A DNA stretch of 64,000 nucleotides from Sulfolobales archaeon HS-7 (GTDB lineage Archaea > Thermoproteota > Thermoprotei_A > Sulfolobales > Sulfolobaceae). Shown here piece after piece: positions 1-64,000 of this stretch. Position 1 is the stretch's first letter. Every line of letters starts with the position of its first letter. The stretch lies in assembly GCA_019704295.1 (NCBI GenBank), contig AP024596.1:1411369-1475368 (forward strand). Reading direction: 5' to 3'. The notes beneath the pieces are model-generated. The model searched no databases and had not been told where the DNA came from. It saw nothing but the letters and a program-made list of their open reading frames with translations. The translations under genes and the position numbers were made by a program.

Positions 1-300
1 AAGGCTGCGGTGTTAATACGATTCGGTTTCAATGAGAAGGGACCCGGCATGGGAGTTTTAGAGGCCATGGGGGCTGGTATGCCTGTTGTAGTCAATGATG
101 GGCTGGGAAGCAAGGAGTTGATAAAGGATAACGGATACGTTGTACGAGATTGGGAGGAGGCAGTTGATAGGGTAAACGAAATACTGGAAGACGAGAATTT
201 AAGGAGGGAGATGAGTAAGAACTCTTGGGAGATCGCTAAGAGCTTACACTGGAGCAATCATGCTAGGAGGGTAAGAGAGTTACTATCGAGAGTGTATTAA
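1..300 (+). CDS. Glycosyltransferase family 4, C-terminal part (5' end outside window)
   Basis: The reading frame is open from base 1 (K-A-A before the GTG at 10), so this is the tail of a longer gene. The visible ~99 residues carry the GT-B C-terminal donor-site pattern: Gly-rich '[18 protein letters not shown]', a 'GSKELI' stretch, then alternating helices ('[19 protein letters not shown]') typical of group-1 (GT4) transferases. GT4 enzymes move a sugar from a nucleotide or dolichol-phosphate donor onto a growing glycan at the cytoplasmic membrane face. The neighbouring flippase and other glycosyltransferases support a role in surface oligosaccharide assembly. Donor and acceptor sugars cannot be deduced. 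Confidence 0.85.
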
Positions 301-1201
301 TTTGTGGTCATATTGATAAGTTTGAGTTATGCACCGTGCTAGCAAAAACCGGTAAGCTATTTAGTAAAAAAGAAAGGGTGGAGTTTACCTTACACTTTAT
401 TGCTCCTTTGAGGTAAAAAGGGCGTGGAGTGATCAAAGAAAAGTGAAGAACCCTGGGGAAAATGCTTTCAAACAAAATTATTAGAAATGAGGGTCCCATC
501 CTGTGTAAGTGATTACAAAGGGTAGTGTGAAGGTTTTCATTAAGGTTCGTCTGGTCATATAGGGTCTATGGGTCGTCATCACTTATTGAGTCTATTCAAA
601 GGATTACAATAAATTTGATGAAATTGATTCTCAATCGAACAGAAATTTACGCTATACATTTTCCTTCTTCCTAGTCCGTACAATTCGTGACTAGGAGCTG
701 ATATCCTACCTAGTACAGTATCACCTCTGAATAAGGGTAATGATAAGTAAACCATTCCTTTCCCTAGGGTAGGGGAACGTTTCGGGTAAATACGATCCCT
801 TCTCCCTTAAGGGTGTAGAAATAAAAAGGAATTTGAGACCTTAACGAGAGAGCTCCTGTATCCCTCTATATGGAAATTACGCGCAGACAATGACCCCTGT
901 ACAAGATGTCCTGGTCATTTCCTCTCCTCATCAATCTGACAAAGTGTATCGAATGTACTTTCCAATTTGAGAGGGAATGGAACCATAAGGCGCTATATGC
1001 CTCGCCTCCAACATAACTATGGGTACAACTGTCTCGAACGCTATTTACGTAAACGTCGTCCTTGCCTCTCCTGTCTTGGACAACGTGAGCCTCTCTGACT
1101 AGACCGTTGTAGGGATTTGCTATCCCTAGTAGTGTTTTCCCCGAAGAATCCCTCGGTTGTCCTAAACACTATGTTATACCTACTCTTAACAAGGGGAATA
1201 T
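301..1201. other. Gene-free stretch with transposase remains
   Basis: No intact gene. Two pieces are recognisable by comparison within the window. About 690-790, read on the minus strand, resembles the relic at 26195-26290 ('YSEVIL' peptide, Lys/Arg-rich flanks). About 985-1160, read on the minus strand, is a copy of repeat R1, encoding 'VPIVMLEARHIAP' in a frame full of stops. Nothing else is recognised between 301 and 690. Confidence 0.5.
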
Positions 1202-2611
1202 TTAGCTTATAATCCTTAAAATGACAGATATGAAATTGAGACTACGAGGTAGGAATCCCTCAATTATCTTAACGTCCTCTTCTGTGATTATCTTAAATAT
1301 TTTGAAAATGGCAAGAACAGCTATTATTAGAACGAAATCTAGGAAAAGAGGGTCAACTGCTACTTCGTAGAGGCCAATAAGCGGAATCATTGAGAGAACG
1401 CCGATTTCCTTCTTTCCTAGAGAGAAAGCAGAAGTTCTAATAGCGTAAAACAGCACAAAGAGAGAGGAGATTGTTGCTACTGTGATCTGAGATATAGCAC
1501 CTCCCATTATTCCTATCCTAGGAATTAACAAATAGGAAGTGAGTAATACAAGACCGCCGTTTAAAACTGACAGGATAAGAAAAGGTCTCAGATCCCTCTT
1601 AAATGCGACAATGAAATTAGTCAAGGAAGATACGGAAAATGGAAGGGTTGATGAAATCAAAAGCAGAACGAAAACATCTAGTCCCGTCTTGTACGCCGGA
1701 AAGAAGCGGTCAATTACTATTTCGCCTATGGGAATAGAGACTATTACTGCAAGAAAAGTTATTAGTGATAGGACTCTAAAGGAAAGGGAGGACATCCTCT
1801 TCTCATCTTTCCCTAAAGCCTTGTAAAAAGACGCTGTTGGCAACAAAACGCCGCTTAAGGCGCCTAAAACCATTGAAGGTACTCCGGCAACTAGAGCTGA
1901 AAATTGGTAAATGCCTAAGTAGTAAGAACCTAGTAAATAAGCTGTAGTTACTCTATCCCCTTGAGAAGAAAAGAAATTTGACGAAGAAGATAGGTAAAGA
2001 GGCAAACCTTCCCTGAAATGCTTAAAAAGAAATGCGAAATGTGGAGAAGGGAAAATTACTCCAATTTTCCTGCTCAAGAAGGCATAGTTTATGGAAACTG
2101 AAAGCATTCCTCCTAAAGTCCAGATCTCAACGAATAGGTAAATGCTGTGAAAGAGGACGGCTATTATCGATATACCCCATCTTATGATTAGAAATAGGTT
2201 CCCCGTTATTGCTAATTCAGTGAACATGTCCATCCCTATCATTATCACTGTCATTACGGCATTTAGAAGATAGAGGAAAAGGTAAGGTATTGCCAACTTA
2301 ACGTAGTTCGGGAAAAGGAGAAGGACTAGGAGAATAGGAATGGTCATAAAGGGGAATGAAAGAAATTTTTCTACTATACCTTTATTTATCTCTTTATTAG
2401 CGTAAAGATAAGATATTTCTCTTGCGATTATTGCACCAGGGATTAGATAAAAAAAAGTCGATGTAATTACCTCCAGGAGTTGAATTATCGCGACTTTCCC
2501 GAAGAACGCCGGATTGGTAATTTTAGCGGTAATGATGAAGAATATTAAGGCAACGATGACGTTAGTAGTGGTGACACTAAGGCTCTTCAGTGCATTCTTT
2601 ATAGGGTTCAT
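1202..2611 (-). CDS. Wzx-like oligosaccharide flippase (MOP/MVF superfamily)
   Basis: A 469-aa protein made almost entirely of hydrophobic helices, about 12-14 membrane segments, with short basic loops. It starts 'MNPIKNALKSLSVTTTNVIV', the usual N-terminus of polysaccharide-biosynthesis flippases. Internal 'GSYYLGIYQFSALVAGVPSM' and 'SSTLPFSVSSLTNF' resemble Wzx/RfbX TM7-TM10 regions. Wzx proteins flip lipid-linked oligosaccharides across the cytoplasmic membrane, which fits the surrounding glycosyltransferases. Length is normal for the family and the frame is intact. The ATG at 2611 lies only ~46 bp from a decayed insertion sequence (2657-3658), so its original promoter may have been displaced. 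A related MATE-type transporter is a less likely alternative. Confidence 0.8.
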   Translation of the reverse strand: MNPIKNALKSLSVTTTNVIVALIFFIITAKITNPAFFGKVAIIQLLEVITSTFFYLIPGAIIAREISYLYANKEINKGIVEKFLSFPFMTIPILLVLLLFPNYVKLAIPYLFLYLLNAVMTVIMIGMDMFTELAITGNLFLIIRWGISIIAVLFHSIYLFVEIWTLGGMLSVSINYAFLSRKIGVIFPSPHFAFLFKHFREGLPLYLSSSSNFFSSQGDRVTTAYLLGSYYLGIYQFSALVAGVPSMVLGALSGVLLPTASFYKALGKDEKRMSSLSFRVLSLITFLAVIVSIPIGEIVIDRFFPAYKTGLDVFVLLLISSTLPFSVSSLTNFIVAFKRDLRPFLILSVLNGGLVLLTSYLLIPRIGIMGGAISQITVATISSLFVLFYAIRTSAFSLGKKEIGVLSMIPLIGLYEVAVDPLFLDFVLIIAVLAIFKIFKIITEEDVKIIEGFLPRSLNFISVILRIIS

Positions 2612-2656
2612 TCAGTTATCGGCTTTAGAAGTAAAATAATAAAGCTTTTCCTTATG

Positions 2657-3658
2657 TTGAGTCTGGGACAAAAACTTCAGATATCACTTATTTTATATTA
2701 CGAATACGTGAATAAGAAGTTAACCCAGAGGGACTTCGAGGACTTCAAGAAGTCAATAGAGGACTTGATTACTATACAAGGAGAGTAGGGTCGGTAAGGC
2801 GGAAACTGAGGAAAGGGAAGAGGAGAGGTTAACTAGGTTAAGGTTCGGTAAAGAGTTAAGGAAGGACATAGATGAAAGGGAAGTTCGTGAAGACATGTAA
2901 GAGTAGGGGAGGAAAAGCAAGTTAACCCCACAAGGCGTACTGGTAAAAGGAATACCTAGGCCAACAGGGGAGTTGTAGAACAGGCGTCACTGCTAACGAA
3001 GGAGGAGATAAGCTACAGGACGGTAGAGAGACTTATTTGATATCTTCGTTTTCCTTTACAACATGCTCTCAAAGGGCGTAGTGGCCTTCGATCAACGCGG
3101 TCATGGACAGGCTATTCCCTAGTGGTAAGCATTACTGGATGAAGGGGAGAAGTCTGGGGAAGAGGTGAGGGAAGGGAAGGACTTCTTGTACTCTTCATCT
3201 TCGACTTGGGCAGTAACTTGATCGCTTACGGTTACTCGCTTAAGAGCGAGAGAGGCTTATGAGATGGCCCTCGAGGTCCTGAGGGATCTTGGAGCCCAAG
3301 TGGACTCCTTGAGGACTGACAAGTACTACGGCAAGTCTACACTTGATGACTTCCCTGATTCCAAGGTCTACTTGATACCCAAGTCTAACGCCACGATTAA
3401 AGGAGGTGGAGATGATATTGAGGTTCATTGGGAACCTGCTGGAGTAGTTGGAGGAGTCAAGCGTGAGAAGGTAGAGTCCCTGGTCTCCTCCAAGGAGGAC
3501 AGAGTGGATCATAAACAAGGTCAGGGAAGAGAGGATCCGCTTGATGGTCTTAGCGAGGGTCGCGATTCACGACCTACTGTGGTCCAAAGCGTTAGATTAA
3601 AAATTATGAAATGATATGTAAATTTAGAACCCATTAGACTAACTTGTCCCAGACTCAA
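2657..3658 (+). mobile_element. Decayed insertion sequence with perfect 15-bp inverted ends (IS5-like?)
   Basis: The ends are perfect inverted repeats: TTGAGTCTGGGACAA at 2657-2671 and its reverse complement at 3644-3658, giving an element of ~1.0 kb. Inside, a plus-strand transposase is broken by many stops and frameshifts. Readable pieces are 'EYVNKKLTQRDFEDFKKSIE' near 2702, 'RTDKYYGKSTLDDFPDSKV' around 3317-3367, and a tail in another frame 'RIRLMVLARVAIHDLL' near 3535-3585. Lys/Tyr-rich text followed by 'YLIPKSNATI' recalls Sulfolobus IS5-family transposases, but the family call is tentative. No target duplication is obvious. It sits directly upstream of the flippase gene. Confidence 0.7.
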
Positions 3659-3739
3659 TTTGACCTAAAGATTTATTACTGAACGCCATACTCACTATAT
3701 CTACAAAAATTTTTAAATGTATTTTTATATTTTATGTGA

Positions 3740-4379
3740 ATGTGCAATACAGCAGTTATCGAATTTTTTGTAGAAAATATTAATTGTGAAGAATTTCAAG
3801 GCAAAAGGGTTATAGAGGTGGGAAGTAAATATGTTAATGGTAGTGTTAGGCCTCTTATAGAGAAGTTTTGTAAACCTAGGGAGTATATTGGAGTAGATGT
3901 TAAAAAAGGGAAATTTGTCGATGTTGTTCTTCCTGCAGAGCAGCTTGTTGAGAAATTTGGAGAGGATTCCTTTGACGTGGTGATTTCTACGGAAATGTTA
4001 GAACATATCAAAGATTGGAGGACAGTTATAAATAATATGAAGCTGATTCTTAAACCGACCGGATATATATATATCGACTAGGTCTTTCGGCTTTCCATAT
4101 CATGCATATCCTTATGATTTCTGGCGTTATGAAATTGAAGATATGAAAGAAATTTTCGATGATTTCGAAATAATAAACCTAATGAGAGATCCATTAGAAC
4201 CAGGTCTGTTCCTCAAGGCTAGAAAACCCTTTAATTTCAAGCTGAGGGATTTAACGGTTATCGCATTATATTCTATGTTAACTGGAAGAAGAATTAAAAG
4301 TGTTCCAGATAAATTGCCTATGAGCAGAAAAATATTTCTATTATATCAAAGATTTAAAACTCACACATTCTTCATTTAA
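3740..4379 (+). pseudogene. SAM-dependent methyltransferase split by a frameshift at an (AT)6 tract
   Basis: The first part (3740-4081) has a class I methyltransferase core: 'VIEVGSKYVNGSVRPLIEKF', 'YIGVDVKKGKFVDVVLPAEQ', 'DSFDVVISTEMLEHIKDW'. It stops at 4079 just after gg(AT)6cgac (4063-4074). In the next frame the protein continues without a gap: 'TRSFGFPYHAYPYDFWRYE', then through 'MKEIFDDFEIINLMRDPLEP' to the stop at 4377. One AT unit more, or two fewer, would rejoin the halves into one ~212-aa enzyme. A TATA-like tract lies at about 3711-3730. The target is probably a sugar in the surface glycan (inference). It is either a pseudogene or a slippage-controlled gene. Confidence 0.75.
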
Positions 4380-4495
4380 ATATATTCAACTGATAGGGAA
4401 TTTTTTTATATTTTAAGAAACATTAAAATAAGTTTATCTAACTTGACTATACTTTAAAAACCTTTAAATATAGTACTTCCAAAAAAAAATGTCAT

Positions 4496-5398
4496 ATGAA
4501 TAAGCTACTCTACCATTTAATATATCTTGATTTATTCCTATTACACGGTAAAAGAGGTAAATTCAATAATTATTTTGCATTTTCAAGGAAAAAAGGTAAA
4601 GTAATATTTCCTAATGAGTTTAGTATTAAATTAAATAAAGATAATTTTGATGATGTGTTGAACCTTTATCTTTTCTCTTATAAATACGGTGTGGATATTG
4701 GAAATAGTTGGAAATTTGATAACGAGAATAATATTATAATTACTCCAGATGAAATAAAATTCTCTATAAGAGGATTTGATAGCTTAATTTTTGCTGAAAC
4801 TTTTTTGTATGACACGCATTTCGTGGATTATAATCTAGAAAATAGAAAAGTAATTCATGCTGGAGCCTACACTGGCGAGACGGCATTATATTACGCAAAA
4901 CGGGGAGCTTATGTTTATGCCTTCGAGCCTCAACTAGACTGTTATAATATTGCTCTTAATAATCTTAAATTAAATCCTGAAATAGCTAGAAAAATTGTGT
5001 TAAAGGATTGGGCGATAGGAGAGAATGGCGAAATAGAATTTCCTAACACTAAGTGTAATGGAGGAACTTCTTACCTTCATGAGTATAAAGATAAAATAAA
5101 AGTAAGGAGTGTAAGTATTTCTACGATTCTAGAAGAATTTAGTATTTCTCAACCAGATATTCTTGATTTAGATATAAAAGGAAACGAGTTTCAAGTCATT
5201 AATGATAGAGTTATACAAAAATTCCGTACAGTTAGGATAGAATACCTCACTATAATTAATGGCAAAAAGATAGGAGATATGAACTATGTAATTGAAAAAT
5301 TGCGAGAGTACGGCTTTACAAAAATAAGGATTTATAAACAAAACGAGTTACCATTTGATCTTTCAATTAATGGAACAATAATAGCACAAAAACAGTGA
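4496..5398 (+). CDS. FkbM-family methyltransferase
   Basis: A 300-aa protein whose middle carries the FkbM pattern: SAM-binding 'VIHAGAYTGETALYYAKRGA' near residues 118-138, 'VYAFEPQLDCYNIALNNLKL', then 'GGTSYL' and 'ISTILEEF...PDILDLDIKGNEFQVI'. FkbM enzymes O-methylate sugars or polyketides; in a glycan island a sugar hydroxyl is the likely acceptor. A TATA-like 'CTTTAAATATAG' at about 4461-4472 is ~30 bp before the ATG, suggesting a leaderless transcript. Codons are strongly AT-ending like the other island genes. The gene is intact, and the sequence downstream (from ~5419) is a decayed IS. Confidence 0.88.
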   Translation: MNKLLYHLIYLDLFLLHGKRGKFNNYFAFSRKKGKVIFPNEFSIKLNKDNFDDVLNLYLFSYKYGVDIGNSWKFDNENNIIITPDEIKFSIRGFDSLIFAETFLYDTHFVDYNLENRKVIHAGAYTGETALYYAKRGAYVYAFEPQLDCYNIALNNLKLNPEIARKIVLKDWAIGENGEIEFPNTKCNGGTSYLHEYKDKIKVRSVSISTILEEFSISQPDILDLDIKGNEFQVINDRVIQKFRTVRIEYLTIINGKKIGDMNYVIEKLREYGFTKIRIYKQNELPFDLSINGTIIAQKQ

Positions 5399-5418
5399 TG
5401 TTTCATCAATTTTACAGT

Positions 5419-6690
5419 CATGTTTCGCTAATTTTACTAAAAATAAGACAATTTCTAAAACATAGGAAAATTCCGCTCAAAAAATAGAAATTAGCTAAAT
5501 TTCCGTTGAAGTGGAGAAAGGATAGATTTTTATCTTAGAGAAAGGCCCGTAACTTAGTTTTTACACGTATAGTAATACCTTGTGTGTTATCAGGTAGGTA
5601 GAAATGAGAACGTTGAAGTTTAAGCGAGCGATTTCCTAAATCTAGGTATGAGGATAAGCAAACTAGGACAAGTCCCTCGCTAATGAACTTGTATTGGAGG
5701 CGTTCAAGAAGATTTCGTGTAATTCCCGCGACGTTATCGGGAGAATTAAATCCCTCCTCCTGGGGAATAGAGGAAAGGACTACATTTCGCTTGTAAGATA
5801 AGGGAAAAAGCTAGGGGAACTATTGGGTAGAACTTTCGAGTTCTGGGAACTCTGCTTGATCTTCTCTGAGACCGCGCTTGGTTTCGACGGGACCTTCTTG
5901 GGATTGGGAGAGAAGGAGACGGAGTAAGTGGGGGACAAACTCTTCTCGGGAAAGGTTAGATCAGCAGAACTCCTGTCTCCCGTGAGATGTAACGTGGTTA
6001 CCTAATTCGCGGTTAGAGAGGATCAAAAGCCCTCTGAGTTTCTTCAAGAGTTCGTCAACAAGGCAACGCAGCACGTCAACTTGGATTACGTTGTTGCGGA
6101 TGCGGGATTCCTCAACCTGGAGATCCTCAAGGAGTTACCCGCAAAAACCGTGATTAGGGGGGAGAGAATTTTAAGGGAGTCAAGGAACTCTTTGCTCAGC
6201 CCCTTACCGTGAAGTACTACAAGGTTGAGGATAGATCTTACGTTGCCTACAGCGTGATAGAGTACAAGGGACTCTACTATTACGACGTGATTTACGTGAA
6301 ACATAAGGAAAAACCAATGCAGTTCGTTTTCGTGTCCAACATTAAGGAAGAACCTTACGAGTTGGAGGAGACCTACAGGTTGAGGTGGCAAATAGAGGAG
6401 GGATTTAAGACGAGGAAGGCTAGAATAGAACTCATAAGGAGTTTGTGCAACAAGCTCTACCTGATCTACGCGCTCCTCGACACTTCCTGGAACTTGTACC
6501 TCTTCCTCTCATTTAACCTCAAGGCACCTGGAGAGAAGTCCTAGCGTTTAAACAGTTCGTCAATCTCCTCTAGGTGTTTTTAAGCTTCAGGGTGGACTAC
6601 GTACCTCGCTTTGACCTCGTGAGATAAATTCAGAACTTCTTGTGTTTGCTATCATTAACTTGTAAAATATATCAGATTTTGACTAAACAT
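5419..6690 (+). mobile_element. Decayed IS4-type insertion sequence
   Basis: The left end (about 5419-5700) is found again in reverse orientation at 19190-19440 and 55570-55810, with a short piece at 9945-9996. A plus-strand transposase is broken by stops and frameshifts, but its last third is readable. 'VVADAGFLNLEILKEL' (about 6091-6140) holds a DAGF-type catalytic block. 6209-6544 ends in 'YRLRWQIEEGFKTRKAR', which matches the IS4 signature Y-(2)-R-(3)-E-(6)-K exactly. Likely boundaries are ATGTTTcGctAA at 5419 and a similar inverted sequence near 6690, both approximate. No intact transposase remains, so the copy is immobile unless helped in trans. Confidence 0.72.
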
Positions 6691-6931
6691 ATCTTATTGT
6701 TACGTCCATGGAGTTGACTTAATCCTATATTTTTATATACAAATTACACTAATAATATCTTACAAACATGAGATTTTTTTGTGAAACAAGACTGTCTATA
6801 TATCTATCTCATTCATAAATTGCTATTCACAAAAGAATCCTGTATCGCCATACCCTTCTAGGATTCTTAGTTATTGTAACACGGCATTTTCATTATTAAA
6901 TTAATCTATTATAGTTAATTTTAAAATTAAA

Positions 6932-7990
6932 TTAAATATTATTATTTTGTATATTTTTGTAATGCCTTATAAGTAAGAATTGAGGCGTTCGTCTTTTACC
7001 GAACAATAGTGGCATGGTAATTGCGATTAAACTGAAGCTAAATTCTGATATATTCATCTGCGAAATGAGAAGATATTTAATGAATTTAAACAGAAAATTT
7101 CCATATGATGGTAGTTTAACTTTGTAAGTACAATTAAAATAATTATTATATATATATAAATATTTTTCTAAATTAATTATTAGTATCTCAACAACTCTTC
7201 TACAATTATTACAATTCTTCACTAATTTTAAGATATTGTAGTAATCTTTCAAATCTCTGTTTGCTTTACAGATCGTCTTATGTTGAAACTCTACGAAATC
7301 GTTGTAACTAGAAAATTTTCCAAAGCTTGTAATTCCAGAACCTACTCTGAAAAATGTTAATCTTCTGGAAACATGTAAAATATTACCTTCCAATAATGAT
7401 ATAAAAAATAGAGCTAAATCTGGAATATTATCAATACCTTCAATAAAACTCTTATACTTTATCAGAACATTTTTCCTTATACCCATTGAAGAGGTATTAT
7501 GATGAATATTTGAATAATGCCTATATATAGATAATATATTGTTTGAGTTTATAACCATATCTTCATGAGGTTGTCGTTCGTCCAGGGACTTAGCGTAAAA
7601 ATTTTCTATTTTATTACCAATAATATCAATGTATTGCTGATGATTGTGTATCATTACTATATCGTCATTTTTTTCAAAAATTCTCTTTATATATTCAATC
7701 TTATCACTCTTGAACATATCGTCATCTTCTAAGAAAAACACTATATCTATATCATTATTTAAATAGTCTATAGCAGCGGCGATTTTCTTTCCTATTGATG
7801 CATAACCCGCCTCAATAATATTGTAGTTTTGGAATCCTTTGATTAGTGGTAAGCCTTTTACGAATTCTACATTATCAGTTGTAATAATTACTTGTTCAGG
7901 AACAATGGTTTGGTTTAAAAGAGAACTTAATGCTTGAGCAATATAGTTGTAACGCTTATAAATGGTTACAATTACAGCAGACTTCATCAC
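6932..7990 (-). CDS. Glycosyltransferase family 2
   Basis: A 352-aa protein with a GT-A fold N-terminus: 'VIVTIYKRYNYIAQALSSLL' at residues 6-25, then the metal-binding acidic motif 'FFLEDDDMF' (residues 86-93) after a 'SIGKKIAAAID' helix. GT2 enzymes use nucleotide or polyprenyl-phosphate sugars. The C-terminal 100 residues are basic with moderately hydrophobic helices ('NFLFKFIKYLLISQMNISEF') that may hold it at the membrane. It stands alone on the minus strand between two IS remnants. Base composition is very AT-rich, like the 10-16 kb genes, suggesting a shared foreign origin. The start could be either of two adjacent ATGs (7990 or 7987). Acceptor unknown. Confidence 0.8.
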   Translation of the reverse strand: MMKSAVIVTIYKRYNYIAQALSSLLNQTIVPEQVIITTDNVEFVKGLPLIKGFQNYNIIEAGYASIGKKIAAAIDYLNNDIDIVFFLEDDDMFKSDKIEYIKRIFEKNDDIVMIHNHQQYIDIIGNKIENFYAKSLDERQPHEDMVINSNNILSIYRHYSNIHHNTSSMGIRKNVLIKYKSFIEGIDNIPDLALFFISLLEGNILHVSRRLTFFRVGSGITSFGKFSSYNDFVEFQHKTICKANRDLKDYYNILKLVKNCNNCRRVVEILIINLEKYLYIYNNYFNCTYKVKLPSYGNFLFKFIKYLLISQMNISEFSFSLIAITMPLLFGKRRTPQFLLIRHYKNIQNNNI

Positions 7991-8239
7991 TTATAACATA
8001 AGAGTCTAATAGTTATAAGTTTCTTATGTTAAACATGTTTGGCGTGCTCACTGTACTATCATTAAGATATCCTTTTTTGCATAACAACAATTACTTTTGG
8101 GTAGGAAGCGCTACACACTTAATTTCTAATAAGACTACTAGAACATCGAGTCCAGTGCACCACATATTTTGTTTTTCTTGAGATCAACATTCTTTCCTAT
8201 AGGCATACGAGGCACTACTTTATGACGCGCTTATAGACG

Positions 8240-8560
8240 TCTTCCAATAATAAAATGTCTAGTACGTAATTAACGTGAATACCTAGATAAAGTAAAAAGT
8301 TATAAAACACCTCTGTTTAAGATTAAATTAGTTAAATTATGTTAAGGAAAATAACATAAAATTAGTTTATCATGAGTATTTGGAAGATATCTTGAAGTTT
8401 TCGAGAATCAAGACTAGAAACGAGTTTTTCTAGCCTGATTTTAAGTGGAGATTTCAGCGTTTACTAATGGACCCAAACCACTGAGCATTGTAAGGTGGGC
8501 CCAAGAGGCGTCGCATGCTTCTCCTTTAATACGGCTTTGGGAATAATGGGTCCAAAATGA
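8240..8560 (-). mobile_element. Right-end fragment of the GTGACRGTGTC IS family
   Basis: 8257-8370 matches the right terminus of the intact copies read in reverse ('AACTAGATAAAGTAAAAAGTTATAAAAC' type text). 8390-8560 then matches the transposase C-terminal and 3' region seen at 22750-22870. The rest of the element is missing. The fragment stops ~100 bp before another copy begins at 8659 on the opposite strand, so two insertions accumulated at one place. Confidence 0.6.
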
Positions 8561-8658
8561 CACTTACGACAACGTCACGGTGCTTGACGTTCTTAACCTT
8601 GGACAGCTTGTGCTTCTTTATAACTAAACCCTTATACGCGCGATCTATAATAATAATG

Positions 8659-9941
8659 TGACAGTGTCTAATATGCAATAAATGTAATCTAGTTTATTAA
8701 GTAAATTTTTATGGTAAAAATAAACACCAAGAACTTAACTAACGGGATAATACTTAAGGGAAATTACGCCTAGGTTATACCGTGATCTACATTTATTCCG
8801 ACGTAATCCCCCAAGAGTTGGGTTGGAAGAGTAAATCCCTTTTGGAGTGCGAGGAAATCCTGAGTAAGTTACAGGACGTAATTGTCAGGGAGTTCAAGGA
8901 CCGCGAGTTCTCCAAGTACGAACGCGGTGTACTTGAAGATGCTGATCGTGAGGGTGCTTTTCGGAGAGTCGTATAGGGGAGTAATTGAGCTAGCGGTTAC
9001 CAATGAAGTGGTCAAGGTTTTCCTTGGCGTTAAAGATGTTCCGTCTAAGTCCTCGTTGCACTGGTTTGTGTATGAATACGACGATAGAATTAGGGATCTG
9101 CTCCTCAAGGTCTTCAGGAGATTGGAGTCGCGAGTTAAAGAGGAGCGACTTCCACCATTTCTTAGCTAAGGAGAAGTTCGGAATGCAAAGGTTGATGGAC
9201 AGCTTTCCCGTGGAGCTTCCTCACGGGGAGAAGATCGTCGAAACGCACATAGAGAATCTTGTACTGGATCTCAGGGAAATTGATCCAAGAAAGAAACCTC
9301 ATGAAGTACTTGCGTCTCTCGATGAGAGGAAAAGGAAGAAACTCTTCTCCCATTTCCCTGGAAATTACACGATAGTGAACACGAGGGTAGCTGGGGAAGA
9401 AGTGGGGGAAAAGCCTGTTCGGGGGGAAGTGCTTCGCCGAGATCTCCTTAAGACCCTCATGGTTTGCAAGGTTAAGATAGTTCCGGCTAAAGTTTCAACT
9501 TTAAGTCTCCTATCTGCAACGTGATCACGCTCGCGGACAGGGGGTTTTCAGAGAGAGGCAAGGTGATCAGAGTCAAGAGGGGCTTGGGAATACTGAGAGG
9601 TGGTGTAGAGTTCTTTGACACTTTCCTCAGAACGTGAGGCCTTACGCGAGGAGCATGAGGGGATTTAACGTCTTTGCCAGCCTCTTTGGCCTGGCTTACA
9701 ATATTCAGCGGTTCAGATCCGTTAAAAAGCGCTAAGATCTCCAGTTAAAACCCCGCTAGAGAAGCTCGTCCCTAGCCTTGATCCTCGAAAGTATAGAGAT
9801 TAGTTGCTAGTGTACTTAATAAACTGATTTTATATTGTTTCTTCACTAGTAATTAAACGAATTTAATTCTAAACTTACGTATTTTATAACTTTTTACTTT
9901 ATCTAGTTATTCACATTAATTACACATTGGACACTGTCACG
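8659..9941 (+). mobile_element. IS copy A with frameshifted transposase and GTGACAGTGTC ends
   Basis: Inverted ends are GTGACAGTGTCTAAT at ~8655 and ATTGGACACTGTCAC ending at ~9941. Total size (~1.28 kb) agrees with the second copy at 22606-23878. The plus-strand transposase starts 'MIYIYSDVIPQELGWKSKSL' (8782) and changes frame repeatedly: 'ERGVIEL/VVKVFLGVKDVPSK', 'LHWFVYEYDDRIRDLLLKVF', 'IDPRKKPHEVLASLDERK', 'NVITLADRGFSERGKVIRVK' (9520-9590), 'MRPYARSMRGFNVFASLFGL'. 'ADRGF' could hold the second catalytic Asp of a DDE enzyme (inference). The right end abuts an IS4-end fragment (9945-9996), so this copy landed inside older IS sequence. I do not recognise the ISfinder family. Confidence 0.75.
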
Positions 9942-10080
9942 TGATTTTCCCCTAATTTAGAAATCATCTTATCCCTGGTGAAATTGATAAAACAAGACTA
10001 CCTTAAAAAAAGAATATTCCTACATTTTCTTGCTTGTTCTAATTGTTTATATAAAAAATTCCTTATAAACATAGATAATT

Positions 10081-12375
10081 CTAAATTAATTTTAGATTAA
10101 ATAAGAGTTTTTTATTTTCTATAATTATGACTAGTATAATTAATACGATAAGCAAAATAGTATAAAAAATAACTAGTATGTCATTTAATGAACTGTAAAC
10201 ATAATCTAGCTTTATATTAGAATTAGTTATAACTACGAAACTTTCATTGGAATATACAGGTATAACTTCGTTACTTCCACTTGTTTTTAAGAACCTATTC
10301 ATATCTTCAATATAGCTATATCTAAATATTATAGGAAATTCAAACTTCTTATCAGTATTCTTAGTAATAATGACTTGATTTGATCCAATTTGTTTTATTT
10401 TTAAGGAAGGTATATTCTTAACATAAATAACTGAAATATTCTTTGTAGTAAAAAATATAGAGTAGTTTGTAATACTATTTAGTACTTCTTTCTCATATTT
10501 TATTGATAATATTGCTGCTTCAGAATAATTCACTCCAGTTATATTCAAGGATCTAGCTAGCAAATTTAGCTTATAGGGATACTCGCCTTGTGGCTGAGGA
10601 CTCCAGAGAGGCCCTGAAATATTTACAAATATAATATATCTAACCGGGCTAGCTTCCTCTTCGTCAGAAAAGTTATATACAATGATCTTACTATTATTAA
10701 ATATAACTGGATACTTTTGTAAAATCTGTTCGAATTTATATATTTCTTGGGAAGTAGGATAGGGGTAAAAGTCGTGAGGGATCACATTTTTTGTTAGGAT
10801 AATGTAGTTTATACCAAGTATTTTCGCTGCATTTATAACTGGTTCTAGAGAGGAATTAGGGTTGATAGGATAAATGGTAATAAACCATTCTAGAGAGTTT
10901 TTATTATAAGGAAAATAGGAATTATAGACATCCCCCTTTATTAAGGTGCTCCAAAATCCAGCGCCTACATATTGATTGTTTTGGGAGAAATTATATGCTA
11001 CATAAACTCCACTTGAAGGAAGAACTAAAATTTGTGGATTTATGTCGGGTCCTCTATCTACGACTTGAGCTACCTGGTAAAGATAGTTAGGAGGATTCCA
11101 CGCCTCTGCCTTCGTTATAGAGCCGGTGTAAAAGGGGTATACCTGAGCAGCAACAATTAACAAAACACATATAATGATAATAATCTTTTTCGGCACATTT
11201 AATTTTATATTAACAAAGCTAACTGAAAGTGACAGTGTAACACTAAGCACAATGAAAAATGTAAAAGATAACCAAGGTATGTCTAAACTCCATAGGTAAG
11301 GAGTATTAGCGTAGATTTGAATGTACTGGGGATAAATGTAGGGCAATGCCAACCAAAGATCTAAAAGGAGAAACATGAAACAAGTTATTATTTTAAGTTT
11401 ATTTGCTTTATAAAATATAAAATCAATAAAAATTAATATCTGTATTAGTAAATTTGTATATATAAGAAAATCAGTATTATTATTAAAGAATGTATTCGGA
11501 TAATACGTAAGAGTAAGTGCGTGAAATATATTACCTTGGAATGAGTCGATATATGCTTTCAATACTGCCACATAATACCTTTTTCCAATACTGGAGGGAA
11601 ATACGTTTAATGCCGATATATATGATGAGAGATAACTGAAAACATTAAGAACAATTACTGTAATTACTGACATCATTAATATTTTAAGCTTGGATTTTAT
11701 GTTTTGTTTTGAGATTAACATAAGTCCGAAAAAGAAGATGGCAACGACGAGATATGCTACAAGAACAAGGGTTAAAATAGAATCAACCGATATTACGAGC
11801 AGGATAGACGCTATAATAACCTTTAGTGATTTTGTTATAAAATTATAATTATCTATAAATACTGAATAAATAAAATATAGTACCCAAGGAAATAAAGCAT
11901 GAAAAGGAATAAACGTGCTAGGAAGCAAAAGTATATCATAATATAAATTAATTCCAGAATTAAAGAAAACCTCTGCCAAGATCACCAAACAAAAGAAGAA
12001 CATGTTAGGTTTAGTAGAATTTCTAATTATGTTATCATACGCTATTAGGGAGATTGCAACGTTTCCGATAAGAGTGGTAATTAGCATACTAGTGATCTCA
12101 TCGTATTTACCCAGGAATAGAAAAAACATTAATGAAAAAATATCGATTATTACGTTGTTACTTATAGAGCCGCCGTTTACGTTTGTGAAGAATAACTGAT
12201 AGTTGCAAAGGTAGTTAAAGCTTAAGGGGAAAATATTATCGCCGTAACTATAAAATATATATCTATGATATAATATTATTATAGTAGCTAAGGATGATAA
12301 TAATGCCGTAGCTAACACAAACACATATTTTCTAGTAAGATAAGTCGTTAGCGCCCTGGCACTTAGTGAAGGCAT
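10081..12375 (-). CDS. Large polytopic membrane protein with exported domain, GT-C-like architecture
   Basis: About 764 aa. Residues ~15-430 form roughly 11-13 hydrophobic helices; residues ~430-725 are polar, rich in Asn/Ser/Tyr with many N-x-S/T sequons, and probably outside the cell. A final helix 'VIFYTILLIVLIILVIIIEN' and a short basic tail close the protein. Parts such as 'ILGINYIILTK' and 'ILVLPSSGVYVAYNFSQNNQ' recall archaeal YfhO/GT-C type membrane proteins that act on lipid-linked sugars, but I see no decisive catalytic motif. Start: TTG at 12381 or ATG at 12375; the ATG is preferred. It is divergent from the GT2 gene at 12420 with only ~44 bp between, so the two promoters must overlap. 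Function is inferred from layout and neighbours. Confidence 0.6.
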   Translation of the reverse strand: MPSLSARALTTYLTRKYVFVLATALLSSLATIIILYHRYIFYSYGDNIFPLSFNYLCNYQLFFTNVNGGSISNNVIIDIFSLMFFLFLGKYDEITSMLITTLIGNVAISLIAYDNIIRNSTKPNMFFFCLVILAEVFFNSGINLYYDILLLPSTFIPFHALFPWVLYFIYSVFIDNYNFITKSLKVIIASILLVISVDSILTLVLVAYLVVAIFFFGLMLISKQNIKSKLKILMMSVITVIVLNVFSYLSSYISALNVFPSSIGKRYYVAVLKAYIDSFQGNIFHALTLTYYPNTFFNNNTDFLIYTNLLIQILIFIDFIFYKANKLKIITCFMFLLLDLWLALPYIYPQYIQIYANTPYLWSLDIPWLSFTFFIVLSVTLSLSVSFVNIKLNVPKKIIIIICVLLIVAAQVYPFYTGSITKAEAWNPPNYLYQVAQVVDRGPDINPQILVLPSSGVYVAYNFSQNNQYVGAGFWSTLIKGDVYNSYFPYNKNSLEWFITIYPINPNSSLEPVINAAKILGINYIILTKNVIPHDFYPYPTSQEIYKFEQILQKYPVIFNNSKIIVYNFSDEEEASPVRYIIFVNISGPLWSPQPQGEYPYKLNLLARSLNITGVNYSEAAILSIKYEKEVLNSITNYSIFFTTKNISVIYVKNIPSLKIKQIGSNQVIITKNTDKKFEFPIIFRYSYIEDMNRFLKTSGSNEVIPVYSNESFVVITNSNIKLDYVYSSLNDILVIFYTILLIVLIILVIIIENKKLLFNLKLI

Positions 12376-12419
12376 GAACAACTTATTAATTTTTTAGTAA
12401 TAAGCATTTTTAGGGCTGA

Positions 12420-13304
12420 ATGGATATAGCGTCATGTATAGTCACTTATAATCCTGATTATGAACTCTTAGAATCAACATTACATAAATTGAAAACCTCG
12501 GGATGTGTGTCAATAGTAATTGATAATACTGGGACACATAATAAGAATATCGACTCCGATATATTAATTTATAATTACAAAAACTTCGGTTTAGGAAAGG
12601 CTTATAATCAGTGTCTGGAAATAGCAAAAAAAGATGGGTATGAGTGGCTATTATTATTAGATCAGGACTCAAGACTAAATGACCAATTTAATCCACATGA
12701 GCCAGTCCAGAAATTAGCAAAATACCAAGATTTTTACATAAAAACTGCAATACTTAGTATAAATAAAGATATTTCAACTAAAATCTTAAAATTAAATGAT
12801 GACTTTTACTTAACTAAATACGTAGTAGGTAGCGGCTCGATGCTAGAAGTAAATAAGTGTTATTCGGACCCGTTTCTTGAAAACCTTTTTCTCTATAGTA
12901 TTGACATAGAATATTCAGTTAGAATGAGAAAAAAGGGATATTTTCTACTTTCATATTCTAAACAGATGATAGATTACACCATGGGCCAAGAAATTAGGAT
13001 GTTTAAAAGAAGGTTCAACACTCTAACATTTAAGATACTTAGCAAGTTGTTACATAAAGACTTAACTAGATACCCATATTATAAGAATACTAACAGGTAT
13101 TATTTAATGCTAAGAAATGATCTATATTTGCTCCTGAGAAGAAAAGTAGACATTTCATATGTTAGATATATTCCTCTGTTGATAGCATATATAAATGAGA
13201 CCGACGGATTTTTAAACGGAAATATCAAGGTCTTAAAGGCGGTTCTCCATTCCATTAAGGGAGATCTTGATAAAGATAACTTAGAAACAACAAGTGCACT
13301 TTAG
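12420..13304 (+). CDS. Glycosyltransferase family 2, rhamnosyltransferase-like (paralogue 1)
   Basis: A 294-aa GT2 enzyme: 'CIVTYNPDYELLESTLHKL' at the N-terminus, 'VIDNTGTHNKNI' for nucleotide binding, 'NFGLGKAYNQCLEIAK', and the metal site 'WLLLLDQDSRL' (D81-Q-D83). The DQD motif with this spacing is typical of rhamnosyltransferase-type GT2 proteins such as the RfbF group. Its C-terminus ('LRNDLYLLLRRKVDISYVRY', 'IKGDLDKDNLE') matches that of the gene at 14392-15291, so the two are paralogues on opposite strands around a GT4 gene. It ends 9 bp before the next start (13314), so the two are probably co-transcribed. Sugar specificity is not visible. Confidence 0.85.
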   Translation: MDIASCIVTYNPDYELLESTLHKLKTSGCVSIVIDNTGTHNKNIDSDILIYNYKNFGLGKAYNQCLEIAKKDGYEWLLLLDQDSRLNDQFNPHEPVQKLAKYQDFYIKTAILSINKDISTKILKLNDDFYLTKYVVGSGSMLEVNKCYSDPFLENLFLYSIDIEYSVRMRKKGYFLLSYSKQMIDYTMGQEIRMFKRRFNTLTFKILSKLLHKDLTRYPYYKNTNRYYLMLRNDLYLLLRRKVDISYVRYIPLLIAYINETDGFLNGNIKVLKAVLHSIKGDLDKDNLETTSAL

Positions 13305-13313
13305 TGTTGTGAA

Positions 13314-14357
13314 ATGATGAAGGTAGTTTTTTTTAACATACCCCATTTAAGTGTTCAAAGAGGAGGAGAATTCTGGGAAAGAAGAGTTATAGAATATCTC
13401 AATTCCTTAGGGGAAATAAAAGCATCGCTAATAACAACAGATTGCTGTTTAGTTAGCGAAATAAAACCAAATTTCGATTACGATGTTATAAAATTTAAGA
13501 AATTACTCTTTTTTAATTTATATGATTTTAACGAGCTTTATCAAAAAATTCAAGATGCAGATATTTTATATTATTTTAATAGTTTTGTAGGAAGTCAGAT
13601 TCCTCTTCTAATAAACAGAGAGAAGATCAAGGCTAAGTTAGTATTGGGATATCATGCTAAGAACGATTGGAACTTTTTACAAAGAATGTACTATCGCCTA
13701 CTAGACTTTAAGATGAAAAATATTGGATATCATCACGTATTGACTGAGTATCAGTCAAACTTATTGAAAAAGAGAGGTTATAAAAATGTTTTCATCATAC
13801 CTAATTTTATAAATTTAAGTGAATTTAATCTAAATAAAGAAGATAAATCGTTTAGAGAGATAGTTGCGCCGGGGGCTACAACAATAGAGAAAGGGATAGA
13901 TACATTACTATTTGTATCAAAATATTTTAGCGATATAAAATTCTATATCACAGGTAGAGAAATAAGTTACAAATTACCTGATAATGTAATCTTTTCAGGA
14001 CAATTAAATAGAGAGAAATATATTGAATTGCTAAAAAGAACCTCGATATGCTTGCTACCTACCAGAGGAGAAACATTTAGTATTTCTCTTTTAGAATGTA
14101 TGGCCGCTGGGAACCTGATTGTAACCAGAGACCTACCTGTGCTTAGAGAAGTATCTAGAAATGCAGAAACAGTTTTCTTTTCGAGAAAGAATCAAGATTT
14201 CATAATGAATATTAAAAAAGCTCTTTCCTTAGCTCACGCTGAGATTCCAGCACAAAAATCAATAGACGTAGCTAAGATGTATGACGAAAATGTAGTATTA
14301 AAAAAGCTGTATGAAAAGCTAATTTCTATTGGAGAGGGACAACAAGCAGGAGGGTAA
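13314..14357 (+). CDS. Glycosyltransferase family 4 (GT-B)
   Basis: A 347-aa GT-B enzyme. N-terminal half: 'MKVVFFNIPHLSVQRGGEFW' (acceptor-side Gly loop) and 'KLVLGYHAKNDWNFLQRMYY'. C-terminal half: 'VAPGATTIEKGIDTLLFVSK', 'NVIFSGQLNREKYIELLKR' and 'PTRGETFSISLLECMAAGN', which contains the retaining-GT E-x7-E pair (E253, E261). It probably adds one residue to the glycan started or extended by the GT2 genes alongside. There are two adjacent ATGs (13314, 13317). Codon use is AT-rich like its neighbours. The gene stops 34 bp before the converging GT2 gene ends at 14392. Confidence 0.87.
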   Translation: MMKVVFFNIPHLSVQRGGEFWERRVIEYLNSLGEIKASLITTDCCLVSEIKPNFDYDVIKFKKLLFFNLYDFNELYQKIQDADILYYFNSFVGSQIPLLINREKIKAKLVLGYHAKNDWNFLQRMYYRLLDFKMKNIGYHHVLTEYQSNLLKKRGYKNVFIIPNFINLSEFNLNKEDKSFREIVAPGATTIEKGIDTLLFVSKYFSDIKFYITGREISYKLPDNVIFSGQLNREKYIELLKRTSICLLPTRGETFSISLLECMAAGNLIVTRDLPVLREVSRNAETVFFSRKNQDFIMNIKKALSLAHAEIPAQKSIDVAKMYDENVVLKKLYEKLISIGEGQQAGG

Positions 14358-14391
14358 TAATGAAATAGAATTAAAAGTCTATTAGTTTATA

Positions 14392-15291
14392 TTATTTTTG
14401 AAATCTTTTATAATTATCCTTTTGTAGATCTCCTATTACTCCATGTAGAGCACCACTGATAAATAGTTTTACGCCTTCAATACCCATTCTATCATAGATA
14501 ACAAAGAAATCTCCTATAATTATTTTGACCCATGATAAAGGGACTTTTTCTCTTAATAAAAGCCAGATATCATTCCTCACTAATAAATAATACCTTACCT
14601 TGTTAGAATAGAAAAGATATGTAAATCGAGTGTAATCCCAATCCTTGTGTAGAAAAAACAACACTTTTACATAGAGTTTACCTAAAAAAGTCTTGTAACT
14701 TTGCCCTCTCTCTCCAGGCTTATGTTTTATCATCTGTTCCCGATATACAAGGATTTTAAAGCCTTTCCTTACGCTTCTAAGGCAATATTCACTATCAATT
14801 CTGTCCAAAAATAACTCCTCGCAGAAAGGTTCGGAAATCCCGTAACTAACATTTAATATCATTCCGCTGTTAACAACCATTTTTCCCTCATAAAAATCTT
14901 CTTTAATGATATTTTTTATATATACAGAATTTAACGGATTTATACTTATAATAACAATTTTTTCATCTTTTATTGCCCTAACTTTGTCAATTATCATGTT
15001 AGGGTTAAAATTATCTAAAATACCCGTGTCTTGATCTAAAAACATTATCCATTCTTGGTTTAAGTCCTTAGCCAATTTAATGGCAAAATTATACGCCTTT
15101 CCAACACCATAGTTCCTATCAAATTTGAAGAGATAATCTATGAGACCTCCTAATTTCTCAATTTCCATCTGATTAGAAGAGTTGTTATCAATAACGGCTA
15201 TTTTGAGAGAACTGTCTATCCTTTTTATTTTTGTGACTGTATTTATCAAATCATTCAAATTAGGATTGAAAGTGACTATAGTGATTAGCAT
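14392..15291 (-). CDS. Glycosyltransferase family 2, rhamnosyltransferase-like (paralogue 2)
   Basis: A 299-aa GT2 enzyme: 'LITIVTFNPNLNDLINTVTK', 'IAVIDNNSSNQMEI', 'NYGVGKAYNFAIKLAKD', and 'WIMFLDQDTGI' (D86-Q-D88). The C-terminus 'LVRNDIWLLLREKVPLSWVK' and 'GVIGDLQKDNYK' parallels the gene at 12420-13304. The pair probably arose by duplication and inversion, or was imported together, and may add two successive similar sugars (inference). Its start at 15291 lies ~60 bp from a MITE at 15352, so the upstream regulatory sequence may be MITE-derived. Confidence 0.85.
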   Translation of the reverse strand: MLITIVTFNPNLNDLINTVTKIKRIDSSLKIAVIDNNSSNQMEIEKLGGLIDYLFKFDRNYGVGKAYNFAIKLAKDLNQEWIMFLDQDTGILDNFNPNMIIDKVRAIKDEKIVIISINPLNSVYIKNIIKEDFYEGKMVVNSGMILNVSYGISEPFCEELFLDRIDSEYCLRSVRKGFKILVYREQMIKHKPGERGQSYKTFLGKLYVKVLFFLHKDWDYTRFTYLFYSNKVRYYLLVRNDIWLLLREKVPLSWVKIIIGDFFVIYDRMGIEGVKLFISGALHGVIGDLQKDNYKRFQK

Positions 15292-15351
15292 CTCGTAGTT
15301 AATAGATGATCGAAATACAAGACTTATAAATTTTAATAAATGGTTAGACGG

Positions 15352-15705
15352 AGAGACAACGCTCAGCGTATAATAAATGTGAATAACTAAATAAACTAAG
15401 AAGTTATAAAATACGTCTTTCTGCTATTAAATCGTTCAATTACGAGGAAAGGAGTAATATAAAGTAAGTTTATTAAGCCAACTCGCGAACAATAACGTAT
15501 TCCTCAAGACAGGAGTTTTGAGCGAGATGAGTTCAAAGGTTACAAGGAGTAGAGCTGGATACTTTAAGCTTAGGAAGCCAGCAAAGGAGTTTAATCTCTC
15601 GTAATTCCCCACACTATTGTCATGATTATATGTTCTAGATAGATAATTCCTTATATTTTAAAACTCAGTTAATAAAGTAAATTACATCTGTTCCATATTG
15701 GACAT
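15352..15705 (-). mobile_element. MITE of the GTGACRGTGTC family, reverse orientation
   Basis: About 354 bp. The left edge (15354-15410) matches the right terminus of the IS copies ('GTGAATAACTAAATAAACTAAGAAGTT'-type text); the right edge (15660-15705) matches their left terminus ('TTAATAAAGTAAATTACATC...ATTGGACA'). The transposase is gone; the interior holds unrelated text. The right edge runs directly into the ATG of the methyltransferase relic at 15704, so the MITE supplies its upstream sequence. Confidence 0.7.
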
Positions 15706-16532
15706 GCCACAAGAATCATCGATTCAAAATAGTGACGATAAAACTTTTATAATATATAAAAATATCGCTTTTATGGATGAGTCATCCGAGATTTTTACTT
15801 ATGAGAGAAAAGCCTATGAAGGTACTTTAGATGAAGAATTAAAAAATAAATTTGAAATAGATAATAAGCAAATATTATATTATATAATAAAGGAATTAAA
15901 ATCTTTATTTCCTAATGGTATTAATAATATCTTAGACGTAGGTGGAGGAATTGACCCAACACTCAATTCTATAACGCAACACGTTAAAATAAATAACGCT
16001 TATAGCACAGATTTATATGTGCCACCCGATTATATTTAGAAAGTTCTACATAATATAAAATTTATAAATAGTACAGCATATGATTTAAGTAAAATATTTG
16101 AAGAAAAATTTTTTCGACGTAGTGCTACTAATTGATGTAATAGAATATTTATTTTACACAGATAGAACTTTAAGCGTGTTAAAAGGTATTTTCAAAAAGT
16201 CTTAGTAATATCCACTTCTAATCTTTCCTCTTTTATAAACAGGTTATTATTATTTGGATATCAGCCTCTCGGAACAGAGGTATCTACAAGCAAGCATTAT
16301 GGAAGACCTCGTAAATATGATTTAAGTGAAGGAGTAGCTGGACATATCAGAGTGTTTACTTATAAAGCATTAAATGAATTTTTAAGCTACAACGAATTTG
16401 AAATCATATACCGCGATAAACAACTGGCCCAGGGAATATAATTTCTTACATAAAATAGAGAAATTTCTTTTAATTGTCAATAAATCGTTTGGTTCTAGAA
16501 CTTTAGTCGTTTGTAGAAAGATAAAAGATTAA
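15704..16532 (+). pseudogene. Broken class I SAM methyltransferase
   Basis: Starts 'MPQESSIQNSDDKTFIIYKN' at an ATG on the MITE edge. Motif I is 'NILDVGGGIDPTLNS'. A TAG at 16037 ends the first part. Coding continues with a shift at the A5T6 run near 16108 ('FDVVLLIDVIEYLFYTDRT'), another near 16200 ('LVISTSNLSSFINRLLLFGY', 'GHIRVFTYKALNEFLSYNE'), and a last one near 16437 ('SRTLVVCRKIKD', stop 16530-16532). The order of blocks matches the intact methyltransferase at 21755-22501 ('LASWINRLTLLLGYQPF'), so the two are homologues. One stop plus at least three frameshifts make it a clear pseudogene. A longer original N-terminus cut by the MITE is possible. Confidence 0.8.
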
Positions 16533-16554
16533 TCCTGAGGAGCAACTAGGGGAG

Positions 16555-17460
16555 CTATGAGTACTTAATCTCGTCAGAGTTTATTAATCCGTCAAGCAAT
16601 CCATCAAGTACTGCCTTAACTCCTTTCAATCCCCTTCCTGATTTATTTGCAACGTATAACCAATAAATTACATATATTGGAAGAGAAAAATAAAAGGTAA
16701 TCCTTTCAGAAGGAGGATCAAGATCTCTGTGGAGAACGATCTTTGACCTCATTGCATAGTATAACCTCATTTCGTTATATCTTTTCACTCCTTCTTTGGG
16801 ATCTACATCATGATATACCCTAGCATAGCCTAATGTGATGTTTTTATAACCAAGCTTCTTTATTTTATATTGTAAGTATCCATCTTCTCCATTCCAAGGT
16901 ATTCTTTTCCAAGGTATTAACCCTGCTCTCTTTACCGCATCCATCTTGAACATATAACTGTTAGCAAATACATCCACTTCTATTACCTTCCCTTCTAGAC
17001 CCTTACAAGAAAAACCAGTATATAAGGAGACCGTTCTCCTCATAAACTTAGAGAACACTGCACCGGCATACATAATCTTTTCTGGCATCGTGTAATAGCA
17101 AGTGACCGGGGCTACTGTTCCAACATCTTCATGCTCTTCAGCATAGTTTAAAAGTTTTTCAATTGTGTTCCCTTCTACTACATTATCATCGTCGATAAAG
17201 AAAATGTAATCTCCCTCAGAAGCCTCTATTGCGTCATTTCTTGATTTAGCTACTAATGTGGGTCTCTCATGCTTTATGTACCTTACCTCTGAAAATTCAT
17301 TTCTTATCATTTCCTCGGTACCGTCAGTTGAGGCGTCATCTACAACTATAACTTCAAAGTCCTTAAAGGTGGAGTCCTTAAGGGAATTTAATAGTCTTTT
17401 AAGTTTTTCCCTTCTGTTATAGGTAGGAATTGCTACGCTTACTTTTACCATTAATTTCAC
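16555..17460 (-). CDS. Glycosyltransferase family 2
   Basis: A 301-aa canonical GT2 protein: 'VSVAIPTYNRREKLKRLLNS' (residues 7-26), nucleotide-binding 'VIVVDDASTDGTEEMI' (D41/D42), 'AKSRNDAIEASEGDYIFFID', and DXD metal site 'FIDDDN' (residues 89-93). The acceptor-side block 'IPWKRIPWNGEDGYLQYKIK' contains the ED motif that supplies the catalytic base in inverting GT2 enzymes. A C-terminal hydrophobic stretch 'FYFSLPIYVIYWLYVA' could anchor it to the membrane. GC content is higher than in the 10-16 kb genes, so this may belong to the older island core. ATG 17460 or ATG 17451 are both possible; the second gives the usual 'MVKVSVAIPTYNR' start. Confidence 0.9.
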   Translation of the reverse strand: MKLMVKVSVAIPTYNRREKLKRLLNSLKDSTFKDFEVIVVDDASTDGTEEMIRNEFSEVRYIKHERPTLVAKSRNDAIEASEGDYIFFIDDDNVVEGNTIEKLLNYAEEHEDVGTVAPVTCYYTMPEKIMYAGAVFSKFMRRTVSLYTGFSCKGLEGKVIEVDVFANSYMFKMDAVKRAGLIPWKRIPWNGEDGYLQYKIKKLGYKNITLGYARVYHDVDPKEGVKRYNEMRLYYAMRSKIVLHRDLDPPSERITFYFSLPIYVIYWLYVANKSGRGLKGVKAVLDGLLDGLINSDEIKYS

Positions 17461-17589
17461 ATAAAATTCCAGTTTAATATAATTTTTGTTCTATGTCGTT
17501 TTTAACTTTCAAGAATTTTAATTATTCAAATCTAACCCCAAACCTTATATAAGTTATTCTCAACATCAAGATATTCCATCCTACGAATG

Positions 17590-17795
17590 TTCCAGCAAGT
17601 TCTTCCATGGGGAAAACGCGTACCACTAGGGATGAGGATAGCCAGTCAATGCAAGCGTTTAGTTGCTAAGAAGTCCAAGTTGCCCAAGGCAAGAAACGCC
17701 AAGGACTAAGATGTTGATGCAAGCAGGGTTCTGGTCTTGATTTTCCCATAGCTGTGTTAGAGGCAAAGAGTGTAATGCCTTGATAGAAAGAAGAT
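17590..17795 (+). repeat. R1 repeat copy
   Basis: Contains the R1 hallmark GGGGAAAACGCGTACCACTA at 17610 and, in frames with stops, 'SKLPKARNAKD' then a 'PIAVLEAKSV'-like end. Related copies: ~985-1160 (-), 18852-19035 (-), 37330-37461 (+), 47270-47410 (-). It lies directly downstream of the GT2 gene ending at 17801. Probably the 3' end of a transposase gene family that I cannot name. Confidence 0.5.
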
Positions 17796-17800
17796 ATGAG

Positions 17801-18583
17801 TTATAAGGTGTATCCTATTATAAAAGGAACTCCTCTAGACAGATAGAGCAAGTAAAGGAGGAATCTGTTTCCCTTACAGATATTCCTCTTCTTTCTCGAA
17901 ACTCTCACGAGGTTGCTATAAGGCGTCCCCTTCAGCACTTTTAAACTTTTACCGTACCTGTAATACTTCCTAACAATATCCACTAACCTAGCATCACCGT
18001 AGTGCATTATTAGCTTATCCTTAAGTGAAGACACGTCTTTGCTCGTCTTACTAGCTTCATAGTATATCAACTCGTGATCTGGGAAGACCACATCGTCAAA
18101 ATTCTCCTTCAAGTTCTCTCTCAACTTCCCGAACGTCCTGTCCAATATCTCTCGTCTGAAGAACCTCGGTAGGGCAAACCCTTTCACCGCCTCAGGAGTA
18201 TTGCATTCCATTATGTTCTCCTTATCTAAATTAGCGAGTCTTATCCAGAAGGAGTCACCGATCTCTTCCTCTCCTATTATCGTCATATCGTGATCCTGAG
18301 AAGAGAGGAGAGCTAGTGCGTCCTTCCTCAGTGTCCTAGTTTCGTCCAGTAGAAAGGCATATTCACCTTTTGAGTAGTAATGAGATAAGTACCTTGCCTT
18401 AAGTAGCTTCACCTTTTCTTTGATCTCCTTAAAGCCATATTGTTGTATAATGTCGGAAACATTCTCGTCAGATGAGGAGTTGACAACTATAACTTCGTAG
18501 TCTTGGAAGGTTTGGTCTCTTATTGATTCGAAGAGGTGGTTTAAGTATTTTCCATGTAATACTGGAATTTCTATCGATATCAT
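17801..18583 (-). CDS. Glycosyltransferase family 2-like protein
   Basis: A 260-aa protein. The N-terminus 'MISIEIPVLHGKYLNHLFES' and 'FQDYEVIVVNSSSDENVSDI' follow the GT2 Rossmann-like half. 'YLSHYYSKGEYAFLLDETRT' occupies the place of the DXD block; here it is D-E-T, a weaker metal site than in the other GT2 genes. A hydrophobic tail 'FLLYLLYLSRGVPFIIGY' suggests membrane association. It may be a divergent or low-activity transferase. It is separated from the GT2 gene at 16555 by a repeat R1 copy, so they are not an obvious operon. Confidence 0.7.
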   Translation of the reverse strand: MISIEIPVLHGKYLNHLFESIRDQTFQDYEVIVVNSSSDENVSDIIQQYGFKEIKEKVKLLKARYLSHYYSKGEYAFLLDETRTLRKDALALLSSQDHDMTIIGEEEIGDSFWIRLANLDKENIMECNTPEAVKGFALPRFFRREILDRTFGKLRENLKENFDDVVFPDHELIYYEASKTSKDVSSLKDKLIMHYGDARLVDIVRKYYRYGKSLKVLKGTPYSNLVRVSRKKRNICKGNRFLLYLLYLSRGVPFIIGYTL

Positions 18584-18684
18584 GGTAAATTGTAGACGTG
18601 TTATTTAAAAACCCTACGTTTAAGAAAAGGGACTTCAGACAAAATTTTTACTACATCATCAATTAAATAACTCTCTATCAAGCT

Positions 18685-19900
18685 AAAGGACATGAGACAG
18701 TATTCAATGTGTAATAAATGTAATCTAGTTTATTAAGTAAATTTTAGCGAGAAAAATAAACACCAAGAACTCAACTATAGGGATAATACTTAAGGGGGAT
18801 TACGCCTAGGTTATACCATGGTCTACATATACGATGACGTAATCTCCCAAGAGGCGCTACATTCTTCGCCTCTAACATGTCTACAGGAACAGCCTGTCCA
18901 GAACGGTACCTAAATCAACGTTGTATTTCTCCACGTTCTTACTCTTGGCAAACTTGCACCTCTTAAGACTAAACCATTATAGGGATTCGCTATCTTCATC
19001 CCTAGTGTTACGTGTTTTCCCCGTGGAAGTTCCCCTAGCTTTTCCCTTGTCTTACAAGGGATATGTAGTTCTTTCCTCTATTTCCCAAGAGGGGGGATTT
19101 AATCCTCCTAAAAACGTCAGGAGATTAGAGGAAATCTTCCTAAACGCTTTCTCCACTATTTGTAAGGGACTTGTCCCTCGTCCTGTTTTCCCGCCTACCA
19201 AGATTTGGGAAGTCCCTCGCTTAAACTTTAACGTCCTCATTTATACCCACTTGATAGTATAGAAGGTATTACCATGCATGTAAAAACTAGGTAGTTTACC
19301 TCTCCCTTAGATAAAGGTCAATCTTTTCCTCGCTTTAGTCAAAATTTACCTAATTCCTACTCTCTTCAGCGAGATTTTCCCTTGCATTAGAAATTATCTT
19401 ACTTTTAGTAAAATTGGTAAAACATGACTATTTAAAGAGTTATAAAGCATATTTGTCTAGGATTAAATTCTCTTACCCATGTGTAAAGCGATAATATAAA
19501 ATCAGTTAATTAAGCTTTATAGCAAATAATTGCTTAATTTTCGAGAATACAGGTTAAGGACGAACTTGATAACGTGATATGTTTGGGTTTACCGAGGGAC
19601 ATAAACCGCCTGACCTCGTAAGCCTAGTTGTCTAAGGTATTCAATCTCTTGATAATCCCCCAGATATACTCCTATTTGAGTAGTATAAGTAAGTTATTCC
19701 CAAAATTTAGTTTTTAAACTATGCTTAGTCAGACCTTGAGAGTCAAAGAGAAATCTCTTGTGGGGTTAATGCATACCACGCTTAACTCTGCGTAAGACCA
19801 GGGATCGTACTTGGGATGTGTTATTATATGCAAACTAATAACCTGGTCTAAGATCAGACAAAGTATAAATCATTACTGCATTAAATACATCTGCTAATGA
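18685..19900. other. Mosaic of nested IS/MITE fragments
   Basis: No intact gene. In order: left terminus of the GTGACRGTGTC family (about 18690-18850, including a 'MVYIYDDVISQ' transposase start at 18818); an R1 copy (about 18852-19035, minus strand); an IS4 left end in reverse (about 19190-19440, homologous to 5419-5700); a right terminus of the first family (about 19435-19560); and MITE-interior text (about 19680-19790) shared in reverse with 41010-41060. Successive insertions into one another explain it. Confidence 0.6.
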
Positions 19901-19932
19901 CAGAGAATTCTCTAATCTTTTCTCTTATGTAG

Positions 19933-21061
19933 CCTGGGTTCTCTCACAACTTTATAACTTGGGAGGGGGTAAGTTATACGTTATTTAATCCCAGACCTAA
20001 AGACAAGCTAAAAGACGTTTTTGATAGAGAAAAAGAAATAAGTATACTAAGGAATTCGCTTGATTCCCCATTGACTGTCGTTTTGGGCTTAAGGAGAACG
20101 GGCAAAACATCGTTAGTTAAATCAGTCCTTAACAACGTAAAGGCCACTTACATATTCTTGGATATGAGAAGATTTGAAAATAGGGAATACGTAGTTTACA
20201 AGGATTTCCTAGGAGTATTGGAGAGAGAAGTTAATGCAATTACTAGAAAATATAAGGGATTAGTTGATTATGTGAAGACAGTTAAGGGAGTCAACTTCGC
20301 AGGTCTTTCTCTAAGGTTTAGTTGGGGAAAGGACAGAGCTCTCCGACGTGCTTTCTTCTTTAAACGATTGGGCTGAGGATAACGGAAATAACGTGATCTT
20401 GGTTTTAGACGAAGCTCAGGAGTTGATAAAGGTTAAAGGATATGACGTACTACCGTTAATAGCTTATGCCTTTGATAATTTAAGGAACTTGAGTTTCGTA
20501 GTCACAGGTTCTGAAATAAGGGTAAAATCGAAGTTCTTGAGGGTTGACAATGAGAACTCCCCACTTTACGGTAGGGCCTACGTTGAAATCAACGTTAATC
20601 CCTTTGATAAGGACACGTCAATTAAGTTCGTTGAAAGAGGTTTTGAGGAATATCTTAAATTCAGTAAGGCGGAGGAGGTTTACGAAGAACTAGGAGGAAA
20701 CCCCGGGTGGCTAACCTACTATGGTTACGTTTATGTCAAGAAGGGGGACATTGACGTATTGGAGCAAACTAAGAGGTACGCTAGGAAGTTGTTGTCTATC
20801 GAGTTCTGTAATTTTCTGGTGGAGGGCAATAGATTGCAGTCGAAGGAAAGATACCTTAAAGTCCTGGAAACGTGCAAGCTCGGTTGTTCCTGGAAGGACG
20901 TAAAGAACGCATTAGAGGCCTTGGAGGGAAGGGAGATAAATGACGATACTTTGCACACCATACTCCGCAATTTACTGGAGTACTCATTTCTAGTTAAAGA
21001 GAACAGAAGATACTTCCTAGCTGATCCTATTTTAAAGGAGATAGGTAATGTGAAGTGCTAA
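19933..21061 (+). pseudogene. Archaeal-type AAA ATPase (DEXX-box), frameshifted
   Basis: The N-terminal half reads 'LFNPRPKDKLKDVFDREKEI' (from 19981), then Walker A 'VVLGLRRTGKTSLVKSV' near 20080. One base is lost near 20335-20345. In the new frame it continues 'ELSDVLSSLNDWAED', Walker B 'VILVLDEAQELI', sensor 'FVVTGSEI', and a winged-helix-like C-terminal part ending at 21061. This is the common archaeal ATPase group of ~350 aa (often DUF234-linked) seen beside mobile elements. No ATG/GTG/TTG is visible in the expected position near 19980; the frame stays open to 19933, so the start is probably mutated or read from an uncommon codon. Likely inactive. Its cellular job is not established for the family. 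Confidence 0.78.
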
Positions 21062-21184
21062 GCCCTACGGTATGTTTCCGATTTACGGACTTATGGATTT
21101 CTACAAGGCGATCTGTTCCTTTGCAATTTGTTTCTATAGATGAGAGTAGCTGTTTCCACATTTGAATAACACTAATAGGGGATC

Positions 21185-21310
21185 ATGGTAATATCGTGGA
21201 AAGTGATTAAATCGACTAGAGAGTCCTTCTTAGCCGAAGAAGTAAGGGAGGAGCACAGACAAAAGGACAACATTATGTACATCCTCAAGATAGCATATAA
21301 TGTACAATAA
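21185..21310 (+). pseudogene. N-terminal fragment of a transposase, cut by a MITE
   Basis: Starts 'MVISWKVIKSTRESFLAEEV' and runs 41 residues to a TAA at 21308 that belongs to the MITE beginning at ~21297. The bases before it (about 21165-21195) match 46570-46600, the start of another decayed IS, so both come from the same transposase family. Confidence 0.5.
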
Positions 21311-21651
21311 ATGCTACTTTAAATAAATTTCAGGATAGGAATGACTCATCCTAAACTGCTTAATTAGGACGACAATATAGCAAATTACCCGAGATCGAAC
21401 ACCCTTGCTGAACTCGTAGCCCTAAGTATATCCGCCGTTACCCTCAGTAAATGCTAAATTCATAACGCTGAAAACCTCGTTTTTCTCCTTAATCCACAAG
21501 ATACAAATGGTTATTTGTGAAGATTCTCGATAAACTAATTTTATATTATTTTACTCATAGGATTAAACAAATTAATTTCAGACGTACATATTCTATAACT
21601 TTTTACTTTATTTAGTTATTCTATCAAATATACGTTTGACACCCTCACGAC
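21297..21651 (+). mobile_element. MITE of the GTGACRGTGTC family
   Basis: About 355 bp. The left end 'AATGTACAATAAATGCTACTTTAAATAAATT' type text is degenerate. The right end (21585-21651) closely matches the IS right terminus ('ATAACTTTTTACTTTATTTAGTTATTC', then 'GACACCCTCAC'). The interior has 'AGGACGAcA' and 'TATCCGCCGTTACCCTC' blocks also present in the MITEs at 25824 and 40772. No coding capacity. Confidence 0.7.
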
Positions 21652-21754
21652 ACAATGTGGCCCAAAGTGCTAGGGTAAAAACCTCAAATTGTTATACACT
21701 TTGGACCAATGGAACTAATTGTCCCAAAACCGGAATCACCAAATTTTATAATTT

Positions 21755-22501
21755 ATGCCTTTTATGTCTTTTGTGGAAGACAAAAGAAACCCGATAAAGG
21801 ATTTTTACGAAGAACATTACGCTAAGCTAGAACAGACTTCTCATATGTCAAAAAGGGTGAGATATACAGAAGAAGCTATCAAAAAATTTGGAAAAAAAGA
21901 ATATATTCTAGAGATAGGCTGTGGAACGGGAGAAAATTTATCATATTATGCCAAGGAGTTCAACTTTAGTAAAGCCTATTGTGTAGAGGTGGCCTCTCTT
22001 ACAGAAACCAAAATAAGAGAGAGAGGATTATTTCCGATTATTTTGGACGTTAATGCTAATAAGATTCCTTTAGATGACTCATCTATCGACGTAATAATTT
22101 TCGAGGAGGTTGTAGAGCACCTCTACAATTCTGACTTGGTAATAGGAGAGATAAAAAGGTTGCTGAAAAGAGAAGGTATACTAATTCTGAGTACACCAAA
22201 CCTAGCATCCTGGATAAACAGGTTAACTTTACTGCTCGGCTATCAGCCCTTTTCTCACGACATATCTTTCCTAGGAGGATTCGGAAGATTAAGGAATAAG
22301 ACACAGACTAACGGTCACATTAAGTCCTTTACGTTAAGGGCAATGATCGAGTATTTAAAATTCTTTAATTTTGAAATCCTAGAGATTAAAGGCATTGAGG
22401 CTGACGGTGTTTCTGGACTTCTAAGCAAGATCGACTTGTTCTTTTCTAAATTTCCAAATTATGCTTCCCATATGTTCATAGTAGCTAGGAATTCTCAATA
22501 A
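21755..22501 (+). CDS. Class I SAM-dependent methyltransferase
   Basis: 248 aa. Motif I is 'YILEIGCGTGENLSYYAKEF' (from about residue 50); acidic post-I text is 'AYCVEVASLTE'; then 'IPLDDSSIDVIIFEEVVEHL' (motif II/III of Methyltransf_11) and 'LLKREGILILSTPNLASWIN'. The C-terminal part 'GHIKSFTLRAMIEYLKFFNF' is shared with the broken copy at 15704-16532. Enzymes with this layout in glycan clusters methylate sugars or lipid carriers; no substrate can be assigned. The gene is intact and ends 105 bp before a reverse IS copy (22606). The ATG at 21755 gives the normal length; an internal ATG follows nearby. Confidence 0.83.
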   Translation: MPFMSFVEDKRNPIKDFYEEHYAKLEQTSHMSKRVRYTEEAIKKFGKKEYILEIGCGTGENLSYYAKEFNFSKAYCVEVASLTETKIRERGLFPIILDVNANKIPLDDSSIDVIIFEEVVEHLYNSDLVIGEIKRLLKREGILILSTPNLASWINRLTLLLGYQPFSHDISFLGGFGRLRNKTQTNGHIKSFTLRAMIEYLKFFNFEILEIKGIEADGVSGLLSKIDLFFSKFPNYASHMFIVARNSQ

Positions 22502-22605
22502 CATAGTCACTAAACCAATTACATCTTATTAATTTTATTGGAAACGGCGCAATTTCAATAAGGGGCGATTCATGAGGGAATTCAGGTTTCCTGTGGGGCC
22601 GTTCA

Positions 22606-23878
22606 CGTGACAGTGTCTAATGTGTAATTAAAGTGAATAACTAAATAAAGTAAAAAGTTATAAAACACGTAAGTCTAGAATTAAATTCGCTTAAGTACCA
22701 GTGGAGAAACAATATAAAATCAGTTTATTAAGACCACTCGCGACTAATCTCGAAATTTTCCGATAATCAAGGCTAGGGACGAGCTTCTCTAGCGGGGTTT
22801 TAAGTGGAGATTTCAGCGCTTTCTAACGGAGCTAAACCGCTAAATATTGTAAGCCAGGCCGAGGAGGCTGGCAAAGACGTTCAATCCCCTCATGCCCCTC
22901 GCGTAAGGCCTCATGTTCTGAGGAAAGTTCCGAAGAACGCCTCCTCTCAGTATTCCCAAGCCATTCTTGACTCTGATCACCTTGCGTCTCTCGGCAAACC
23001 CCCTGTGTACGAGCGTGATCACGTTTGGCTTGATAGGAGATTTAAAGTCGGAAACGTTAGCTGGAACTATCTTAGCCTTGCAAACCATGAGGGTCTTAAG
23101 GAGAACCCGGCGAAGCACTTGCCCCCGAACCAATTCCCCACTTCTTTCCCCAGCTACCCTCATGTTCCCTGAGGGTGTAATTTCTCGGAAATGAGAGAAA
23201 AGTTTCTCCCTTTTCCTCTCATCGAGTGTCGCAAGTACTTCATGAGGTTTCCTCCTTGGATTAATTTCCCTGAGATCCAGTACAAGTTTCTGTGCTTTTC
23301 CACGCTCTTCTCCCCGTGAGGAGGCTCCACGGTAAAGCCATCAACCTTTGCCTTCCGAACTTCTCCTTCGCTAAGAAATGGTGGAAGTCGCTCCTCGTTA
23401 ACTCGCGACTCCAATCGCCTGAAGACCTTGAGGAGCAGATCCCTAATTCTATCGTCGTATTCATACACAAACCAGTTCAAGAGGACCTCGAGGGAACCTC
23501 TTTTACGCCAAGGAAAACCTTGACCACTTCATTGGTAACCGCTAGCACAATCACTCCCCTATACGACTCTTTGAAAAGCACTCTCACGATCATCATCTTC
23601 AAGTAGACCACGTTAGTACTTGAAGAACTTGTGATCCTTGAACTCCCTTTCAATTACGTCCTTTAACTCACTCATGATTTCCTCGCACTCCAAAAGGGAT
23701 TTACTCTTTCAACCCAACTCTTGGGGGATTACGTCGGAATAAATGTAGATCACGGTATAACCTAGGCGTAATCCCCCTTAAGTATTATCCTTCCATGTAA
23801 GTTCTTTGAATTTGTCTTTCTCATAAAAATTTAATTAATAAAGTAGATTACATTTATTGTGCATTGGACACTGTCACG
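22606..23878 (-). mobile_element. IS copy B with frameshifted transposase
   Basis: Ends are GTGACAGTGTCTAAT at 22607 and ATTGGACACTGTCAC ending at 23878 (~1.27 kb). The transposase is on the minus strand and is disrupted by frameshifts. Pieces are 'WFVYEYDDRIRDLLLKVFRR' (about 23475-23420), 'GGNLMKYLRHSMRGKG', 'RVAGERSGELVRG' (23160), 'NVITLVHRGFAERRKVIRVK' (about 23025-22970) and 'MRPYARGMRGLNVFASLLGL' (about 22910-22855). It aligns with copy A throughout but has different lesions. 'VHRGF' replaces 'ADRGF', so the presumed catalytic Asp is lost here. No convincing target duplication. Confidence 0.78.
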
Positions 23879-23982
23879 ATATTAATCTGTGGGTCCTCAT
23901 TGTACACCTTATTAAAGATAGGGAATGTATAGTGGAGCCTCCTGTCCACATACTCTGAGAGGAGTTTAGACGCCAAACGATA

Positions 23983-24094
23983 TTTGGATGTGTGACGCAA
24001 TCACGGAACATGACCCTGATTTAGCATACATTGAGAGAGTTTTTTCAACCCGCTTTCACTACCCTAACTTAGTGCAATTCATGGGGAATCGTTA
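23983..24094 (+). pseudogene. 3' remnant of an unknown gene
   Basis: An open frame reads 'NDIWMCDAITEHDPDLAYIE' followed by 'RVFSTRFHYPNLVQFMGN' and a stop at 24092. Composition and lack of low-complexity text suggest real protein, but upstream the frame is lost before the IS at 22606-23878. It may be the tail of a gene removed by IS-mediated deletion. I do not recognise the family. Confidence 0.4.
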
Positions 24095-24137
24095 ACGATA
24101 ATAACTCTTCCGAGACCGACGCCATTTTGTAGTAACT

Positions 24138-25265
24138 ATGATTGATCTTCCGCAGAATCGTTCTCTGATTTCTAAACTTTTTAACCTGGAAGATTTAATA
24201 CATCACATGGAAGAAATAAAGAGAAAATCTAGTGATATAGAAACTAATTACGTTAGGGAAATAGAAGTTCATCACCTCAGAGGTGTCAGTGTAGTAGACC
24301 ACGACACTCTGGAACCTCCGAGGCTTACCCCAAGGAAAATAAACGTTATTACCGGCTGTAACGGCTCTTTCAAAACGACATTTCTCGAAGCGTTAACAGT
24401 ATCGCTATTCATGACTTCAAGAAACGTACTTAAAGCCAGATCGATTATTAATTTGGCGTCAACTCTAAGAATGGAACCCCTTTGGCAATACTTATTAGCA
24501 AGAGACGGGTTTGAAATGATAGTTAATAATCAGTATAAGGTAAGGAGTGCTACTTTTGACGAGATTATAAAAGTGAATCCAATGCAGCCTGTTAGTACTA
24601 TGATAAACCCCGTAGGCTTCATACTCCTCAAGAACGATAAGGAAGTGAGAATATTTAGAGTGGATATTTCTGTTTTACCTGCTTCGGCACAGATCAGCAT
24701 CTCTATACAAGACAAAGATAGAGACGAGGTCAAGGAATTATCCGGTTACACATTTATAGCGTTCTCCACGCCAAACCCGATATCTCCAGACTTCGTGAGC
24801 AACTTTTCTCCTTTAATGGAATTTTCCAAAATCAAGGACTCATTAAGGAAGTTATTGAACTTCGAATTAATGGGCGTGAAAATGGACGAATTCGGTAGAT
24901 TGACCTTCGTAGTGTCAAACGGTAATAAGGATCTTGAAGTACAGTTTTTGGGAAGCGGTTTCGCATCCCTTATTCTGCTAGCTATGGCCTCGAGCAACGA
25001 TATAGTGATCTTCGACAACATTGAAAACCATTTACACCCTCAGCTCATGTTAAAGGCAATAGAGCTCATGAAGGAAAGTAATTCTCAGTGGTTCATAACC
25101 ACCCAAAGTACCGAATTTCTGAATTATTTACTGCTGGAGAACCCGGAGGAGGTAATGGTTTACGAATTCCTCAAAAGGGAAAATATACATATTAGACAAT
25201 TGGAGGGGAGTAAAGCTAGTGAGCTGATCAACGAACTCTCTGAAGATTTGAGAGGATTATGCTGA
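24138..25265 (+). CDS. ABC/AAA15-type ATPase of a two-gene OLD/PARIS-like pair
   Basis: 375 aa. The P-loop is 'INVITGCNGSFKTTFLEAL' (G73-T81); the usual Gly before Lys is Phe. An ABC-signature-like 'LGSGFASLILLAMAS' follows, then Walker B 'DIVIFDNIENHLHPQ' near residues 290-305, where the usual catalytic Glu ('DE') is Asn, and a switch region 'QWFITTQSTEFLNYLLLENP'. This order (AAA_15/AAA_21) is that of ATPases in OLD, Gabija and PARIS anti-phage systems and of AbiL-type pairs. The stop TGA overlaps an ATG of the next gene (TGATG), so the two are translationally coupled with a TOPRIM protein. Inference: a split OLD-like defence pair. An ATPase with a housekeeping RecF/SMC role is less likely. 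Confidence 0.75.
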   Translation: MIDLPQNRSLISKLFNLEDLIHHMEEIKRKSSDIETNYVREIEVHHLRGVSVVDHDTLEPPRLTPRKINVITGCNGSFKTTFLEALTVSLFMTSRNVLKARSIINLASTLRMEPLWQYLLARDGFEMIVNNQYKVRSATFDEIIKVNPMQPVSTMINPVGFILLKNDKEVRIFRVDISVLPASAQISISIQDKDRDEVKELSGYTFIAFSTPNPISPDFVSNFSPLMEFSKIKDSLRKLLNFELMGVKMDEFGRLTFVVSNGNKDLEVQFLGSGFASLILLAMASSNDIVIFDNIENHLHPQLMLKAIELMKESNSQWFITTQSTEFLNYLLLENPEEVMVYEFLKRENIHIRQLEGSKASELINELSEDLRGLC

Positions 25266-25846
25266 TGAAAGTTATCTTCACGGAGGGAATATCTGACGCT
25301 AAATTCATCGCGGGATTACTAGGAATCAGTGACTTAGAAAACGCTGAGAAGCACGCTAAAGCAATAGTTTCGAGCTATAGATGCTACAAAGATGACGATC
25401 TATTGATTTGCGAAGGAGGTGGTAAGGATAATATTTGTAGAAGGGCTAAAGAATTGAGTGAATTACTCAAATATAAGAAATTAAATTTTGAAATTCTCAT
25501 CCTTCTAGATGGAGACGCTAAGGGGACTAAATGCGACGTTGGTGAAATATTCTATTTAGATAATAAAAACCTAGATGAATTGCTCTTCAACGCTTCAATG
25601 CAGATCCTTACGAGCCACGATTACGCAAAACAACTACTAGAGCACGAGAAAAACAACGCAGATTCTAAACTAAAGGTTTATTTGGTTATGTATTTATTCA
25701 AGAAATTCGTATCATCTGGTGAAAACTGGACTGATTTGAGTTCGTTCTTTTATTTTGTAGCATGGCATTACAAATCTCAGTTATTGTCACTTGATTCTGG
25801 TCTATCAAAAATAATTGAACTCGTGACGGTGTCCAGTGTGGAATAA
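25259..25846 (+). CDS. TOPRIM-domain protein (DUF3226/DUF4435/OLD-like), 3' end replaced by a MITE
   Basis: 195 aa. A TOPRIM fold is suggested by 'KVIFTEGISDAKFIAGLLGI' (E9), then 'FEILILLDGDAKGTKCDVGE' (D84-x-D86) and 'FYLDNKNLDELLF' like the 'IED-LL' block of DUF3226/DUF4435. TOPRIM partners of AAA15 ATPases act as nucleases, for example AriB in PARIS and the nuclease half of OLD. It overlaps the ATPase gene: ATG at 25259 or, better, the ATG at 25265 within TGATG. The last codons (from about 25823) and the stop lie in the MITE at 25824-26188, so 'VTVSSVE' is foreign and the native C-terminus is lost or altered. Activity is therefore uncertain. Confidence 0.72.
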   Translation: MLMKVIFTEGISDAKFIAGLLGISDLENAEKHAKAIVSSYRCYKDDDLLICEGGGKDNICRRAKELSELLKYKKLNFEILILLDGDAKGTKCDVGEIFYLDNKNLDELLFNASMQILTSHDYAKQLLEHEKNNADSKLKVYLVMYLFKKFVSSGENWTDLSSFFYFVAWHYKSQLLSLDSGLSKIIELVTVSSVE

Positions 25847-26187
25847 ATGTAATCTAGTTTATTAAGTAAATTTTTAGATATAATAATAATTAAATCTACG
25901 TTGTATAATAAGGACGATAGTACGGAGGAATTACGGGAAGTTAAACCCCATTGCCGACTTCCTAGGCTTAAAAATATCCGGTACCCTCCGCTAACTTTTA
26001 ACTCGTAGTACTGAGACTCTTTTTAGTCTTGTTTCTTGAGAAATATGTAATTAATTATGCCTATTCCCAATAAACTTATTTTATACTCCCCTATCGTAAT
26101 TTAATGGATTTAATTCTAGACAGACGTGTTCACAACTTTTTAGTTTATTTAGTTATTCTATTAATTACACATTGGACACCGTCACGG
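25822..26187 (+). mobile_element. MITE inserted in the TOPRIM gene
   Basis: About 365 bp with near-perfect inverted ends: CGTGACGGTGTCCA at 25822 and ATTGGACACCGTCACG ending at ~26187. The flanks carry 'GAACT' on both sides (25817-25821 and 26188-26192), a probable target duplication. The left arm matches the IS left terminus ('AATAAATGTAATCTAGTTTA', 25842-25861) and the right arm the IS right terminus. The clean ends suggest it is among the youngest members here. Confidence 0.85.
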
Positions 26188-26194
26188 GAACTTT

Positions 26195-26425
26195 CCACCT
26201 AGTTCCCGTAGTATCACCTCCGAGTAATACTCCCTTGCCCACCCTGAAAAGGGTTTACGCCACATTCTATTGATTAATCCTCTTATTCTCTGAAATACTT
26301 TCTAGCTAAACCATATCTTTATGCTCTGGATCCTTTTTTAGCGTTCATTACTACGTCCATAACATCAATACCTTCCTTTTCTGCAATTTTTAATACTTAT
26401 TCCATATTTTCCCCTTCTTCCTAGA
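26195..26425 (-). pseudogene. Relic of a PaREP1-like protein gene (tentative)
   Basis: On the minus strand the text reads 'VLKIAEKEGIDVMDVVMNAK' (about 26420-26355), then 'RYGLARKYFRE', with stops. A shifted frame gives 'KVFQRIRGLINRMWRKPFSG' and 'WAREYYSEVILRELGG' (about 26300-26200). 'LKIAEKEGIDV..' followed by a 'LARKYFRE' helix resembles the archaeal PaREP1 family, a small helical family of unknown role. A piece of the same text occurs at 690-790. The relic is bounded on the left by the MITE. Confidence 0.35.
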
Positions 26426-26575
26426 GGTTATAAAAGTTGCATATGACGTTAGATATCTTATCATCCTTTTTGGGCTATTGTAAAAAACTAATATTTAAGA
26501 AAACTTTTGAGTGGAAAGTAGAAAATATACTAGGAAGAGAAAGCTACAATAAAAGTAAGTGAAAATACCCTTAAG

Positions 26576-26743
26576 ATGCTTAAAAAACTTAAAGAAGAGA
26601 ATAACTTCTCATCAATGGATGAGGCTATCGCTTTGCTATTAAAATTGTATGGAGAGGAGAAGTTAAGGAGAGAGTTTAGAATAGACAAAGGGCGAATTAC
26701 TCCGTTTGGCAAAGATGATAGAATTGAGGATCGTAATGAATAG
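26576..26743 (+). CDS. vapB: VapB-type antitoxin, start uncertain
   Basis: From the ATG at 26576 a 55-aa protein begins 'MLKKLKEENNFSSMDEAIAL', followed by 'LLKLYGEEKLRREF' and a polar tail 'RITPFGKDDRIEDRNE'. Upstream the frame adds 'EEKATIKVSENTLK', the usual ribbon-helix-helix strand of VapB antitoxins, but a TAG at 26531 and no ATG/GTG/TTG precede it. So either ATA at 26549 initiates or the true start has mutated. VapB binds its PIN toxin and represses the operon. Its stop overlaps the toxin start region (26724), the classic VapBC coupling. If only the ATG at 26576 is used, the DNA-binding strand is missing. Confidence 0.6.
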   Translation: MLKKLKEENNFSSMDEAIALLLKLYGEEKLRREFRIDKGRITPFGKDDRIEDRNE

Positions 26744-27128
26744 TTATGCCTGGATAGAGTTCTTTTTAGGAAGTGATAAGGGAAAGAGAGTTTTCGAAAT
26801 TCTTTCCTCAGTCGATGAAATATTAACACCGGATTTAGTGTTAGCCGAAATAGGTAGGAAATACGTTAGAGGAGGAATTCATGAAAAAACTATCATAGAG
26901 AGATTGGAATTTATAGAGGAAAATAGCGTAATTCTTTGCATTAACTCAGAGTTAAGCGTCGAAGGAGCAATGGCTTACATTAAATTACTAAGTGAGGCTA
27001 AAAGTGAGGGAAAGAACAAACCTAGCTTAACAGATAGTGTACTTTTAGCAATACGTAGGAAGTACTCTGCAAAGATAGTCACTGGAGATGAAATATTTAA
27101 GGGAATAAATGAGGTAATGCTTATATGA
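26724..27128 (+). CDS. vapC: PIN-domain ribonuclease toxin (VapC-like) with an altered first acidic residue
   Basis: A TTG at 26724 gives 'MRIVMNSYAWIEFFLGS', the standard VapC opening. The first catalytic Asp ('VDSYAW'/'VDTYAW') is Asn here (N6). Later acidic positions remain: 'LTPDLVLAEIGRKYVRGGI' with the Glu, 'SLTDSVLLAIRRKYS' and 'KIVTGDEIFKG'. VapC toxins cleave tRNA or rRNA using four acidic residues around Mg2+; loss of the first often abolishes activity, so this may be a dead toxin or a non-toxic nuclease-fold protein. Overlap with vapB shows operon structure. A longer start at TTG 26706 is possible but adds non-family residues. Confidence 0.75.
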   Translation: MRIVMNSYAWIEFFLGSDKGKRVFEILSSVDEILTPDLVLAEIGRKYVRGGIHEKTIIERLEFIEENSVILCINSELSVEGAMAYIKLLSEAKSEGKNKPSLTDSVLLAIRRKYSAKIVTGDEIFKGINEVMLI

Positions 27129-27159
27129 GTGCTAGGGCCGTTAACGTGTTCATGCAAAT

Positions 27160-27290
27160 TCAGTTTGTTTAGAAAAATAGAATGAATTTAATTGAATGGT
27201 ATCGTATGGACTGGAAAGGATTCGCACTTAACAATTTCCCATATTTACTACTCATTTGTAATAATTACAATTCACATTGGAAACCTGAAT
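27160..27290 (+). repeat. R2 repeat copy
   Basis: Core 'AAATTCAGTTTGTTTAG' at about 27167, then 'TAGAATGAATTTAATTGAAT', and a tail 'TTAACAATTTCCCATATTTA' and 'AATTACAATTCACATTGGAA'. The same succession is at 47511-47625 (+), 33105-33235 (-) and about 31620-31732 (-). It has no coding frame. It could be a MITE end, a conserved RNA or a transcription end signal. Confidence 0.6.
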
Positions 27291-27437
27291 TACCCAATCG
27301 GAAATATCAGCACGAATCCCTAGAATAGGGGATTAAGCTTTTTGTTTGATCAGTTCCATTTCAGCATCAATTTCTCGCTACAATTTTCAGGGTGTAAACT
27401 AGGGAGTTAACTCAATTTTTCCCACCCCCCGACTTTA

Positions 27438-27665
27438 ATGGTCTGGCGTCCCTTAATTCCTCAACAGTTTATCAAAACTCGTTGGGAGAAACCAGGATAC
27501 CTTTTTTTAACACCTTATCACAGGTATCTATCCATGAAGACTGGGAAGGACGGGAAATACTATTACGTTGAATTAGATAGAGAGGATATATTTAAGCTTA
27601 AGGGAATTGTTAAAAAGAAGGGTAAGCACCGTAAACCCTCTTATGAGATCTCATCTTCCAAATAG
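27438..27665 (+). CDS. Small basic protein of unknown function
   Basis: 75 aa, 'MVWRPLIPQQFIKTRWEKPG' then 'YLFLTPYHRYLSMKTGKDGK', a short acidic stretch 'YYVELDREDIFKLK', and a Lys/Arg-rich tail 'IVKKKGKHRKPSYEISSSK'. The last part looks like a nucleic-acid-binding tail. I do not recognise a family. It stands alone, about 150 bp after repeat R2, with no obvious ribosome binding site. It may be real or a fragment. Confidence 0.45.
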   Translation: MVWRPLIPQQFIKTRWEKPGYLFLTPYHRYLSMKTGKDGKYYYVELDREDIFKLKGIVKKKGKHRKPSYEISSSK

Positions 27666-27709
27666 AACAGTTTTTTTGTGTCCACACTGTAAAGTATCCC
27701 CGGCTACTT

Positions 27710-27886
27710 CTATTGAAAACTATTACCATACTTTTCCTTTCCCAACTTCTCTCTGGCGTGTTTGAAGGGATTATCAAGTATGAGTAATTCCTTATCCAGA
27801 ATAAGCATAACCAATTTATCGCTTTTAAATTCCTCCAGCAAATATTCCGCTAATTCTTCTGAACTGTTTATTTTCTTGTTGAACAT
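27710..27886 (-). CDS. Small acidic/basic helical protein, unknown
   Basis: A 58-aa frame: 'MFNKKINSSEELAEYLLEEF', 'KSDKLVMLILDKELLILDN', 'PFKHAREKLGKEKYGNSFQ'. Amphipathic helices and a basic C-terminus look protein-like, similar in style to small antitoxin or DUF proteins, but no family is recognised. It converges on the small gene ending at 27665. Confidence 0.4.
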   Translation of the reverse strand: MFNKKINSSEELAEYLLEEFKSDKLVMLILDKELLILDNPFKHAREKLGKEKYGNSFQ

Positions 27887-28311
27887 AACCTAGCATTCCG
27901 CTTCTCACAGACCGCATTAACATAAAAGGAAAAACGTATTTAATAATCTTCATTTTCCTTTAATATTATATCAGAAATATTTATAATATTAACAACAACT
28001 ACGTGTTTTTAGCCGAAGGTTGAACTAAGCACCTTGTGCTAAGCTTGCAAGAAAAACTAGAACTTTTCGAGTTGCCCGGTGTTGACTTTAAAATATACGA
28101 GATTTTGGCCAAATACAACATGTAGTCACGCTACCTAAGTCGACTTAAACCCAGTTTTCATATCCAGATTACTCTAATAATTAGTAATGAGATTTTTTGG
28201 TGGGACAGAACGTCCCGACGACTTAGCATTGAGTTTCATCAGGTCTCACTCGGAATTAAATATCTACTCCTGTACTAACCTGTTGAGGTAATTGAGCGGT
28301 GAAAAGGGTTA
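27887..28311. other. Gene-free stretch with a coding scrap
   Basis: A short plus-strand frame around 28041-28125 reads 'LSLQEKLELFELPGVDFKIY' then 'EILAKYNM' and a stop, probably the tail of a lost gene. A segment near 28145-28200 ('ATTACTCTAATAATTAGTAATGAGATTTTTT'-type text) resembles 6700-6775, likely the same IS end. A GGGAC/GTCCC hairpin lies at 28205-28219 without a T-run. Otherwise nothing seen. Confidence 0.4.
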
Positions 28312-31242
28312 TCAGATCAAATCGGCGACGCAATAGAGCATGTAAATCTGATAGGCTTTCAATTTGGCTACCTCCTCAGCTACCTCCTTTCTGTTCGAAT
28401 CCCCCTTCACTATCATGTCAGAGAATTTCTTGTAAATGTCCCTGTTCACTTGCTCTGAGAAGATCTCATCGTAAAGCTTTTCCAAGCTAATGGGTCTCTC
28501 TCCTCCCAATTTGCTCAGGTAAATTTGGTGCACGTCGTAAAATCCCATTACTCGCAGAATGGCAGAGTTAGTTACTCCTAACTTACTCAAGATCTCCGAT
28601 TGACCAAAGTGGACGATGCTCTCTAAGGAACCTGAGAGGACGGATTCGGAGATCGCCTCCCTTACCTTTTCCTTTCCGCAAATGTAATTCCCGTTGAAAC
28701 CGCATATTATCGCTTCCTCTCCCAGGTAAATCGCTGAGATCGCTAGTGCAGGCTTCCTCTCAACGGTGGCAACTCCTACCTTCTTCGTGTTCACTACTGT
28801 CCTATCGCACAGGTAACCCAGGTACCTTATGCCGAGTTCCCTCAATTTCTCCCAGGATGCCATTTTGCTAGGCCTTATTCCCGGGTCGATCCACCTCATT
28901 ATCACCTTTACTAGTTCATCTTCATTGATCTTCCTTAACTCATCCTCCAATCGGCTGCAGTTCAACTCCTCGTTCCTAACGCTTATGCCCCCTTTTCTTA
29001 ACCTCTCCACGAGAGCCGTTGGTTCATACTCCCAGATTACCACCCTGTTCTTGGACTCCTTCCCAAGTCCCATCGGCTGTATGAAGAACCTCAGGTGATT
29101 GTGTTGTACCCCGAACTTCCTCCTTAATACGGCGCTTACAAAAGCGTGACCGAGGGTTACGGATTCCTCATCGTCCCTGGGGTCTAGATCGCTTTCGTAA
29201 ACGTATGTGTAGTCCTCGTACCTCCCCACTTTGCTACAGGCTAATTCGATCTCCCTCGTTCTGTACTCCAGTACGCCTTTCCCATCTCCTAAGGGAATCA
29301 TCTGCTTACCCTCGCTCTCCACTATCCAGCTGACCGAATGCGGAAACTCGGTATATCTGGTAAAACCCTGCTTCTCATATGAAAATCCTACGGTCACTTT
29401 CGGCTGGATCTTCCCCCTCAGTAAGTCTTCGGCGAACTTCTTAACCCCCTCTTCTGTCAATTCCTCCCAGGACTTCTTCACCTGAAGGTAGGCCTGTATT
29501 CCCTGAGCTACGCAATTAGGAACGTTGTGAAGCCCTTCCCTCACGGAGGTCTCGTTTACGGTGTAACCTTCCTTTTGCGTAACGGACGTAATGACAGCGT
29601 CATTTACGTGATCCAGGTATCCAGGCTGGTACTTCTCAACCAAATCCTTCATCGAGATCTCCGTGTACTTCCTACCATCGACCACGACGGGGATCATGTT
29701 CTCATACGTTTTCCCCCTAGTGTAGAAGTTAACTGCGTAAAACTCCTCCTCTCCCCTCTCATTTAGCCTCTCCTTGTACAGCCCCATTTCCTTTAGGAGT
29801 TCGTAACTCCCGCTTAAACCTAATTTGGCCTCAATTAGCTCTCTGAGGAGTTTCGGATACTTGTTCTCAGCTGTGTATATAAGTACCTCCGGTCCTAAGC
29901 TCTCCCACTCGTTTATGCCCCCCGCCATGATAGCCATGTCATCCTCAGTTAAGGGAAACACCACTATCTCAGAGACGGGCATCTTCTTGGGATCTCTCCC
30001 CGCCCTTCCGTTCTTTTGAATGTACTCCCTAACGGATTGGGGTAATCCGTAGTGAACTACTCTCCCTATATTCGGGAAGTTTATGCCCTGGGAAAGCGTC
30101 CTGACGGATATCCCCACCTTTTTTCTCCCCTGCGCTAAATCCTCCTCTAGCCTCCTCCTCTCCCCCTCCGAAACGTAATGATGGTGCACTCCTGCAGAAG
30201 GCAACCATTTTTTCAACTCATTCGCTGAATTAACCCCCTTGGTAAAGACCAGGGTCACCGCCTCATCCCTCTCGTAATTCCTTAAGAGGAGTATTACGTC
30301 ATCCTTATTATAAGGTCTAGAAGATATCCTCTGTCCCCGTCTTATGAGTTGGTAATTTTTCGAGGGTCTCCACTTAAGGTCGCTGACGAACTTGTGAAAA
30401 ACCCTCTTGAACTCCTCGTAATCAAGGGAGTAATCCCCCCACTCTGAGGAAAGGGAACGGGAGATCTTGTGAAGCTCGTCAACAACTCCCCTTCTTCCCA
30501 GGATGAGGTAAGTGGTGATTTGAGGTCTCGGGGCCTTACCCTGTATTATCGCGCACTCCCTCCCAGTTAACTCTGAGAGCCTGTTTGAGAACTCCTCCGG
30601 ATTGGAGAGTGTGGCGGTGACCACTACTATCTGTATTTGCCTTCCAATAACGTGAGAGATCAACAACCCCAGGAGCTCGAGGAGGAGCGAGGCCTTACTG
30701 CTTCCGTAAAAATCGAACTCGTCGAGGACGATAAGCTGAACTGAGGAGAGGAATTTCCTGAAGGGAGAGTTCAGGTATTCGTAAGTCCTCACCCTCTTTA
30801 TCTCCATGAGCAACTGCTGAGGGTTGGTCGTGACTATGTCCGCTGACTCCAGAACTGTACCCTCTGTCTTCTCCCTTCCTGAGATCACGCCTATTGACAA
30901 ATTGGTCATCTGAGCTATCTCCCTGAGCCTCTTGGTCTGATCGCTTTGAAGGGCGACAGTAGGGTAAACCGCGAGGGTTCTCACCCTTTTCGATATTGAG
31001 TAGAGGAGCCACGACTCCGTCTTACCGCTACCCGTCTCCGCCCTGAGCACAACGTTCTTTCCCTCGTTTAGGGAGTTTAACGCCTCGCATTGGTGGGCGT
31101 ATAAGTTGAAGTTCTTGTCACTCGGAATGAAGTCGTTCAACGTCTTATCGCAGAGATCTACGGTATTGGGCTCCCTAACGAAGGTCAGGTATTCGAGTTG
31201 AAGACCCCTCAGCAACGGTTCAGTGGAGAGCATAACGGTCAT
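28312..31242 (-). CDS. Large superfamily 2 DNA/RNA helicase
   Basis: 976 aa. All SF2 motifs are present: Q-like 'NLYAHQCEALNSL', motif I 'VVLRAETGSGKTESWLLY' (A68-E76), Ia 'AVYPTVALQSDQTKRL', II 'LIVLDEFDFYGSSKAS' (DEFD), III 'VVVTATLSNP', IV 'AVTLVFTKGVNSANELKKWL', V 'GISVRTLSQGINFPNIGRVV', VI 'QKNGRAGRD'. The helicase core takes the first ~430 residues. The remaining ~540 have no recognised domain, but two Cys ('IICGFNGNYICGKEK') lie near residue 850. The DEFD box and long C-terminus differ from Hel308, Lhr and Cas3. Archaeal helicases of this size are found in DNA repair and in defence loci (DrmA- or MrfA-like); between toxin-antitoxin genes and CRISPR arrays, defence is plausible but unproven. 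It begins at the ATG at 31242; no partner nuclease is adjacent. Confidence 0.78.
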   Translation of the reverse strand: MTVMLSTEPLLRGLQLEYLTFVREPNTVDLCDKTLNDFIPSDKNFNLYAHQCEALNSLNEGKNVVLRAETGSGKTESWLLYSISKRVRTLAVYPTVALQSDQTKRLREIAQMTNLSIGVISGREKTEGTVLESADIVTTNPQQLLMEIKRVRTYEYLNSPFRKFLSSVQLIVLDEFDFYGSSKASLLLELLGLLISHVIGRQIQIVVVTATLSNPEEFSNRLSELTGRECAIIQGKAPRPQITTYLILGRRGVVDELHKISRSLSSEWGDYSLDYEEFKRVFHKFVSDLKWRPSKNYQLIRRGQRISSRPYNKDDVILLLRNYERDEAVTLVFTKGVNSANELKKWLPSAGVHHHYVSEGERRRLEEDLAQGRKKVGISVRTLSQGINFPNIGRVVHYGLPQSVREYIQKNGRAGRDPKKMPVSEIVVFPLTEDDMAIMAGGINEWESLGPEVLIYTAENKYPKLLRELIEAKLGLSGSYELLKEMGLYKERLNERGEEEFYAVNFYTRGKTYENMIPVVVDGRKYTEISMKDLVEKYQPGYLDHVNDAVITSVTQKEGYTVNETSVREGLHNVPNCVAQGIQAYLQVKKSWEELTEEGVKKFAEDLLRGKIQPKVTVGFSYEKQGFTRYTEFPHSVSWIVESEGKQMIPLGDGKGVLEYRTREIELACSKVGRYEDYTYVYESDLDPRDDEESVTLGHAFVSAVLRRKFGVQHNHLRFFIQPMGLGKESKNRVVIWEYEPTALVERLRKGGISVRNEELNCSRLEDELRKINEDELVKVIMRWIDPGIRPSKMASWEKLRELGIRYLGYLCDRTVVNTKKVGVATVERKPALAISAIYLGEEAIICGFNGNYICGKEKVREAISESVLSGSLESIVHFGQSEILSKLGVTNSAILRVMGFYDVHQIYLSKLGGERPISLEKLYDEIFSEQVNRDIYKKFSDMIVKGDSNRKEVAEEVAKLKAYQIYMLYCVADLI

Positions 31243-31244
31243 AA

Positions 31245-31784
31245 TTGACCGTAAATTAAAAGGCTTTACATTCGTGGTACAATACCTCTTTAACGAAGGC
31301 TTAGCGCGTATGCTTTTCTAGACGACATTACGGGGGCCGTAATATATCCGTTTGGTAATTCCTCCTCTACGAGTGAGCTGGCCCCTTTCACTCACTTCAC
31401 TGCGCGAGGGAATAAACCCTCGTCTATACAAGGCCTTAGGTACAGGGTAGAAAAACCCACTGACGTTTAGCCTTGAAGTTTCCGTCTTGGGTTTGAGCCA
31501 AATAGACCGCGAAGAGTCACTGTCTTCAACACGCGATCCCCTCGGAAAAATCCCTGAGGTAAGACAATGTGACCTGGATCTCCAGACACCAAAGGGTGTT
31601 AAGGATCCTATTACGTTTTAACGTGTACGGAGGGAGAGAAAGACGAACAAGAAAATCGTTGAGCGTGAATTCTCACTGCTCGTCGTAGTACCGAATTAAA
31701 TTATACTAAATAAACTAAATTTGTAGGTAGACGCTCCTCTAAACGTTACGTAAAGTTTTTAATTATCGCGTTTAAGACAAATTC
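31245..31784. other. Gene-free stretch containing an R2 copy and an anonymous open frame
   Basis: About 31620-31732 is an R2 copy on the minus strand (core complement at 31690-31730). On the minus strand from about 31525 to 31318 a frame without stops reads 'WLKPKTETSRLNVSGFFYPV' and 'PKALYRRGFIPSRSEVSERG', but I see no start codon; it may be a relic. A TATA-like 'AGTTTTTAATT' at about 31754 serves the leaderless gene at 31785. Confidence 0.45.
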
Positions 31785-32903
31785 GTGAAGGTACACCCTA
31801 ACGTCGTCGAGTTGAAATACCTCGCTACGTCTCTGTTACTAGGGCTTGTGCTTTATTTCCTTTATGAGTACACTCTGTACTACCCCCTCACGTTAACTTC
31901 CCTCATATGGAATTCGATCATAGCAGTCCTTTTGGGGGCATTGACCCTCCTGTACATGAGGGAGTTCTCCTACGGAAGGGGGTTTACAACTTACCTGTGG
32001 GTAACTTTCGTTGTACTCCTAATCCTTAAGAGTCATGACATTTCCCCGGTTCTGCAGGGAGTTCCTTCCCTAGTAAGGGGATATTACCTTTTCCTCATGC
32101 CCATCGCCTACTCAATTGTATACGGCAGTCTCTTCTCCCTCTCGAGGTTCCTGATAGGAAGGAGAAGGTTGTTGTCATTACGAACAGGGCGACAGTACGC
32201 CTACGCTTCCCTCCTATACCTCCTCCTCATGTACTTAACGTTTAGATATTACACGTCCTCCGACTTGAAGATCGTCTCTCCGGAGAGGCTTTTCCTCATC
32301 TTAGGAGTATCCTACCTGCTCTCCAACGTGATTATCCTCTTTAACAAAATTGGGTACAACCTAGCTATAGCGGGAATACTTTTCTACGGGGTGTACCCCC
32401 TGTACGCCTTTTTAAAAACCAGCGTGAATTTAAGCGTTCTAATTCTGTTGGGAATACTAACGGCGTTCAGCTTCGCTTACTTCAGCCTAACGATGCGGGT
32501 TGAAACCAATTACAGGGGAATAGCGACGGGCAACGTGGTTTCATCAATAAGTTCCGACGTTTACCTTCCGTTAATCGTGGTGGTAGTCTGGTCTGCGAGT
32601 TCCTATTTTCTCCACTTGAGTTCAATAAACAGCTACGATTTCCTGGTCGTGCTTTTCCCCATAGTCCTGGGTTCAGTAGTTATGGATACTGTGAAGGGAT
32701 TAAAGGCGGACGTGTTACACCAGAGACAGACGGGAGAGAGAAGTTACGGAGTGATATGCGGTGTGGGGATGGCAGACGGTCTGTGGCTAAAGGTCCTTGC
32801 AATACTTATGTTCTACCTCCTTTTGGGATACCTGGGGTTACTGGAAGCCTTAGTGTTTTACGTGTTCTTATCGATTGTGATGCTAATACTCGCCAGAATA
32901 TGA
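31785..32903 (+). CDS. Polytopic membrane protein, unknown
   Basis: 372 aa with about 10-11 transmembrane helices and short loops ('LATSLLLGLVLYFLYEY', 'NSIIAVLLGALTLLYM', 'LFLILGVSYLLSNVIILF', 'LPLIVVVVWSASSYFLHL'). A cytoplasmic basic loop 'IGRRRLLSLRTGRQYA' and a 'DTVKGLKADVLHQRQTGERS' segment stand out; the C-terminus has 'VCGVGMADGLWLKVLAILMF'-like text. No transporter signature is recognised. The GTG start with a TATA box ~28 bp upstream and no leader is typical of Sulfolobales. It is divergent from the helicase gene with a ~540-bp gap. It may pair with the small gene at 32917. Confidence 0.7.
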   Translation: MKVHPNVVELKYLATSLLLGLVLYFLYEYTLYYPLTLTSLIWNSIIAVLLGALTLLYMREFSYGRGFTTYLWVTFVVLLILKSHDISPVLQGVPSLVRGYYLFLMPIAYSIVYGSLFSLSRFLIGRRRLLSLRTGRQYAYASLLYLLLMYLTFRYYTSSDLKIVSPERLFLILGVSYLLSNVIILFNKIGYNLAIAGILFYGVYPLYAFLKTSVNLSVLILLGILTAFSFAYFSLTMRVETNYRGIATGNVVSSISSDVYLPLIVVVVWSASSYFLHLSSINSYDFLVVLFPIVLGSVVMDTVKGLKADVLHQRQTGERSYGVICGVGMADGLWLKVLAILMFYLLLGYLGLLEALVFYVFLSIVMLILARI

Positions 32904-32916
32904 GGAACCTTAACGG

Positions 32917-33057
32917 ATGGGGTTCGCCGGGGATTCGAGGGTTCAAGAGAGGTTGCTCAGGTTAACCTGCATTAGCCACTTTGAGGAAAGTGGACGAGAG
33001 TTAGCTAACGAAGTAGAGGCGATCACGCGCTCGTTGCCGTTCATGAGAGTGGGATAA
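32917..33057 (+). CDS. Small helical protein downstream of the membrane protein
   Basis: 46 aa: 'MGFAGDSRVQERLLRLTCIS' followed by 'HFEESGRELANEVEAITRSL'. It starts 13 bp after the preceding stop (32901-32903) and has strong amphipathic-helix character, so it is probably the second gene of that unit. Not recognised. Confidence 0.45.
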   Translation: MGFAGDSRVQERLLRLTCISHFEESGRELANEVEAITRSLPFMRVG

Positions 33058-33104
33058 AAAACAGTGAATGGCTATCTAGGGCCCCTTAGTCCTTGCGTGG
33101 TACT

Positions 33105-33235
33105 GGTTTCCATCACAAATTGTAATTATTGAGGGAAGTATTAGATAAAGGAAATTATTAAGTGAGAATCCTCACTAGTCCTGAGGATATTCAATTAAAT
33201 TTATCCTACTATTCTAAATAAACTGAATTTAAGGA
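33105..33235 (-). repeat. R2 repeat copy
   Basis: The reverse complement shows 'AAATTCAGTTTATTTAGAAT', 'AATTTAATTGAATATC', 'TTAATAATTTCCTTTATCTA' and 'AATAATTACAATTTGTGATG', in the same order and spacing as at 27160-27290. Confidence 0.6.
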
Positions 33236-33382
33236 TGAACGGGTCGCGGTAGTATTGAGCTAGATTTGTCGTAACTAGTAAACGAGATGACATTGAGAGC
33301 GGAATTGAACGTGTTTGGCGAAATCCAGGCAGTTCTATCATACGGTAAATTACGGTAAAAAGTCCCGTAATAGTCCCTTGGG

Positions 33383-33774
33383 TTACAGTAAAATAACTCC
33401 GCTGACGTCTCTTCCCTTTTGCTTCAGGAATCTGTAAAAGGGCCTGTCCATAATAAGCAGGGATACCGTCATAGTCTTGTAGGCGGAGTAGAGAACAGCG
33501 TCGAATATATCGTTCCAGCCTGCGTGCATTACCTGAAATACAGTACCTACGTCTATCATATCTAGTCTGCCCCAATTTATGGAAATTTGCTAGACCTTAT
33601 CTTACGCCCTCAGGGGGCTCCTCAAATTTCAGCTTTTTCGCTTCTCTTGTGATACCGCTACAAGTTCGGTAAGCATCATTGTAGGATAAAATATTTTTTT
33701 CTAAGTAGGTCGTCCTTAACTCCTCTCACCTTTATCCCCCCAAAGGGGAGTAAAAACGGAGTATCAACTATCAA
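33383..33774 (-). pseudogene. Ruined PIN-domain toxin next to an AbrB antitoxin
   Basis: From a TTG at 33774 (overlapping the antitoxin stop at 33764) it reads 'IVDTPFLLPFGGIKVRGVKD', a PIN N-terminus with the catalytic Asp, then stops at 33676. The next frame gives 'GITREAKKLKFEEPPEGV' (about 33650-33600). A third gives 'MIDVGTVFQVMHAGWNDIFD', 'AVLYSAYKTMTVSLLIMDRP' and 'FYRFLKQKGRDVSGVILL' (33559-33383), the usual PIN C-terminal half with the D...D pair. Total span (~130 codons) is normal for a PIN toxin, so it is one gene broken by at least two frameshifts. Confidence 0.65.
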
Positions 33775-34183
33775 TTCCGAGATTGTTGCTAATTTGCTCT
33801 CCAACGACCTCATCTGGGTCGATCTCGGCCCAATACTTAGATGCCTTCCTGAGGGGTACAAGCTCGATTTTGTTGTCGTCCCTTAAGATTAAGATCAGCT
33901 TATCCTTCTCCTTTAGGTTCAGTTTTTCAGCTACGCTTTTAGGGATGAAAATCGCGTTATTTATCAACTCAACTACAATTTCCGTAGGGTTATTCTGACT
34001 TTTCTGACTATTGAGTACCTCCTGTTCATCATCAACCGATATGCCTTCTTCCATTCTAAAGCCTGACTTCACTACATTCAACCGCTCCACCTCCGCTCTA
34101 GCCTCGCGTTCGTAATACACTACCTTGTTTTCATAATCAATCGCGTACCAGAATTTCATCAATTTATCCAAATATTTTTCCAT
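33764..34183 (-). CDS. AbrB/SpoVT-type antitoxin with an N-terminal extension
   Basis: 139 aa. The C-terminal half has a swapped-hairpin AbrB fold: 'IVVELINNAIFIPKSVAEKL', 'NLKEKDKLILILRDDNKIEL', then a toxin-binding tail 'ASKYWAEIDPDEVVGEQISN'. The first ~65 residues ('MEKYLDKLMKFWYAIDYENK...') are helical and acidic and are not part of the usual ~80-aa antitoxin. It would bind its own promoter and neutralise a PIN toxin, but the toxin partner downstream (33383-33774) is destroyed. An 'AATTATAAAATAA' TATA-like box lies just upstream (about 34190-34200). Why an orphan antitoxin survives is unclear; it may protect against related toxins. Confidence 0.75.
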   Translation of the reverse strand: MEKYLDKLMKFWYAIDYENKVVYYEREARAEVERLNVVKSGFRMEEGISVDDEQEVLNSQKSQNNPTEIVVELINNAIFIPKSVAEKLNLKEKDKLILILRDDNKIELVPLRKASKYWAEIDPDEVVGEQISNNLGIDS

Positions 34184-34274
34184 TTCCCTTATTTTATAAT
34201 TTTGCTTACGTAAGTTTCAAATTCTAGAAGGGGAGATATAAACTGACGGTTATTATAGTGAATGACCGCGATTG

Positions 34275-37041
34275 TCTCAAAACCTGGTAGGAAGGCTACA
34301 AAACCGTTTGTCGGAAACTTCTCAGGAATGCTCTGGCTGGCTTTAAGCCGTCATAGGAAAGCTACAAACTATTCTCCTAGAAGCGAGTATTTCAAACAAC
34401 TGACTAGTTTCAAGCCCTCATAGGAAAGCTACAAACTCCTCGAGGAAATCGAAGAAAAACCAAACACATGGGGTTTCAAGCCCTCATAGGAAAGCTACAA
34501 ACCATATCGTGATTTATACAAATACCTACAAGCATAGGGAGTTTCAAGCCCTCATAGGAAAGCTACAAACGATTATGAGGATATTGATTACTGCGATTTC
34601 GAGTAGTTTCAAGCCCTCTTAGGAAAGCTACAAACATGATACAAATGAGCGCTATACCTAGTATTCCGTCTTGAGTTTCAAGCCCTCATAGGAAAGCTAC
34701 AAACCGCTCCCTCTTTGCCAAGCAGTTCCATAACCCTATCTCCGTTTCAAGCCCTCATAGGAAAGCTACAAACCCAATACACATCTATCAAACCATGCAA
34801 CATCGACTGGTTTCAAGCCCTCATAGGAAAGCTACAAACTCGCAAAATTATAGATTAATTGTAAATTTGTAATTTTGTTTCAAGCCCTCATAGGAAAGCT
34901 ACAAACCAACCTGGTTGCTGAGATCAGGCTCGTGTACAACGGGTTTCAAGCCCTCATAGGAAAGCTACAAACGCGTCTTACCGAGATATGCGGTCGGAGC
35001 AGGGAATGGTTTCAAGCCCTCATAGGAAAGCTACAAACCATGAGTTGGTGCGCCGGGCTCAACATATACAGCGAGTTTCAAGCCCTCATAGGAAAGCTAC
35101 AAACTCGCATCTTGCACGCACTGAACAGTCAGTTCATCCTCAGTTTCAAGCCCTCACAGGAAAGCTACAAACACAGAAGAGGCAACTACTTGACCCAAAA
35201 GCGAAATAGGTTTCAAGCCCTCACAGGAAAGCTACAAACAGTGGCAAGACGTGAGGACTTTTGCGACCTAGTATCGGTTTCAAGCCCTCACAGGAAAGCT
35301 ACAAACTATGAGAACATGCTGCAGGCAAAGAAAGCGGGAGAGAGTTTCAAGCCCTCATAGGAAAGCTACAAACCAATTCCGTAATTTGTATTTATGCCAG
35401 TTGGAACGGGTTTCAAGCCCTCATAGGAAAGCTACAAACAAGGTAGCCGGAAGGAAATTGGACGAAGTGGAGAGGTTTCAAGCCCTCATAGGAAAGCTAC
35501 AAACGTACTCGTCTCAATGGTCTAAATATTCCAGATCAGAGTTTCAAGCCCTCATAGGAAAGCTACAAACAATATGTGTTATTAGCCCTAATACCATGGG
35601 AGACCTAGTTTCAAGCCCTCATAGGAAAGCTACAAACCGTTAGGACCGACGCAACTTGTTCGTTCACACTAGAGGTTTCAAGCCCTCATAGGAAAGCTAC
35701 AAACGCGTTACAAATTTTCCTACTAATCAAGATGTAACTGGTTTCAAGCCCTCATAGGAAAGCTACAAACCAGGTTGGAGAAAAGGATTTTGGATGGAAT
35801 TATACAGTTTCAAGCCCTCATAGGAAAGCTACAAACGAATCCGGCGAATTTGAATCACCACGCCCCTGGCGTCAGTTTCAAGCCCTCATAGGAAAGCTAC
35901 AAACTGATGAGGACATTTCAGAAGAAGTTGACAGAATAGCCAGTTTCAAGCCCTCATAGGAAAGCTACAAACCCTCAGAGGGTTGATATAGGATGAGGAT
36001 AAATTGGAGTCGTTTCAAGCCCTCATAGGAAAGCTACAAACTAATATAGCAATATATAATATACCTATATAGGAATATGTTTCAAGCCCTCGTAGGAAAG
36101 CTACAAACTTTTCGCCTTTCTCCATAAAACTATCGATCTGTTTTAGGTTTCAAGCCCTCATAGGAAAGCTACAAACATAAGGAGGGGGTTTGAATTAGTC
36201 TCTACCAGGGATGTGTTTCAAGCCCTCATAGGAAAGCTACAAACCATTTATTCCATTTATTGCTGTCGATGATACGGCTAGTTTCAAGCCCTCATAGGAA
36301 AGCTACAAACTTAGCCGAAGCTGAACCAAATGAATTTGTGCGTATGAGTTTCAAGCCCTCATAGGAAAGCTACAAACCGAAGAGAAGGAAGAAACGCATT
36401 ATTGAAAAAATTTGTTTCAAGCCCTCATAGGAAAGCTACAAACGAAAGAGTGAGGCTAGTTATGAAACGGTTATAGAGCAGGGTTTCAAGCCCTCATAGG
36501 AAAGCTACAAACGTAACAGGAAATTTTCCCGTCAATTTTACATACTATCAGTTTCAAGCCCTCATAGGAAAGCTACAAACAATTTTACATATTTACCCAA
36601 AATATTTCCGTAATTGTTTCAAGCCCTCATAGGAAAGCTACAAACATTTATAAACGAACGTAAACCGCCCATTACCGTATTGTTTCAAGCCCTCATAGGA
36701 AAGCTACAAACCAACATTAAACCGATAATATGATGACCCGTATACGTTTCAAGCCCTCATAGGAAAGCTACAAACGTATTACACCTGCAGATCTAATTGC
36801 GTATATATCGAGTTTCAAGCCCTCATAGGAAAGCTACAAACCCGTATGCCGATTCAAATTCATACCAATATGTACACTGGTTTCAAGCCCTCATAGGAAA
36901 GCTACAAACAATGGTGTGCAACTATCGGTGAACTATACGACCCCGAGTTTCAAGCCCTCATAGGAAAGCTACAAACGCGGACCACGATGCCTTTTACATC
37001 TACTTCTATTTGTTTCAATCCCTCATAGGAAAGCTACAAAC
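34275..37041 (-). CRISPR. CRISPR array 1, about 41 good repeats plus a degenerate end
   Basis: 30-bp repeats written on the plus strand as GTTTCAAGCCC...GCTACAAAC, spaced by ~34-41-bp unique spacers. The first clear unit is 34340-34369 (with 'GCTTTAAGCCGTC' changes) and the last is 37012-37041 ('CAATCCC' variant next to the leader). A more decayed copy sits near 34275. The leader is at the right, so transcription is leftward and crRNAs would carry the 8-nt 5' handle CTTGAAAC. Variant repeats cluster: 'CTCTTAGG' (34606), 'CTCACAGG' (35142, 35209, 35277), 'CTCGTAGG' (36078). Decay of the leader-distal end is normal. Repeats are identical to array 2 in reverse complement. Confidence 0.97.
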
Positions 37042-37250
37042 ACTCCTTCTTTTGTCCTTTCTCGTTCATAAATTTTTCGGTATCAAATTCGGCAATCTCG
37101 CTCTCCCTAGAGGTTACGTGAGGTTGCCGTCGATAATTTACGTCTAAAAATATATGTTCTGTTATACATATTTTGGTATTACGTGGGGTTGCCGAATTCT
37201 TGTATGAAATAAAAAGTGAATATCAAAATAAATAGAAGGATTATTTACTA
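37042..37250 (-). promoter_or_regulatory. Leader of CRISPR array 1
   Basis: About 205 bp. Its reverse complement is nearly identical to 41325-41540, differing mainly in the last ~10 bases before the repeat (AAAGAAGGAGT versus AAATAATGAGT) and at the distal edge. It contains AT-rich promoter text ('ACATATATTTTTAGACG', about 37143-37160) and two 'GGCAACC(C/T)CACGTAA' motifs (about 37112 and 37180), which may be adaptation or binding sites (inference). Confidence 0.85.
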
Positions 37251-37329
37251 CTTATGGAGTTTTCTTTCCTTCACGAGAAAAACACGTAACGCTATGATCA
37301 TGATATCCAGTTCCTAGAAGGATTAAGTT

Positions 37330-37461
37330 ATGACGAAGTTTAAGTTATTCAAGGCCAGGAACTTCAACGATCACCACGTTGATATAGGTAAGGTTCTGGA
37401 CTCGGGTGTTCCCATAGCTATGTCAGAGGGGGTGTATATAGTGCCTTTGCATGAGTATTAA
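37330..37461 (+). repeat. R1 repeat copy with a 43-aa open frame
   Basis: Reads 'MTKFKLFKARNFNDHHVDIG' and 'KVLDSGVPIAMSEGVYIVPL' without stops to 37461. This is the best-preserved frame of the R1 family. The other copies show the same 'KARN..DVD.G.VLD...PIAM.E' order with stops. Likely the C-terminus of a transposase or a small gene; not identified. Confidence 0.5.
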
Positions 37462-37903
37462 CCTGTTTATACAAGACAAGTACTCTCACGTTACTAGGAG
37501 AGTCTGTAGGTCTTTCCCATGCACTTTGTAATCATCGCTAAGCCCCTAAGGAACGAGTACCAGAGTACCCTTTCCTCCCAACCTGCCCCCAGTTTGGACT
37601 AATCTCCTTAATAGCTCCCCCCTCTCAATCCATTGTTTAATAACGCCTTCAACTAAGGGGAGACGAGCTGGAAACTCCAGTATTCAGTAAAGTTTTTCGA
37701 TTCAGCGGTTTCATGACATTATTCCCTGCTAGTCCCTCATTTGGTAGTCCGGTTCAGCAGTAAATCGGTTCATTATAGGATAAGATAAAGCGAACTCGTA
37801 AACCCTTGACGGTTCCACCAAAACTGCGGATAAGGTTTCCGCGTTCTCAACCAGAACAAACGCATACACGAATCTTTTTTTGCCGAAGAGTACATAGATC
37901 ACA
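37462..37903. other. Gene-free stretch with a minus-strand relic
   Basis: On the minus strand about 37690-37552 a frame reads 'ILEFPARLPLVEGVIKQWIE' and 'RGELLRRLVQTGGRLGGKGT' before a stop, probably the end of a lost gene. Just before the next gene, 'ATCTTTTTTTGCC' at about 37870 is a plausible TATA region for 37904. Confidence 0.4.
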
Positions 37904-38368
37904 ATGAAGTGGAATAAGGCGGAATTTCAGGACGGGCTCGTACTCTTCTCCTCTGATGAGATAGAGACTACTACTATAGTTATTTCAAAAAGGGGGATAC
38001 ACTCCATCTCATCTAAGAGGGACGTTATTCTAATGGGATACGTTGAGTTCGGGAGGAAGGGCGAAATACGCTATTACGAGTTCGCCTTTACTCCTCCGCA
38101 CGGTAAGGCAATGCTGACCAGGAGCTTCCTCGCTAAGGACCCTGAATTGAGAGAGAAGGCCTTGAGGATTGGGGACGCTCAGGAGTACCACGAGTTCATG
38201 TTGGAACTAGAGAGGGAGAGTAAGGAAAGGGAGGAGTGTTTGAGGAAGTTGAGGAGCGTGAGGGGTAACTTGGACGTAGATGAGGACTGCTTCGTAGAGA
38301 AATGCAGGAGAGTGGAACCTATCGCCGACGCACTGAGGGAGTGTATCAAGCAAGAAGTTGAGGAATAA
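37904..38368 (+). CDS. Orphan 154-aa protein between the two CRISPR leaders
   Basis: The first ~85 residues are beta-rich: 'AEFQDGLVLFSSDEIETTTI', 'VISKRGIHSISSKRDVILMG', 'YVEFGRKGEIRYYEFAFTPP'. The last ~70 are a charged helix 'YHEFMLELERESKEREECLR' with Cys spaced 'EECLRK..DEDCFVEKCRRV..LRECIKQ', four Cys that could bind metal or form disulphides. I recognise no family. GC content and codon use resemble the AAA+ gene at 39188, not the AT-rich islands. Together they are the only intact genes enclosed by the arrays, so a functional link is possible. The ATG is chosen because a promoter-like T-run lies ~33 bp upstream. Confidence 0.65.
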   Translation: MKWNKAEFQDGLVLFSSDEIETTTIVISKRGIHSISSKRDVILMGYVEFGRKGEIRYYEFAFTPPHGKAMLTRSFLAKDPELREKALRIGDAQEYHEFMLELERESKEREECLRKLRSVRGNLDVDEDCFVEKCRRVEPIADALRECIKQEVEE

Positions 38369-39187
38369 GGTCAACCCGGCCGTTTCAAACTCTCCTGAAC
38401 TAAATTTACCCTTCCCTATTTATCTCAGCCCTTATTTCAGAATTATAACAACTTCCCTGGTTAACACTCAATTACCGCACTCCTTACCCTCTAAGGGTTG
38501 ATTTATCAAAGGCGTTCCGTGATAAACCTCTCTACTTAACTTACAGTGTTACTTCAGTAAACTTAAGCTATACCACAAAACAGAGGAATTAACAGGGTGG
38601 CATTTTCTTGAAACCGCTAGGATACTTCGTTTTTCATTTACCTTGAGCCGATTCCCAGGTTTGGGTATCTAAAAGGGCACCTTAACCAGGACGTTTCACG
38701 GTAGGTCGGGACTTGCACGTGAAGGCATACAATGCGTAGTTAACATAACTAAATAAACTAAAAAGTTATAAAGCATGCCGGTTCAAAATTATGAGAAGAA
38801 ATGTAATATAAAATAAGTTAATAAAAAATAATTAATATTTTTCGTAACCTAAGGCTGAAAGAGGCTTACAACGTGAAGAGTTACGAGTTGGTAAAGGAGG
38901 CCGAACGTTTTAAGCTTATGAAATTAATCAAGTAGTTTAAATCCTCCCCCCCATTACTATAGTTGGATATACACTAAGGATCTAATTATTCCTTAGTGAA
39001 ACTAAGACAATAAGGTAATAGCGTTTGTTCCACATCATCGCGTCATTCGAGGCCGGGATCGCGCCTCCCTGTAAGAGGTAATTTGAACAGGGGCTAACGT
39101 TATGAGAATTACAATTCTCAGAGCGTAACAGATCTAAACGTAAAGTTCGTAAGATAAGTTTATATCCTAGCCCGTAATACTTCGAGT
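38369..39187. other. Gene-free stretch with a MITE fragment and the AAA+ promoter
   Basis: About 38728-38940 resembles the right terminus of the GTGACRGTGTC family in reverse ('CATAACTAAATAAACTAAAAAGTTATAAAG' text), followed by a scrap 'VKEAERFKLMKLIK'. 'AGTTTATATCC' at about 39157-39167 is a TATA box ~26 bp before the GTG at 39188, indicating a leaderless transcript. No other feature seen. Confidence 0.5.
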
Positions 39188-40768
39188 GTGGAAGAGACGT
39201 GCCCCCTATGTGGGAGCAGGCTCGGAGTTGCCACCAGGAAAAGGGTACAGTGTAGGAATTGCAGATTCACTTTTAAGTTAAGGGAAATCGACCCTGAGAG
39301 GCTAAGTAGCCTCGTGAAAACAGGGAACGAACTCTTTCACCAGGGGAGATATTATCACGCCTTCCTGACTTACCTACAGGGATTTGAGGAGTCCTGCTGG
39401 GAAATTAAGGAGGAGAATAGGAAATACTGCTTTGGCACAGCGTACAACATGGCTGTAGCTTGTTCAAGTCTGGCAAAGAAATTCATTGAGGACTCAAATC
39501 CCTCAACCAACGGTGCCGACATTTGGATTTTCAGAGGGAAGGAACTACTCAGATGGCTCAGGAGAAAAGGGGACGAGGGCGAAGATATTCCCAAATTAGA
39601 GAAGGAGTTAAAGGAACTGGAGAGCGTGGATGGTGAAAAACAGGTAGACCACGATTCCAATTCTGGGAATAGCGAGGTGAGCGAAACGTCAAGCGAATCA
39701 AAGGATGAGTCCGAGGACGCTGAATCCAATTTTCAGAGACCACAGGTAGCGAAGAGGATTACCCCTCTCATAACCTACACGAATGAAGGGGTGATCTCCG
39801 AGATATATCCCGGAAAAAGCGTAATCGACTTCTCGTCGATCGCGGGGTATTCCTCAGTAAAGGAACAGCTCTTTGAGTTCGTGGTGCTCAGGCACAGGAA
39901 ACCGGAAATAATGGAGAGATATGGGTTGGATTCTGTTGCTAACGTACTGCTCTATGGTCCTCCCGGTAACGGGAAGACCCTAATGATCGAGGCACTGGCC
40001 GGGGAGATGGGAATCCCCTACCTAATTATAACCCCCAGTACAGTGCTTAACATGTACACGGGGACTAGCGAGAGAAACCTGGCTACGATATTCAACTTCG
40101 CAAAGAGTAACTCACCTTTACTTCTGGGAATTGACGAGTTAGATGGAATAGGATATGATAGGAATCTCAGAGTCGGAGATAGCACAATAACCGTGATTTC
40201 CCAATTACTATTTGAGATAGGGGAACTCAGGAGTTCGGCGGAATCCGTCTTCGTTGTCGGGACGAGCAACTCCCCTTGGTTAATAGATCCCGCTTTGTTG
40301 AGGACGGGAAGATTCGATAAGTGGATATTCGTCCCGCATCCCTGCAAGGAGGAGAGGAAATCAATATTTGAGTACTACCTAAAGAAACATGGGAATTTCG
40401 ACCTTGAGAAGTTCGCGAAGATGACGGAATGGGCATCAGCGTCCGAGATAAGATCAATAGTTACGGACGCACTTATGAAGAAGGCAAGAGACGCATACTT
40501 GTCAGGAGACTTTCCTCCACTAACTGAGGAAGATCTTGAGCAGGCAATCAAGGTTAGGGGGAACCTGGGAGTTGTAACGAAAAGATGGTACGTTGAGGCC
40601 TATCACGCCTTGTCGTGGAATTCCCTTGGAGTGGAGGGGCCTGTCTTAGATTTCATAGCCAAAGCTGTCAAATCCATGGAGAACGATGGTGGCAATGCCT
40701 TTTTTAAAGAGGTTGCGCTTCCGGGTTCTCATGTCTTATCTCATTCCTCAGTCCTTGGGCTACACTGA
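39188..40768 (+). CDS. AAA+ ATPase with N-terminal zinc ribbon (Cdc48/Vps4-like core)
   Basis: 526 aa. Residues 1-30 form a zinc ribbon 'CPLCGSRL...CRNCRFTF' (C5, C8, C22, C25). Residues ~40-135 are helical and TPR/MIT-like ('LVKTGNELFHQGRYYHAFLT'). A Ser/Asp/Glu-rich linker covers ~150-185. The AAA+ module has Walker A 'LLYGPPGNGKTLMIEAL' (~255), a pore-loop-like 'LNMYTGTSERNL', Walker B 'LLLGIDELDGIG' (~314), sensor 1 'FVVGTSNSPWLI', arginine finger 'LLRTGRFDKWIF' and a C-terminal lid 'ASASEIRSIVTDAL'. Such ATPases unfold or remodel proteins. The zinc ribbon plus TPR-like adaptor is unusual. It sits between two CRISPR leaders where Sulfolobales often carry cas1/2/4. The stop at 40766 is native; a MITE inserted immediately after it. 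Confidence 0.85.
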   Translation: MEETCPLCGSRLGVATRKRVQCRNCRFTFKLREIDPERLSSLVKTGNELFHQGRYYHAFLTYLQGFEESCWEIKEENRKYCFGTAYNMAVACSSLAKKFIEDSNPSTNGADIWIFRGKELLRWLRRKGDEGEDIPKLEKELKELESVDGEKQVDHDSNSGNSEVSETSSESKDESEDAESNFQRPQVAKRITPLITYTNEGVISEIYPGKSVIDFSSIAGYSSVKEQLFEFVVLRHRKPEIMERYGLDSVANVLLYGPPGNGKTLMIEALAGEMGIPYLIITPSTVLNMYTGTSERNLATIFNFAKSNSPLLLGIDELDGIGYDRNLRVGDSTITVISQLLFEIGELRSSAESVFVVGTSNSPWLIDPALLRTGRFDKWIFVPHPCKEERKSIFEYYLKKHGNFDLEKFAKMTEWASASEIRSIVTDALMKKARDAYLSGDFPPLTEEDLEQAIKVRGNLGVVTKRWYVEAYHALSWNSLGVEGPVLDFIAKAVKSMENDGGNAFFKEVALPGSHVLSHSSVLGLH

Positions 40769-40771
40769 AGT

Positions 40772-41290
40772 CACGGGAGAGCGTCTAATGTGCAATAAGT
40801 GTTATTTACTTTAAAAACTAAATTTTAATAAGTGGGAGTAACCTACTTTACACTACTCAATCAGGACGATAGGATAAGGAGAGCCAGAGTGAGTAACCCC
40901 CTTTACTAACTTACTATTATACTTTGTCAGACCTTAAAAACCAAGCTTTTTAGTTTGTACATATAAACCTACCAAAACATAATTCCTATATTCCACATAG
41001 TAAGGCATGTTGTGCAACACCCCAAGAGAGATTTTCCTTGACCCTAAGGGTATGACCAAGTATAAAATACCCGACAACAACCTCAGTAAACTTCGAGCTC
41101 GTCACGTTGAAAACTCAATTTTTACCTCTGTTCAATAAAGGATATATAGTCAGTTACGAGTAATTATGTTAACTAATTTTATATTATGTCTTCTCGTGTA
41201 ATTAAGCGAATTTAATTTTGAAGAGGCGTGTTTCATAACTTTTTACTTTATCTAGTTATTCACATTAATTGTGCATCGAACACCGTCACG
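40772..41290 (+). mobile_element. MITE at the stop codon of the AAA+ gene
   Basis: About 519 bp. The left arm has 'GCGTCTAATGTGCAATAAGT' (40781-40800); the right arm is the IS right terminus 'ATAACTTTTTACTTTATCTA' with 'GAACACCGTCACG' ending at 41290. TGAAGT occurs on both sides (40766-40771 and 41291-41296), a convincing target duplication that includes the TGA stop codon. It is longer than the other MITEs and shares interior text with 19680-19790. Confidence 0.85.
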
Positions 41291-41324
41291 TGAAGTATGA
41301 TTCGCGAGGGAAAATTAGAACTTC

Positions 41325-41540
41325 TCGATAGTGACAAATAATTCTTCTATTTATTTTGATATTCACTTTTTATTTCATACAAGAATTCGGCAACCCCACG
41401 TAATACCAAAATATGTATAACAGAACATATATTTTTAGACGTAAATTATCGACGGCAACCTCACGTAACCTCTAGGGAGAGCGAGATTGCCGAATTTGAT
41501 ACCGAAAAATTTATGAACGAGAAAGGACAAAATAATGAGT
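41325..41540 (+). promoter_or_regulatory. Leader of CRISPR array 2
   Basis: Near-identical, in inverted orientation, to the leader at 37042-37250. Holds 'AACATATATTTTTAGACG' (about 41427-41444) as a candidate promoter and the same 'GGCAACCCCACGTAA' and 'GGCAACCTCACGTAA' motifs (about 41389 and 41452). The first repeat starts at 41541. Confidence 0.85.
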
Positions 41541-44500
41541 GTTTGTAGCTTTCCTATGAGGGCTTGAAACTAAGTACCGGCACCGATACTTTCACAGGAT
41601 AGTATGGGTTTGTAGCTTTCCTATGAGGGCTTGAAACAGGTGTAGTGGTACTGTTGTACTCTGTGACCGTTATGTGTTTGTAGCTTTCCTATGAGGGCTT
41701 GAAACTGAAAGATGTGTGATATTGTAGAGGAGGATAGTCGGTTTGTAGCTTTCCTATGAGGGCTTGAAACATGTTCCTTGTCTAGAACGTAGTAAACTAT
41801 ATCGTTCGTTTGTAGCTTTCCTATGAGGGCTTGAAACCAGGAACGGGATTACTACTATTATTTTGAACAACAAGTTTGTAGCTTTCCTATGAGGGCTTGA
41901 AACTTTCAAATAGTTTCTTTATTATCTTCGGCTTATTTTCGTTTGTAGCTTTCCTATGAGGGCTTGAAACCGGTTTCAAGACATAGGATAATTATGAATA
42001 TTATCGAATGTTTGTAGCTTTCCTATGAGGGCTTGAAACCCACATTACTGCTTTCTTCACTCAACTCTGCCAATAGTTTGTAGCTTTCCTATGAGGGCTT
42101 GAAACATTTTGCCCTCCCCCCTGGTACCTTCGGCAGCGTAAGTTTGTAGCTTTCCTATGAGGGCTTGAAACGGTTCATAAAGAAAAACGGAAAATTGGGG
42201 GCATTAAAGTTTGTAGCTTTCCTATGAGGGCTTGAAACTTCTATCACGATAGTCCTTATATTGTTCATCTGTAAGTTTGTAGCTTTCCTATGAGGGCTTG
42301 AAACAGTCCACAGTGTTCTTAGAAGTGCCTCTAACCCACGTTTGTAGCTTTCCTATGAGGGCTTGAAACAACTCTAAGTACTCATTCAATGGTAACTCTA
42401 TTTCGGGTTTGTAGCTTTCCTATGAGGGCTTGAAACAGGTGAGAGGTACGAGTGATGTTCCGGACTGGGTCGGTTTGTAGCTTTCCTATGAGGGCTTGAA
42501 ACTCACAAACCCCGCGTCCTTCCACAGATCTGCGTTCCACTGTTTGTAGCTTTCCTATGAGGGCTTGAAACGGTTAAGGGCGGTAGCCCTTATACAGCGA
42601 ACGAATGGTTTGTAGCTTTCCTATGAGGGCTTGAAACTTTTTCCTAACAAGCCATGAGACCAAGTCCTCCTTGTTTGTAGCTTTCCTATGAGGGCTTGAA
42701 ACAAAAAGTGAAAATTAAAATCTCTTTTATTGTGAAAAGTTTGTAGCTTTCCTATGAGGGCTTGAAACTAAATATAATGGATATCCTAAGTAGATGTTTT
42801 CATCAAGTTTGTAGCTTTCCTATGAGGGCTTGAAACCCAAAATAATACATGGGAATACTAGCATGGTGAAGGGTTTGTAGCTTTCCTATGAGGGCTTGAA
42901 ACAATTTTCCAGGAGCCAGAACCAGCTCTGAATATCTTGTTTGTAGCTTTCCTATGAGGGCTTGAAACAATTTTTCCGTAATCGTGAAGTTTTCACCCTG
43001 TACGGGGTTTGTAGCTTTCCTATGAGGGCTTGAAACCTATTTTGGGTCTCTGGGGAGGCTCTGCTGTTTCAAGGTTTGTAGCTTTCCTATGAGGGCTTGA
43101 AACTATATGAAACCAATTTCACGTTCATTTTCCTATAACCGTTTGTAGCTTTCCTATGAGGGCTTGAAACAAATTTTCTAAGTTTCACGAAACTGAGACA
43201 AATACAAAAGGTTTGTAGCTTTCCTATGAGGGCTTGAAACTAGATCTTCTTTAGTCCGTCAGCCTTACTATTTTTCGTTTGTAGCTTTCCTATGAGGGCT
43301 TGAAACTTCGCTATCGTGTGGATGTCTTTCGGCGTCGCCATGTGTTTGTAGCTTTCCTATGAGGGCTTGAAACTACCGTCCCTGTAGATACTCGTGAATG
43401 AATAGATCCAGTTTGTAGCTTTCCTATGAGGGCTTGAAACCTGGGGAGGCTGCCACACAATGAAACGTGTGAAATCGTTTGTAGCTTTCCTATGAGGGCT
43501 TGAAACCTGGGGAGGCTGCCACACAATGAAACGTGTGAAATCGTTTGTAGCTTTCCTATGAGGGCTTGAAACTCTTCCTCCGAACTCTGAAGCGAATTGA
43601 TTACTTCAGTTTGTAGCTTTCCTATGAGGGCTTGAAACTTCGCCGGGTCCCACCTCATCTTCAGCGATTTGAGGGTTTGTAGCTTTCCTATGAGGGCTTG
43701 AAACTAAAGTTACGTAAAAGCACGTAAAAGACGTGTAACGTTTGTAGCTTTCCTATGAGGGCTTGAAACACTTTCAGAAAAGCATAAATATTTCCGATAA
43801 CGTTTTGGTTTGTAGCTTTCCTATGAGGGCTTGAAACATTCGTTCAATTTCGGATACTAACTTCTCTCCTTCTGTTTGTAGCTTTCCTATGAGGGCTTGA
43901 AACGTGACATCTTTCAACCATCTGGAACGATCTCATCAGGTGGTTTGTAGCTTTCCTATGAGGGCTTGAAACTCATTTTCATCGAAAACAAAATACGCTT
44001 TCTTTTTCATTGTTTGTAGCTTTCCTATGAGGGCTTGAAACAACTAGGTGATGGAGTGAAGGAAAGGGATACGCTCTTGTTTGTAGCTTTCCTATGAGGG
44101 CTTGAAACAACGTTCAGCCTGCCACATTAGATATATAGCAGGAAATTGTTTGTAGCTTTCCTATGAGGGCTTGAAACCAAATCGGTGACTGATTTGGGTA
44201 TATGACGCGATTCTGTTTGTAGCTTTCCTATGAGGGCTTGAAACTTACATATACCTTTCCAATGTAGTATTTTCTGTTCCAGTTTGTAGCTTTCCTATGA
44301 GGGCTTGAAACCTTTCGTTTTTCCCTAGTTGACCGCACTCGAAATCGGTTTGTAGCTTTCCTATGAGGGCTTGAAACCATTCCGTTGTATAAGGGTCTGC
44401 CTAATCTCCTAAGAGCGTTTGTAGCTTTCCTATGAGGGCTTGAAACCTAGAATTCTTTCCTCTATGTTGCCCCCTTCTTTTAGTTTGTAGCTTTCCTATG

Positions 44501-46179
44501 AGGGCTTGAAACTACATCCCGGGTAATGTGGGTTATCCCGGCAAAAATTAGTTTGTAGCTTTCCTATGAGGGCTTGAAACAAGTATGCCCTTATAATGTA
44601 CGTTTCGCTATTCTCAGTTTGTAGCTTTCCTATGAGGGCTTGAAACTTCCCGTTCAGGAAATCGCCCAGGGCTGTAAAATGGTTTGTAGCTTTCCTATGA
44701 GGGCTTGAAACCAGAACCAATTGGAGAGTGAGAATAATGAATGATATAGGTTTGTAGCTTTCCTATGAGGGCTTGAAACCAAATATTATCATATATTTCC
44801 CTGTATCCTTGTCAGTTTGTAGCTTTCCTATGAGGGCTTGAAACAATTTCACGGGAATTTTCATACCTAAACCGAACGGTTGTTTGTAGCTTTCCTATGA
44901 GGGCTTGAAACCTTCAGGTCAAAAATTGGGTGAATACCCGTTATGAGTTTGTAGCTTTCCTATGAGGGCTTGAAACCAGAACCAATTGGAGAGTGAGAAT
45001 AATGAATGATATAGGTTTGTAGCTTTCCTATGAGGGCTTGAAACGTGGAGTTTTGGCAGTTATAGGTTTGGAATAGGTACTCCGTCTATGGGGTACCCTG
45101 GTGAACTTGAAACGTGGAGTTTTGGCAGTTATAGGATTTTGGTATGACCGTTTGTAGCTTTCCTATGAGGGCTTGAAACCAGAACCAATTGGAGAGTGAG
45201 AATAATGAATGATATAGGTTTGTAGCTTTCCTATGAGGGCTTGAAACCAAATATTATCATATATTTCCCTGTATCCTTGTCAGTTTGTAGCTTTCCTATG
45301 AGGGCTTGAAACAATTTCACGGGAATTTTCATACCTAAACCGAACGGTTGTTTGTAGCTTTCCTATGAGGGCTTGAAACCTTCAGGTCAAAAATTGGGTG
45401 AATACCCGTTATGAGTTTGTAGCTTTCCTATGAGGGCTTGAAACAAAAGTAGTCATATATTGATTGTCGGTCAAACCCATGTTTGTAGCTTTCCTATGAG
45501 GGCTTGAAACCCCGTACCCAGGTGTTGGGTTTTTGTTCAATCTCCTCGTTTGTAGCTTTCCTATGAGGGCTTGAAACAGATTAGCCCTAATCCTGCATGT
45601 CTGTTAGCGTGTGTTTGTAGCTTTCCTATGAGGGCTTGAAACCTACTGACACGAGAATGCAGAAGCTGGCTTTCCTGGGTTTGTAGCTTTCCTATGAGGG
45701 CTTGAAACCAGCACCAACAACTAACACGACTATAGCAAGGACGAGTTTGTAGCTTTCCTATGAGGGCTTGAAACTCCATCCTCTTGTTATTAGTCCTTCT
45801 TTTGCCATTTCGCTGTTTGTAGCTTTCCTATGAGGGCTTGAAACACACGAATATAGTGGAGTTTACGGCACATGGGTATTTTGTTTGTAGCTTTCCTATG
45901 AGGGCTTGAAACCTAAAGGTGAACATGTATGCCACCGGGTGATGGATGTTTGTAGCTTTCCTATGAGGGCTTGAAACATCTGTCATTTCGCGATAAAAAC
46001 GATAATAAAGTTAGTTTGTAGCTTTCCTATGAGGGCTTGAAACTTTCATCATACTGCAAAACTTTTCCTTCTTCTAACCTGTTTGTAGCTTTCCTATGAG
46101 GGCTTGAAACCTCTTCACTACTTCGATTAAATGTGAATTTTTCACTTTTGTTTGTAGCTTTCCTATGAGGGCTTGAAAC
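41541..46179 (+). CRISPR. CRISPR array 2, about 69 repeats
   Basis: 30-bp repeats GTTTGTAGCTTTCC...GGGCTTGAAAC from 41541-41570 to 46150-46179, very uniform, with ~34-41-bp spacers. The leader is at the left, so transcription is rightward; processing within the repeat would leave the 8-nt handle CTTGAAAC on crRNAs, a form suited to type III-B as well as I-A complexes. One spacer is duplicated in tandem (about 43440 and 43507). A block of four units is duplicated with an aberrant repeat (44711-45414). The count is by eye and may be off by one or two. The last repeat abuts a small membrane protein gene. Confidence 0.97.
44711..45414 (+). repeat. Block duplication inside array 2 with an aberrant repeat
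   Basis: Spacers beginning CAGAACCAATTGG, CAAATATTATC, AATTTCACGGG and CTTCAGGTC follow in order at 44711, 44780, 44844 and 44912, and again at 45179, 45247, 45313 and 45381. The first also occurs a third time at 44975. Between them, 45045-45148 holds two copies of GTGGAGTTTTGGCAGTTATAG (45045 and 45114) separated by a 48-bp repeat-like segment (45066-45113) that begins GTTTG and ends CTTGAAAC but differs inside. This looks like unequal recombination followed by damage to one repeat, unless it is an assembly artefact. Confidence 0.85.
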
Positions 46180-46211
46180 ATTTTATTTTCCAAAAAATAA
46201 TAGGTGGGAAT

Positions 46212-46412
46212 ATGAGTAGAGAGTCTGGATGGTACGTTCGTTATTTTTTGTACGTAATTTTGCCTGGTCTATTTGTCATAGGTTTGTGGTTTTTCATTTT
46301 TGGTAATATTTTACATAATGAATCATTAGCTAATAGTTTTCTTGTTTTTATTGTGGTCTCCTTAGTTAGTAGCACTATGTATTATTTTTATCGAAAAAGA
46401 CATTTATTATAG
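46212..46412 (+). CDS. Small two-helix membrane protein at the end of CRISPR array 2
   Basis: 66 aa from the ATG at 46212, preceded by 'TAGGTGGGAAT', a good Shine-Dalgarno-like site, which decides the start over a TTG at 46173 inside the last CRISPR repeat. Two hydrophobic helices, 'FLYVILPGLFVIGLWFFIF' and 'SFLVFIVVSLVSSTMYYF', are joined by a short polar loop, with a basic tail 'YRKRHLL'. Only 32 bp separate it from the last repeat, and I see no TATA box there, so it could be expressed by read-through from the array. Membrane proteins of this kind are common in defence loci, but no family is recognised. Confidence 0.6.
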   Translation: MSRESGWYVRYFLYVILPGLFVIGLWFFIFGNILHNESLANSFLVFIVVSLVSSTMYYFYRKRHLL

Positions 46413-46421
46413 TTAATAGTA

Positions 46422-46541
46422 ATGACAATGATAAGAGTAGAGAAATTACTTTTAGACCTACAGAGAGAGCCCCCGTTAGATGAGCAAAGGGAATCTCAGG
46501 AGTCAGCTGCGAATTCAATTTATTTCCCTAAAAATAGATAA
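46422..46541 (+). CDS. Tiny open frame after the membrane protein
   Basis: 39 aa: 'MTMIRVEKLLLDLQREPPLD' then 'EQRESQESAANSIYFPKNR'. It starts 9 bp after the previous stop. Composition is protein-like, but with no family match and such a short length it may be a truncated gene cut by the decayed IS beginning at ~46560. Confidence 0.35.
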   Translation: MTMIRVEKLLLDLQREPPLDEQRESQESAANSIYFPKNR

Positions 46542-46559
46542 AAGAAATCGACTCTACAT

Positions 46560-47460
46560 TTCGAGTAGTACTAACAGGGGACGAGGGTAAGGTAATATCA
46601 TAGAAATGCTAACTGTGAACGAGGTAACCCTCCACGTCAGAATAAGGAAGTTCGTAGAGGGACAGAGCTTAACCACTACACTGGACCCTAAGATATTACT
46701 TGACGGCACGTTACTAAATAAATCGGTACAGGACATCTAGAGGATAACTCAGGAGCAAGCCGAGAGGGTGAGTCCAAATTAAGAGGGTAAGGAAGTCAAG
46801 AGGCAGTACTACGCGAGGTACAGGTACCTCAGGGGTTCAAGATCATGATGGGAGGAAAGTAGGATTTGGAGTGGATTTTGGCGGAGTTGTACGTATTTTA
46901 AGGTGAGGAGAGGATGAGGACGTAGGTTGAGGAGACTATGGGGCAGAAGAAAGAGATTCTCGCCTTGACAGCGTCTACTCGGTGAAGGGAGGTAAGTTTA
47001 ACGTCAGGCTCTGGATGCTTGAAACCTGCGTGACTTCAAGTATGTGATAGTCGACTTGATATACGTAAAGCTTAAGGGAGTAGGTACTTAGCCTCTAACA
47101 ATCTGAAGCATAACAAATACTATAGTCTCTGCCACCGTAAGAGGCCCTACATGTCTGGCCTCTAATAAAGGGTTTACAAGTTGGTATTTAGACAGCTTAA
47201 ACAGTGGGTGGCTAACACATACGCCAAGGGCTGGATTTGTGTGTAGCTATCCCCAAGGGCTTTAAGCATGAGATCTCTCCAACCCAAGGCGCTACACCCT
47301 TCGCCTTAACACAGCTATGGGAACAGCGAGTTCGGAACGCTAACTATATCAACATCTCATGGATCGCTATGTTCATCCCTATACTACGTTCTCCCCCTGG
47401 AAGTACTCTTGAGGGATTACATCAGTTTATAGCACCCTTTGAGGGATTGTGACTTCACCG
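46560..47460 (+). mobile_element. Decayed insertion sequence remains
   Basis: About 46570-46600 matches 21165-21195, the start of a transposase relic. A plus-strand frame then reads 'MLTVNEVTLHVRIRKFVEGQ' and 'RQYYARYRYLRGSRS' between stops. 47230-47450 contains an R1 copy in minus orientation (47270-47410). It is too decayed to assign a family; at least two elements seem merged. Confidence 0.5.
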
Positions 47461-47809
47461 TTCCCTATCCTGTCTCGGCCCCGTTGGACTGTTCACGCGT
47501 TCATTCCAAACTCAGTTTAATTAGCAAAATAGAATGAATTTAACTGAATGTAATCGTATTTACAAGGGAATTCCCAGTTAACAATTTCCTTTATTTAATC
47601 TCCATTTGCCAAAACTACAATCCAAGCACAACCTGAACTCCTACAGCGTAAATCGCCACCCAGTCATTCATTTCAATGAATTAAACATTTATTGAATTAA
47701 CTGAATCTGCAATGGGGTATGGTGCCCTATTTAGTTTTCTTGTAAATAGTGCCTACGGTGAAAATGATCAGCACTCCCTAAAAACTGCACTACCCATCAG
47801 TATCATGAC
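47461..47809. repeat. R2 repeat copy and flanking gene-free DNA
   Basis: R2 occupies about 47511-47625: 'AACTCAGTTTAATTAGCAAA', 'TAGAATGAATTTAACTGAAT', 'GTTAACAATTTCC', 'AAAACTACAATCCA'. The remainder to 47809 has no supported gene; the cmr3 stop is at 47810. Confidence 0.55.
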
Positions 47810-48724
47810 CTACTCGCCTTCATCAAATTGCAATAGCGAACCCCATCCTAGCTTGCTTAGTTCCCCTAATTTCCTCTTTGCGTTAACCTTAAGAATAGCC
47901 CCAGGTAAAATCGCAGGATACATAGGTCTTCTGGCCCCGACCGACATGCTAAACCCCGTTCCTATTACCCCCAGCTTACCGCTCATCAGAATATCCTTTA
48001 CTTCTACGTCGTCCACCTTAAGTTTAAGTACGTCGTCCAGTGATGTTATTCTCACGTTATCCGTTAAGGGAATAAGTGCGGGGGAAACCAGAACGGACTT
48101 ACCTCCCCCCTTATTCAGGGAAAGAGATACCTCACTTACCTTTGCGACTCTTCCTTCCCCGCCTATCTCGATCACGCCGTCAAAACTAATGGGCATCTCC
48201 AGGTATATTCCCCACGTTTCCACCTCTTTGAAGTTCCTTATTACCGTAGCGTTTAGGTCCTCTAATTTCGAGCTGTAAAGCATATGTTCCTTAGAGCTTC
48301 CCCTACCCAAGTCCCTACCTATCCCTATCCTGTTGATCTCGGCAGGTTCTATTTTGATGGGGTTACCGTCCTCGTCTCTAGCCAACACTACTCTATCTTC
48401 CCTCTTTTCCAGCAACAGGAGCTTCCCCGGGAAATCGTGAACCATTATGAACTCACCCTTTTGCGTTTCCCTCTTCGCGTACACCCCCTTCACGTAGATC
48501 ACAGGTCCCCACACGTCAACGAAGGTCTTCTCGAATTCTTGGATCTCGTTTTGCGGCGTCAGGGTTTTAATCCCCACGTACTTCCTGTAAATTGCGCCTA
48601 ACACTGTGCTCACTAGGGGAAGAGGTTCCGAAATCCCCTTATTCATGGGTCCGCTGAAGTTGGGAGAGTATTCCCCGTACCACCTGAAGAACACGGGTTC
48701 TATAGGCCTTATGAGCAGTCCCAT
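47810..48724 (-). CDS. cmr3: Type III-B CRISPR protein Cmr3 (Cas5 group)
   Basis: 304 aa. Opens with 'MGLLIRPIEPVFFRWYGEYS', the Cmr3 start in which 'RPIEPVFFR' forms the first RAMP strand. It continues 'SEPLPLVSTVLGAIYRKYVG' (the usual 'P.P.t..GAlR' region) and ends with RAMP Gly-rich text 'GKLGVIGTGFSMSVGARRPM'. Cmr3 binds the crRNA 5' handle and joins Cas10 to the backbone. It is the last gene of the cmr4-5-1-6-2-3 operon and starts 3 bp after cmr2. Length is close to the family norm (~300-320). No catalytic role is expected. Confidence 0.92.
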   Translation of the reverse strand: MGLLIRPIEPVFFRWYGEYSPNFSGPMNKGISEPLPLVSTVLGAIYRKYVGIKTLTPQNEIQEFEKTFVDVWGPVIYVKGVYAKRETQKGEFIMVHDFPGKLLLLEKREDRVVLARDEDGNPIKIEPAEINRIGIGRDLGRGSSKEHMLYSSKLEDLNATVIRNFKEVETWGIYLEMPISFDGVIEIGGEGRVAKVSEVSLSLNKGGGKSVLVSPALIPLTDNVRITSLDDVLKLKVDDVEVKDILMSGKLGVIGTGFSMSVGARRPMYPAILPGAILKVNAKRKLGELSKLGWGSLLQFDEGE

Positions 48725-48727
48725 CCC

Positions 48728-51487
48728 TTACACCTCCAATTGCTTAATGGCCTTGATGACCTCCGTTCTCTGATCCCTTTCCATTTGTCTTTTGTTTCGG
48801 TTTACGGGGTGATGATTGATGACCTCCGTTCTCTGATCCTCTTTTTTAGGGGAGGAGTTTGAAAAATCCATATCACGGCTCGCATCCTTTCTCTGATCCC
48901 ATTTCTCCCCCTTCATCGTTATCGTCAGGTCCAGGGATACCAAATCCTGGTAAAGTCCCCTCAACTTAAGGTGAGGATCTCCGTTCCTTCGGAAAAGGTG
49001 AGCTATAGCGTCTTCAGGGAACTCCCTTATGACCGTCACGTCAGTGGTTAACCAATCCTGTATAAAGCTAGACGTCAACTTCTTTTCCCTTCTCAGGGAG
49101 TCTAGGACGTCAAGGACTCTCAAGGAGAGCTTACCGCCCTCCACCAGCGGATAGTTGTAGAGAATGGCCGCTTCCTCCCATTCAATTGCCCCCCTTCCCC
49201 TCAGCACCACAGTTACGTCCTTAGGTGAGCGAGTCTCCGAATTGATTTTGATTTCCAGGAAATCCTTTGTTTCCTCCAGGGAATGCGCAATTTCCCAAAG
49301 GTTATAGACTGCGTCCTTGTAGTGAGCTATGAGAACGCCGTAACTCCTACCGTATAAGGACAAAGCGTCCACTACCATCTCGTTAAATACGTGAAAACCT
49401 ACGGGGGAACCCCAGTAGTTAGTCCTGGTTTCCTTAACTAGGTCGAGGGCTTCCTCAACGGGGGTAAGGAACATTACGTCGTCACCTCCAGCGAACACCA
49501 GAAATCCCTTTTTGCTTACTGTGGACGCGTCCTTCACCGCACTCAAGGCCAGAGCTCGAGAGATGGCTATGAGATATATTCCAGTCACCGGGATAACAGC
49601 ACTCCTCTCTCCCTTGATGAAGTCGTCAGGACCTAGGGAGAGATGTTTCATGAGGGATAACAGAGAGTTAAGCCTCCTTTCAATTTCCTCAGTAACACTC
49701 CCTCTCGTTTTCTCAATGTACACCTTTAGGGTCATTTCAATGCCTCCTCTCCAGACCTTCTTTCCTATGAAGTCCCCGTCCCCTCTCACTATAGCGTAGT
49801 ATATTTTGATCTTCTTGGGTAATTCTCTCAAGAAATCATCGTCGTTTACGTTGCTGAATAACTCCTTGGCCTTTTTCGGTTCCCTGAGTATCGAGATAAA
49901 GGGCCTCTCCTCCCCAATGTAGAACAGGTAGCCCACGTCTTCGTATTCCTTAAGCGGTTTGGGAAGAGGTATCTTAACGTTGTCCTTTATTCCTACCTTA
50001 CTCAAGACCTCCCTCCACAGGCTTAGGTTGGCTATATCTATCGTGGAGGGTATTACCTCAAAATCTTCCTCTACGTAGAAGCCCAATTCCTCCAATAGCT
50101 TCCTTTTATTGCTTTTCCCTAAAACCCTCTTAATGTAGCAGTAAGCACAGAGCTCCTCCCTTTCGTCAAGGTTCTTATCCTCACCCCCATGTACGACTGA
50201 GGGTAGGATACCGCAAGACGTACACAGCGCGTATTTTCCTCCTTCTTTAAAAAGGGCGTGCGTGTTCTTCCCAGCTTCCAACGCGTACGTTACACCGTAA
50301 AGTACTTTGACCGGGCTTTCCTTATTTACCTCTTTAATTAACCACTCCAAGAAGAGGGAATTAGATGGCTCAACTAAATCTGAACTCCCGCTCGTAAAAC
50401 TCCCTACAGCCTCTCTGAAATCCTTAAACGCGTTATTCACGTCAATGACCTCAACCTTTATGGGCATTATGGGGAAATCCCTGATCCTCTCTCTAACGTC
50501 CGAATTGATGCACTTATCCACAAGAGTCTTCCAGGCGTTGCTGTAATTCTCCGTAATTTCCCTCTTAACGTCATCAGCCTTTTCGTAAACAGGAGGTAGT
50601 GCCAGCAGAATGGTTGCGGGCATTACGGGTTGGTATGGGGTGAGAATTTCGGAGGAGAAAAGGTTTCTGTACTTTTTCGCAACGTCCTTGGGAACTCCCT
50701 CCTCCATTTTCTTAATTACGGAGGAGATTAGGAACGGGTTAAGGCCTATGAAAGGCGAAATCATGATGTCAGCACCGTACTTGAAGATCAGGGGTTCAAC
50801 CGTTCTGTATGCCAGGAAGGAGAGGGTCCAACTGCCAGCCCACAGATCTGAGGCCCTTCTGGCCTTGCTTATCACCTGCTGAATGCCCGGTATGTCCACC
50901 TTAACTAGGTAGCCCTTGGGTTCATCCCCGTCAAGGAACCAATTTGAAAGAGTCGCCGTGCTGTAGAGGAGATCGAATAATGAGTAAGTGGGTGACCTTG
51001 GGTCGGCTACGGGAATTCCCTTAGGGTTATGCGAGTACCAAAGAAGTTCTAGAGACGTGTAAAGAGCGTTGTACCTGATCACGTCGTTCTCTATGCCTAG
51101 ATATAGGTTTAAGGCGTCCTCGACGAAGCCAGGTACGTCCCTAGGTTCCTGTATATCGTACTTGTACAGGGGATTAAACATATTGAGTTTATACCTAGGG
51201 ACTTGAACTTCCGCCTGGGGCGTCAAGAACTCATCAGCGGACGTGGAGAATAGCCTAGCTACGTTCACTGTCCTCTCCAGTTTTGCAACGTCCGCCTTCC
51301 CTATGACCTTAGCTAGGGCGTATCCCTCAGACTTCCCCAGCTCTCCCAAATCCTCATACGCGCTGCCAAGCCCCATCTTCGTCAAAACGTCTTTCACTAT
51401 CCTCCTTTCCTCAATCCCCTTCAACCAAGGCCTCCACGGGGGTTCGTGAAGAAGCGCCAGGAACTTAACCTTTATTTCATTTACCAT
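48728..51487 (-). CDS. cmr2: Cas10/Cmr2, large subunit of the Cmr complex
   Basis: 919 aa. N-terminus 'KVKFLALLHEPPWRPWLKGI': the HD-domain site usually reads 'LLHDPP', so the metal-binding Asp is Glu here. A zinc ribbon 'CTSCGIL...CAYCYIKRVLG' lies at ~420-451. The Palm/cyclase motif 'FLVFAGGDDVMFLTP' (GGDD at ~666-669) is intact, so cyclic oligoadenylate synthesis is possible, while DNA cleavage by the HD domain is doubtful. A low-complexity tail (last ~50 residues) contains three related motifs 'WDQRKDASRD', 'EDQRTEVINH' and 'RDQRTEVIKA', encoded by partly repeated DNA (48753-48895). The start overlaps cmr6 by 7 bp. Role: target-RNA-activated signalling in the III-B effector. Confidence 0.94.
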   Translation of the reverse strand: MVNEIKVKFLALLHEPPWRPWLKGIEERRIVKDVLTKMGLGSAYEDLGELGKSEGYALAKVIGKADVAKLERTVNVARLFSTSADEFLTPQAEVQVPRYKLNMFNPLYKYDIQEPRDVPGFVEDALNLYLGIENDVIRYNALYTSLELLWYSHNPKGIPVADPRSPTYSLFDLLYSTATLSNWFLDGDEPKGYLVKVDIPGIQQVISKARRASDLWAGSWTLSFLAYRTVEPLIFKYGADIMISPFIGLNPFLISSVIKKMEEGVPKDVAKKYRNLFSSEILTPYQPVMPATILLALPPVYEKADDVKREITENYSNAWKTLVDKCINSDVRERIRDFPIMPIKVEVIDVNNAFKDFREAVGSFTSGSSDLVEPSNSLFLEWLIKEVNKESPVKVLYGVTYALEAGKNTHALFKEGGKYALCTSCGILPSVVHGGEDKNLDEREELCAYCYIKRVLGKSNKRKLLEELGFYVEEDFEVIPSTIDIANLSLWREVLSKVGIKDNVKIPLPKPLKEYEDVGYLFYIGEERPFISILREPKKAKELFSNVNDDDFLRELPKKIKIYYAIVRGDGDFIGKKVWRGGIEMTLKVYIEKTRGSVTEEIERRLNSLLSLMKHLSLGPDDFIKGERSAVIPVTGIYLIAISRALALSAVKDASTVSKKGFLVFAGGDDVMFLTPVEEALDLVKETRTNYWGSPVGFHVFNEMVVDALSLYGRSYGVLIAHYKDAVYNLWEIAHSLEETKDFLEIKINSETRSPKDVTVVLRGRGAIEWEEAAILYNYPLVEGGKLSLRVLDVLDSLRREKKLTSSFIQDWLTTDVTVIREFPEDAIAHLFRRNGDPHLKLRGLYQDLVSLDLTITMKGEKWDQRKDASRDMDFSNSSPKKEDQRTEVINHHPVNRNKRQMERDQRTEVIKAIKQLEV

Positions 51488-52347
51488 AGTTTCACCCTGG
51501 ATACCTCAATGTCCGCCCTTCCGTATCCCTTGCTTGTCCTACTGCCGATTCCCCTAGATAGGGAGTAAGTTAGCAGTAGAAAGGCCAGCTCTGCGGGTTT
51601 TTTAAGGTCGTAGTTGAAGACTGTTTTAGAATACCACTTTGCCTCCTCAGTAGGTTTCATCCCTATTATGAATCTAAACTTTACACCCCTCTTTACTGAC
51701 AAACTGGTGATAGGATTTGGCACGACCTGCCATTCGCTCTTCACCACTCTCCCATTACTGTAATAGTGTGGATTCACGATATCTCCCTCGAATAACTCCC
51801 CCTCACTCAACTCCACCGGATAAGCGTTTGAAACTACGATTTCACCGACTTTACTCTGACTTTTTAGATCTTCTACTTTAAGGTACTCGAGGTCCTCCTT
51901 GTCGATAACGTCACCTGAGCCGAAGACTTTTAGTACGGATTCGACGCACCTTTTCCTCTCATTAACTTTCCTGCACAACTCTAATGCGTATGACCTCATG
52001 ACTCCCTTAAGTGAGGAACCTGGTACAAAGGGCAAGTCCAGGACTGAGTCCCAGTGCATCCCGACCTCGGTGACGAGCTGAAGGAATCCCGACGCCGAAC
52101 CGGTTAAAAGTCTAGATGTCAACACAGCTATTACGTCACACCCGCTTAGCTTGAGGCCCTTAAAGGCAGTAACTACCTCGTCAAGGTAACTCCTGGCCAA
52201 TTCCACGTTATTCTGGAAGTCGAAATCAAGCCCCTCATTAACTACCGTCTCCTTGATCTCTTTTCTCATGTCCTCCTTGCCAAGAGAACCCTTATACTTT
52301 TCCTTCACGGCAGATATTGAGGTAAGCATGAAGTTCCTTCCTTTCAT
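51481..52347 (-). CDS. cmr6: Type III-B CRISPR protein Cmr6 (Cas7 group)
   Basis: 288 aa. RAMP features: 'SGCDVIAVLTSRLLTGSASG', 'LPFVPGSSLKGVMRSYALEL' (the conserved 'P.ipGSSlKG..R' loop), 'GEIVVSNAYPVELSEGELFE', and the C-terminal glycine-rich loop 'SLSRGIGSRTSKGYGRADIE'. Cmr6 caps the backbone of Cmr4 subunits together with Cmr1 at the 3' end of the crRNA. It overlaps cmr1 by 4 bp (ATGA type) and cmr2 by 7 bp, showing tight translational coupling. The ATG at 52347 fits the family, although the ~45 N-terminal residues are extended. Confidence 0.9.
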   Translation of the reverse strand: MKGRNFMLTSISAVKEKYKGSLGKEDMRKEIKETVVNEGLDFDFQNNVELARSYLDEVVTAFKGLKLSGCDVIAVLTSRLLTGSASGFLQLVTEVGMHWDSVLDLPFVPGSSLKGVMRSYALELCRKVNERKRCVESVLKVFGSGDVIDKEDLEYLKVEDLKSQSKVGEIVVSNAYPVELSEGELFEGDIVNPHYYSNGRVVKSEWQVVPNPITSLSVKRGVKFRFIIGMKPTEEAKWYSKTVFNYDLKKPAELAFLLLTYSLSRGIGSRTSKGYGRADIEVSRVKLW

Positions 52348-53855
52348 ACTCGCCTACCCCCTCCGAAGCATTGAGTTGACTGATCCCTTTGTTCTTGTCC
52401 AGGTTTACAACACACGCCTATGTAGGCTTTGACATACATCATGGCGTTATCCACTAATTTGCTAATACTAGTAATTTCTAAGTCGTCTCTAATCGGGATG
52501 AATATAGGCCCTCTCTTTTTATCATTTATCAGAAAGCCCTCAGATACCCCTTCCTCTTTGGGTGTCCCAGATACCTTCTCTTTGGGCACATTTGGTAGAA
52601 AAGTTAGGGCGTGAACGTTAAATCCGTTTTCGGCTTTACTCACATCTAATACAACGTAAGATTGTCTTCTCGCTATCTTCTTTTCCCCAAAGAAGATGTA
52701 TCCTGTAATTTTAACATGAGGTCTTACCGCCCCCCTAGATTTATCTCCTTTCCCCAAATCAATTACATCACGCAGGCGTTCCCCTAATATCTTCTTTGCC
52801 TCTTCGATATTAGGTGTTCCTTTTCCACCCTTACCCTCTCTGGGTAATCCTAAAACCCATGTGTCTAACTTATTACCACGCTTTTCCTGATATAATCCCT
52901 TCCACTCTGCCTTAAGGATGGCCCTTCCTATACATTCTAAGGCATGCTCCACATTTCCTGAAACAAACCCTAATTTAACGCGACTGGTGTATACCGGAAA
53001 GGTATCTGAACGAGACAGTCTCTGGTGTAAGAGGTCCTGTGGGTCGACGCTTAACTCACTCCTGTCTAATCGCTCGAACCTCCCGAACCCTCTGTTGCCC
53101 CCCTGTCCAATTCCTAATCTAGATAATGTGAACAGAGAGGATTTAACGAATTCCTCACCCAAGGTCTTTTCTTCCCTTTCCGCCATCACCTCCACTGTGA
53201 TGGACACAGTACCTGGTCTCACAGGTAAAGCCTTTATAACATTCAACAAAGCGCTCTCTTGGGAACCCTGACGATACCAAATCCTAAGCAATTTTTCCAC
53301 CTTGAGAAAAACTCTTGGAATACAGAATATTGACAGGAAATCAAATCCTTGCTTTTCATCACAGAGACCTCTGAGGCTTCCCTCAACCTCCTTCATTTTC
53401 CTCTTTAGTTCATTCTCCTCATTCAGAGCGAGGTAAGTTACCTTTTTTCTCCCCCCGTGGCCTGTACTCGACTCCTTCTTTGCAGTTTCAGGCACGACGT
53501 CGTTCACGACCTCACCTGTCTTTAAGTCCACCTTTATAGGGCTACCAGTAATGCTAACGGTAACAGCTGACTTTCTCCTCTTCTTTGAGTCCCCCGTTAT
53601 GCCTAATTTCTCTAGGAAATCGTCTCCCCTAATAGTCCTCATGAACCAAACGGTCTTACCCATCAGGGATTTCGCATCAGGTAAATTGACGTATCCGTAA
53701 TTCCCCTTTACTCTGATGACGTTACCGGAGAAATCTCCTCCCCACCAGGGAGTGTAGTTGACGAAATTCCCCCTGAAGATTACTTCTTGTTTCGCGACTC
53801 CCTTTACCTTGTTTATCATGTTCCCTATGTCTGGATTATCACTCATTAGTGTCAC
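52344..53855 (-). CDS. cmr1: Type III-B CRISPR protein Cmr1 (Cas7 group)
   Basis: 503 aa. 'IFRGNFVNYTPWWGGDFSGN' near residues 26-45 is the Cmr1 hallmark ('TP...GG'). Further on, 'VKSSLFTLSRLGIGQGGNRG' followed by 'FGRFERL' is the glycine-rich RAMP loop. It caps the crRNA 3' end with Cmr6. Start: GTG at 53855 or ATG at 53846; both overlap the cmr5 stop (53839-53841), and the ATG gives 'MSDNPDIGNMINKVKG'. A Lys/Arg-rich insert near residues 120-150 ('KKESSTGHGGRKKVTYLALN') may be disordered. The C-terminus 'QRDQSTQCFGGGRRV' carries a DQS/DQR motif similar to the Cas10 tail. Confidence 0.9.
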   Translation of the reverse strand: MTLMSDNPDIGNMINKVKGVAKQEVIFRGNFVNYTPWWGGDFSGNVIRVKGNYGYVNLPDAKSLMGKTVWFMRTIRGDDFLEKLGITGDSKKRRKSAVTVSITGSPIKVDLKTGEVVNDVVPETAKKESSTGHGGRKKVTYLALNEENELKRKMKEVEGSLRGLCDEKQGFDFLSIFCIPRVFLKVEKLLRIWYRQGSQESALLNVIKALPVRPGTVSITVEVMAEREEKTLGEEFVKSSLFTLSRLGIGQGGNRGFGRFERLDRSELSVDPQDLLHQRLSRSDTFPVYTSRVKLGFVSGNVEHALECIGRAILKAEWKGLYQEKRGNKLDTWVLGLPREGKGGKGTPNIEEAKKILGERLRDVIDLGKGDKSRGAVRPHVKITGYIFFGEKKIARRQSYVVLDVSKAENGFNVHALTFLPNVPKEKVSGTPKEEGVSEGFLINDKKRGPIFIPIRDDLEITSISKLVDNAMMYVKAYIGVCCKPGQEQRDQSTQCFGGGRRV

Positions 53856-54315
53856 CCTGCGGCGTGAGCATTTCGCTAAGTTCCTTGACTCTTATGATCG
53901 GCGTGAGTATCTTCTTCTCTATTTTCACTTCCCGCTCCTCAATGCTCCTTATGCACTCTAAGATCAAATCCTCCCTGATTTCGTCACCACCACAACTTTC
54001 CACCTCCATACTGTTCAAGATGTAGAAAAGGGAACCGATAAACGCCGAATAGCCCTTATTGCTCTCCCCTTCCATGTCACTACATATCTTTTTGTCTTCA
54101 ACCCTCGGAGATTCCGCTCTCCAATAATCGTAATAGTACCCGATATCGGAGATCTTCCCCTTTGATAAGTAGAAAATCATGGCACCTACAAGACCTCCCT
54201 GCAGCATCAATGATGGGAAGTCCCTTGCTCTTCTCGTAAATCCTTTAATTCCCTCATCCCCGCACTTCCTCTTGACTTGGTATAACTTCTTAGCAATGTC
54301 TATAGCCAAATCCAA
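53839..54315 (-). CDS. cmr5: Type III-B CRISPR protein Cmr5 (Cas11, small subunit)
   Basis: 158 aa, all-helical: 'DLAIDIAKKLYQVKRKCGDE', 'RARDFPSLMLQGGLVGAMIF', 'GYSAFIGSLFYILNSMEVES', 'REDLILECIRSIEEREVKIE'. The 'ar.fPs.l...GL....F' pattern is the Cmr5 core. It lines the target-RNA channel beside Cmr4. It starts 4 bp after cmr4 and overlaps cmr1 by 17 bp. Length is near the top of the family range (usually 120-160). Confidence 0.88.
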   Translation of the reverse strand: MDLAIDIAKKLYQVKRKCGDEGIKGFTRRARDFPSLMLQGGLVGAMIFYLSKGKISDIGYYYDYWRAESPRVEDKKICSDMEGESNKGYSAFIGSLFYILNSMEVESCGGDEIREDLILECIRSIEEREVKIEKKILTPIIRVKELSEMLTPQGDTNE

Positions 54316-54319
54316 GTTC

Positions 54320-55228
54320 TCACTCTCTAAGCAAGGAGACCTTAATAACGCCCCTTCCGATTGTCTCCTTACCGCCCAAGTTCATGTAAAATGAGTTGCC
54401 CGACTCACTTCCCGTCGCCATCTTAAGGAACTCCTTATATTGGTTGGCGAAACAGTTATCACTGCAGATCTCCTCATGGTTCCTACAGTACTTATTGACC
54501 TTAGGAAGGGAAGGCACGAGTAGTCCGAACATTATCGTTCCTTGCGGTAAGTACTCCTCCGTCCACAATCCTCCCTCATTCGTGGTCTTCGTACTCAGGT
54601 TTATTTTATTCCTGGTCATCCTGATGTAAGCCCTCTCCAAGATCTCCGAACCCTCGTCGTCCTCTAAGACGGTAATACCGTCATTGATCTTCTCACTAAG
54701 CTTGCCCAGTCCCGTAAACATAGTCGGATTTTCGATCTTTATTAGCGGTTTCTTCAATCCCGCCACGTCGACTTCTCCGCTGGAATTTCCGTAGAACTTT
54801 TTGATTGCGGAACGTAAGCTCTCGTTGCTTGTGAGTTCCAACAGGTCCGTAACCCTGCTGATTAGGTACCGCGACGTTCCGTAAATGTACCCGTGAGTGT
54901 TACTCGGAATGGGAACTAGTAAGGGTATCAAATCGGTCACGCTTATTACCCCACTACCCGTCTCGTCTCCCTTCTCAGGTCCGAAAAGACAACAGCATAT
55001 TCCAGCCTTCTCGCAATTGATCCTTCCATCTTCGAGTGGAGAGTTGTAAAGAGTAGCACAGAACGATTTCAACGCTCCCTTAAAGGATGAGGCGTAAACT
55101 ACAGGGTAGTTAAACGGATCCCTTTGCACAGGAAGATCCACAGCTCCCCCGCTCCTCCCAGCTCCTACGTGAAGTGGAGTTATTGCGTAAATAAGTATTA
55201 CGTCAACCTTCTCCTTAGGGACAGACAT
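54320..55228 (-). CDS. cmr4: Type III-B CRISPR protein Cmr4 (Cas7 backbone, target-RNA nuclease)
   Basis: 302 aa. 'ILIYAITPLHVGAGRSGGAV' then 'DLPVQRDPFNYP' with D31 at the position of the family's catalytic Asp, so target-RNA cleavage at 6-nt intervals is expected. 'ASSFKGALKSFC' is the RAMP loop; 'CENCxxC'-like Cys-rich text near residue 75 ('CEKAGICCCLFGP') may bind metal. The thumb 'GGLWTEEYLPQGTIMFGLLV' precedes the terminal 'NLGGKETIGRGVIKVSLL'. First gene of the operon, leaderless with a TATA box ~26 bp upstream. Several copies per complex form the crRNA-bound filament. Confidence 0.93.
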   Translation of the reverse strand: MSVPKEKVDVILIYAITPLHVGAGRSGGAVDLPVQRDPFNYPVVYASSFKGALKSFCATLYNSPLEDGRINCEKAGICCCLFGPEKGDETGSGVISVTDLIPLLVPIPSNTHGYIYGTSRYLISRVTDLLELTSNESLRSAIKKFYGNSSGEVDVAGLKKPLIKIENPTMFTGLGKLSEKINDGITVLEDDEGSEILERAYIRMTRNKINLSTKTTNEGGLWTEEYLPQGTIMFGLLVPSLPKVNKYCRNHEEICSDNCFANQYKEFLKMATGSESGNSFYMNLGGKETIGRGVIKVSLLRE

Positions 55229-55245
55229 AGCATTTAGATAATCCT

Positions 55246-55260
55246 GAAATTTAAAAAATG
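55246..55260 (-). promoter_or_regulatory. TATA box of the cmr operon
   Basis: On the minus strand CATTTTTTAAATTTC is centred ~26 nt before the cmr4 ATG (55228). That places transcription start at or next to the start codon, the normal leaderless arrangement in Sulfolobales. No operator is recognised. Confidence 0.6.
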
Positions 55261-55956
55261 TATCGGTCTCATCAGCTCTTACAACTTCTACATACCCTCT
55301 ATCTTGTTAAGGGTTTTCACGGTTAATCGAGGATCAACGTGAACGTATTACGCCTAATCTCGGAAACTCCAAGAGGTAAATGTCTTTAACTTTAGTTAAG
55401 TATGCAAATAACAATAACGAAATTTACTTAAAATTCTAAAGAGTTTTCTCAGGTTAACTTACCACTTTCACAATTGATTTACTCTAAATATGGGAAAAGC
55501 TTAAACCGACTTGCACATACTTCGCGATTTCCAGCTACTGCGCGATTCGTAATCCCCCAATAATTGCAGTCCGTGGAAGAATTGGAAAGTTCCTCGCTTA
55601 AACTTTAACGTTCTCATTTCTACCCACTTATTAACACCCAGGGTATTACTATACGCGTAAACTAGGCTACTCACCTTTCTCTAAGATAAAAGTTGATCCT
55701 TTCTCCACTTCAACGAAAATTTAGCTAATTTCTACTCTCTTGAGCGAGATTTTCTCGTGCATTAGAAATTGTACCATACTTTTGGCGAAACACAACTGGA
55801 TTTCATCACGGGATTTTTATAATAAGAGCAAGTGTGGTATACGACTTGTGTATTCGCGAATCATTATCACGATAAATGACTTTTTCTAAAATCAAAAATT
55901 TTATTTAAAATGTTTAGTGAGCTATCCTTTTTAATGCAAAACTAGATCATACGCAC
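55261..55956. other. Gene-free stretch with an IS4 end remnant and the fdh promoter
   Basis: About 55570-55810 is homologous, in reverse, to the left end of the IS4-type element at 5419-5700, and to 19190-19440. No transposase part remains. Just upstream of fdhF, 'CCTTTTTAATG' (55927-55937) is a TATA-like box ~28-33 bp before the GTG/ATG starts. Nothing else recognised. Confidence 0.55.
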
Positions 55957-58887
55957 GTGTCCATGAAGATATCGATTGATAACAAGGAAGCAACAGCAAA
56001 TGAAGGGGAAACCATCTTATCAGTATTAAAGAGGAACGGGATATACGTACCCCACATATGTTACAATGAGGGCTTATCGCCAGTAGAGAGTTGCGATTCA
56101 TGCCTAGTGGAAGTGGACAAAAGACTAGTTAGGGCTTGTTCAACAAAGGTCGAAGATGGAATGAGCATTCTAGTGAACAGTTCCAGGGCGATAAACTCTA
56201 GGAAAACTGCAATTTCCAGAATATTAAAGTATCATAAACTCTATTGTAGTATGTGTGAAAATAACAATGGAGACTGCGAATTACATGACGCTGTAATAAA
56301 ATTGGGAATAAACTCACAGAAATACGTTGAAAAACCGCACACCGTCGACGATACAGGACCCTTTTACGTTTATGATCCATCGCAATGTATACTTTGTGGG
56401 AGATGTGTTGAGGCTTGCCAGGATTTCGCAGTAAATGAGGTAATATGGATTAATTGGGATTTAAATCCTCCCCGAGTGGTCTGGGATAACGGAAATCAAA
56501 TAGGGAATTCCTCATGTGTTAACTGCGGAACTTGTGTAACAGTGTGTCCTGTGAACGCTTTAATGGAGAGAACAATGCTAGGAGAAGCTGGATATCTAAC
56601 GTGGATTAACAAAGAGTTAAAGAGAAGGGCGATCGAAGCAATAGGAAAAGCTGAGGACAACTTCAGCCTGTTAATGACTTTTAGCGAAATCGAGGCAAAA
56701 GCCAGGGAAAGACAGATAAAGAGGACGAAAACCGTTTGCGTTTACTGCGGAGTCGGTTGTTCCTTTGAGATATGGACTAAGGGGAGGAAAACACTAAAGG
56801 TGGAACCTAAGCCAGAGTCTCCAGCTAACGGAATTCTAACGTGCGTCAAAGGGAAGTTCGGTTGGGACTTCGTTAATAGCTCAGATAGGATAACAAAACC
56901 CCTAATAAGGGAAGGAGATAGATTCAGAGAGGCGACCTGGGATGAAGCGATATCATACATTGCTAAAAGGCTAAAGGAGATAAAGGAAAAATACGGACCA
57001 GATTCCGTCGCAATCATAGCCTCAGATAAGATGAGTAACGAGGAGGCTTACCTATTACAAAAACTAGGTAGAGCGATAGTAGGAACCAACAATGTAGATA
57101 ACTCTGCAAGGTATTGCCAGGCCCCAGCCACAGTAGGGCTTTGGAGAACCGTGGGGATAGGGGCAGATTCCGGAACTATTAAGGACATAGAAATGGCTGA
57201 CTTAATAATTACAGTGGGGCATAACACTACCGAAAGTCACCCCGTTATAGGAAGTAAGGTAAAGAGAGCCCAGAAAATTAGGGGGGCAAAGGTAGTTGTA
57301 ATAGACGTGAGAAAGCACGAAATGGCTGAAATGGCCGACCTATTCATAAGACCAAAACCAGGCACCGATGCGGCAATATTGGCTGCCGTTGCTAAATACA
57401 TTATTGACAAAGGATGGGAAAACGCGGAGTTCATTGAGAAGAGGGTAAAGGGATTTGATGAATTCAAGGAATCCATAAAGGGGTTCACATTAGATTACGT
57501 TGAAAGCGTTAGCGGAGTTTCAAAGGAACAAATAATTAAATTAGCGGAAATGATACACGAAGTTAAAAACGTAGTAATATTATGGGGAATGGGAGTAACG
57601 CAGCATTTAGGAGGGGCTGATACGTCAACCATAATATCTGACTTGCTGTTAATAACCGGAAACTACGGAAGGCCAGGGACTGGAGCGTATCCCATGAGAG
57701 GTCATAACAATGTACAAGGGGTTAGCGATTTCGGCTGTTTACCTAATTACTTACCAGGATATCAGAGATTAGACGATGAAAACGTAATAAGGAAATTCGA
57801 AGAGAGTTGGGGAGTTAGATTAAACGGAAAGCCGGGATTGCAAATACCTAAAATGATTGAGGGAGTATTAGAGGATAAAGTTCACGCCTTGTACATAGTT
57901 GGAGAGGACACCGTAATGGTGGACTGCGGAACCCCATTGACTAAACAGGCCTTAGAGAAGGTAGACTTCTTAATAGTTCAGGACATGTTCATGACCGAAA
58001 CTGCCAAATTAGCCCATGTAATATTACCGGCAGCTGCCAGCATAGAGAAAGAAGGGACATTCGTAAATACCGAGAGGAGGATTCAAAGATCCTATAAGGC
58101 CATGGAACCGTTAGGAGACTCTAAACCTGATTGGGAAATAATCCAAATGATCGCTAATGCCTTAGGGGCAAACTGGGACTATAAGCACCCCTCGGAGATA
58201 ATGGATGAAATAGCTAGACTGTGTCCAATATTTGCCGGAGTTAGCTACTTAAGGTTAGAAGGATTTAATAGCCTACTATGGCCGGTACATGAGGATGGAA
58301 GCGACACTCCACTTTTATATGCTAACGCTTTCGCAACGAGAGACGGAAAGGCCGTGTTATATCCGTTAAGCTGGAAACCTCCGGAACTAAGAGATGAGGT
58401 TCATAGAGTGATCGTAAATAGCGGAAGAGTGCTAGAACACTTCCACGTAGGAAATATGACGGGAAGAGTTGAGGGATTGAGGCGAAAGGTTCCGGAAACT
58501 TTCGTTGAGGTATCAAGGGAATTGGCCGTAAAGTACTCCATAAAGAGCGGAGATCTCGTATTGGTAAAATCTAAATTTGGAGGGGAGGTAAAAGCTAGGG
58601 CTGTAGTTAGCGATAGAGTTCGAGGCGAGGAGATATTCATACCCTTATTCGCTTCAGATCCCTCTAAAGGCGTTAATAACCTCACTGGCTTAGAAATAGA
58701 CAAGGCAAGCGGTACCCCTGGATATAAGGATACGCCGGTGGTAATAGAGAAAATAGAGGAAGGGAAGGGAGGAAGCCCGTTACCTTCAGATAATTGGAGA
58801 TTTCACTTAAATGAGAGGAAAAGACAGATAGGAATAGAGGTGCAAAAGAAATGGGTGAAAGAGGAGTTCAAACCATTGACGGATTAG
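55957..58887 (+). CDS. fdhF: Formate dehydrogenase catalytic subunit with NuoG-like N-terminus
   Basis: 976 aa. Order: a 2Fe-2S domain ('VPHICYNEGLSPVESCDSCL', ~31-50), a His/Cys region 'KYHKLYCSMCENNNGDCEL', two 4Fe-4S clusters ('CILCGRCVEACQDF' and 'CVNCGTCVTVCPVNAL'), the molybdopterin-domain cluster 'CVYCGVGCSFEIW' (from C261), then the bis-MGD domain. 'DNSARYCQAPATVGL' puts Cys387 at the metal-ligand site (Cys, not selenocysteine). 'GHNNVQGVSDFG' and 'EDTVMVDCGTP' are typical of FdhF/FdhA. It oxidises formate to CO2 with Mo or W and hands electrons to an undetermined carrier. Start: GTG 55957 or ATG 55963. It overlaps the next gene by 37 bp. A related oxidoreductase is excluded mainly by the FdhD partner. 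Confidence 0.9.
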   Translation: MSMKISIDNKEATANEGETILSVLKRNGIYVPHICYNEGLSPVESCDSCLVEVDKRLVRACSTKVEDGMSILVNSSRAINSRKTAISRILKYHKLYCSMCENNNGDCELHDAVIKLGINSQKYVEKPHTVDDTGPFYVYDPSQCILCGRCVEACQDFAVNEVIWINWDLNPPRVVWDNGNQIGNSSCVNCGTCVTVCPVNALMERTMLGEAGYLTWINKELKRRAIEAIGKAEDNFSLLMTFSEIEAKARERQIKRTKTVCVYCGVGCSFEIWTKGRKTLKVEPKPESPANGILTCVKGKFGWDFVNSSDRITKPLIREGDRFREATWDEAISYIAKRLKEIKEKYGPDSVAIIASDKMSNEEAYLLQKLGRAIVGTNNVDNSARYCQAPATVGLWRTVGIGADSGTIKDIEMADLIITVGHNTTESHPVIGSKVKRAQKIRGAKVVVIDVRKHEMAEMADLFIRPKPGTDAAILAAVAKYIIDKGWENAEFIEKRVKGFDEFKESIKGFTLDYVESVSGVSKEQIIKLAEMIHEVKNVVILWGMGVTQHLGGADTSTIISDLLLITGNYGRPGTGAYPMRGHNNVQGVSDFGCLPNYLPGYQRLDDENVIRKFEESWGVRLNGKPGLQIPKMIEGVLEDKVHALYIVGEDTVMVDCGTPLTKQALEKVDFLIVQDMFMTETAKLAHVILPAAASIEKEGTFVNTERRIQRSYKAMEPLGDSKPDWEIIQMIANALGANWDYKHPSEIMDEIARLCPIFAGVSYLRLEGFNSLLWPVHEDGSDTPLLYANAFATRDGKAVLYPLSWKPPELRDEVHRVIVNSGRVLEHFHVGNMTGRVEGLRRKVPETFVEVSRELAVKYSIKSGDLVLVKSKFGGEVKARAVVSDRVRGEEIFIPLFASDPSKGVNNLTGLEIDKASGTPGYKDTPVVIEKIEEGKGGSPLPSDNWRFHLNERKRQIGIEVQKKWVKEEFKPLTD

Positions 58888-59207
58888 TTGAACAACTGGC
58901 TGAAAGCAAGGACGCGTTAGAGGAGTTCTTAGCCCTATTAAACGCATTGCAGAAGTCCGGAATACTGCCGCTGTTAATTGGAATAGTGGAAAAACTGGAC
59001 GAGAACTTAGCTTTCTTAGCGGAACAAAACGCTATATTCATAAGGAACGTTAACGTGATTTACAGCGTTTTAAGTGGGAAGGAAGAGGTCGGTAATGTGA
59101 GTTTAGGAGAGTTAATAAGGGAACTAAACGATCCCGATGTCAGGAGGGGATTGCACCTAGTTTTAAAGGTACTTAAGGCGATAGGTAGTGCAAGTAAGAA
59201 AAGTTAA
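58851..59207 (+). CDS. DUF1641 family protein of the formate dehydrogenase module
   Basis: 118 aa, helical, 'MGERGVQTIDGLVEQLAESK', 'LLNALQKSGILPLLIGIVEK', 'ELNDPDVRRGLHLVLKVLKA'. The 'L..L..sGil.ll..l......' and 'L.DPevrrGL....vLKalG' pattern is DUF1641, almost always next to FdhF/FdhD. The role is not established; it may be a small structural or regulatory subunit. It overlaps fdhF by 37 bp and fdhD by 20 bp, so the three genes form one translational unit. Confidence 0.85.
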   Translation: MGERGVQTIDGLVEQLAESKDALEEFLALLNALQKSGILPLLIGIVEKLDENLAFLAEQNAIFIRNVNVIYSVLSGKEEVGNVSLGELIRELNDPDVRRGLHLVLKVLKAIGSASKKS

Positions 59208-59952
59208 TTTAACTAGGGTTAAGGAGAGGGAAGAGTTCAATGATGAGGATTTCGTGGCAGTAGAGGAGCCTTTACAGATTAGGATATGTAATGGGAGTTG
59301 CGATACTTTCGCGGTCATAATGAGGACTCCAGGAAATGATGAGGAACTCTCTTTAGGTTTCTTATACTCTGAGGGAGTGATAGATAGTGTAGAGGACGTT
59401 GAAAGCATTCAGCGAAACGGAAACGTAATGGATGTTAGGATAAACAAACCGTTAAGGGTGAAAACCAGAGACCTAATAGTTAATTCCAGTTGCGGAGTTT
59501 GTGGAAGGGCATTCCTTTACACTATCAACATAATAAGCTCTAAGACAAAAATTAAAAAGGAAGTGATTTTCTCCTTACCGGAGAAATTAAAGGAAAGGCA
59601 GAGCGTCTTTAACGTAACTGGAGGACTTCACGCCTCAGCCTTATTTACAATTGACGGCGAACTAATTTGCTTATACGAAGATGTCGGAAGGCACAACGCT
59701 GTAGATAAAGTAGTGGGAAGCCTCGTTTTGAAGAAAAAATTACCCGCTTATTCATATGTGATGCAAGTTAGCGGAAGAATAGGTTACGAGATCGTAAGCA
59801 AAGGAATAAAGGCGGGAATCCCAGTGATCTGTGGCATCTCAGCTCCAACTAGCCTCGCAATAGAAATGGCTGAGGAGGCTGGAGTCACGTTAATAGGCTT
59901 TCTAAGAGGGAAAAGCTTTAATATTTACACGCATAGAGAGGCAATTTTTTGA
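59188..59952 (+). CDS. fdhD: FdhD, sulfur carrier for formate dehydrogenase maturation
   Basis: 254 aa. The active-site loop 'IVNSSCGVCGRAFLYT' holds C102 and C105, matching the CxxC by which FdhD passes sulfur from a desulfurase to the molybdenum cofactor. 'VFNVTGGLHASALFTIDGEL' followed by 'EDVGRHNAVDKVVGSLV' and 'SGRIGYEIVSKGIKAGIPVI' are the family's cofactor-binding blocks. It starts at the GTG at 59188 within the end of the DUF1641 gene. Its presence indicates that the upstream oxidoreductase is a real formate dehydrogenase needing a sulfurated cofactor. Confidence 0.93.
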   Translation: MQVRKVNLTRVKEREEFNDEDFVAVEEPLQIRICNGSCDTFAVIMRTPGNDEELSLGFLYSEGVIDSVEDVESIQRNGNVMDVRINKPLRVKTRDLIVNSSCGVCGRAFLYTINIISSKTKIKKEVIFSLPEKLKERQSVFNVTGGLHASALFTIDGELICLYEDVGRHNAVDKVVGSLVLKKKLPAYSYVMQVSGRIGYEIVSKGIKAGIPVICGISAPTSLAIEMAEEAGVTLIGFLRGKSFNIYTHREAIF

Positions 59953-60628
59953 ATTTTTTGTATTATTCCTGTAATTAAAAGTCAATTTTGAACCTTTGTG
60001 TAGTTATTAAAGGTATCAATAACGTTTATCAAAAATCATTAAATCACTTTACGCATTAACTCTAGCCATTTACGCGATAGAAATCAAATAAATATTTACG
60101 GGCCGTTGAGGGGTTCTGGTGTTGCATCCCATTTAGGTATGTAATCTGGGTTAGATACCCTTCATGTTCTATGTTTACATAACCTACCATTCTTCTGTAG
60201 CTGTATTACCGTCGTTACTCACACCGATCCTATAATATTTAATGCCATTAACATGATGAGCACTTACTCACTTTGTATCAAATATTTTACCATTAGCCGG
60301 GAATCGGTCAGAATTCTCCGGACATATTTCCCGTAATTATGCCCAGGAAATAGAGTATAGAAGCAATAAAATACCCTATTATCTCCGGAATGTTGAAACT
60401 GATTGATACTTTTTTCCTTATTTATACTAAAGAATTAAATCTTTAATTAATGCCTCGTTTATTAGCAATCTTCACAAAGCATGTACTTTAACATTCGTTA
60501 CGCTTAATGGAAATTTGGAGCAAAATGATCTAAGAGCTATGAAATGCTAATCTACTTCCGTAATAATGGTCCGAAATAATCTTAATGTAATGAAAAAACT
60601 TAACTTAGAAGAGCAGTAGAATAAACTA
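59953..60628. other. Gene-free stretch with a possible minus-strand relic
   Basis: About 60290-60100 on the minus strand reads 'VSAHHVNGIKYYRIGVSNDG' then 'NTATEEW', and after a shift 'DYIPKWDATPEPLNGP'. This looks like broken protein-coding text; family unknown. The rest is AT-rich with no recognised element. 'AATAATCTTAATG' near 60575-60590 might be the promoter of the next gene. Confidence 0.4.
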
Positions 60629-61555
60629 ATGAGTATTTCATTTATACAGGCTATAATAAGCCTGCTGGGCGGCGGCTTTGGCGGCGGTTTTAGCGGCGGT
60701 TTTATCTCATACTGTCTTGAGAACAGGAGATTTGCTAAATTATCCTTTCATAAAAATTTAATTTTTAATACTTTTTCTAACTCCGTAAGGGTCCTTCTGA
60801 AAGTAGAAAATAATAAAGGGGTCTTTAATGCAACCAACACATTTTGCCAGATATCAGTTGAAATGAGCTTGAAAGGTGAAAACGAAAGTAGTCAGAGAAG
60901 GAATACGCACGATGATATAAGGAATTATATCATGAAAGAATGCAAATTCGAGGAAGAAAAGAAACCAGAAGGCTATAACGAGAGAGCATGGACTCCCTTA
61001 ATAAACCCATATGATAGATACAGAGAGGTTAGCGGAGAGCCCGTTTCCTGGAATATATGGGTGAGTAATGGAACGGGAATTGAAAATATGGTGTTCAAAC
61101 ATGTGGGAATAATTCCGAATAGGGGTTTTAACATGGCAATACTAATGGATATCTACAAGACTGTAAATAAGGAATATATTTTGAGGATAAACAGCGAATA
61201 TGGTCCTGAGGACAAACCCAAGCTTCTCTTGAAGTTACCAATAGGAAATGATAAGATAGAAAAGATAACGATTAGTGTTGTTGCTGCGGGTAACAATGTT
61301 GAGACACCTGCTAGAGGAGAAGTAACTATAAAGCCCGTATGCGATAAAGATAAGACAATTCAGGAGAAATCGGAGACGTCCAGAGATAAGGAATGCGATT
61401 ATGAAATAGGACTCACAATTAATAAAACAGGCATTAGTAAAAAATTGGATACCATAATAAGGATTGTTATGTGTAAAGAGGACTCGAGACAAGTAAAATT
61501 TTCTGAAATCTTCAATAAATATAACATTAAAACAATAGACTGCAAAAGCGAATAG
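60629..61555 (+). CDS. Orphan protein with a Gly-rich membrane anchor
   Basis: 308 aa. Residues 1-30 are a hydrophobic, glycine-zipper segment 'ISLLGGGFGGGFSGGFISYC', which could insert in the membrane. The remaining ~275 residues are soluble, beta-rich and hydrophilic ('VRVLLKVENNKGVFNATNTF', 'EYILRINSEYGPEDKPKLLL'), with a charged Ser/Glu/Lys linker near 240-260. No catalytic motif is seen. Proteins of this shape (short anchor plus beta-sandwich) occur in archaeal mobile islands, but I recognise no family. Isolated, with the same strand as fdhD but 676 bp away, so probably its own transcript. Confidence 0.6.
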   Translation: MSISFIQAIISLLGGGFGGGFSGGFISYCLENRRFAKLSFHKNLIFNTFSNSVRVLLKVENNKGVFNATNTFCQISVEMSLKGENESSQRRNTHDDIRNYIMKECKFEEEKKPEGYNERAWTPLINPYDRYREVSGEPVSWNIWVSNGTGIENMVFKHVGIIPNRGFNMAILMDIYKTVNKEYILRINSEYGPEDKPKLLLKLPIGNDKIEKITISVVAAGNNVETPARGEVTIKPVCDKDKTIQEKSETSRDKECDYEIGLTINKTGISKKLDTIIRIVMCKEDSRQVKFSEIFNKYNIKTIDCKSE

Positions 61556-61790
61556 TTTTTATAGAATATTTTACTTTTTATTAAATTATATACTTATACT
61601 TCTTTGTTAATCCTGGATCCCGCATCTCTTAAGAAAAAGAGCTGGCTCTCGAGATATTGGCGAAAAACCTTACACTTTATCAATCCTAATATACCCGTAT
61701 TAGGAACTCAATTTCAGAGTCCTTCGATTTAGGTAACACTTTGTTAATCATATTTAAGGTTTATCAATCACTTTCGCAATACAATTTTAT

Positions 61791-62143
61791 GGAAAGTAAG
61801 ATTGAGAAACACAAGAAACCCTTCACAATTACGCAGATCGTTTTGATGGTAATGGCTAAAAGTCTTGGAAGTGCTGTAGCTTAGAATATCTCACTGAGAA
61901 GACGTTGGTAGATAAAGACGAGTTGTTGGTCTATCTGTCCAGGACGGCGCAGAGGGGTAGAGAGGAAGTGGCATAAGGAGAGAGCAGGAAAAGATAGGAT
62001 GTATTGTCTGAAGTATAAGGAGGGAGATAATATAAGTAAACCCGATGATAAATTCCTAGAGCATGCCAAAGCTTTTTCGTAAGTAGCCTACTCTGATTTA
62101 GAAGCAAGTAAACTTCTCTGGGAAGGCAATTATTAAGTCCAAC
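61791..62143 (+). pseudogene. Broken small DNA-binding-like gene
   Basis: Frame 1 begins 'MESKIEKHKKPFTITQIVLM' and 'VMAKSLGSAVA', then a stop. A second frame continues 'EYLTEKTLVDKDELLVYLSR' and 'TAQRGREEVA'; the first returns with 'RAGKDRMYCLKYKEGDNISK' and 'PDDKFLEHAKAF'. The alternation of helix-rich basic segments suggests a winged-helix protein of ~110 aa with at least two frameshifts. Similar small regulators are common in Sulfolobales plasmids and viruses (inference). Confidence 0.45.
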
Positions 62144-62304
62144 CATATTTATCTACAATCAACTGAGAAGATGTTCAGATTATTCAGAATTATGCATTAG
62201 TATTTTTTGTAGAATTTTTCAGAACAATTACAGAAGAACTACTAGGCTTCAGTAATATTAGAGTTAATAACTTAAAGATGCATCTCCAGTCGTTAAAAAG
62301 GGAT

Positions 62305-64000
62305 TCAAAAAGGGGAATCCTTTTTCTGTCTAACCTCGTCCAGTGTTAATATACCCTTGTCGATCAGAACATTAACGTGATCCCAAGCATGTGACCTAAC
62401 GTATTCACTCGGTGATTCAAGAAGTGAGAGAAAATGGTCCTTTTTCTGTCTAACCTCGTCCAGTGTTAATATACCCTTGTCGATCAGAACATTAACGTGA
62501 TCCCAAGCACGTGACCTAACGTATTCACTCGGTGATTCAAGAAGTGAGAGAAAATGGTCCTTTTTCTGTCTAACCTCGTCCAGTGTTAATATACCCTTGT
62601 CGATCAGAACATTAACGTGATCCCAAGCACGTGACCTAACGTATTCACTCGGTGATTCAAGAAGTGAGAGAAATGCCTTGGAATCCTCCCTCGTTAATAT
62701 ACCCTTGTCGATCAGAACATTAACAATACTCCAAGCACGTGACCTAACGTATTCACTCGGTGATTCAAGAAGTGAGAGAAAATGGTCCTTTTTCTGTCTA
62801 ACCTCGTCCAGTGTTAATATACCCTTGTCGATCAGAACATTAACAATACTCCAAACAGTGATGCAAACATACTCGTCAGTTGCGCTCAGCATCCTTAAGA
62901 TTAGATTATTAAAATGTGATTTGTATGGAGATTCACGTACAGATGTAAGCCGTGATTTAAAGTCTGGTTTGTTAATCACGCCAGCAATCGGCCTCATCAT
63001 GACCTCAAAGGTCTGAATTACATCGGCTTTATCAGAATATCTTTCCAAAAGATATGCTATTACTTCCAATATCTTGACCTTAAAATCTTCGTCACTGAAA
63101 TATGGGACCACGGAAATAGCGTCGAAAAGGAAAGTCGAAACGTTATTTGGCCTGCTGAAATAACGTTGGTGATTTTTAATATAACTTTCTGAGTCTTTAT
63201 AAATTTGGAGAATTAACCTCCCGTAACTATTACACACTTCTTTTAGCTCTTCCCTAATTCTATTAAGGTATTTATCAAATTCCTCAAAATCAAAGTTCGT
63301 TTTTCCCAGCTTCGTTATTAAATTTTCGTGCCCTAATTCATCCTCTAATTTATCTGGGATTTCCTCGCCGTCTAAATACCCTACCAAAATATTGTATCCT
63401 TCCTTCACCGAGCCGTGGATAGGAGATAGTATTCCTCGGTGGTCCATTCGGAAAAACGGGAAGAAAGCGTTAACTTCCCCATTCTCCACTCTTACTACTC
63501 CTACCGTACCCTCCTGTACCGTGTCCCTTTGTAAGGAGATTAGGGAATCCAGAGCACGGTAGAGTAGGGAACTTTCCGTATTAAGACCAACTAAGCTCAA
63601 CCTCTCCTTGTCAACAGCAGCGATCGGTACTCCTTTGCTTTCCAACATAGCCCCCAGTAGGGCAAGAATTAGGAGGAATTCCTTCTTACCACTTTCTGTT
63701 TCTAGGGGAATGTCTCCATTTTTAAAGTAAAACTGTTGAATCTTCCTAAAGGCATATGTTTTAGGGTTCCGGTCTATTTCGTCTAGGTCTTCTTCGCTTA
63801 TGTTCTCCTTTCCCTCTAGAAAGTACCTTAATACTACAGGCAGTCTGGCCCTCTTCACTATTTTTCGCTTCAACTCATCACTGATTTTTATGTTCTCAGA
63901 TAGCATACTCTCCAGAATCTTCATTAATTCGTCTTCATTCGTGTTAATGCGGATTTCCTTGAACAGATTCCCCCGCTCCCTCAGTTTTCTCCATAAATCC
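62305..64000 (-). CDS. HEAT-like tandem-repeat protein, 5' end beyond the window
   Basis: The frame is open to the right edge ('DLWRKLRERGNLFKEIRINT' precedes the first internal ATG at 63924), so the start lies outside; at least 564 aa. Residues ~1-350 from that ATG are helical without a recognised domain ('GTVGVVRVENGEVNAFFPFF', 'GHENLITKLGKTNFDFEEF'). The C-terminal ~180 residues are repeats of ~40 aa: 'HFLSLLESPSEYVRSRAWDH' plus 'VNVLIDKGILTLDEVRQKKD'. Three DNA units of 120 bp (62321-62440, 62441-62560 and 62561-62680) are almost identical, then a shorter and a more diverged one follow. The array ends abruptly with 'KKDSPF' and a stop. HEAT-type solenoids bind proteins or nucleic acid; the target is unknown. 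Confidence 0.7.
   Translation of the reverse strand, partial: DLWRKLRERGNLFKEIRINTNEDELMKILESMLSENIKISDELKRKIVKRARLPVVLRYFLEGKENISEEDLDEIDRNPKTYAFRKIQQFYFKNGDIPLETESGKKEFLLILALLGAMLESKGVPIAAVDKERLSLVGLNTESSLLYRALDSLISLQRDTVQEGTVGVVRVENGEVNAFFPFFRMDHRGILSPIHGSVKEGYNILVGYLDGEEIPDKLEDELGHENLITKLGKTNFDFEEFDKYLNRIREELKEVCNSYGRLILQIYKDSESYIKNHQRYFSRPNNVSTFLFDAISVVPYFSDEDFKVKILEVIAYLLERYSDKADVIQTFEVMMRPIAGVINKPDFKSRLTSVRESPYKSHFNNLILRMLSATDEYVCITVWSIVNVLIDKGILTLDEVRQKKDHFLSLLESPSEYVRSRAWSIVNVLIDKGILTREDSKAFLSLLESPSEYVRSRAWDHVNVLIDKGILTLDEVRQKKDHFLSLLESPSEYVRSRAWDHVNVLIDKGILTLDEVRQKKDHFLSLLESPSEYVRSHAWDHVNVLIDKGILTLDEVRQKKDSPF
62321..62870 (-). repeat. 120-bp tandem repeats in the HEAT-like gene
   Basis: Units begin TTTTTCTGTCTAACCTCGTC at 62321, 62441, 62561 and about 62788. 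The first two differ at essentially one base (GCATGTGAC versus GCACGTGAC). One internal unit (about 62672-62787) is shortened and has 'CCTTGGAATCCTCCCTCG' instead. Repeat number probably changes by recombination. Confidence 0.9.

Follow-up and report, generated by a model that had tools for sequence, protein, structure and literature searches.

The locus lies in a window of 64,000 nucleotides (the whole stretch of DNA that was analysed) from the genome of Sulfolobales archaeon HS-7. Two CRISPR arrays, A2 and A3, point away from a segment of 4.1 kb that is enclosed by their leaders, and a type III-B effector module adjoins A3 (Table 1). The repeat unit of both arrays is GTTTGTAGCTTTCCTATGAGGGCTTGAAAC, which, going outward from each leader, reads GTTTGTAG...TTGAAAC. 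The arrangement is that of a type I-B leader and array, a regular succession of repeats and spacers that has a conserved leader on one side.

Table 1. Features of the divergent arrays and of the segment between them (window coordinates)
Feature	Position	Strand	Remarks
CRISPR array A2	34340..37041	-	41 repeats, read leftwards
Type I-B leader of A2	37042..37246	-	205 bp common to A3
Dispersed-repeat fragment (R1 of the sequence-only reading)	~37266-37446	none	68-83% identical to other genome copies
154-aa protein ORF	37904..38368	+	no Pfam, NCBIfam or PHROG match
Partial MITE copy	38711-38791	none	inverted relative to the 41171-41293 copy
526-aa ATPase ORF	39188..40768	+	zinc ribbon, TPR-like helices, acidic linker, AAA+ domain
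MITE copy	~41171-41293	none	other copies 75-86% identical
Type I-B leader of A3	41336..41540	+	205 bp common to A2
CRISPR array A3	41541..46179	+	69 repeats, read rightwards
Type III-B effector module adjoining A3	47810..55228	-	Cmr3, Cas10/Cmr2, Cmr6, unassigned 503-aa ORF, Cmr5, Cmr4

Twin leaders and divergent arrays

The two leaders agree in 202 of their 205 positions and abut the first repeats; together with these they make up an inverted repeat 238 nt long (37009-37246 and 41336-41573, 98% complementary, with arms 4089 nt apart), whose length and identity are far beyond chance. The sequence-only reading, which had described twin leaders of about 205 bp, near-identical and inverted, is right on this point. 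It also had transcription pointing outward on both sides, and this is indeed the sensible reading given the direction of the repeats, the degenerate leader-distal repeat of A2 (the unit at 34340, with three substitutions) and the position of a candidate promoter element, CGAAAAATTTATG, which was identified by eye and stops some 30 nt short of repeat 1: the leaders are inside, and the arrays would be transcribed outward from them. At the other end of A2, the repeat nearest the leader (37012-37041) has a single private substitution, an observation that counts against the explanation we prefer (see below), in which A2 is a putatively active array.

The comparison of spacers found none common to A2 and A3, so that the arrays were either built separately or have fully diverged; a recent duplication of a whole array is ruled out as the origin of the twins. 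Some spacers of A2 and A3 partially overlap spacers of A4, as if they came from related invaders, and one spacer region of A3 matches Sulfolobus turreted icosahedral virus 2 (STIV2) over 31 of 33 nt. The A2 spacers gave no match. The overlaps with A4 and the STIV2 match would be as expected for working arrays.

The enclosed segment and its ATPase

When antisense shadows are excluded, the only intact open reading frames of at least 60 aa between the leaders are those of the 154-aa protein and of the ATPase. Neither the list of open reading frames nor family searches revealed any cas or adaptation gene at 37247-41335, so the absence of adaptation genes that had been read from the DNA stands. The same reading had listed two intact genes, an R1 scrap and a MITE as the content of the 4.1 kb, and the inventory is correct, with the addition of a second, partial MITE copy. 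The R1 fragment has several further copies and the MITE is multicopy, as counted in the sampled part of the genome.

The 154-aa protein has a single homologue among 31 Sulfolobaceae genomes (about 35% identity); it is found in G010, a genome without this repeat type, and no CRISPR array is present in the 19 kb read at that locus, that is, within about 9 kb. Full-length relatives of the ATPase occur in just two other genomes of the 31, G026 (43%) and G020 (34%). The homologues of the two genes are thus in different genomes, which rules out that the genes form a conserved pair. The proposal that they make up a new accessory module does not hold either, since the homologue of the 154-aa protein and one of the two ATPase homologues, that of G020, sit at non-CRISPR loci. 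The presence of homologues at such loci was found for both genes in this way, the exception being the ATPase gene of G026, which is 1.8 kb from an I-B-type array.

The N-terminal part of the ATPase consists of a CxxC...CxxC zinc ribbon followed by a TPR-like helical region (~36-149), and its C-terminal part of an acidic linker and just one AAA+ domain of the Cdc48-like type, in which Walker A (GPPGNGKT) and Walker B motifs are present. The full-length AlphaFold model is poor (mean pLDDT 46), and the N-terminal 150 residues modelled alone reach a pLDDT of 90. The matches of this N-terminal model to TPR proteins in Foldseek are weak (best E 0.008, low TM-scores), so that "TPR-like" should be taken as no more than a description. 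By sequence, the best solved relatives of the AAA+ domain are VCP-like ATPases. A TATA-like TTTATAT precedes the GTG start by about 27 nt, and the gene appears to be transcribed from this predicted promoter of its own.

A profile of the N-terminal part gives strong matches in the same three genomes only, among 398 genomes of the phylum. In a tree, the AAA domains of the three proteins group in a separate clade (support 100/99), whose placement is uncertain because the branches are long. The gene is patchy in its distribution and fast-evolving. Two scans of GTDB contigs returned no relative, or relatives of the AAA domain only. A viral or plasmid origin finds no support, in that viral contigs, phages and plasmids contain no full-length relative and the phage matches are restricted to the AAA domain. 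On these sequence comparisons, the ATPase represents a rare and new family, of which three members are known; in the literature, which was covered in part, no paper was found on this family or on this leader pair.

Leader copies and the distant cas cassette

The leader is present in four copies in the 2,151,177-bp genome, at 1373.5 kb (+), 1448.4 kb (-), 1452.7 kb (+) and 1489.4 kb (-), the second and the third being the pair of the window. A core of about 145 nt is nearly invariant across all four copies, and the leaders of the window pair are the closest in the genome, with about 40 nt more upstream in common than the other two.

The genome has a single Cas1 match, at 1490.5 kb. It follows the fourth leader at a distance of 0.9 kb and belongs to a cassette about 37 kb to the right of the twin pair. 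The order behind this leader is cas4, cas1, then cas8b, followed by ORFs resembling Csh2, Cas5 and Cas6; Cas3 and Cas2 are on the opposite side of the fourth-leader array. Cas1 of the cassette passes the threshold of the type I-B Cas1b model, and the cassette genes could be aligned with their counterparts in relatives. Behind the first leader come a toxin-antitoxin-like gene pair and, after it, a second Cmr gene set; the first Cmr set is to the right of the window pair.

Since cas1 and cas4 are directly behind leader four, the adaptation cassette exists, behind another copy of the leader that the twins carry. This excludes that the adaptation genes were lost from the genome. It also speaks against the suggestion, made from the DNA alone, that they were replaced by the two enclosed genes: cas4, cas1 and the I-B effector genes are still there, behind another leader, and the ATPase is most likely not a substitute for them.

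The leaders belong to a family that can be followed across the Sulfolobaceae. A search pattern that joins the end of the leader to the start of the repeat found 15 leaders in 6 of the 31 genomes, and the same pattern read backwards gave zero matches in these genomes. Within a genome, the leaders agree at at least 142 of the last 145-146 aligned positions, and in the same alignment they diverge widely between genomes. This homogeneity within a genome is general in the family, so that a near-identical pair such as the twins is nothing out of the ordinary.

The same leader adjoins type I-B cas genes in this genome and in relatives. In G024, divergent leaders at 1093.6 kb (-) and 1103.6 kb (+) enclose the full I-B cassette, cas3-cas2-cas5-csh2-cas8b-cas1-cas4. 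In G006, G026 and the genome studied here, one leader is directly backed by cas4 and then cas1, and the others are not. G020 has cas3 behind its leader, and G008 has shortened matches to cas3 and cas1. For 8 of the 15 leaders, the stretches read behind them contain no I-B cas gene; a leader of this type that is not backed by adaptation genes is therefore common, and the absence of such genes at the twin locus is unremarkable. The expectation that paired arrays flank cas genes, with which the sequence-only reading approached the locus, is borne out by G024, where a divergent pair surrounds the whole cassette.

Explanations of the locus and comparison with known systems

We consider it likely that the locus is a rearranged type I-B multi-array locus, in which divergent arrays have copied leaders, the cassette is elsewhere and a passenger segment is enclosed. 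Each leader would act as the promoter and the spacer-integration site of its own outward array, and both arrays would be served in trans by the one adaptation and effector cassette of the genome, behind the fourth leader; the position of this cassette and the single Cas1 match are observed, and the service in trans is what we propose. We infer that the twins are near-identical through a copying or homogenisation that affects this leader family inside each genome, by gene conversion or recent duplication. The 4.1-kb segment would be a leftover or a passenger, with two independent genes and repeat debris, and the ATPase would work as a remodelling enzyme expressed from its own promoter. The present layout may have come about by departure of the cassette, by arrival of a leader copy or by insertion of the genes.

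It is unlikely that the ATPase segment is instead a mobile element, bounded by MITEs or brought as viral cargo, that was inserted between leaders which formerly enclosed the cas cassette. MITE copies in inverted orientation do flank the ATPase gene, the patchy and fast-evolving character of the latter fits with such an insertion, and G024 has its cassette between twin leaders. However, the left MITE copy is partial and such MITEs are scattered over the sampled genome, the segment has no recognisable transposase gene, inspection by eye gave no clear target duplication, and the collections of viruses and plasmids hold no full-length relative of the ATPase.

A role of the ATPase as a CRISPR accessory is possible, at a low probability. 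ATPases are described as common among the accessory Cas proteins of Sulfolobales, near Cas modules (PMC4390879, section 9.3). In this reading, the zinc-ribbon/TPR/AAA+ protein would be the founder of a new family of type I-B accessory ATPases, selectively kept near arrays, whose targets would be effector or integration complexes that it might remodel or unload; this we regard as quite unlikely. The co-occurrence statistics that had been suggested from the DNA alone give it weak support, in that all three carriers of the ATPase share the leader type: the gene is found in 3 of the 7 genomes with the I-B leader/repeat type and in 0 of the 24 without (one-sided Fisher P = 0.008), or in 2 of 6 versus 0 of 24 (P = 0.034) when the present genome, which was ascertained, is left out. 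This test, however, ignores phylogeny and has two independent carriers only, so that it gives a lead only, and four genomes (G006, G007, G008 and G024) carry the I-B repeat type without the ATPase.

The genomic positions are also divided, two of the three ATPase copies being beside an I-B-type array and the third 86 kb away. In G026, a short array whose repeat is related and of the I-B type lies 1.8 kb downstream of the gene, on the same strand, but this array has no recognisable leader: a leader was looked for there and rejected, the upstream DNA being single-copy in G026 and giving no alignment with other leaders. In G020, it is the only leader of the genome that is 86 kb from the gene, and no array is present in the 59 kb searched around it. 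We note that the co-occurrence of the ATPase with the leader type and its proximity to an array in G026 are not predicted for a pure passenger, and in this respect they go against the rearranged multi-array locus that we favour.

Last, it is very improbable that the inverted leaders are an invertible switch, in which 37250-41335 flips by homologous recombination and reorients the two genes: recombination could plausibly use arms of 205-238 bp that are 98% identical and separated by 4.1 kb, but homogeneous leaders are general in the family, also among copies that are not inverted neighbours, and a flip would change little for an ATPase gene with an apparent promoter of its own.

The locus adds to a picture of one I-B leader family in the Sulfolobaceae, near-identical within a genome and diverging between genomes. 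It shows that arrays can stand apart from the adaptation cassette with their leader intact, as would fit a single cassette that serves more than one array in trans. The analysis also brings up a small and rare ATPase family.

Like classical AAA+ ATPases of the Cdc48/VAT type, the ATPase has an AAA+ domain with the Walker A motif given above and a Walker B motif. Unlike them, it has one AAA domain, a zinc ribbon and a TPR-like head replace the N domain of Cdc48, and it belongs to a separate clade of three. It is not a member of the CDC48 family, whose combination of an N domain and two AAA domains it lacks (151 bits, for a cut-off of 803 bits). The protein also resembles IetA, of the IetAS defence system, in its AAA+ domain (PADLOC E about 1e-28); it was rejected as an IetA, since the similarity is limited to the AAA domain (85 bits versus the NCBIfam cut-off of 510), and no subtilase partner IetS is encoded between the leaders, where the only other gene is the 154-aa ORF. 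Judged by its domains, the protein most likely acts as a remodelling enzyme of the Cdc48-like kind, and its zinc-ribbon/TPR head would bind the substrate.

Most arrays of Sulfolobales are preceded by leaders of about 200-400 bp that contain conserved motifs (PMC4390879), and among the type I loci those of type I-B (n = 5) are rarer than those of types I-A (n = 33) and I-D (n = 14) (PMC7694759). The present system is like the type I-B loci of Sulfolobales in having Cas1b, Cas4 and Cas8b at its cassette, and a conserved leader and a 30-bp repeat that are found in several genera. It differs from them in that there are four arrays, one of which is beside the cassette, and a divergent pair that encloses non-cas genes. 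The closest counterpart of this pair that we compared it with is the locus G024:C1:1093600-1103607, which likewise has two inverted leaders of one family with outward arrays; there, the leaders enclose all the I-B cas genes, whereas here the same architecture encloses no cas gene and holds the genes of the 154-aa protein and of the ATPase instead.

Leader motifs and the right-hand array

The four type I-B leaders of the HS-7 genome all contain two copies of CGGCAACC(C/T)CACGTAA, and an inverted TTGCCGAATT close to the repeat end. Since the CGGCA and TGCCGAATT parts of these motifs are conserved across genera, the motifs are candidate protein-binding sites. In the right-hand I-B array, A3, recognised repeats are 105 nt apart at one gap (window 45044-45179), which probably holds one degenerate repeat.

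Effector and cassette genes

Type III-B Cmr genes form two distinct sets in the HS-7 genome, one in the window (47810-55228), the other in L014, a stretch outside it (537-3889), and I-B arrays lie near both. The 503-aa ORF of the window set has no NCBIfam match at E 0.01; going by where it lies, it may encode the subunit Cmr1 or some other protein of the module. In G008, another Sulfolobaceae genome, only cas1 and cas3 matches, both shortened, are found near the single leader of the I-B family (L169, 1134.2-1137.6 kb), and the I-B cassette looks decayed.

Possible defence genes

The 976-aa helicase, whose similarity to BrxHI, DpdF and Cas3 helicases is weak, is a possible defence gene. The ABC-type ATPase gene is followed by a 195-aa gene, with which it possibly forms a two-gene defence pair.

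Features discussed (L014, L015: HS-7 stretches outside the window)
Feature	Position	Strand	Remark
I-B leader	window 37042-37246	-	
I-B leader	window 41336-41540	+	
I-B leader	L014 5477-5672		
I-B leader	L015 14388-14583		
503-aa ORF	window 52344-53855	-	within Cmr module
DEAD/DEAH helicase, 976 aa	window 28312-31242	-	near left array
ABC-type ATPase gene	window 24138-25846	+	AbiLi, PtuA and AriA-like matches
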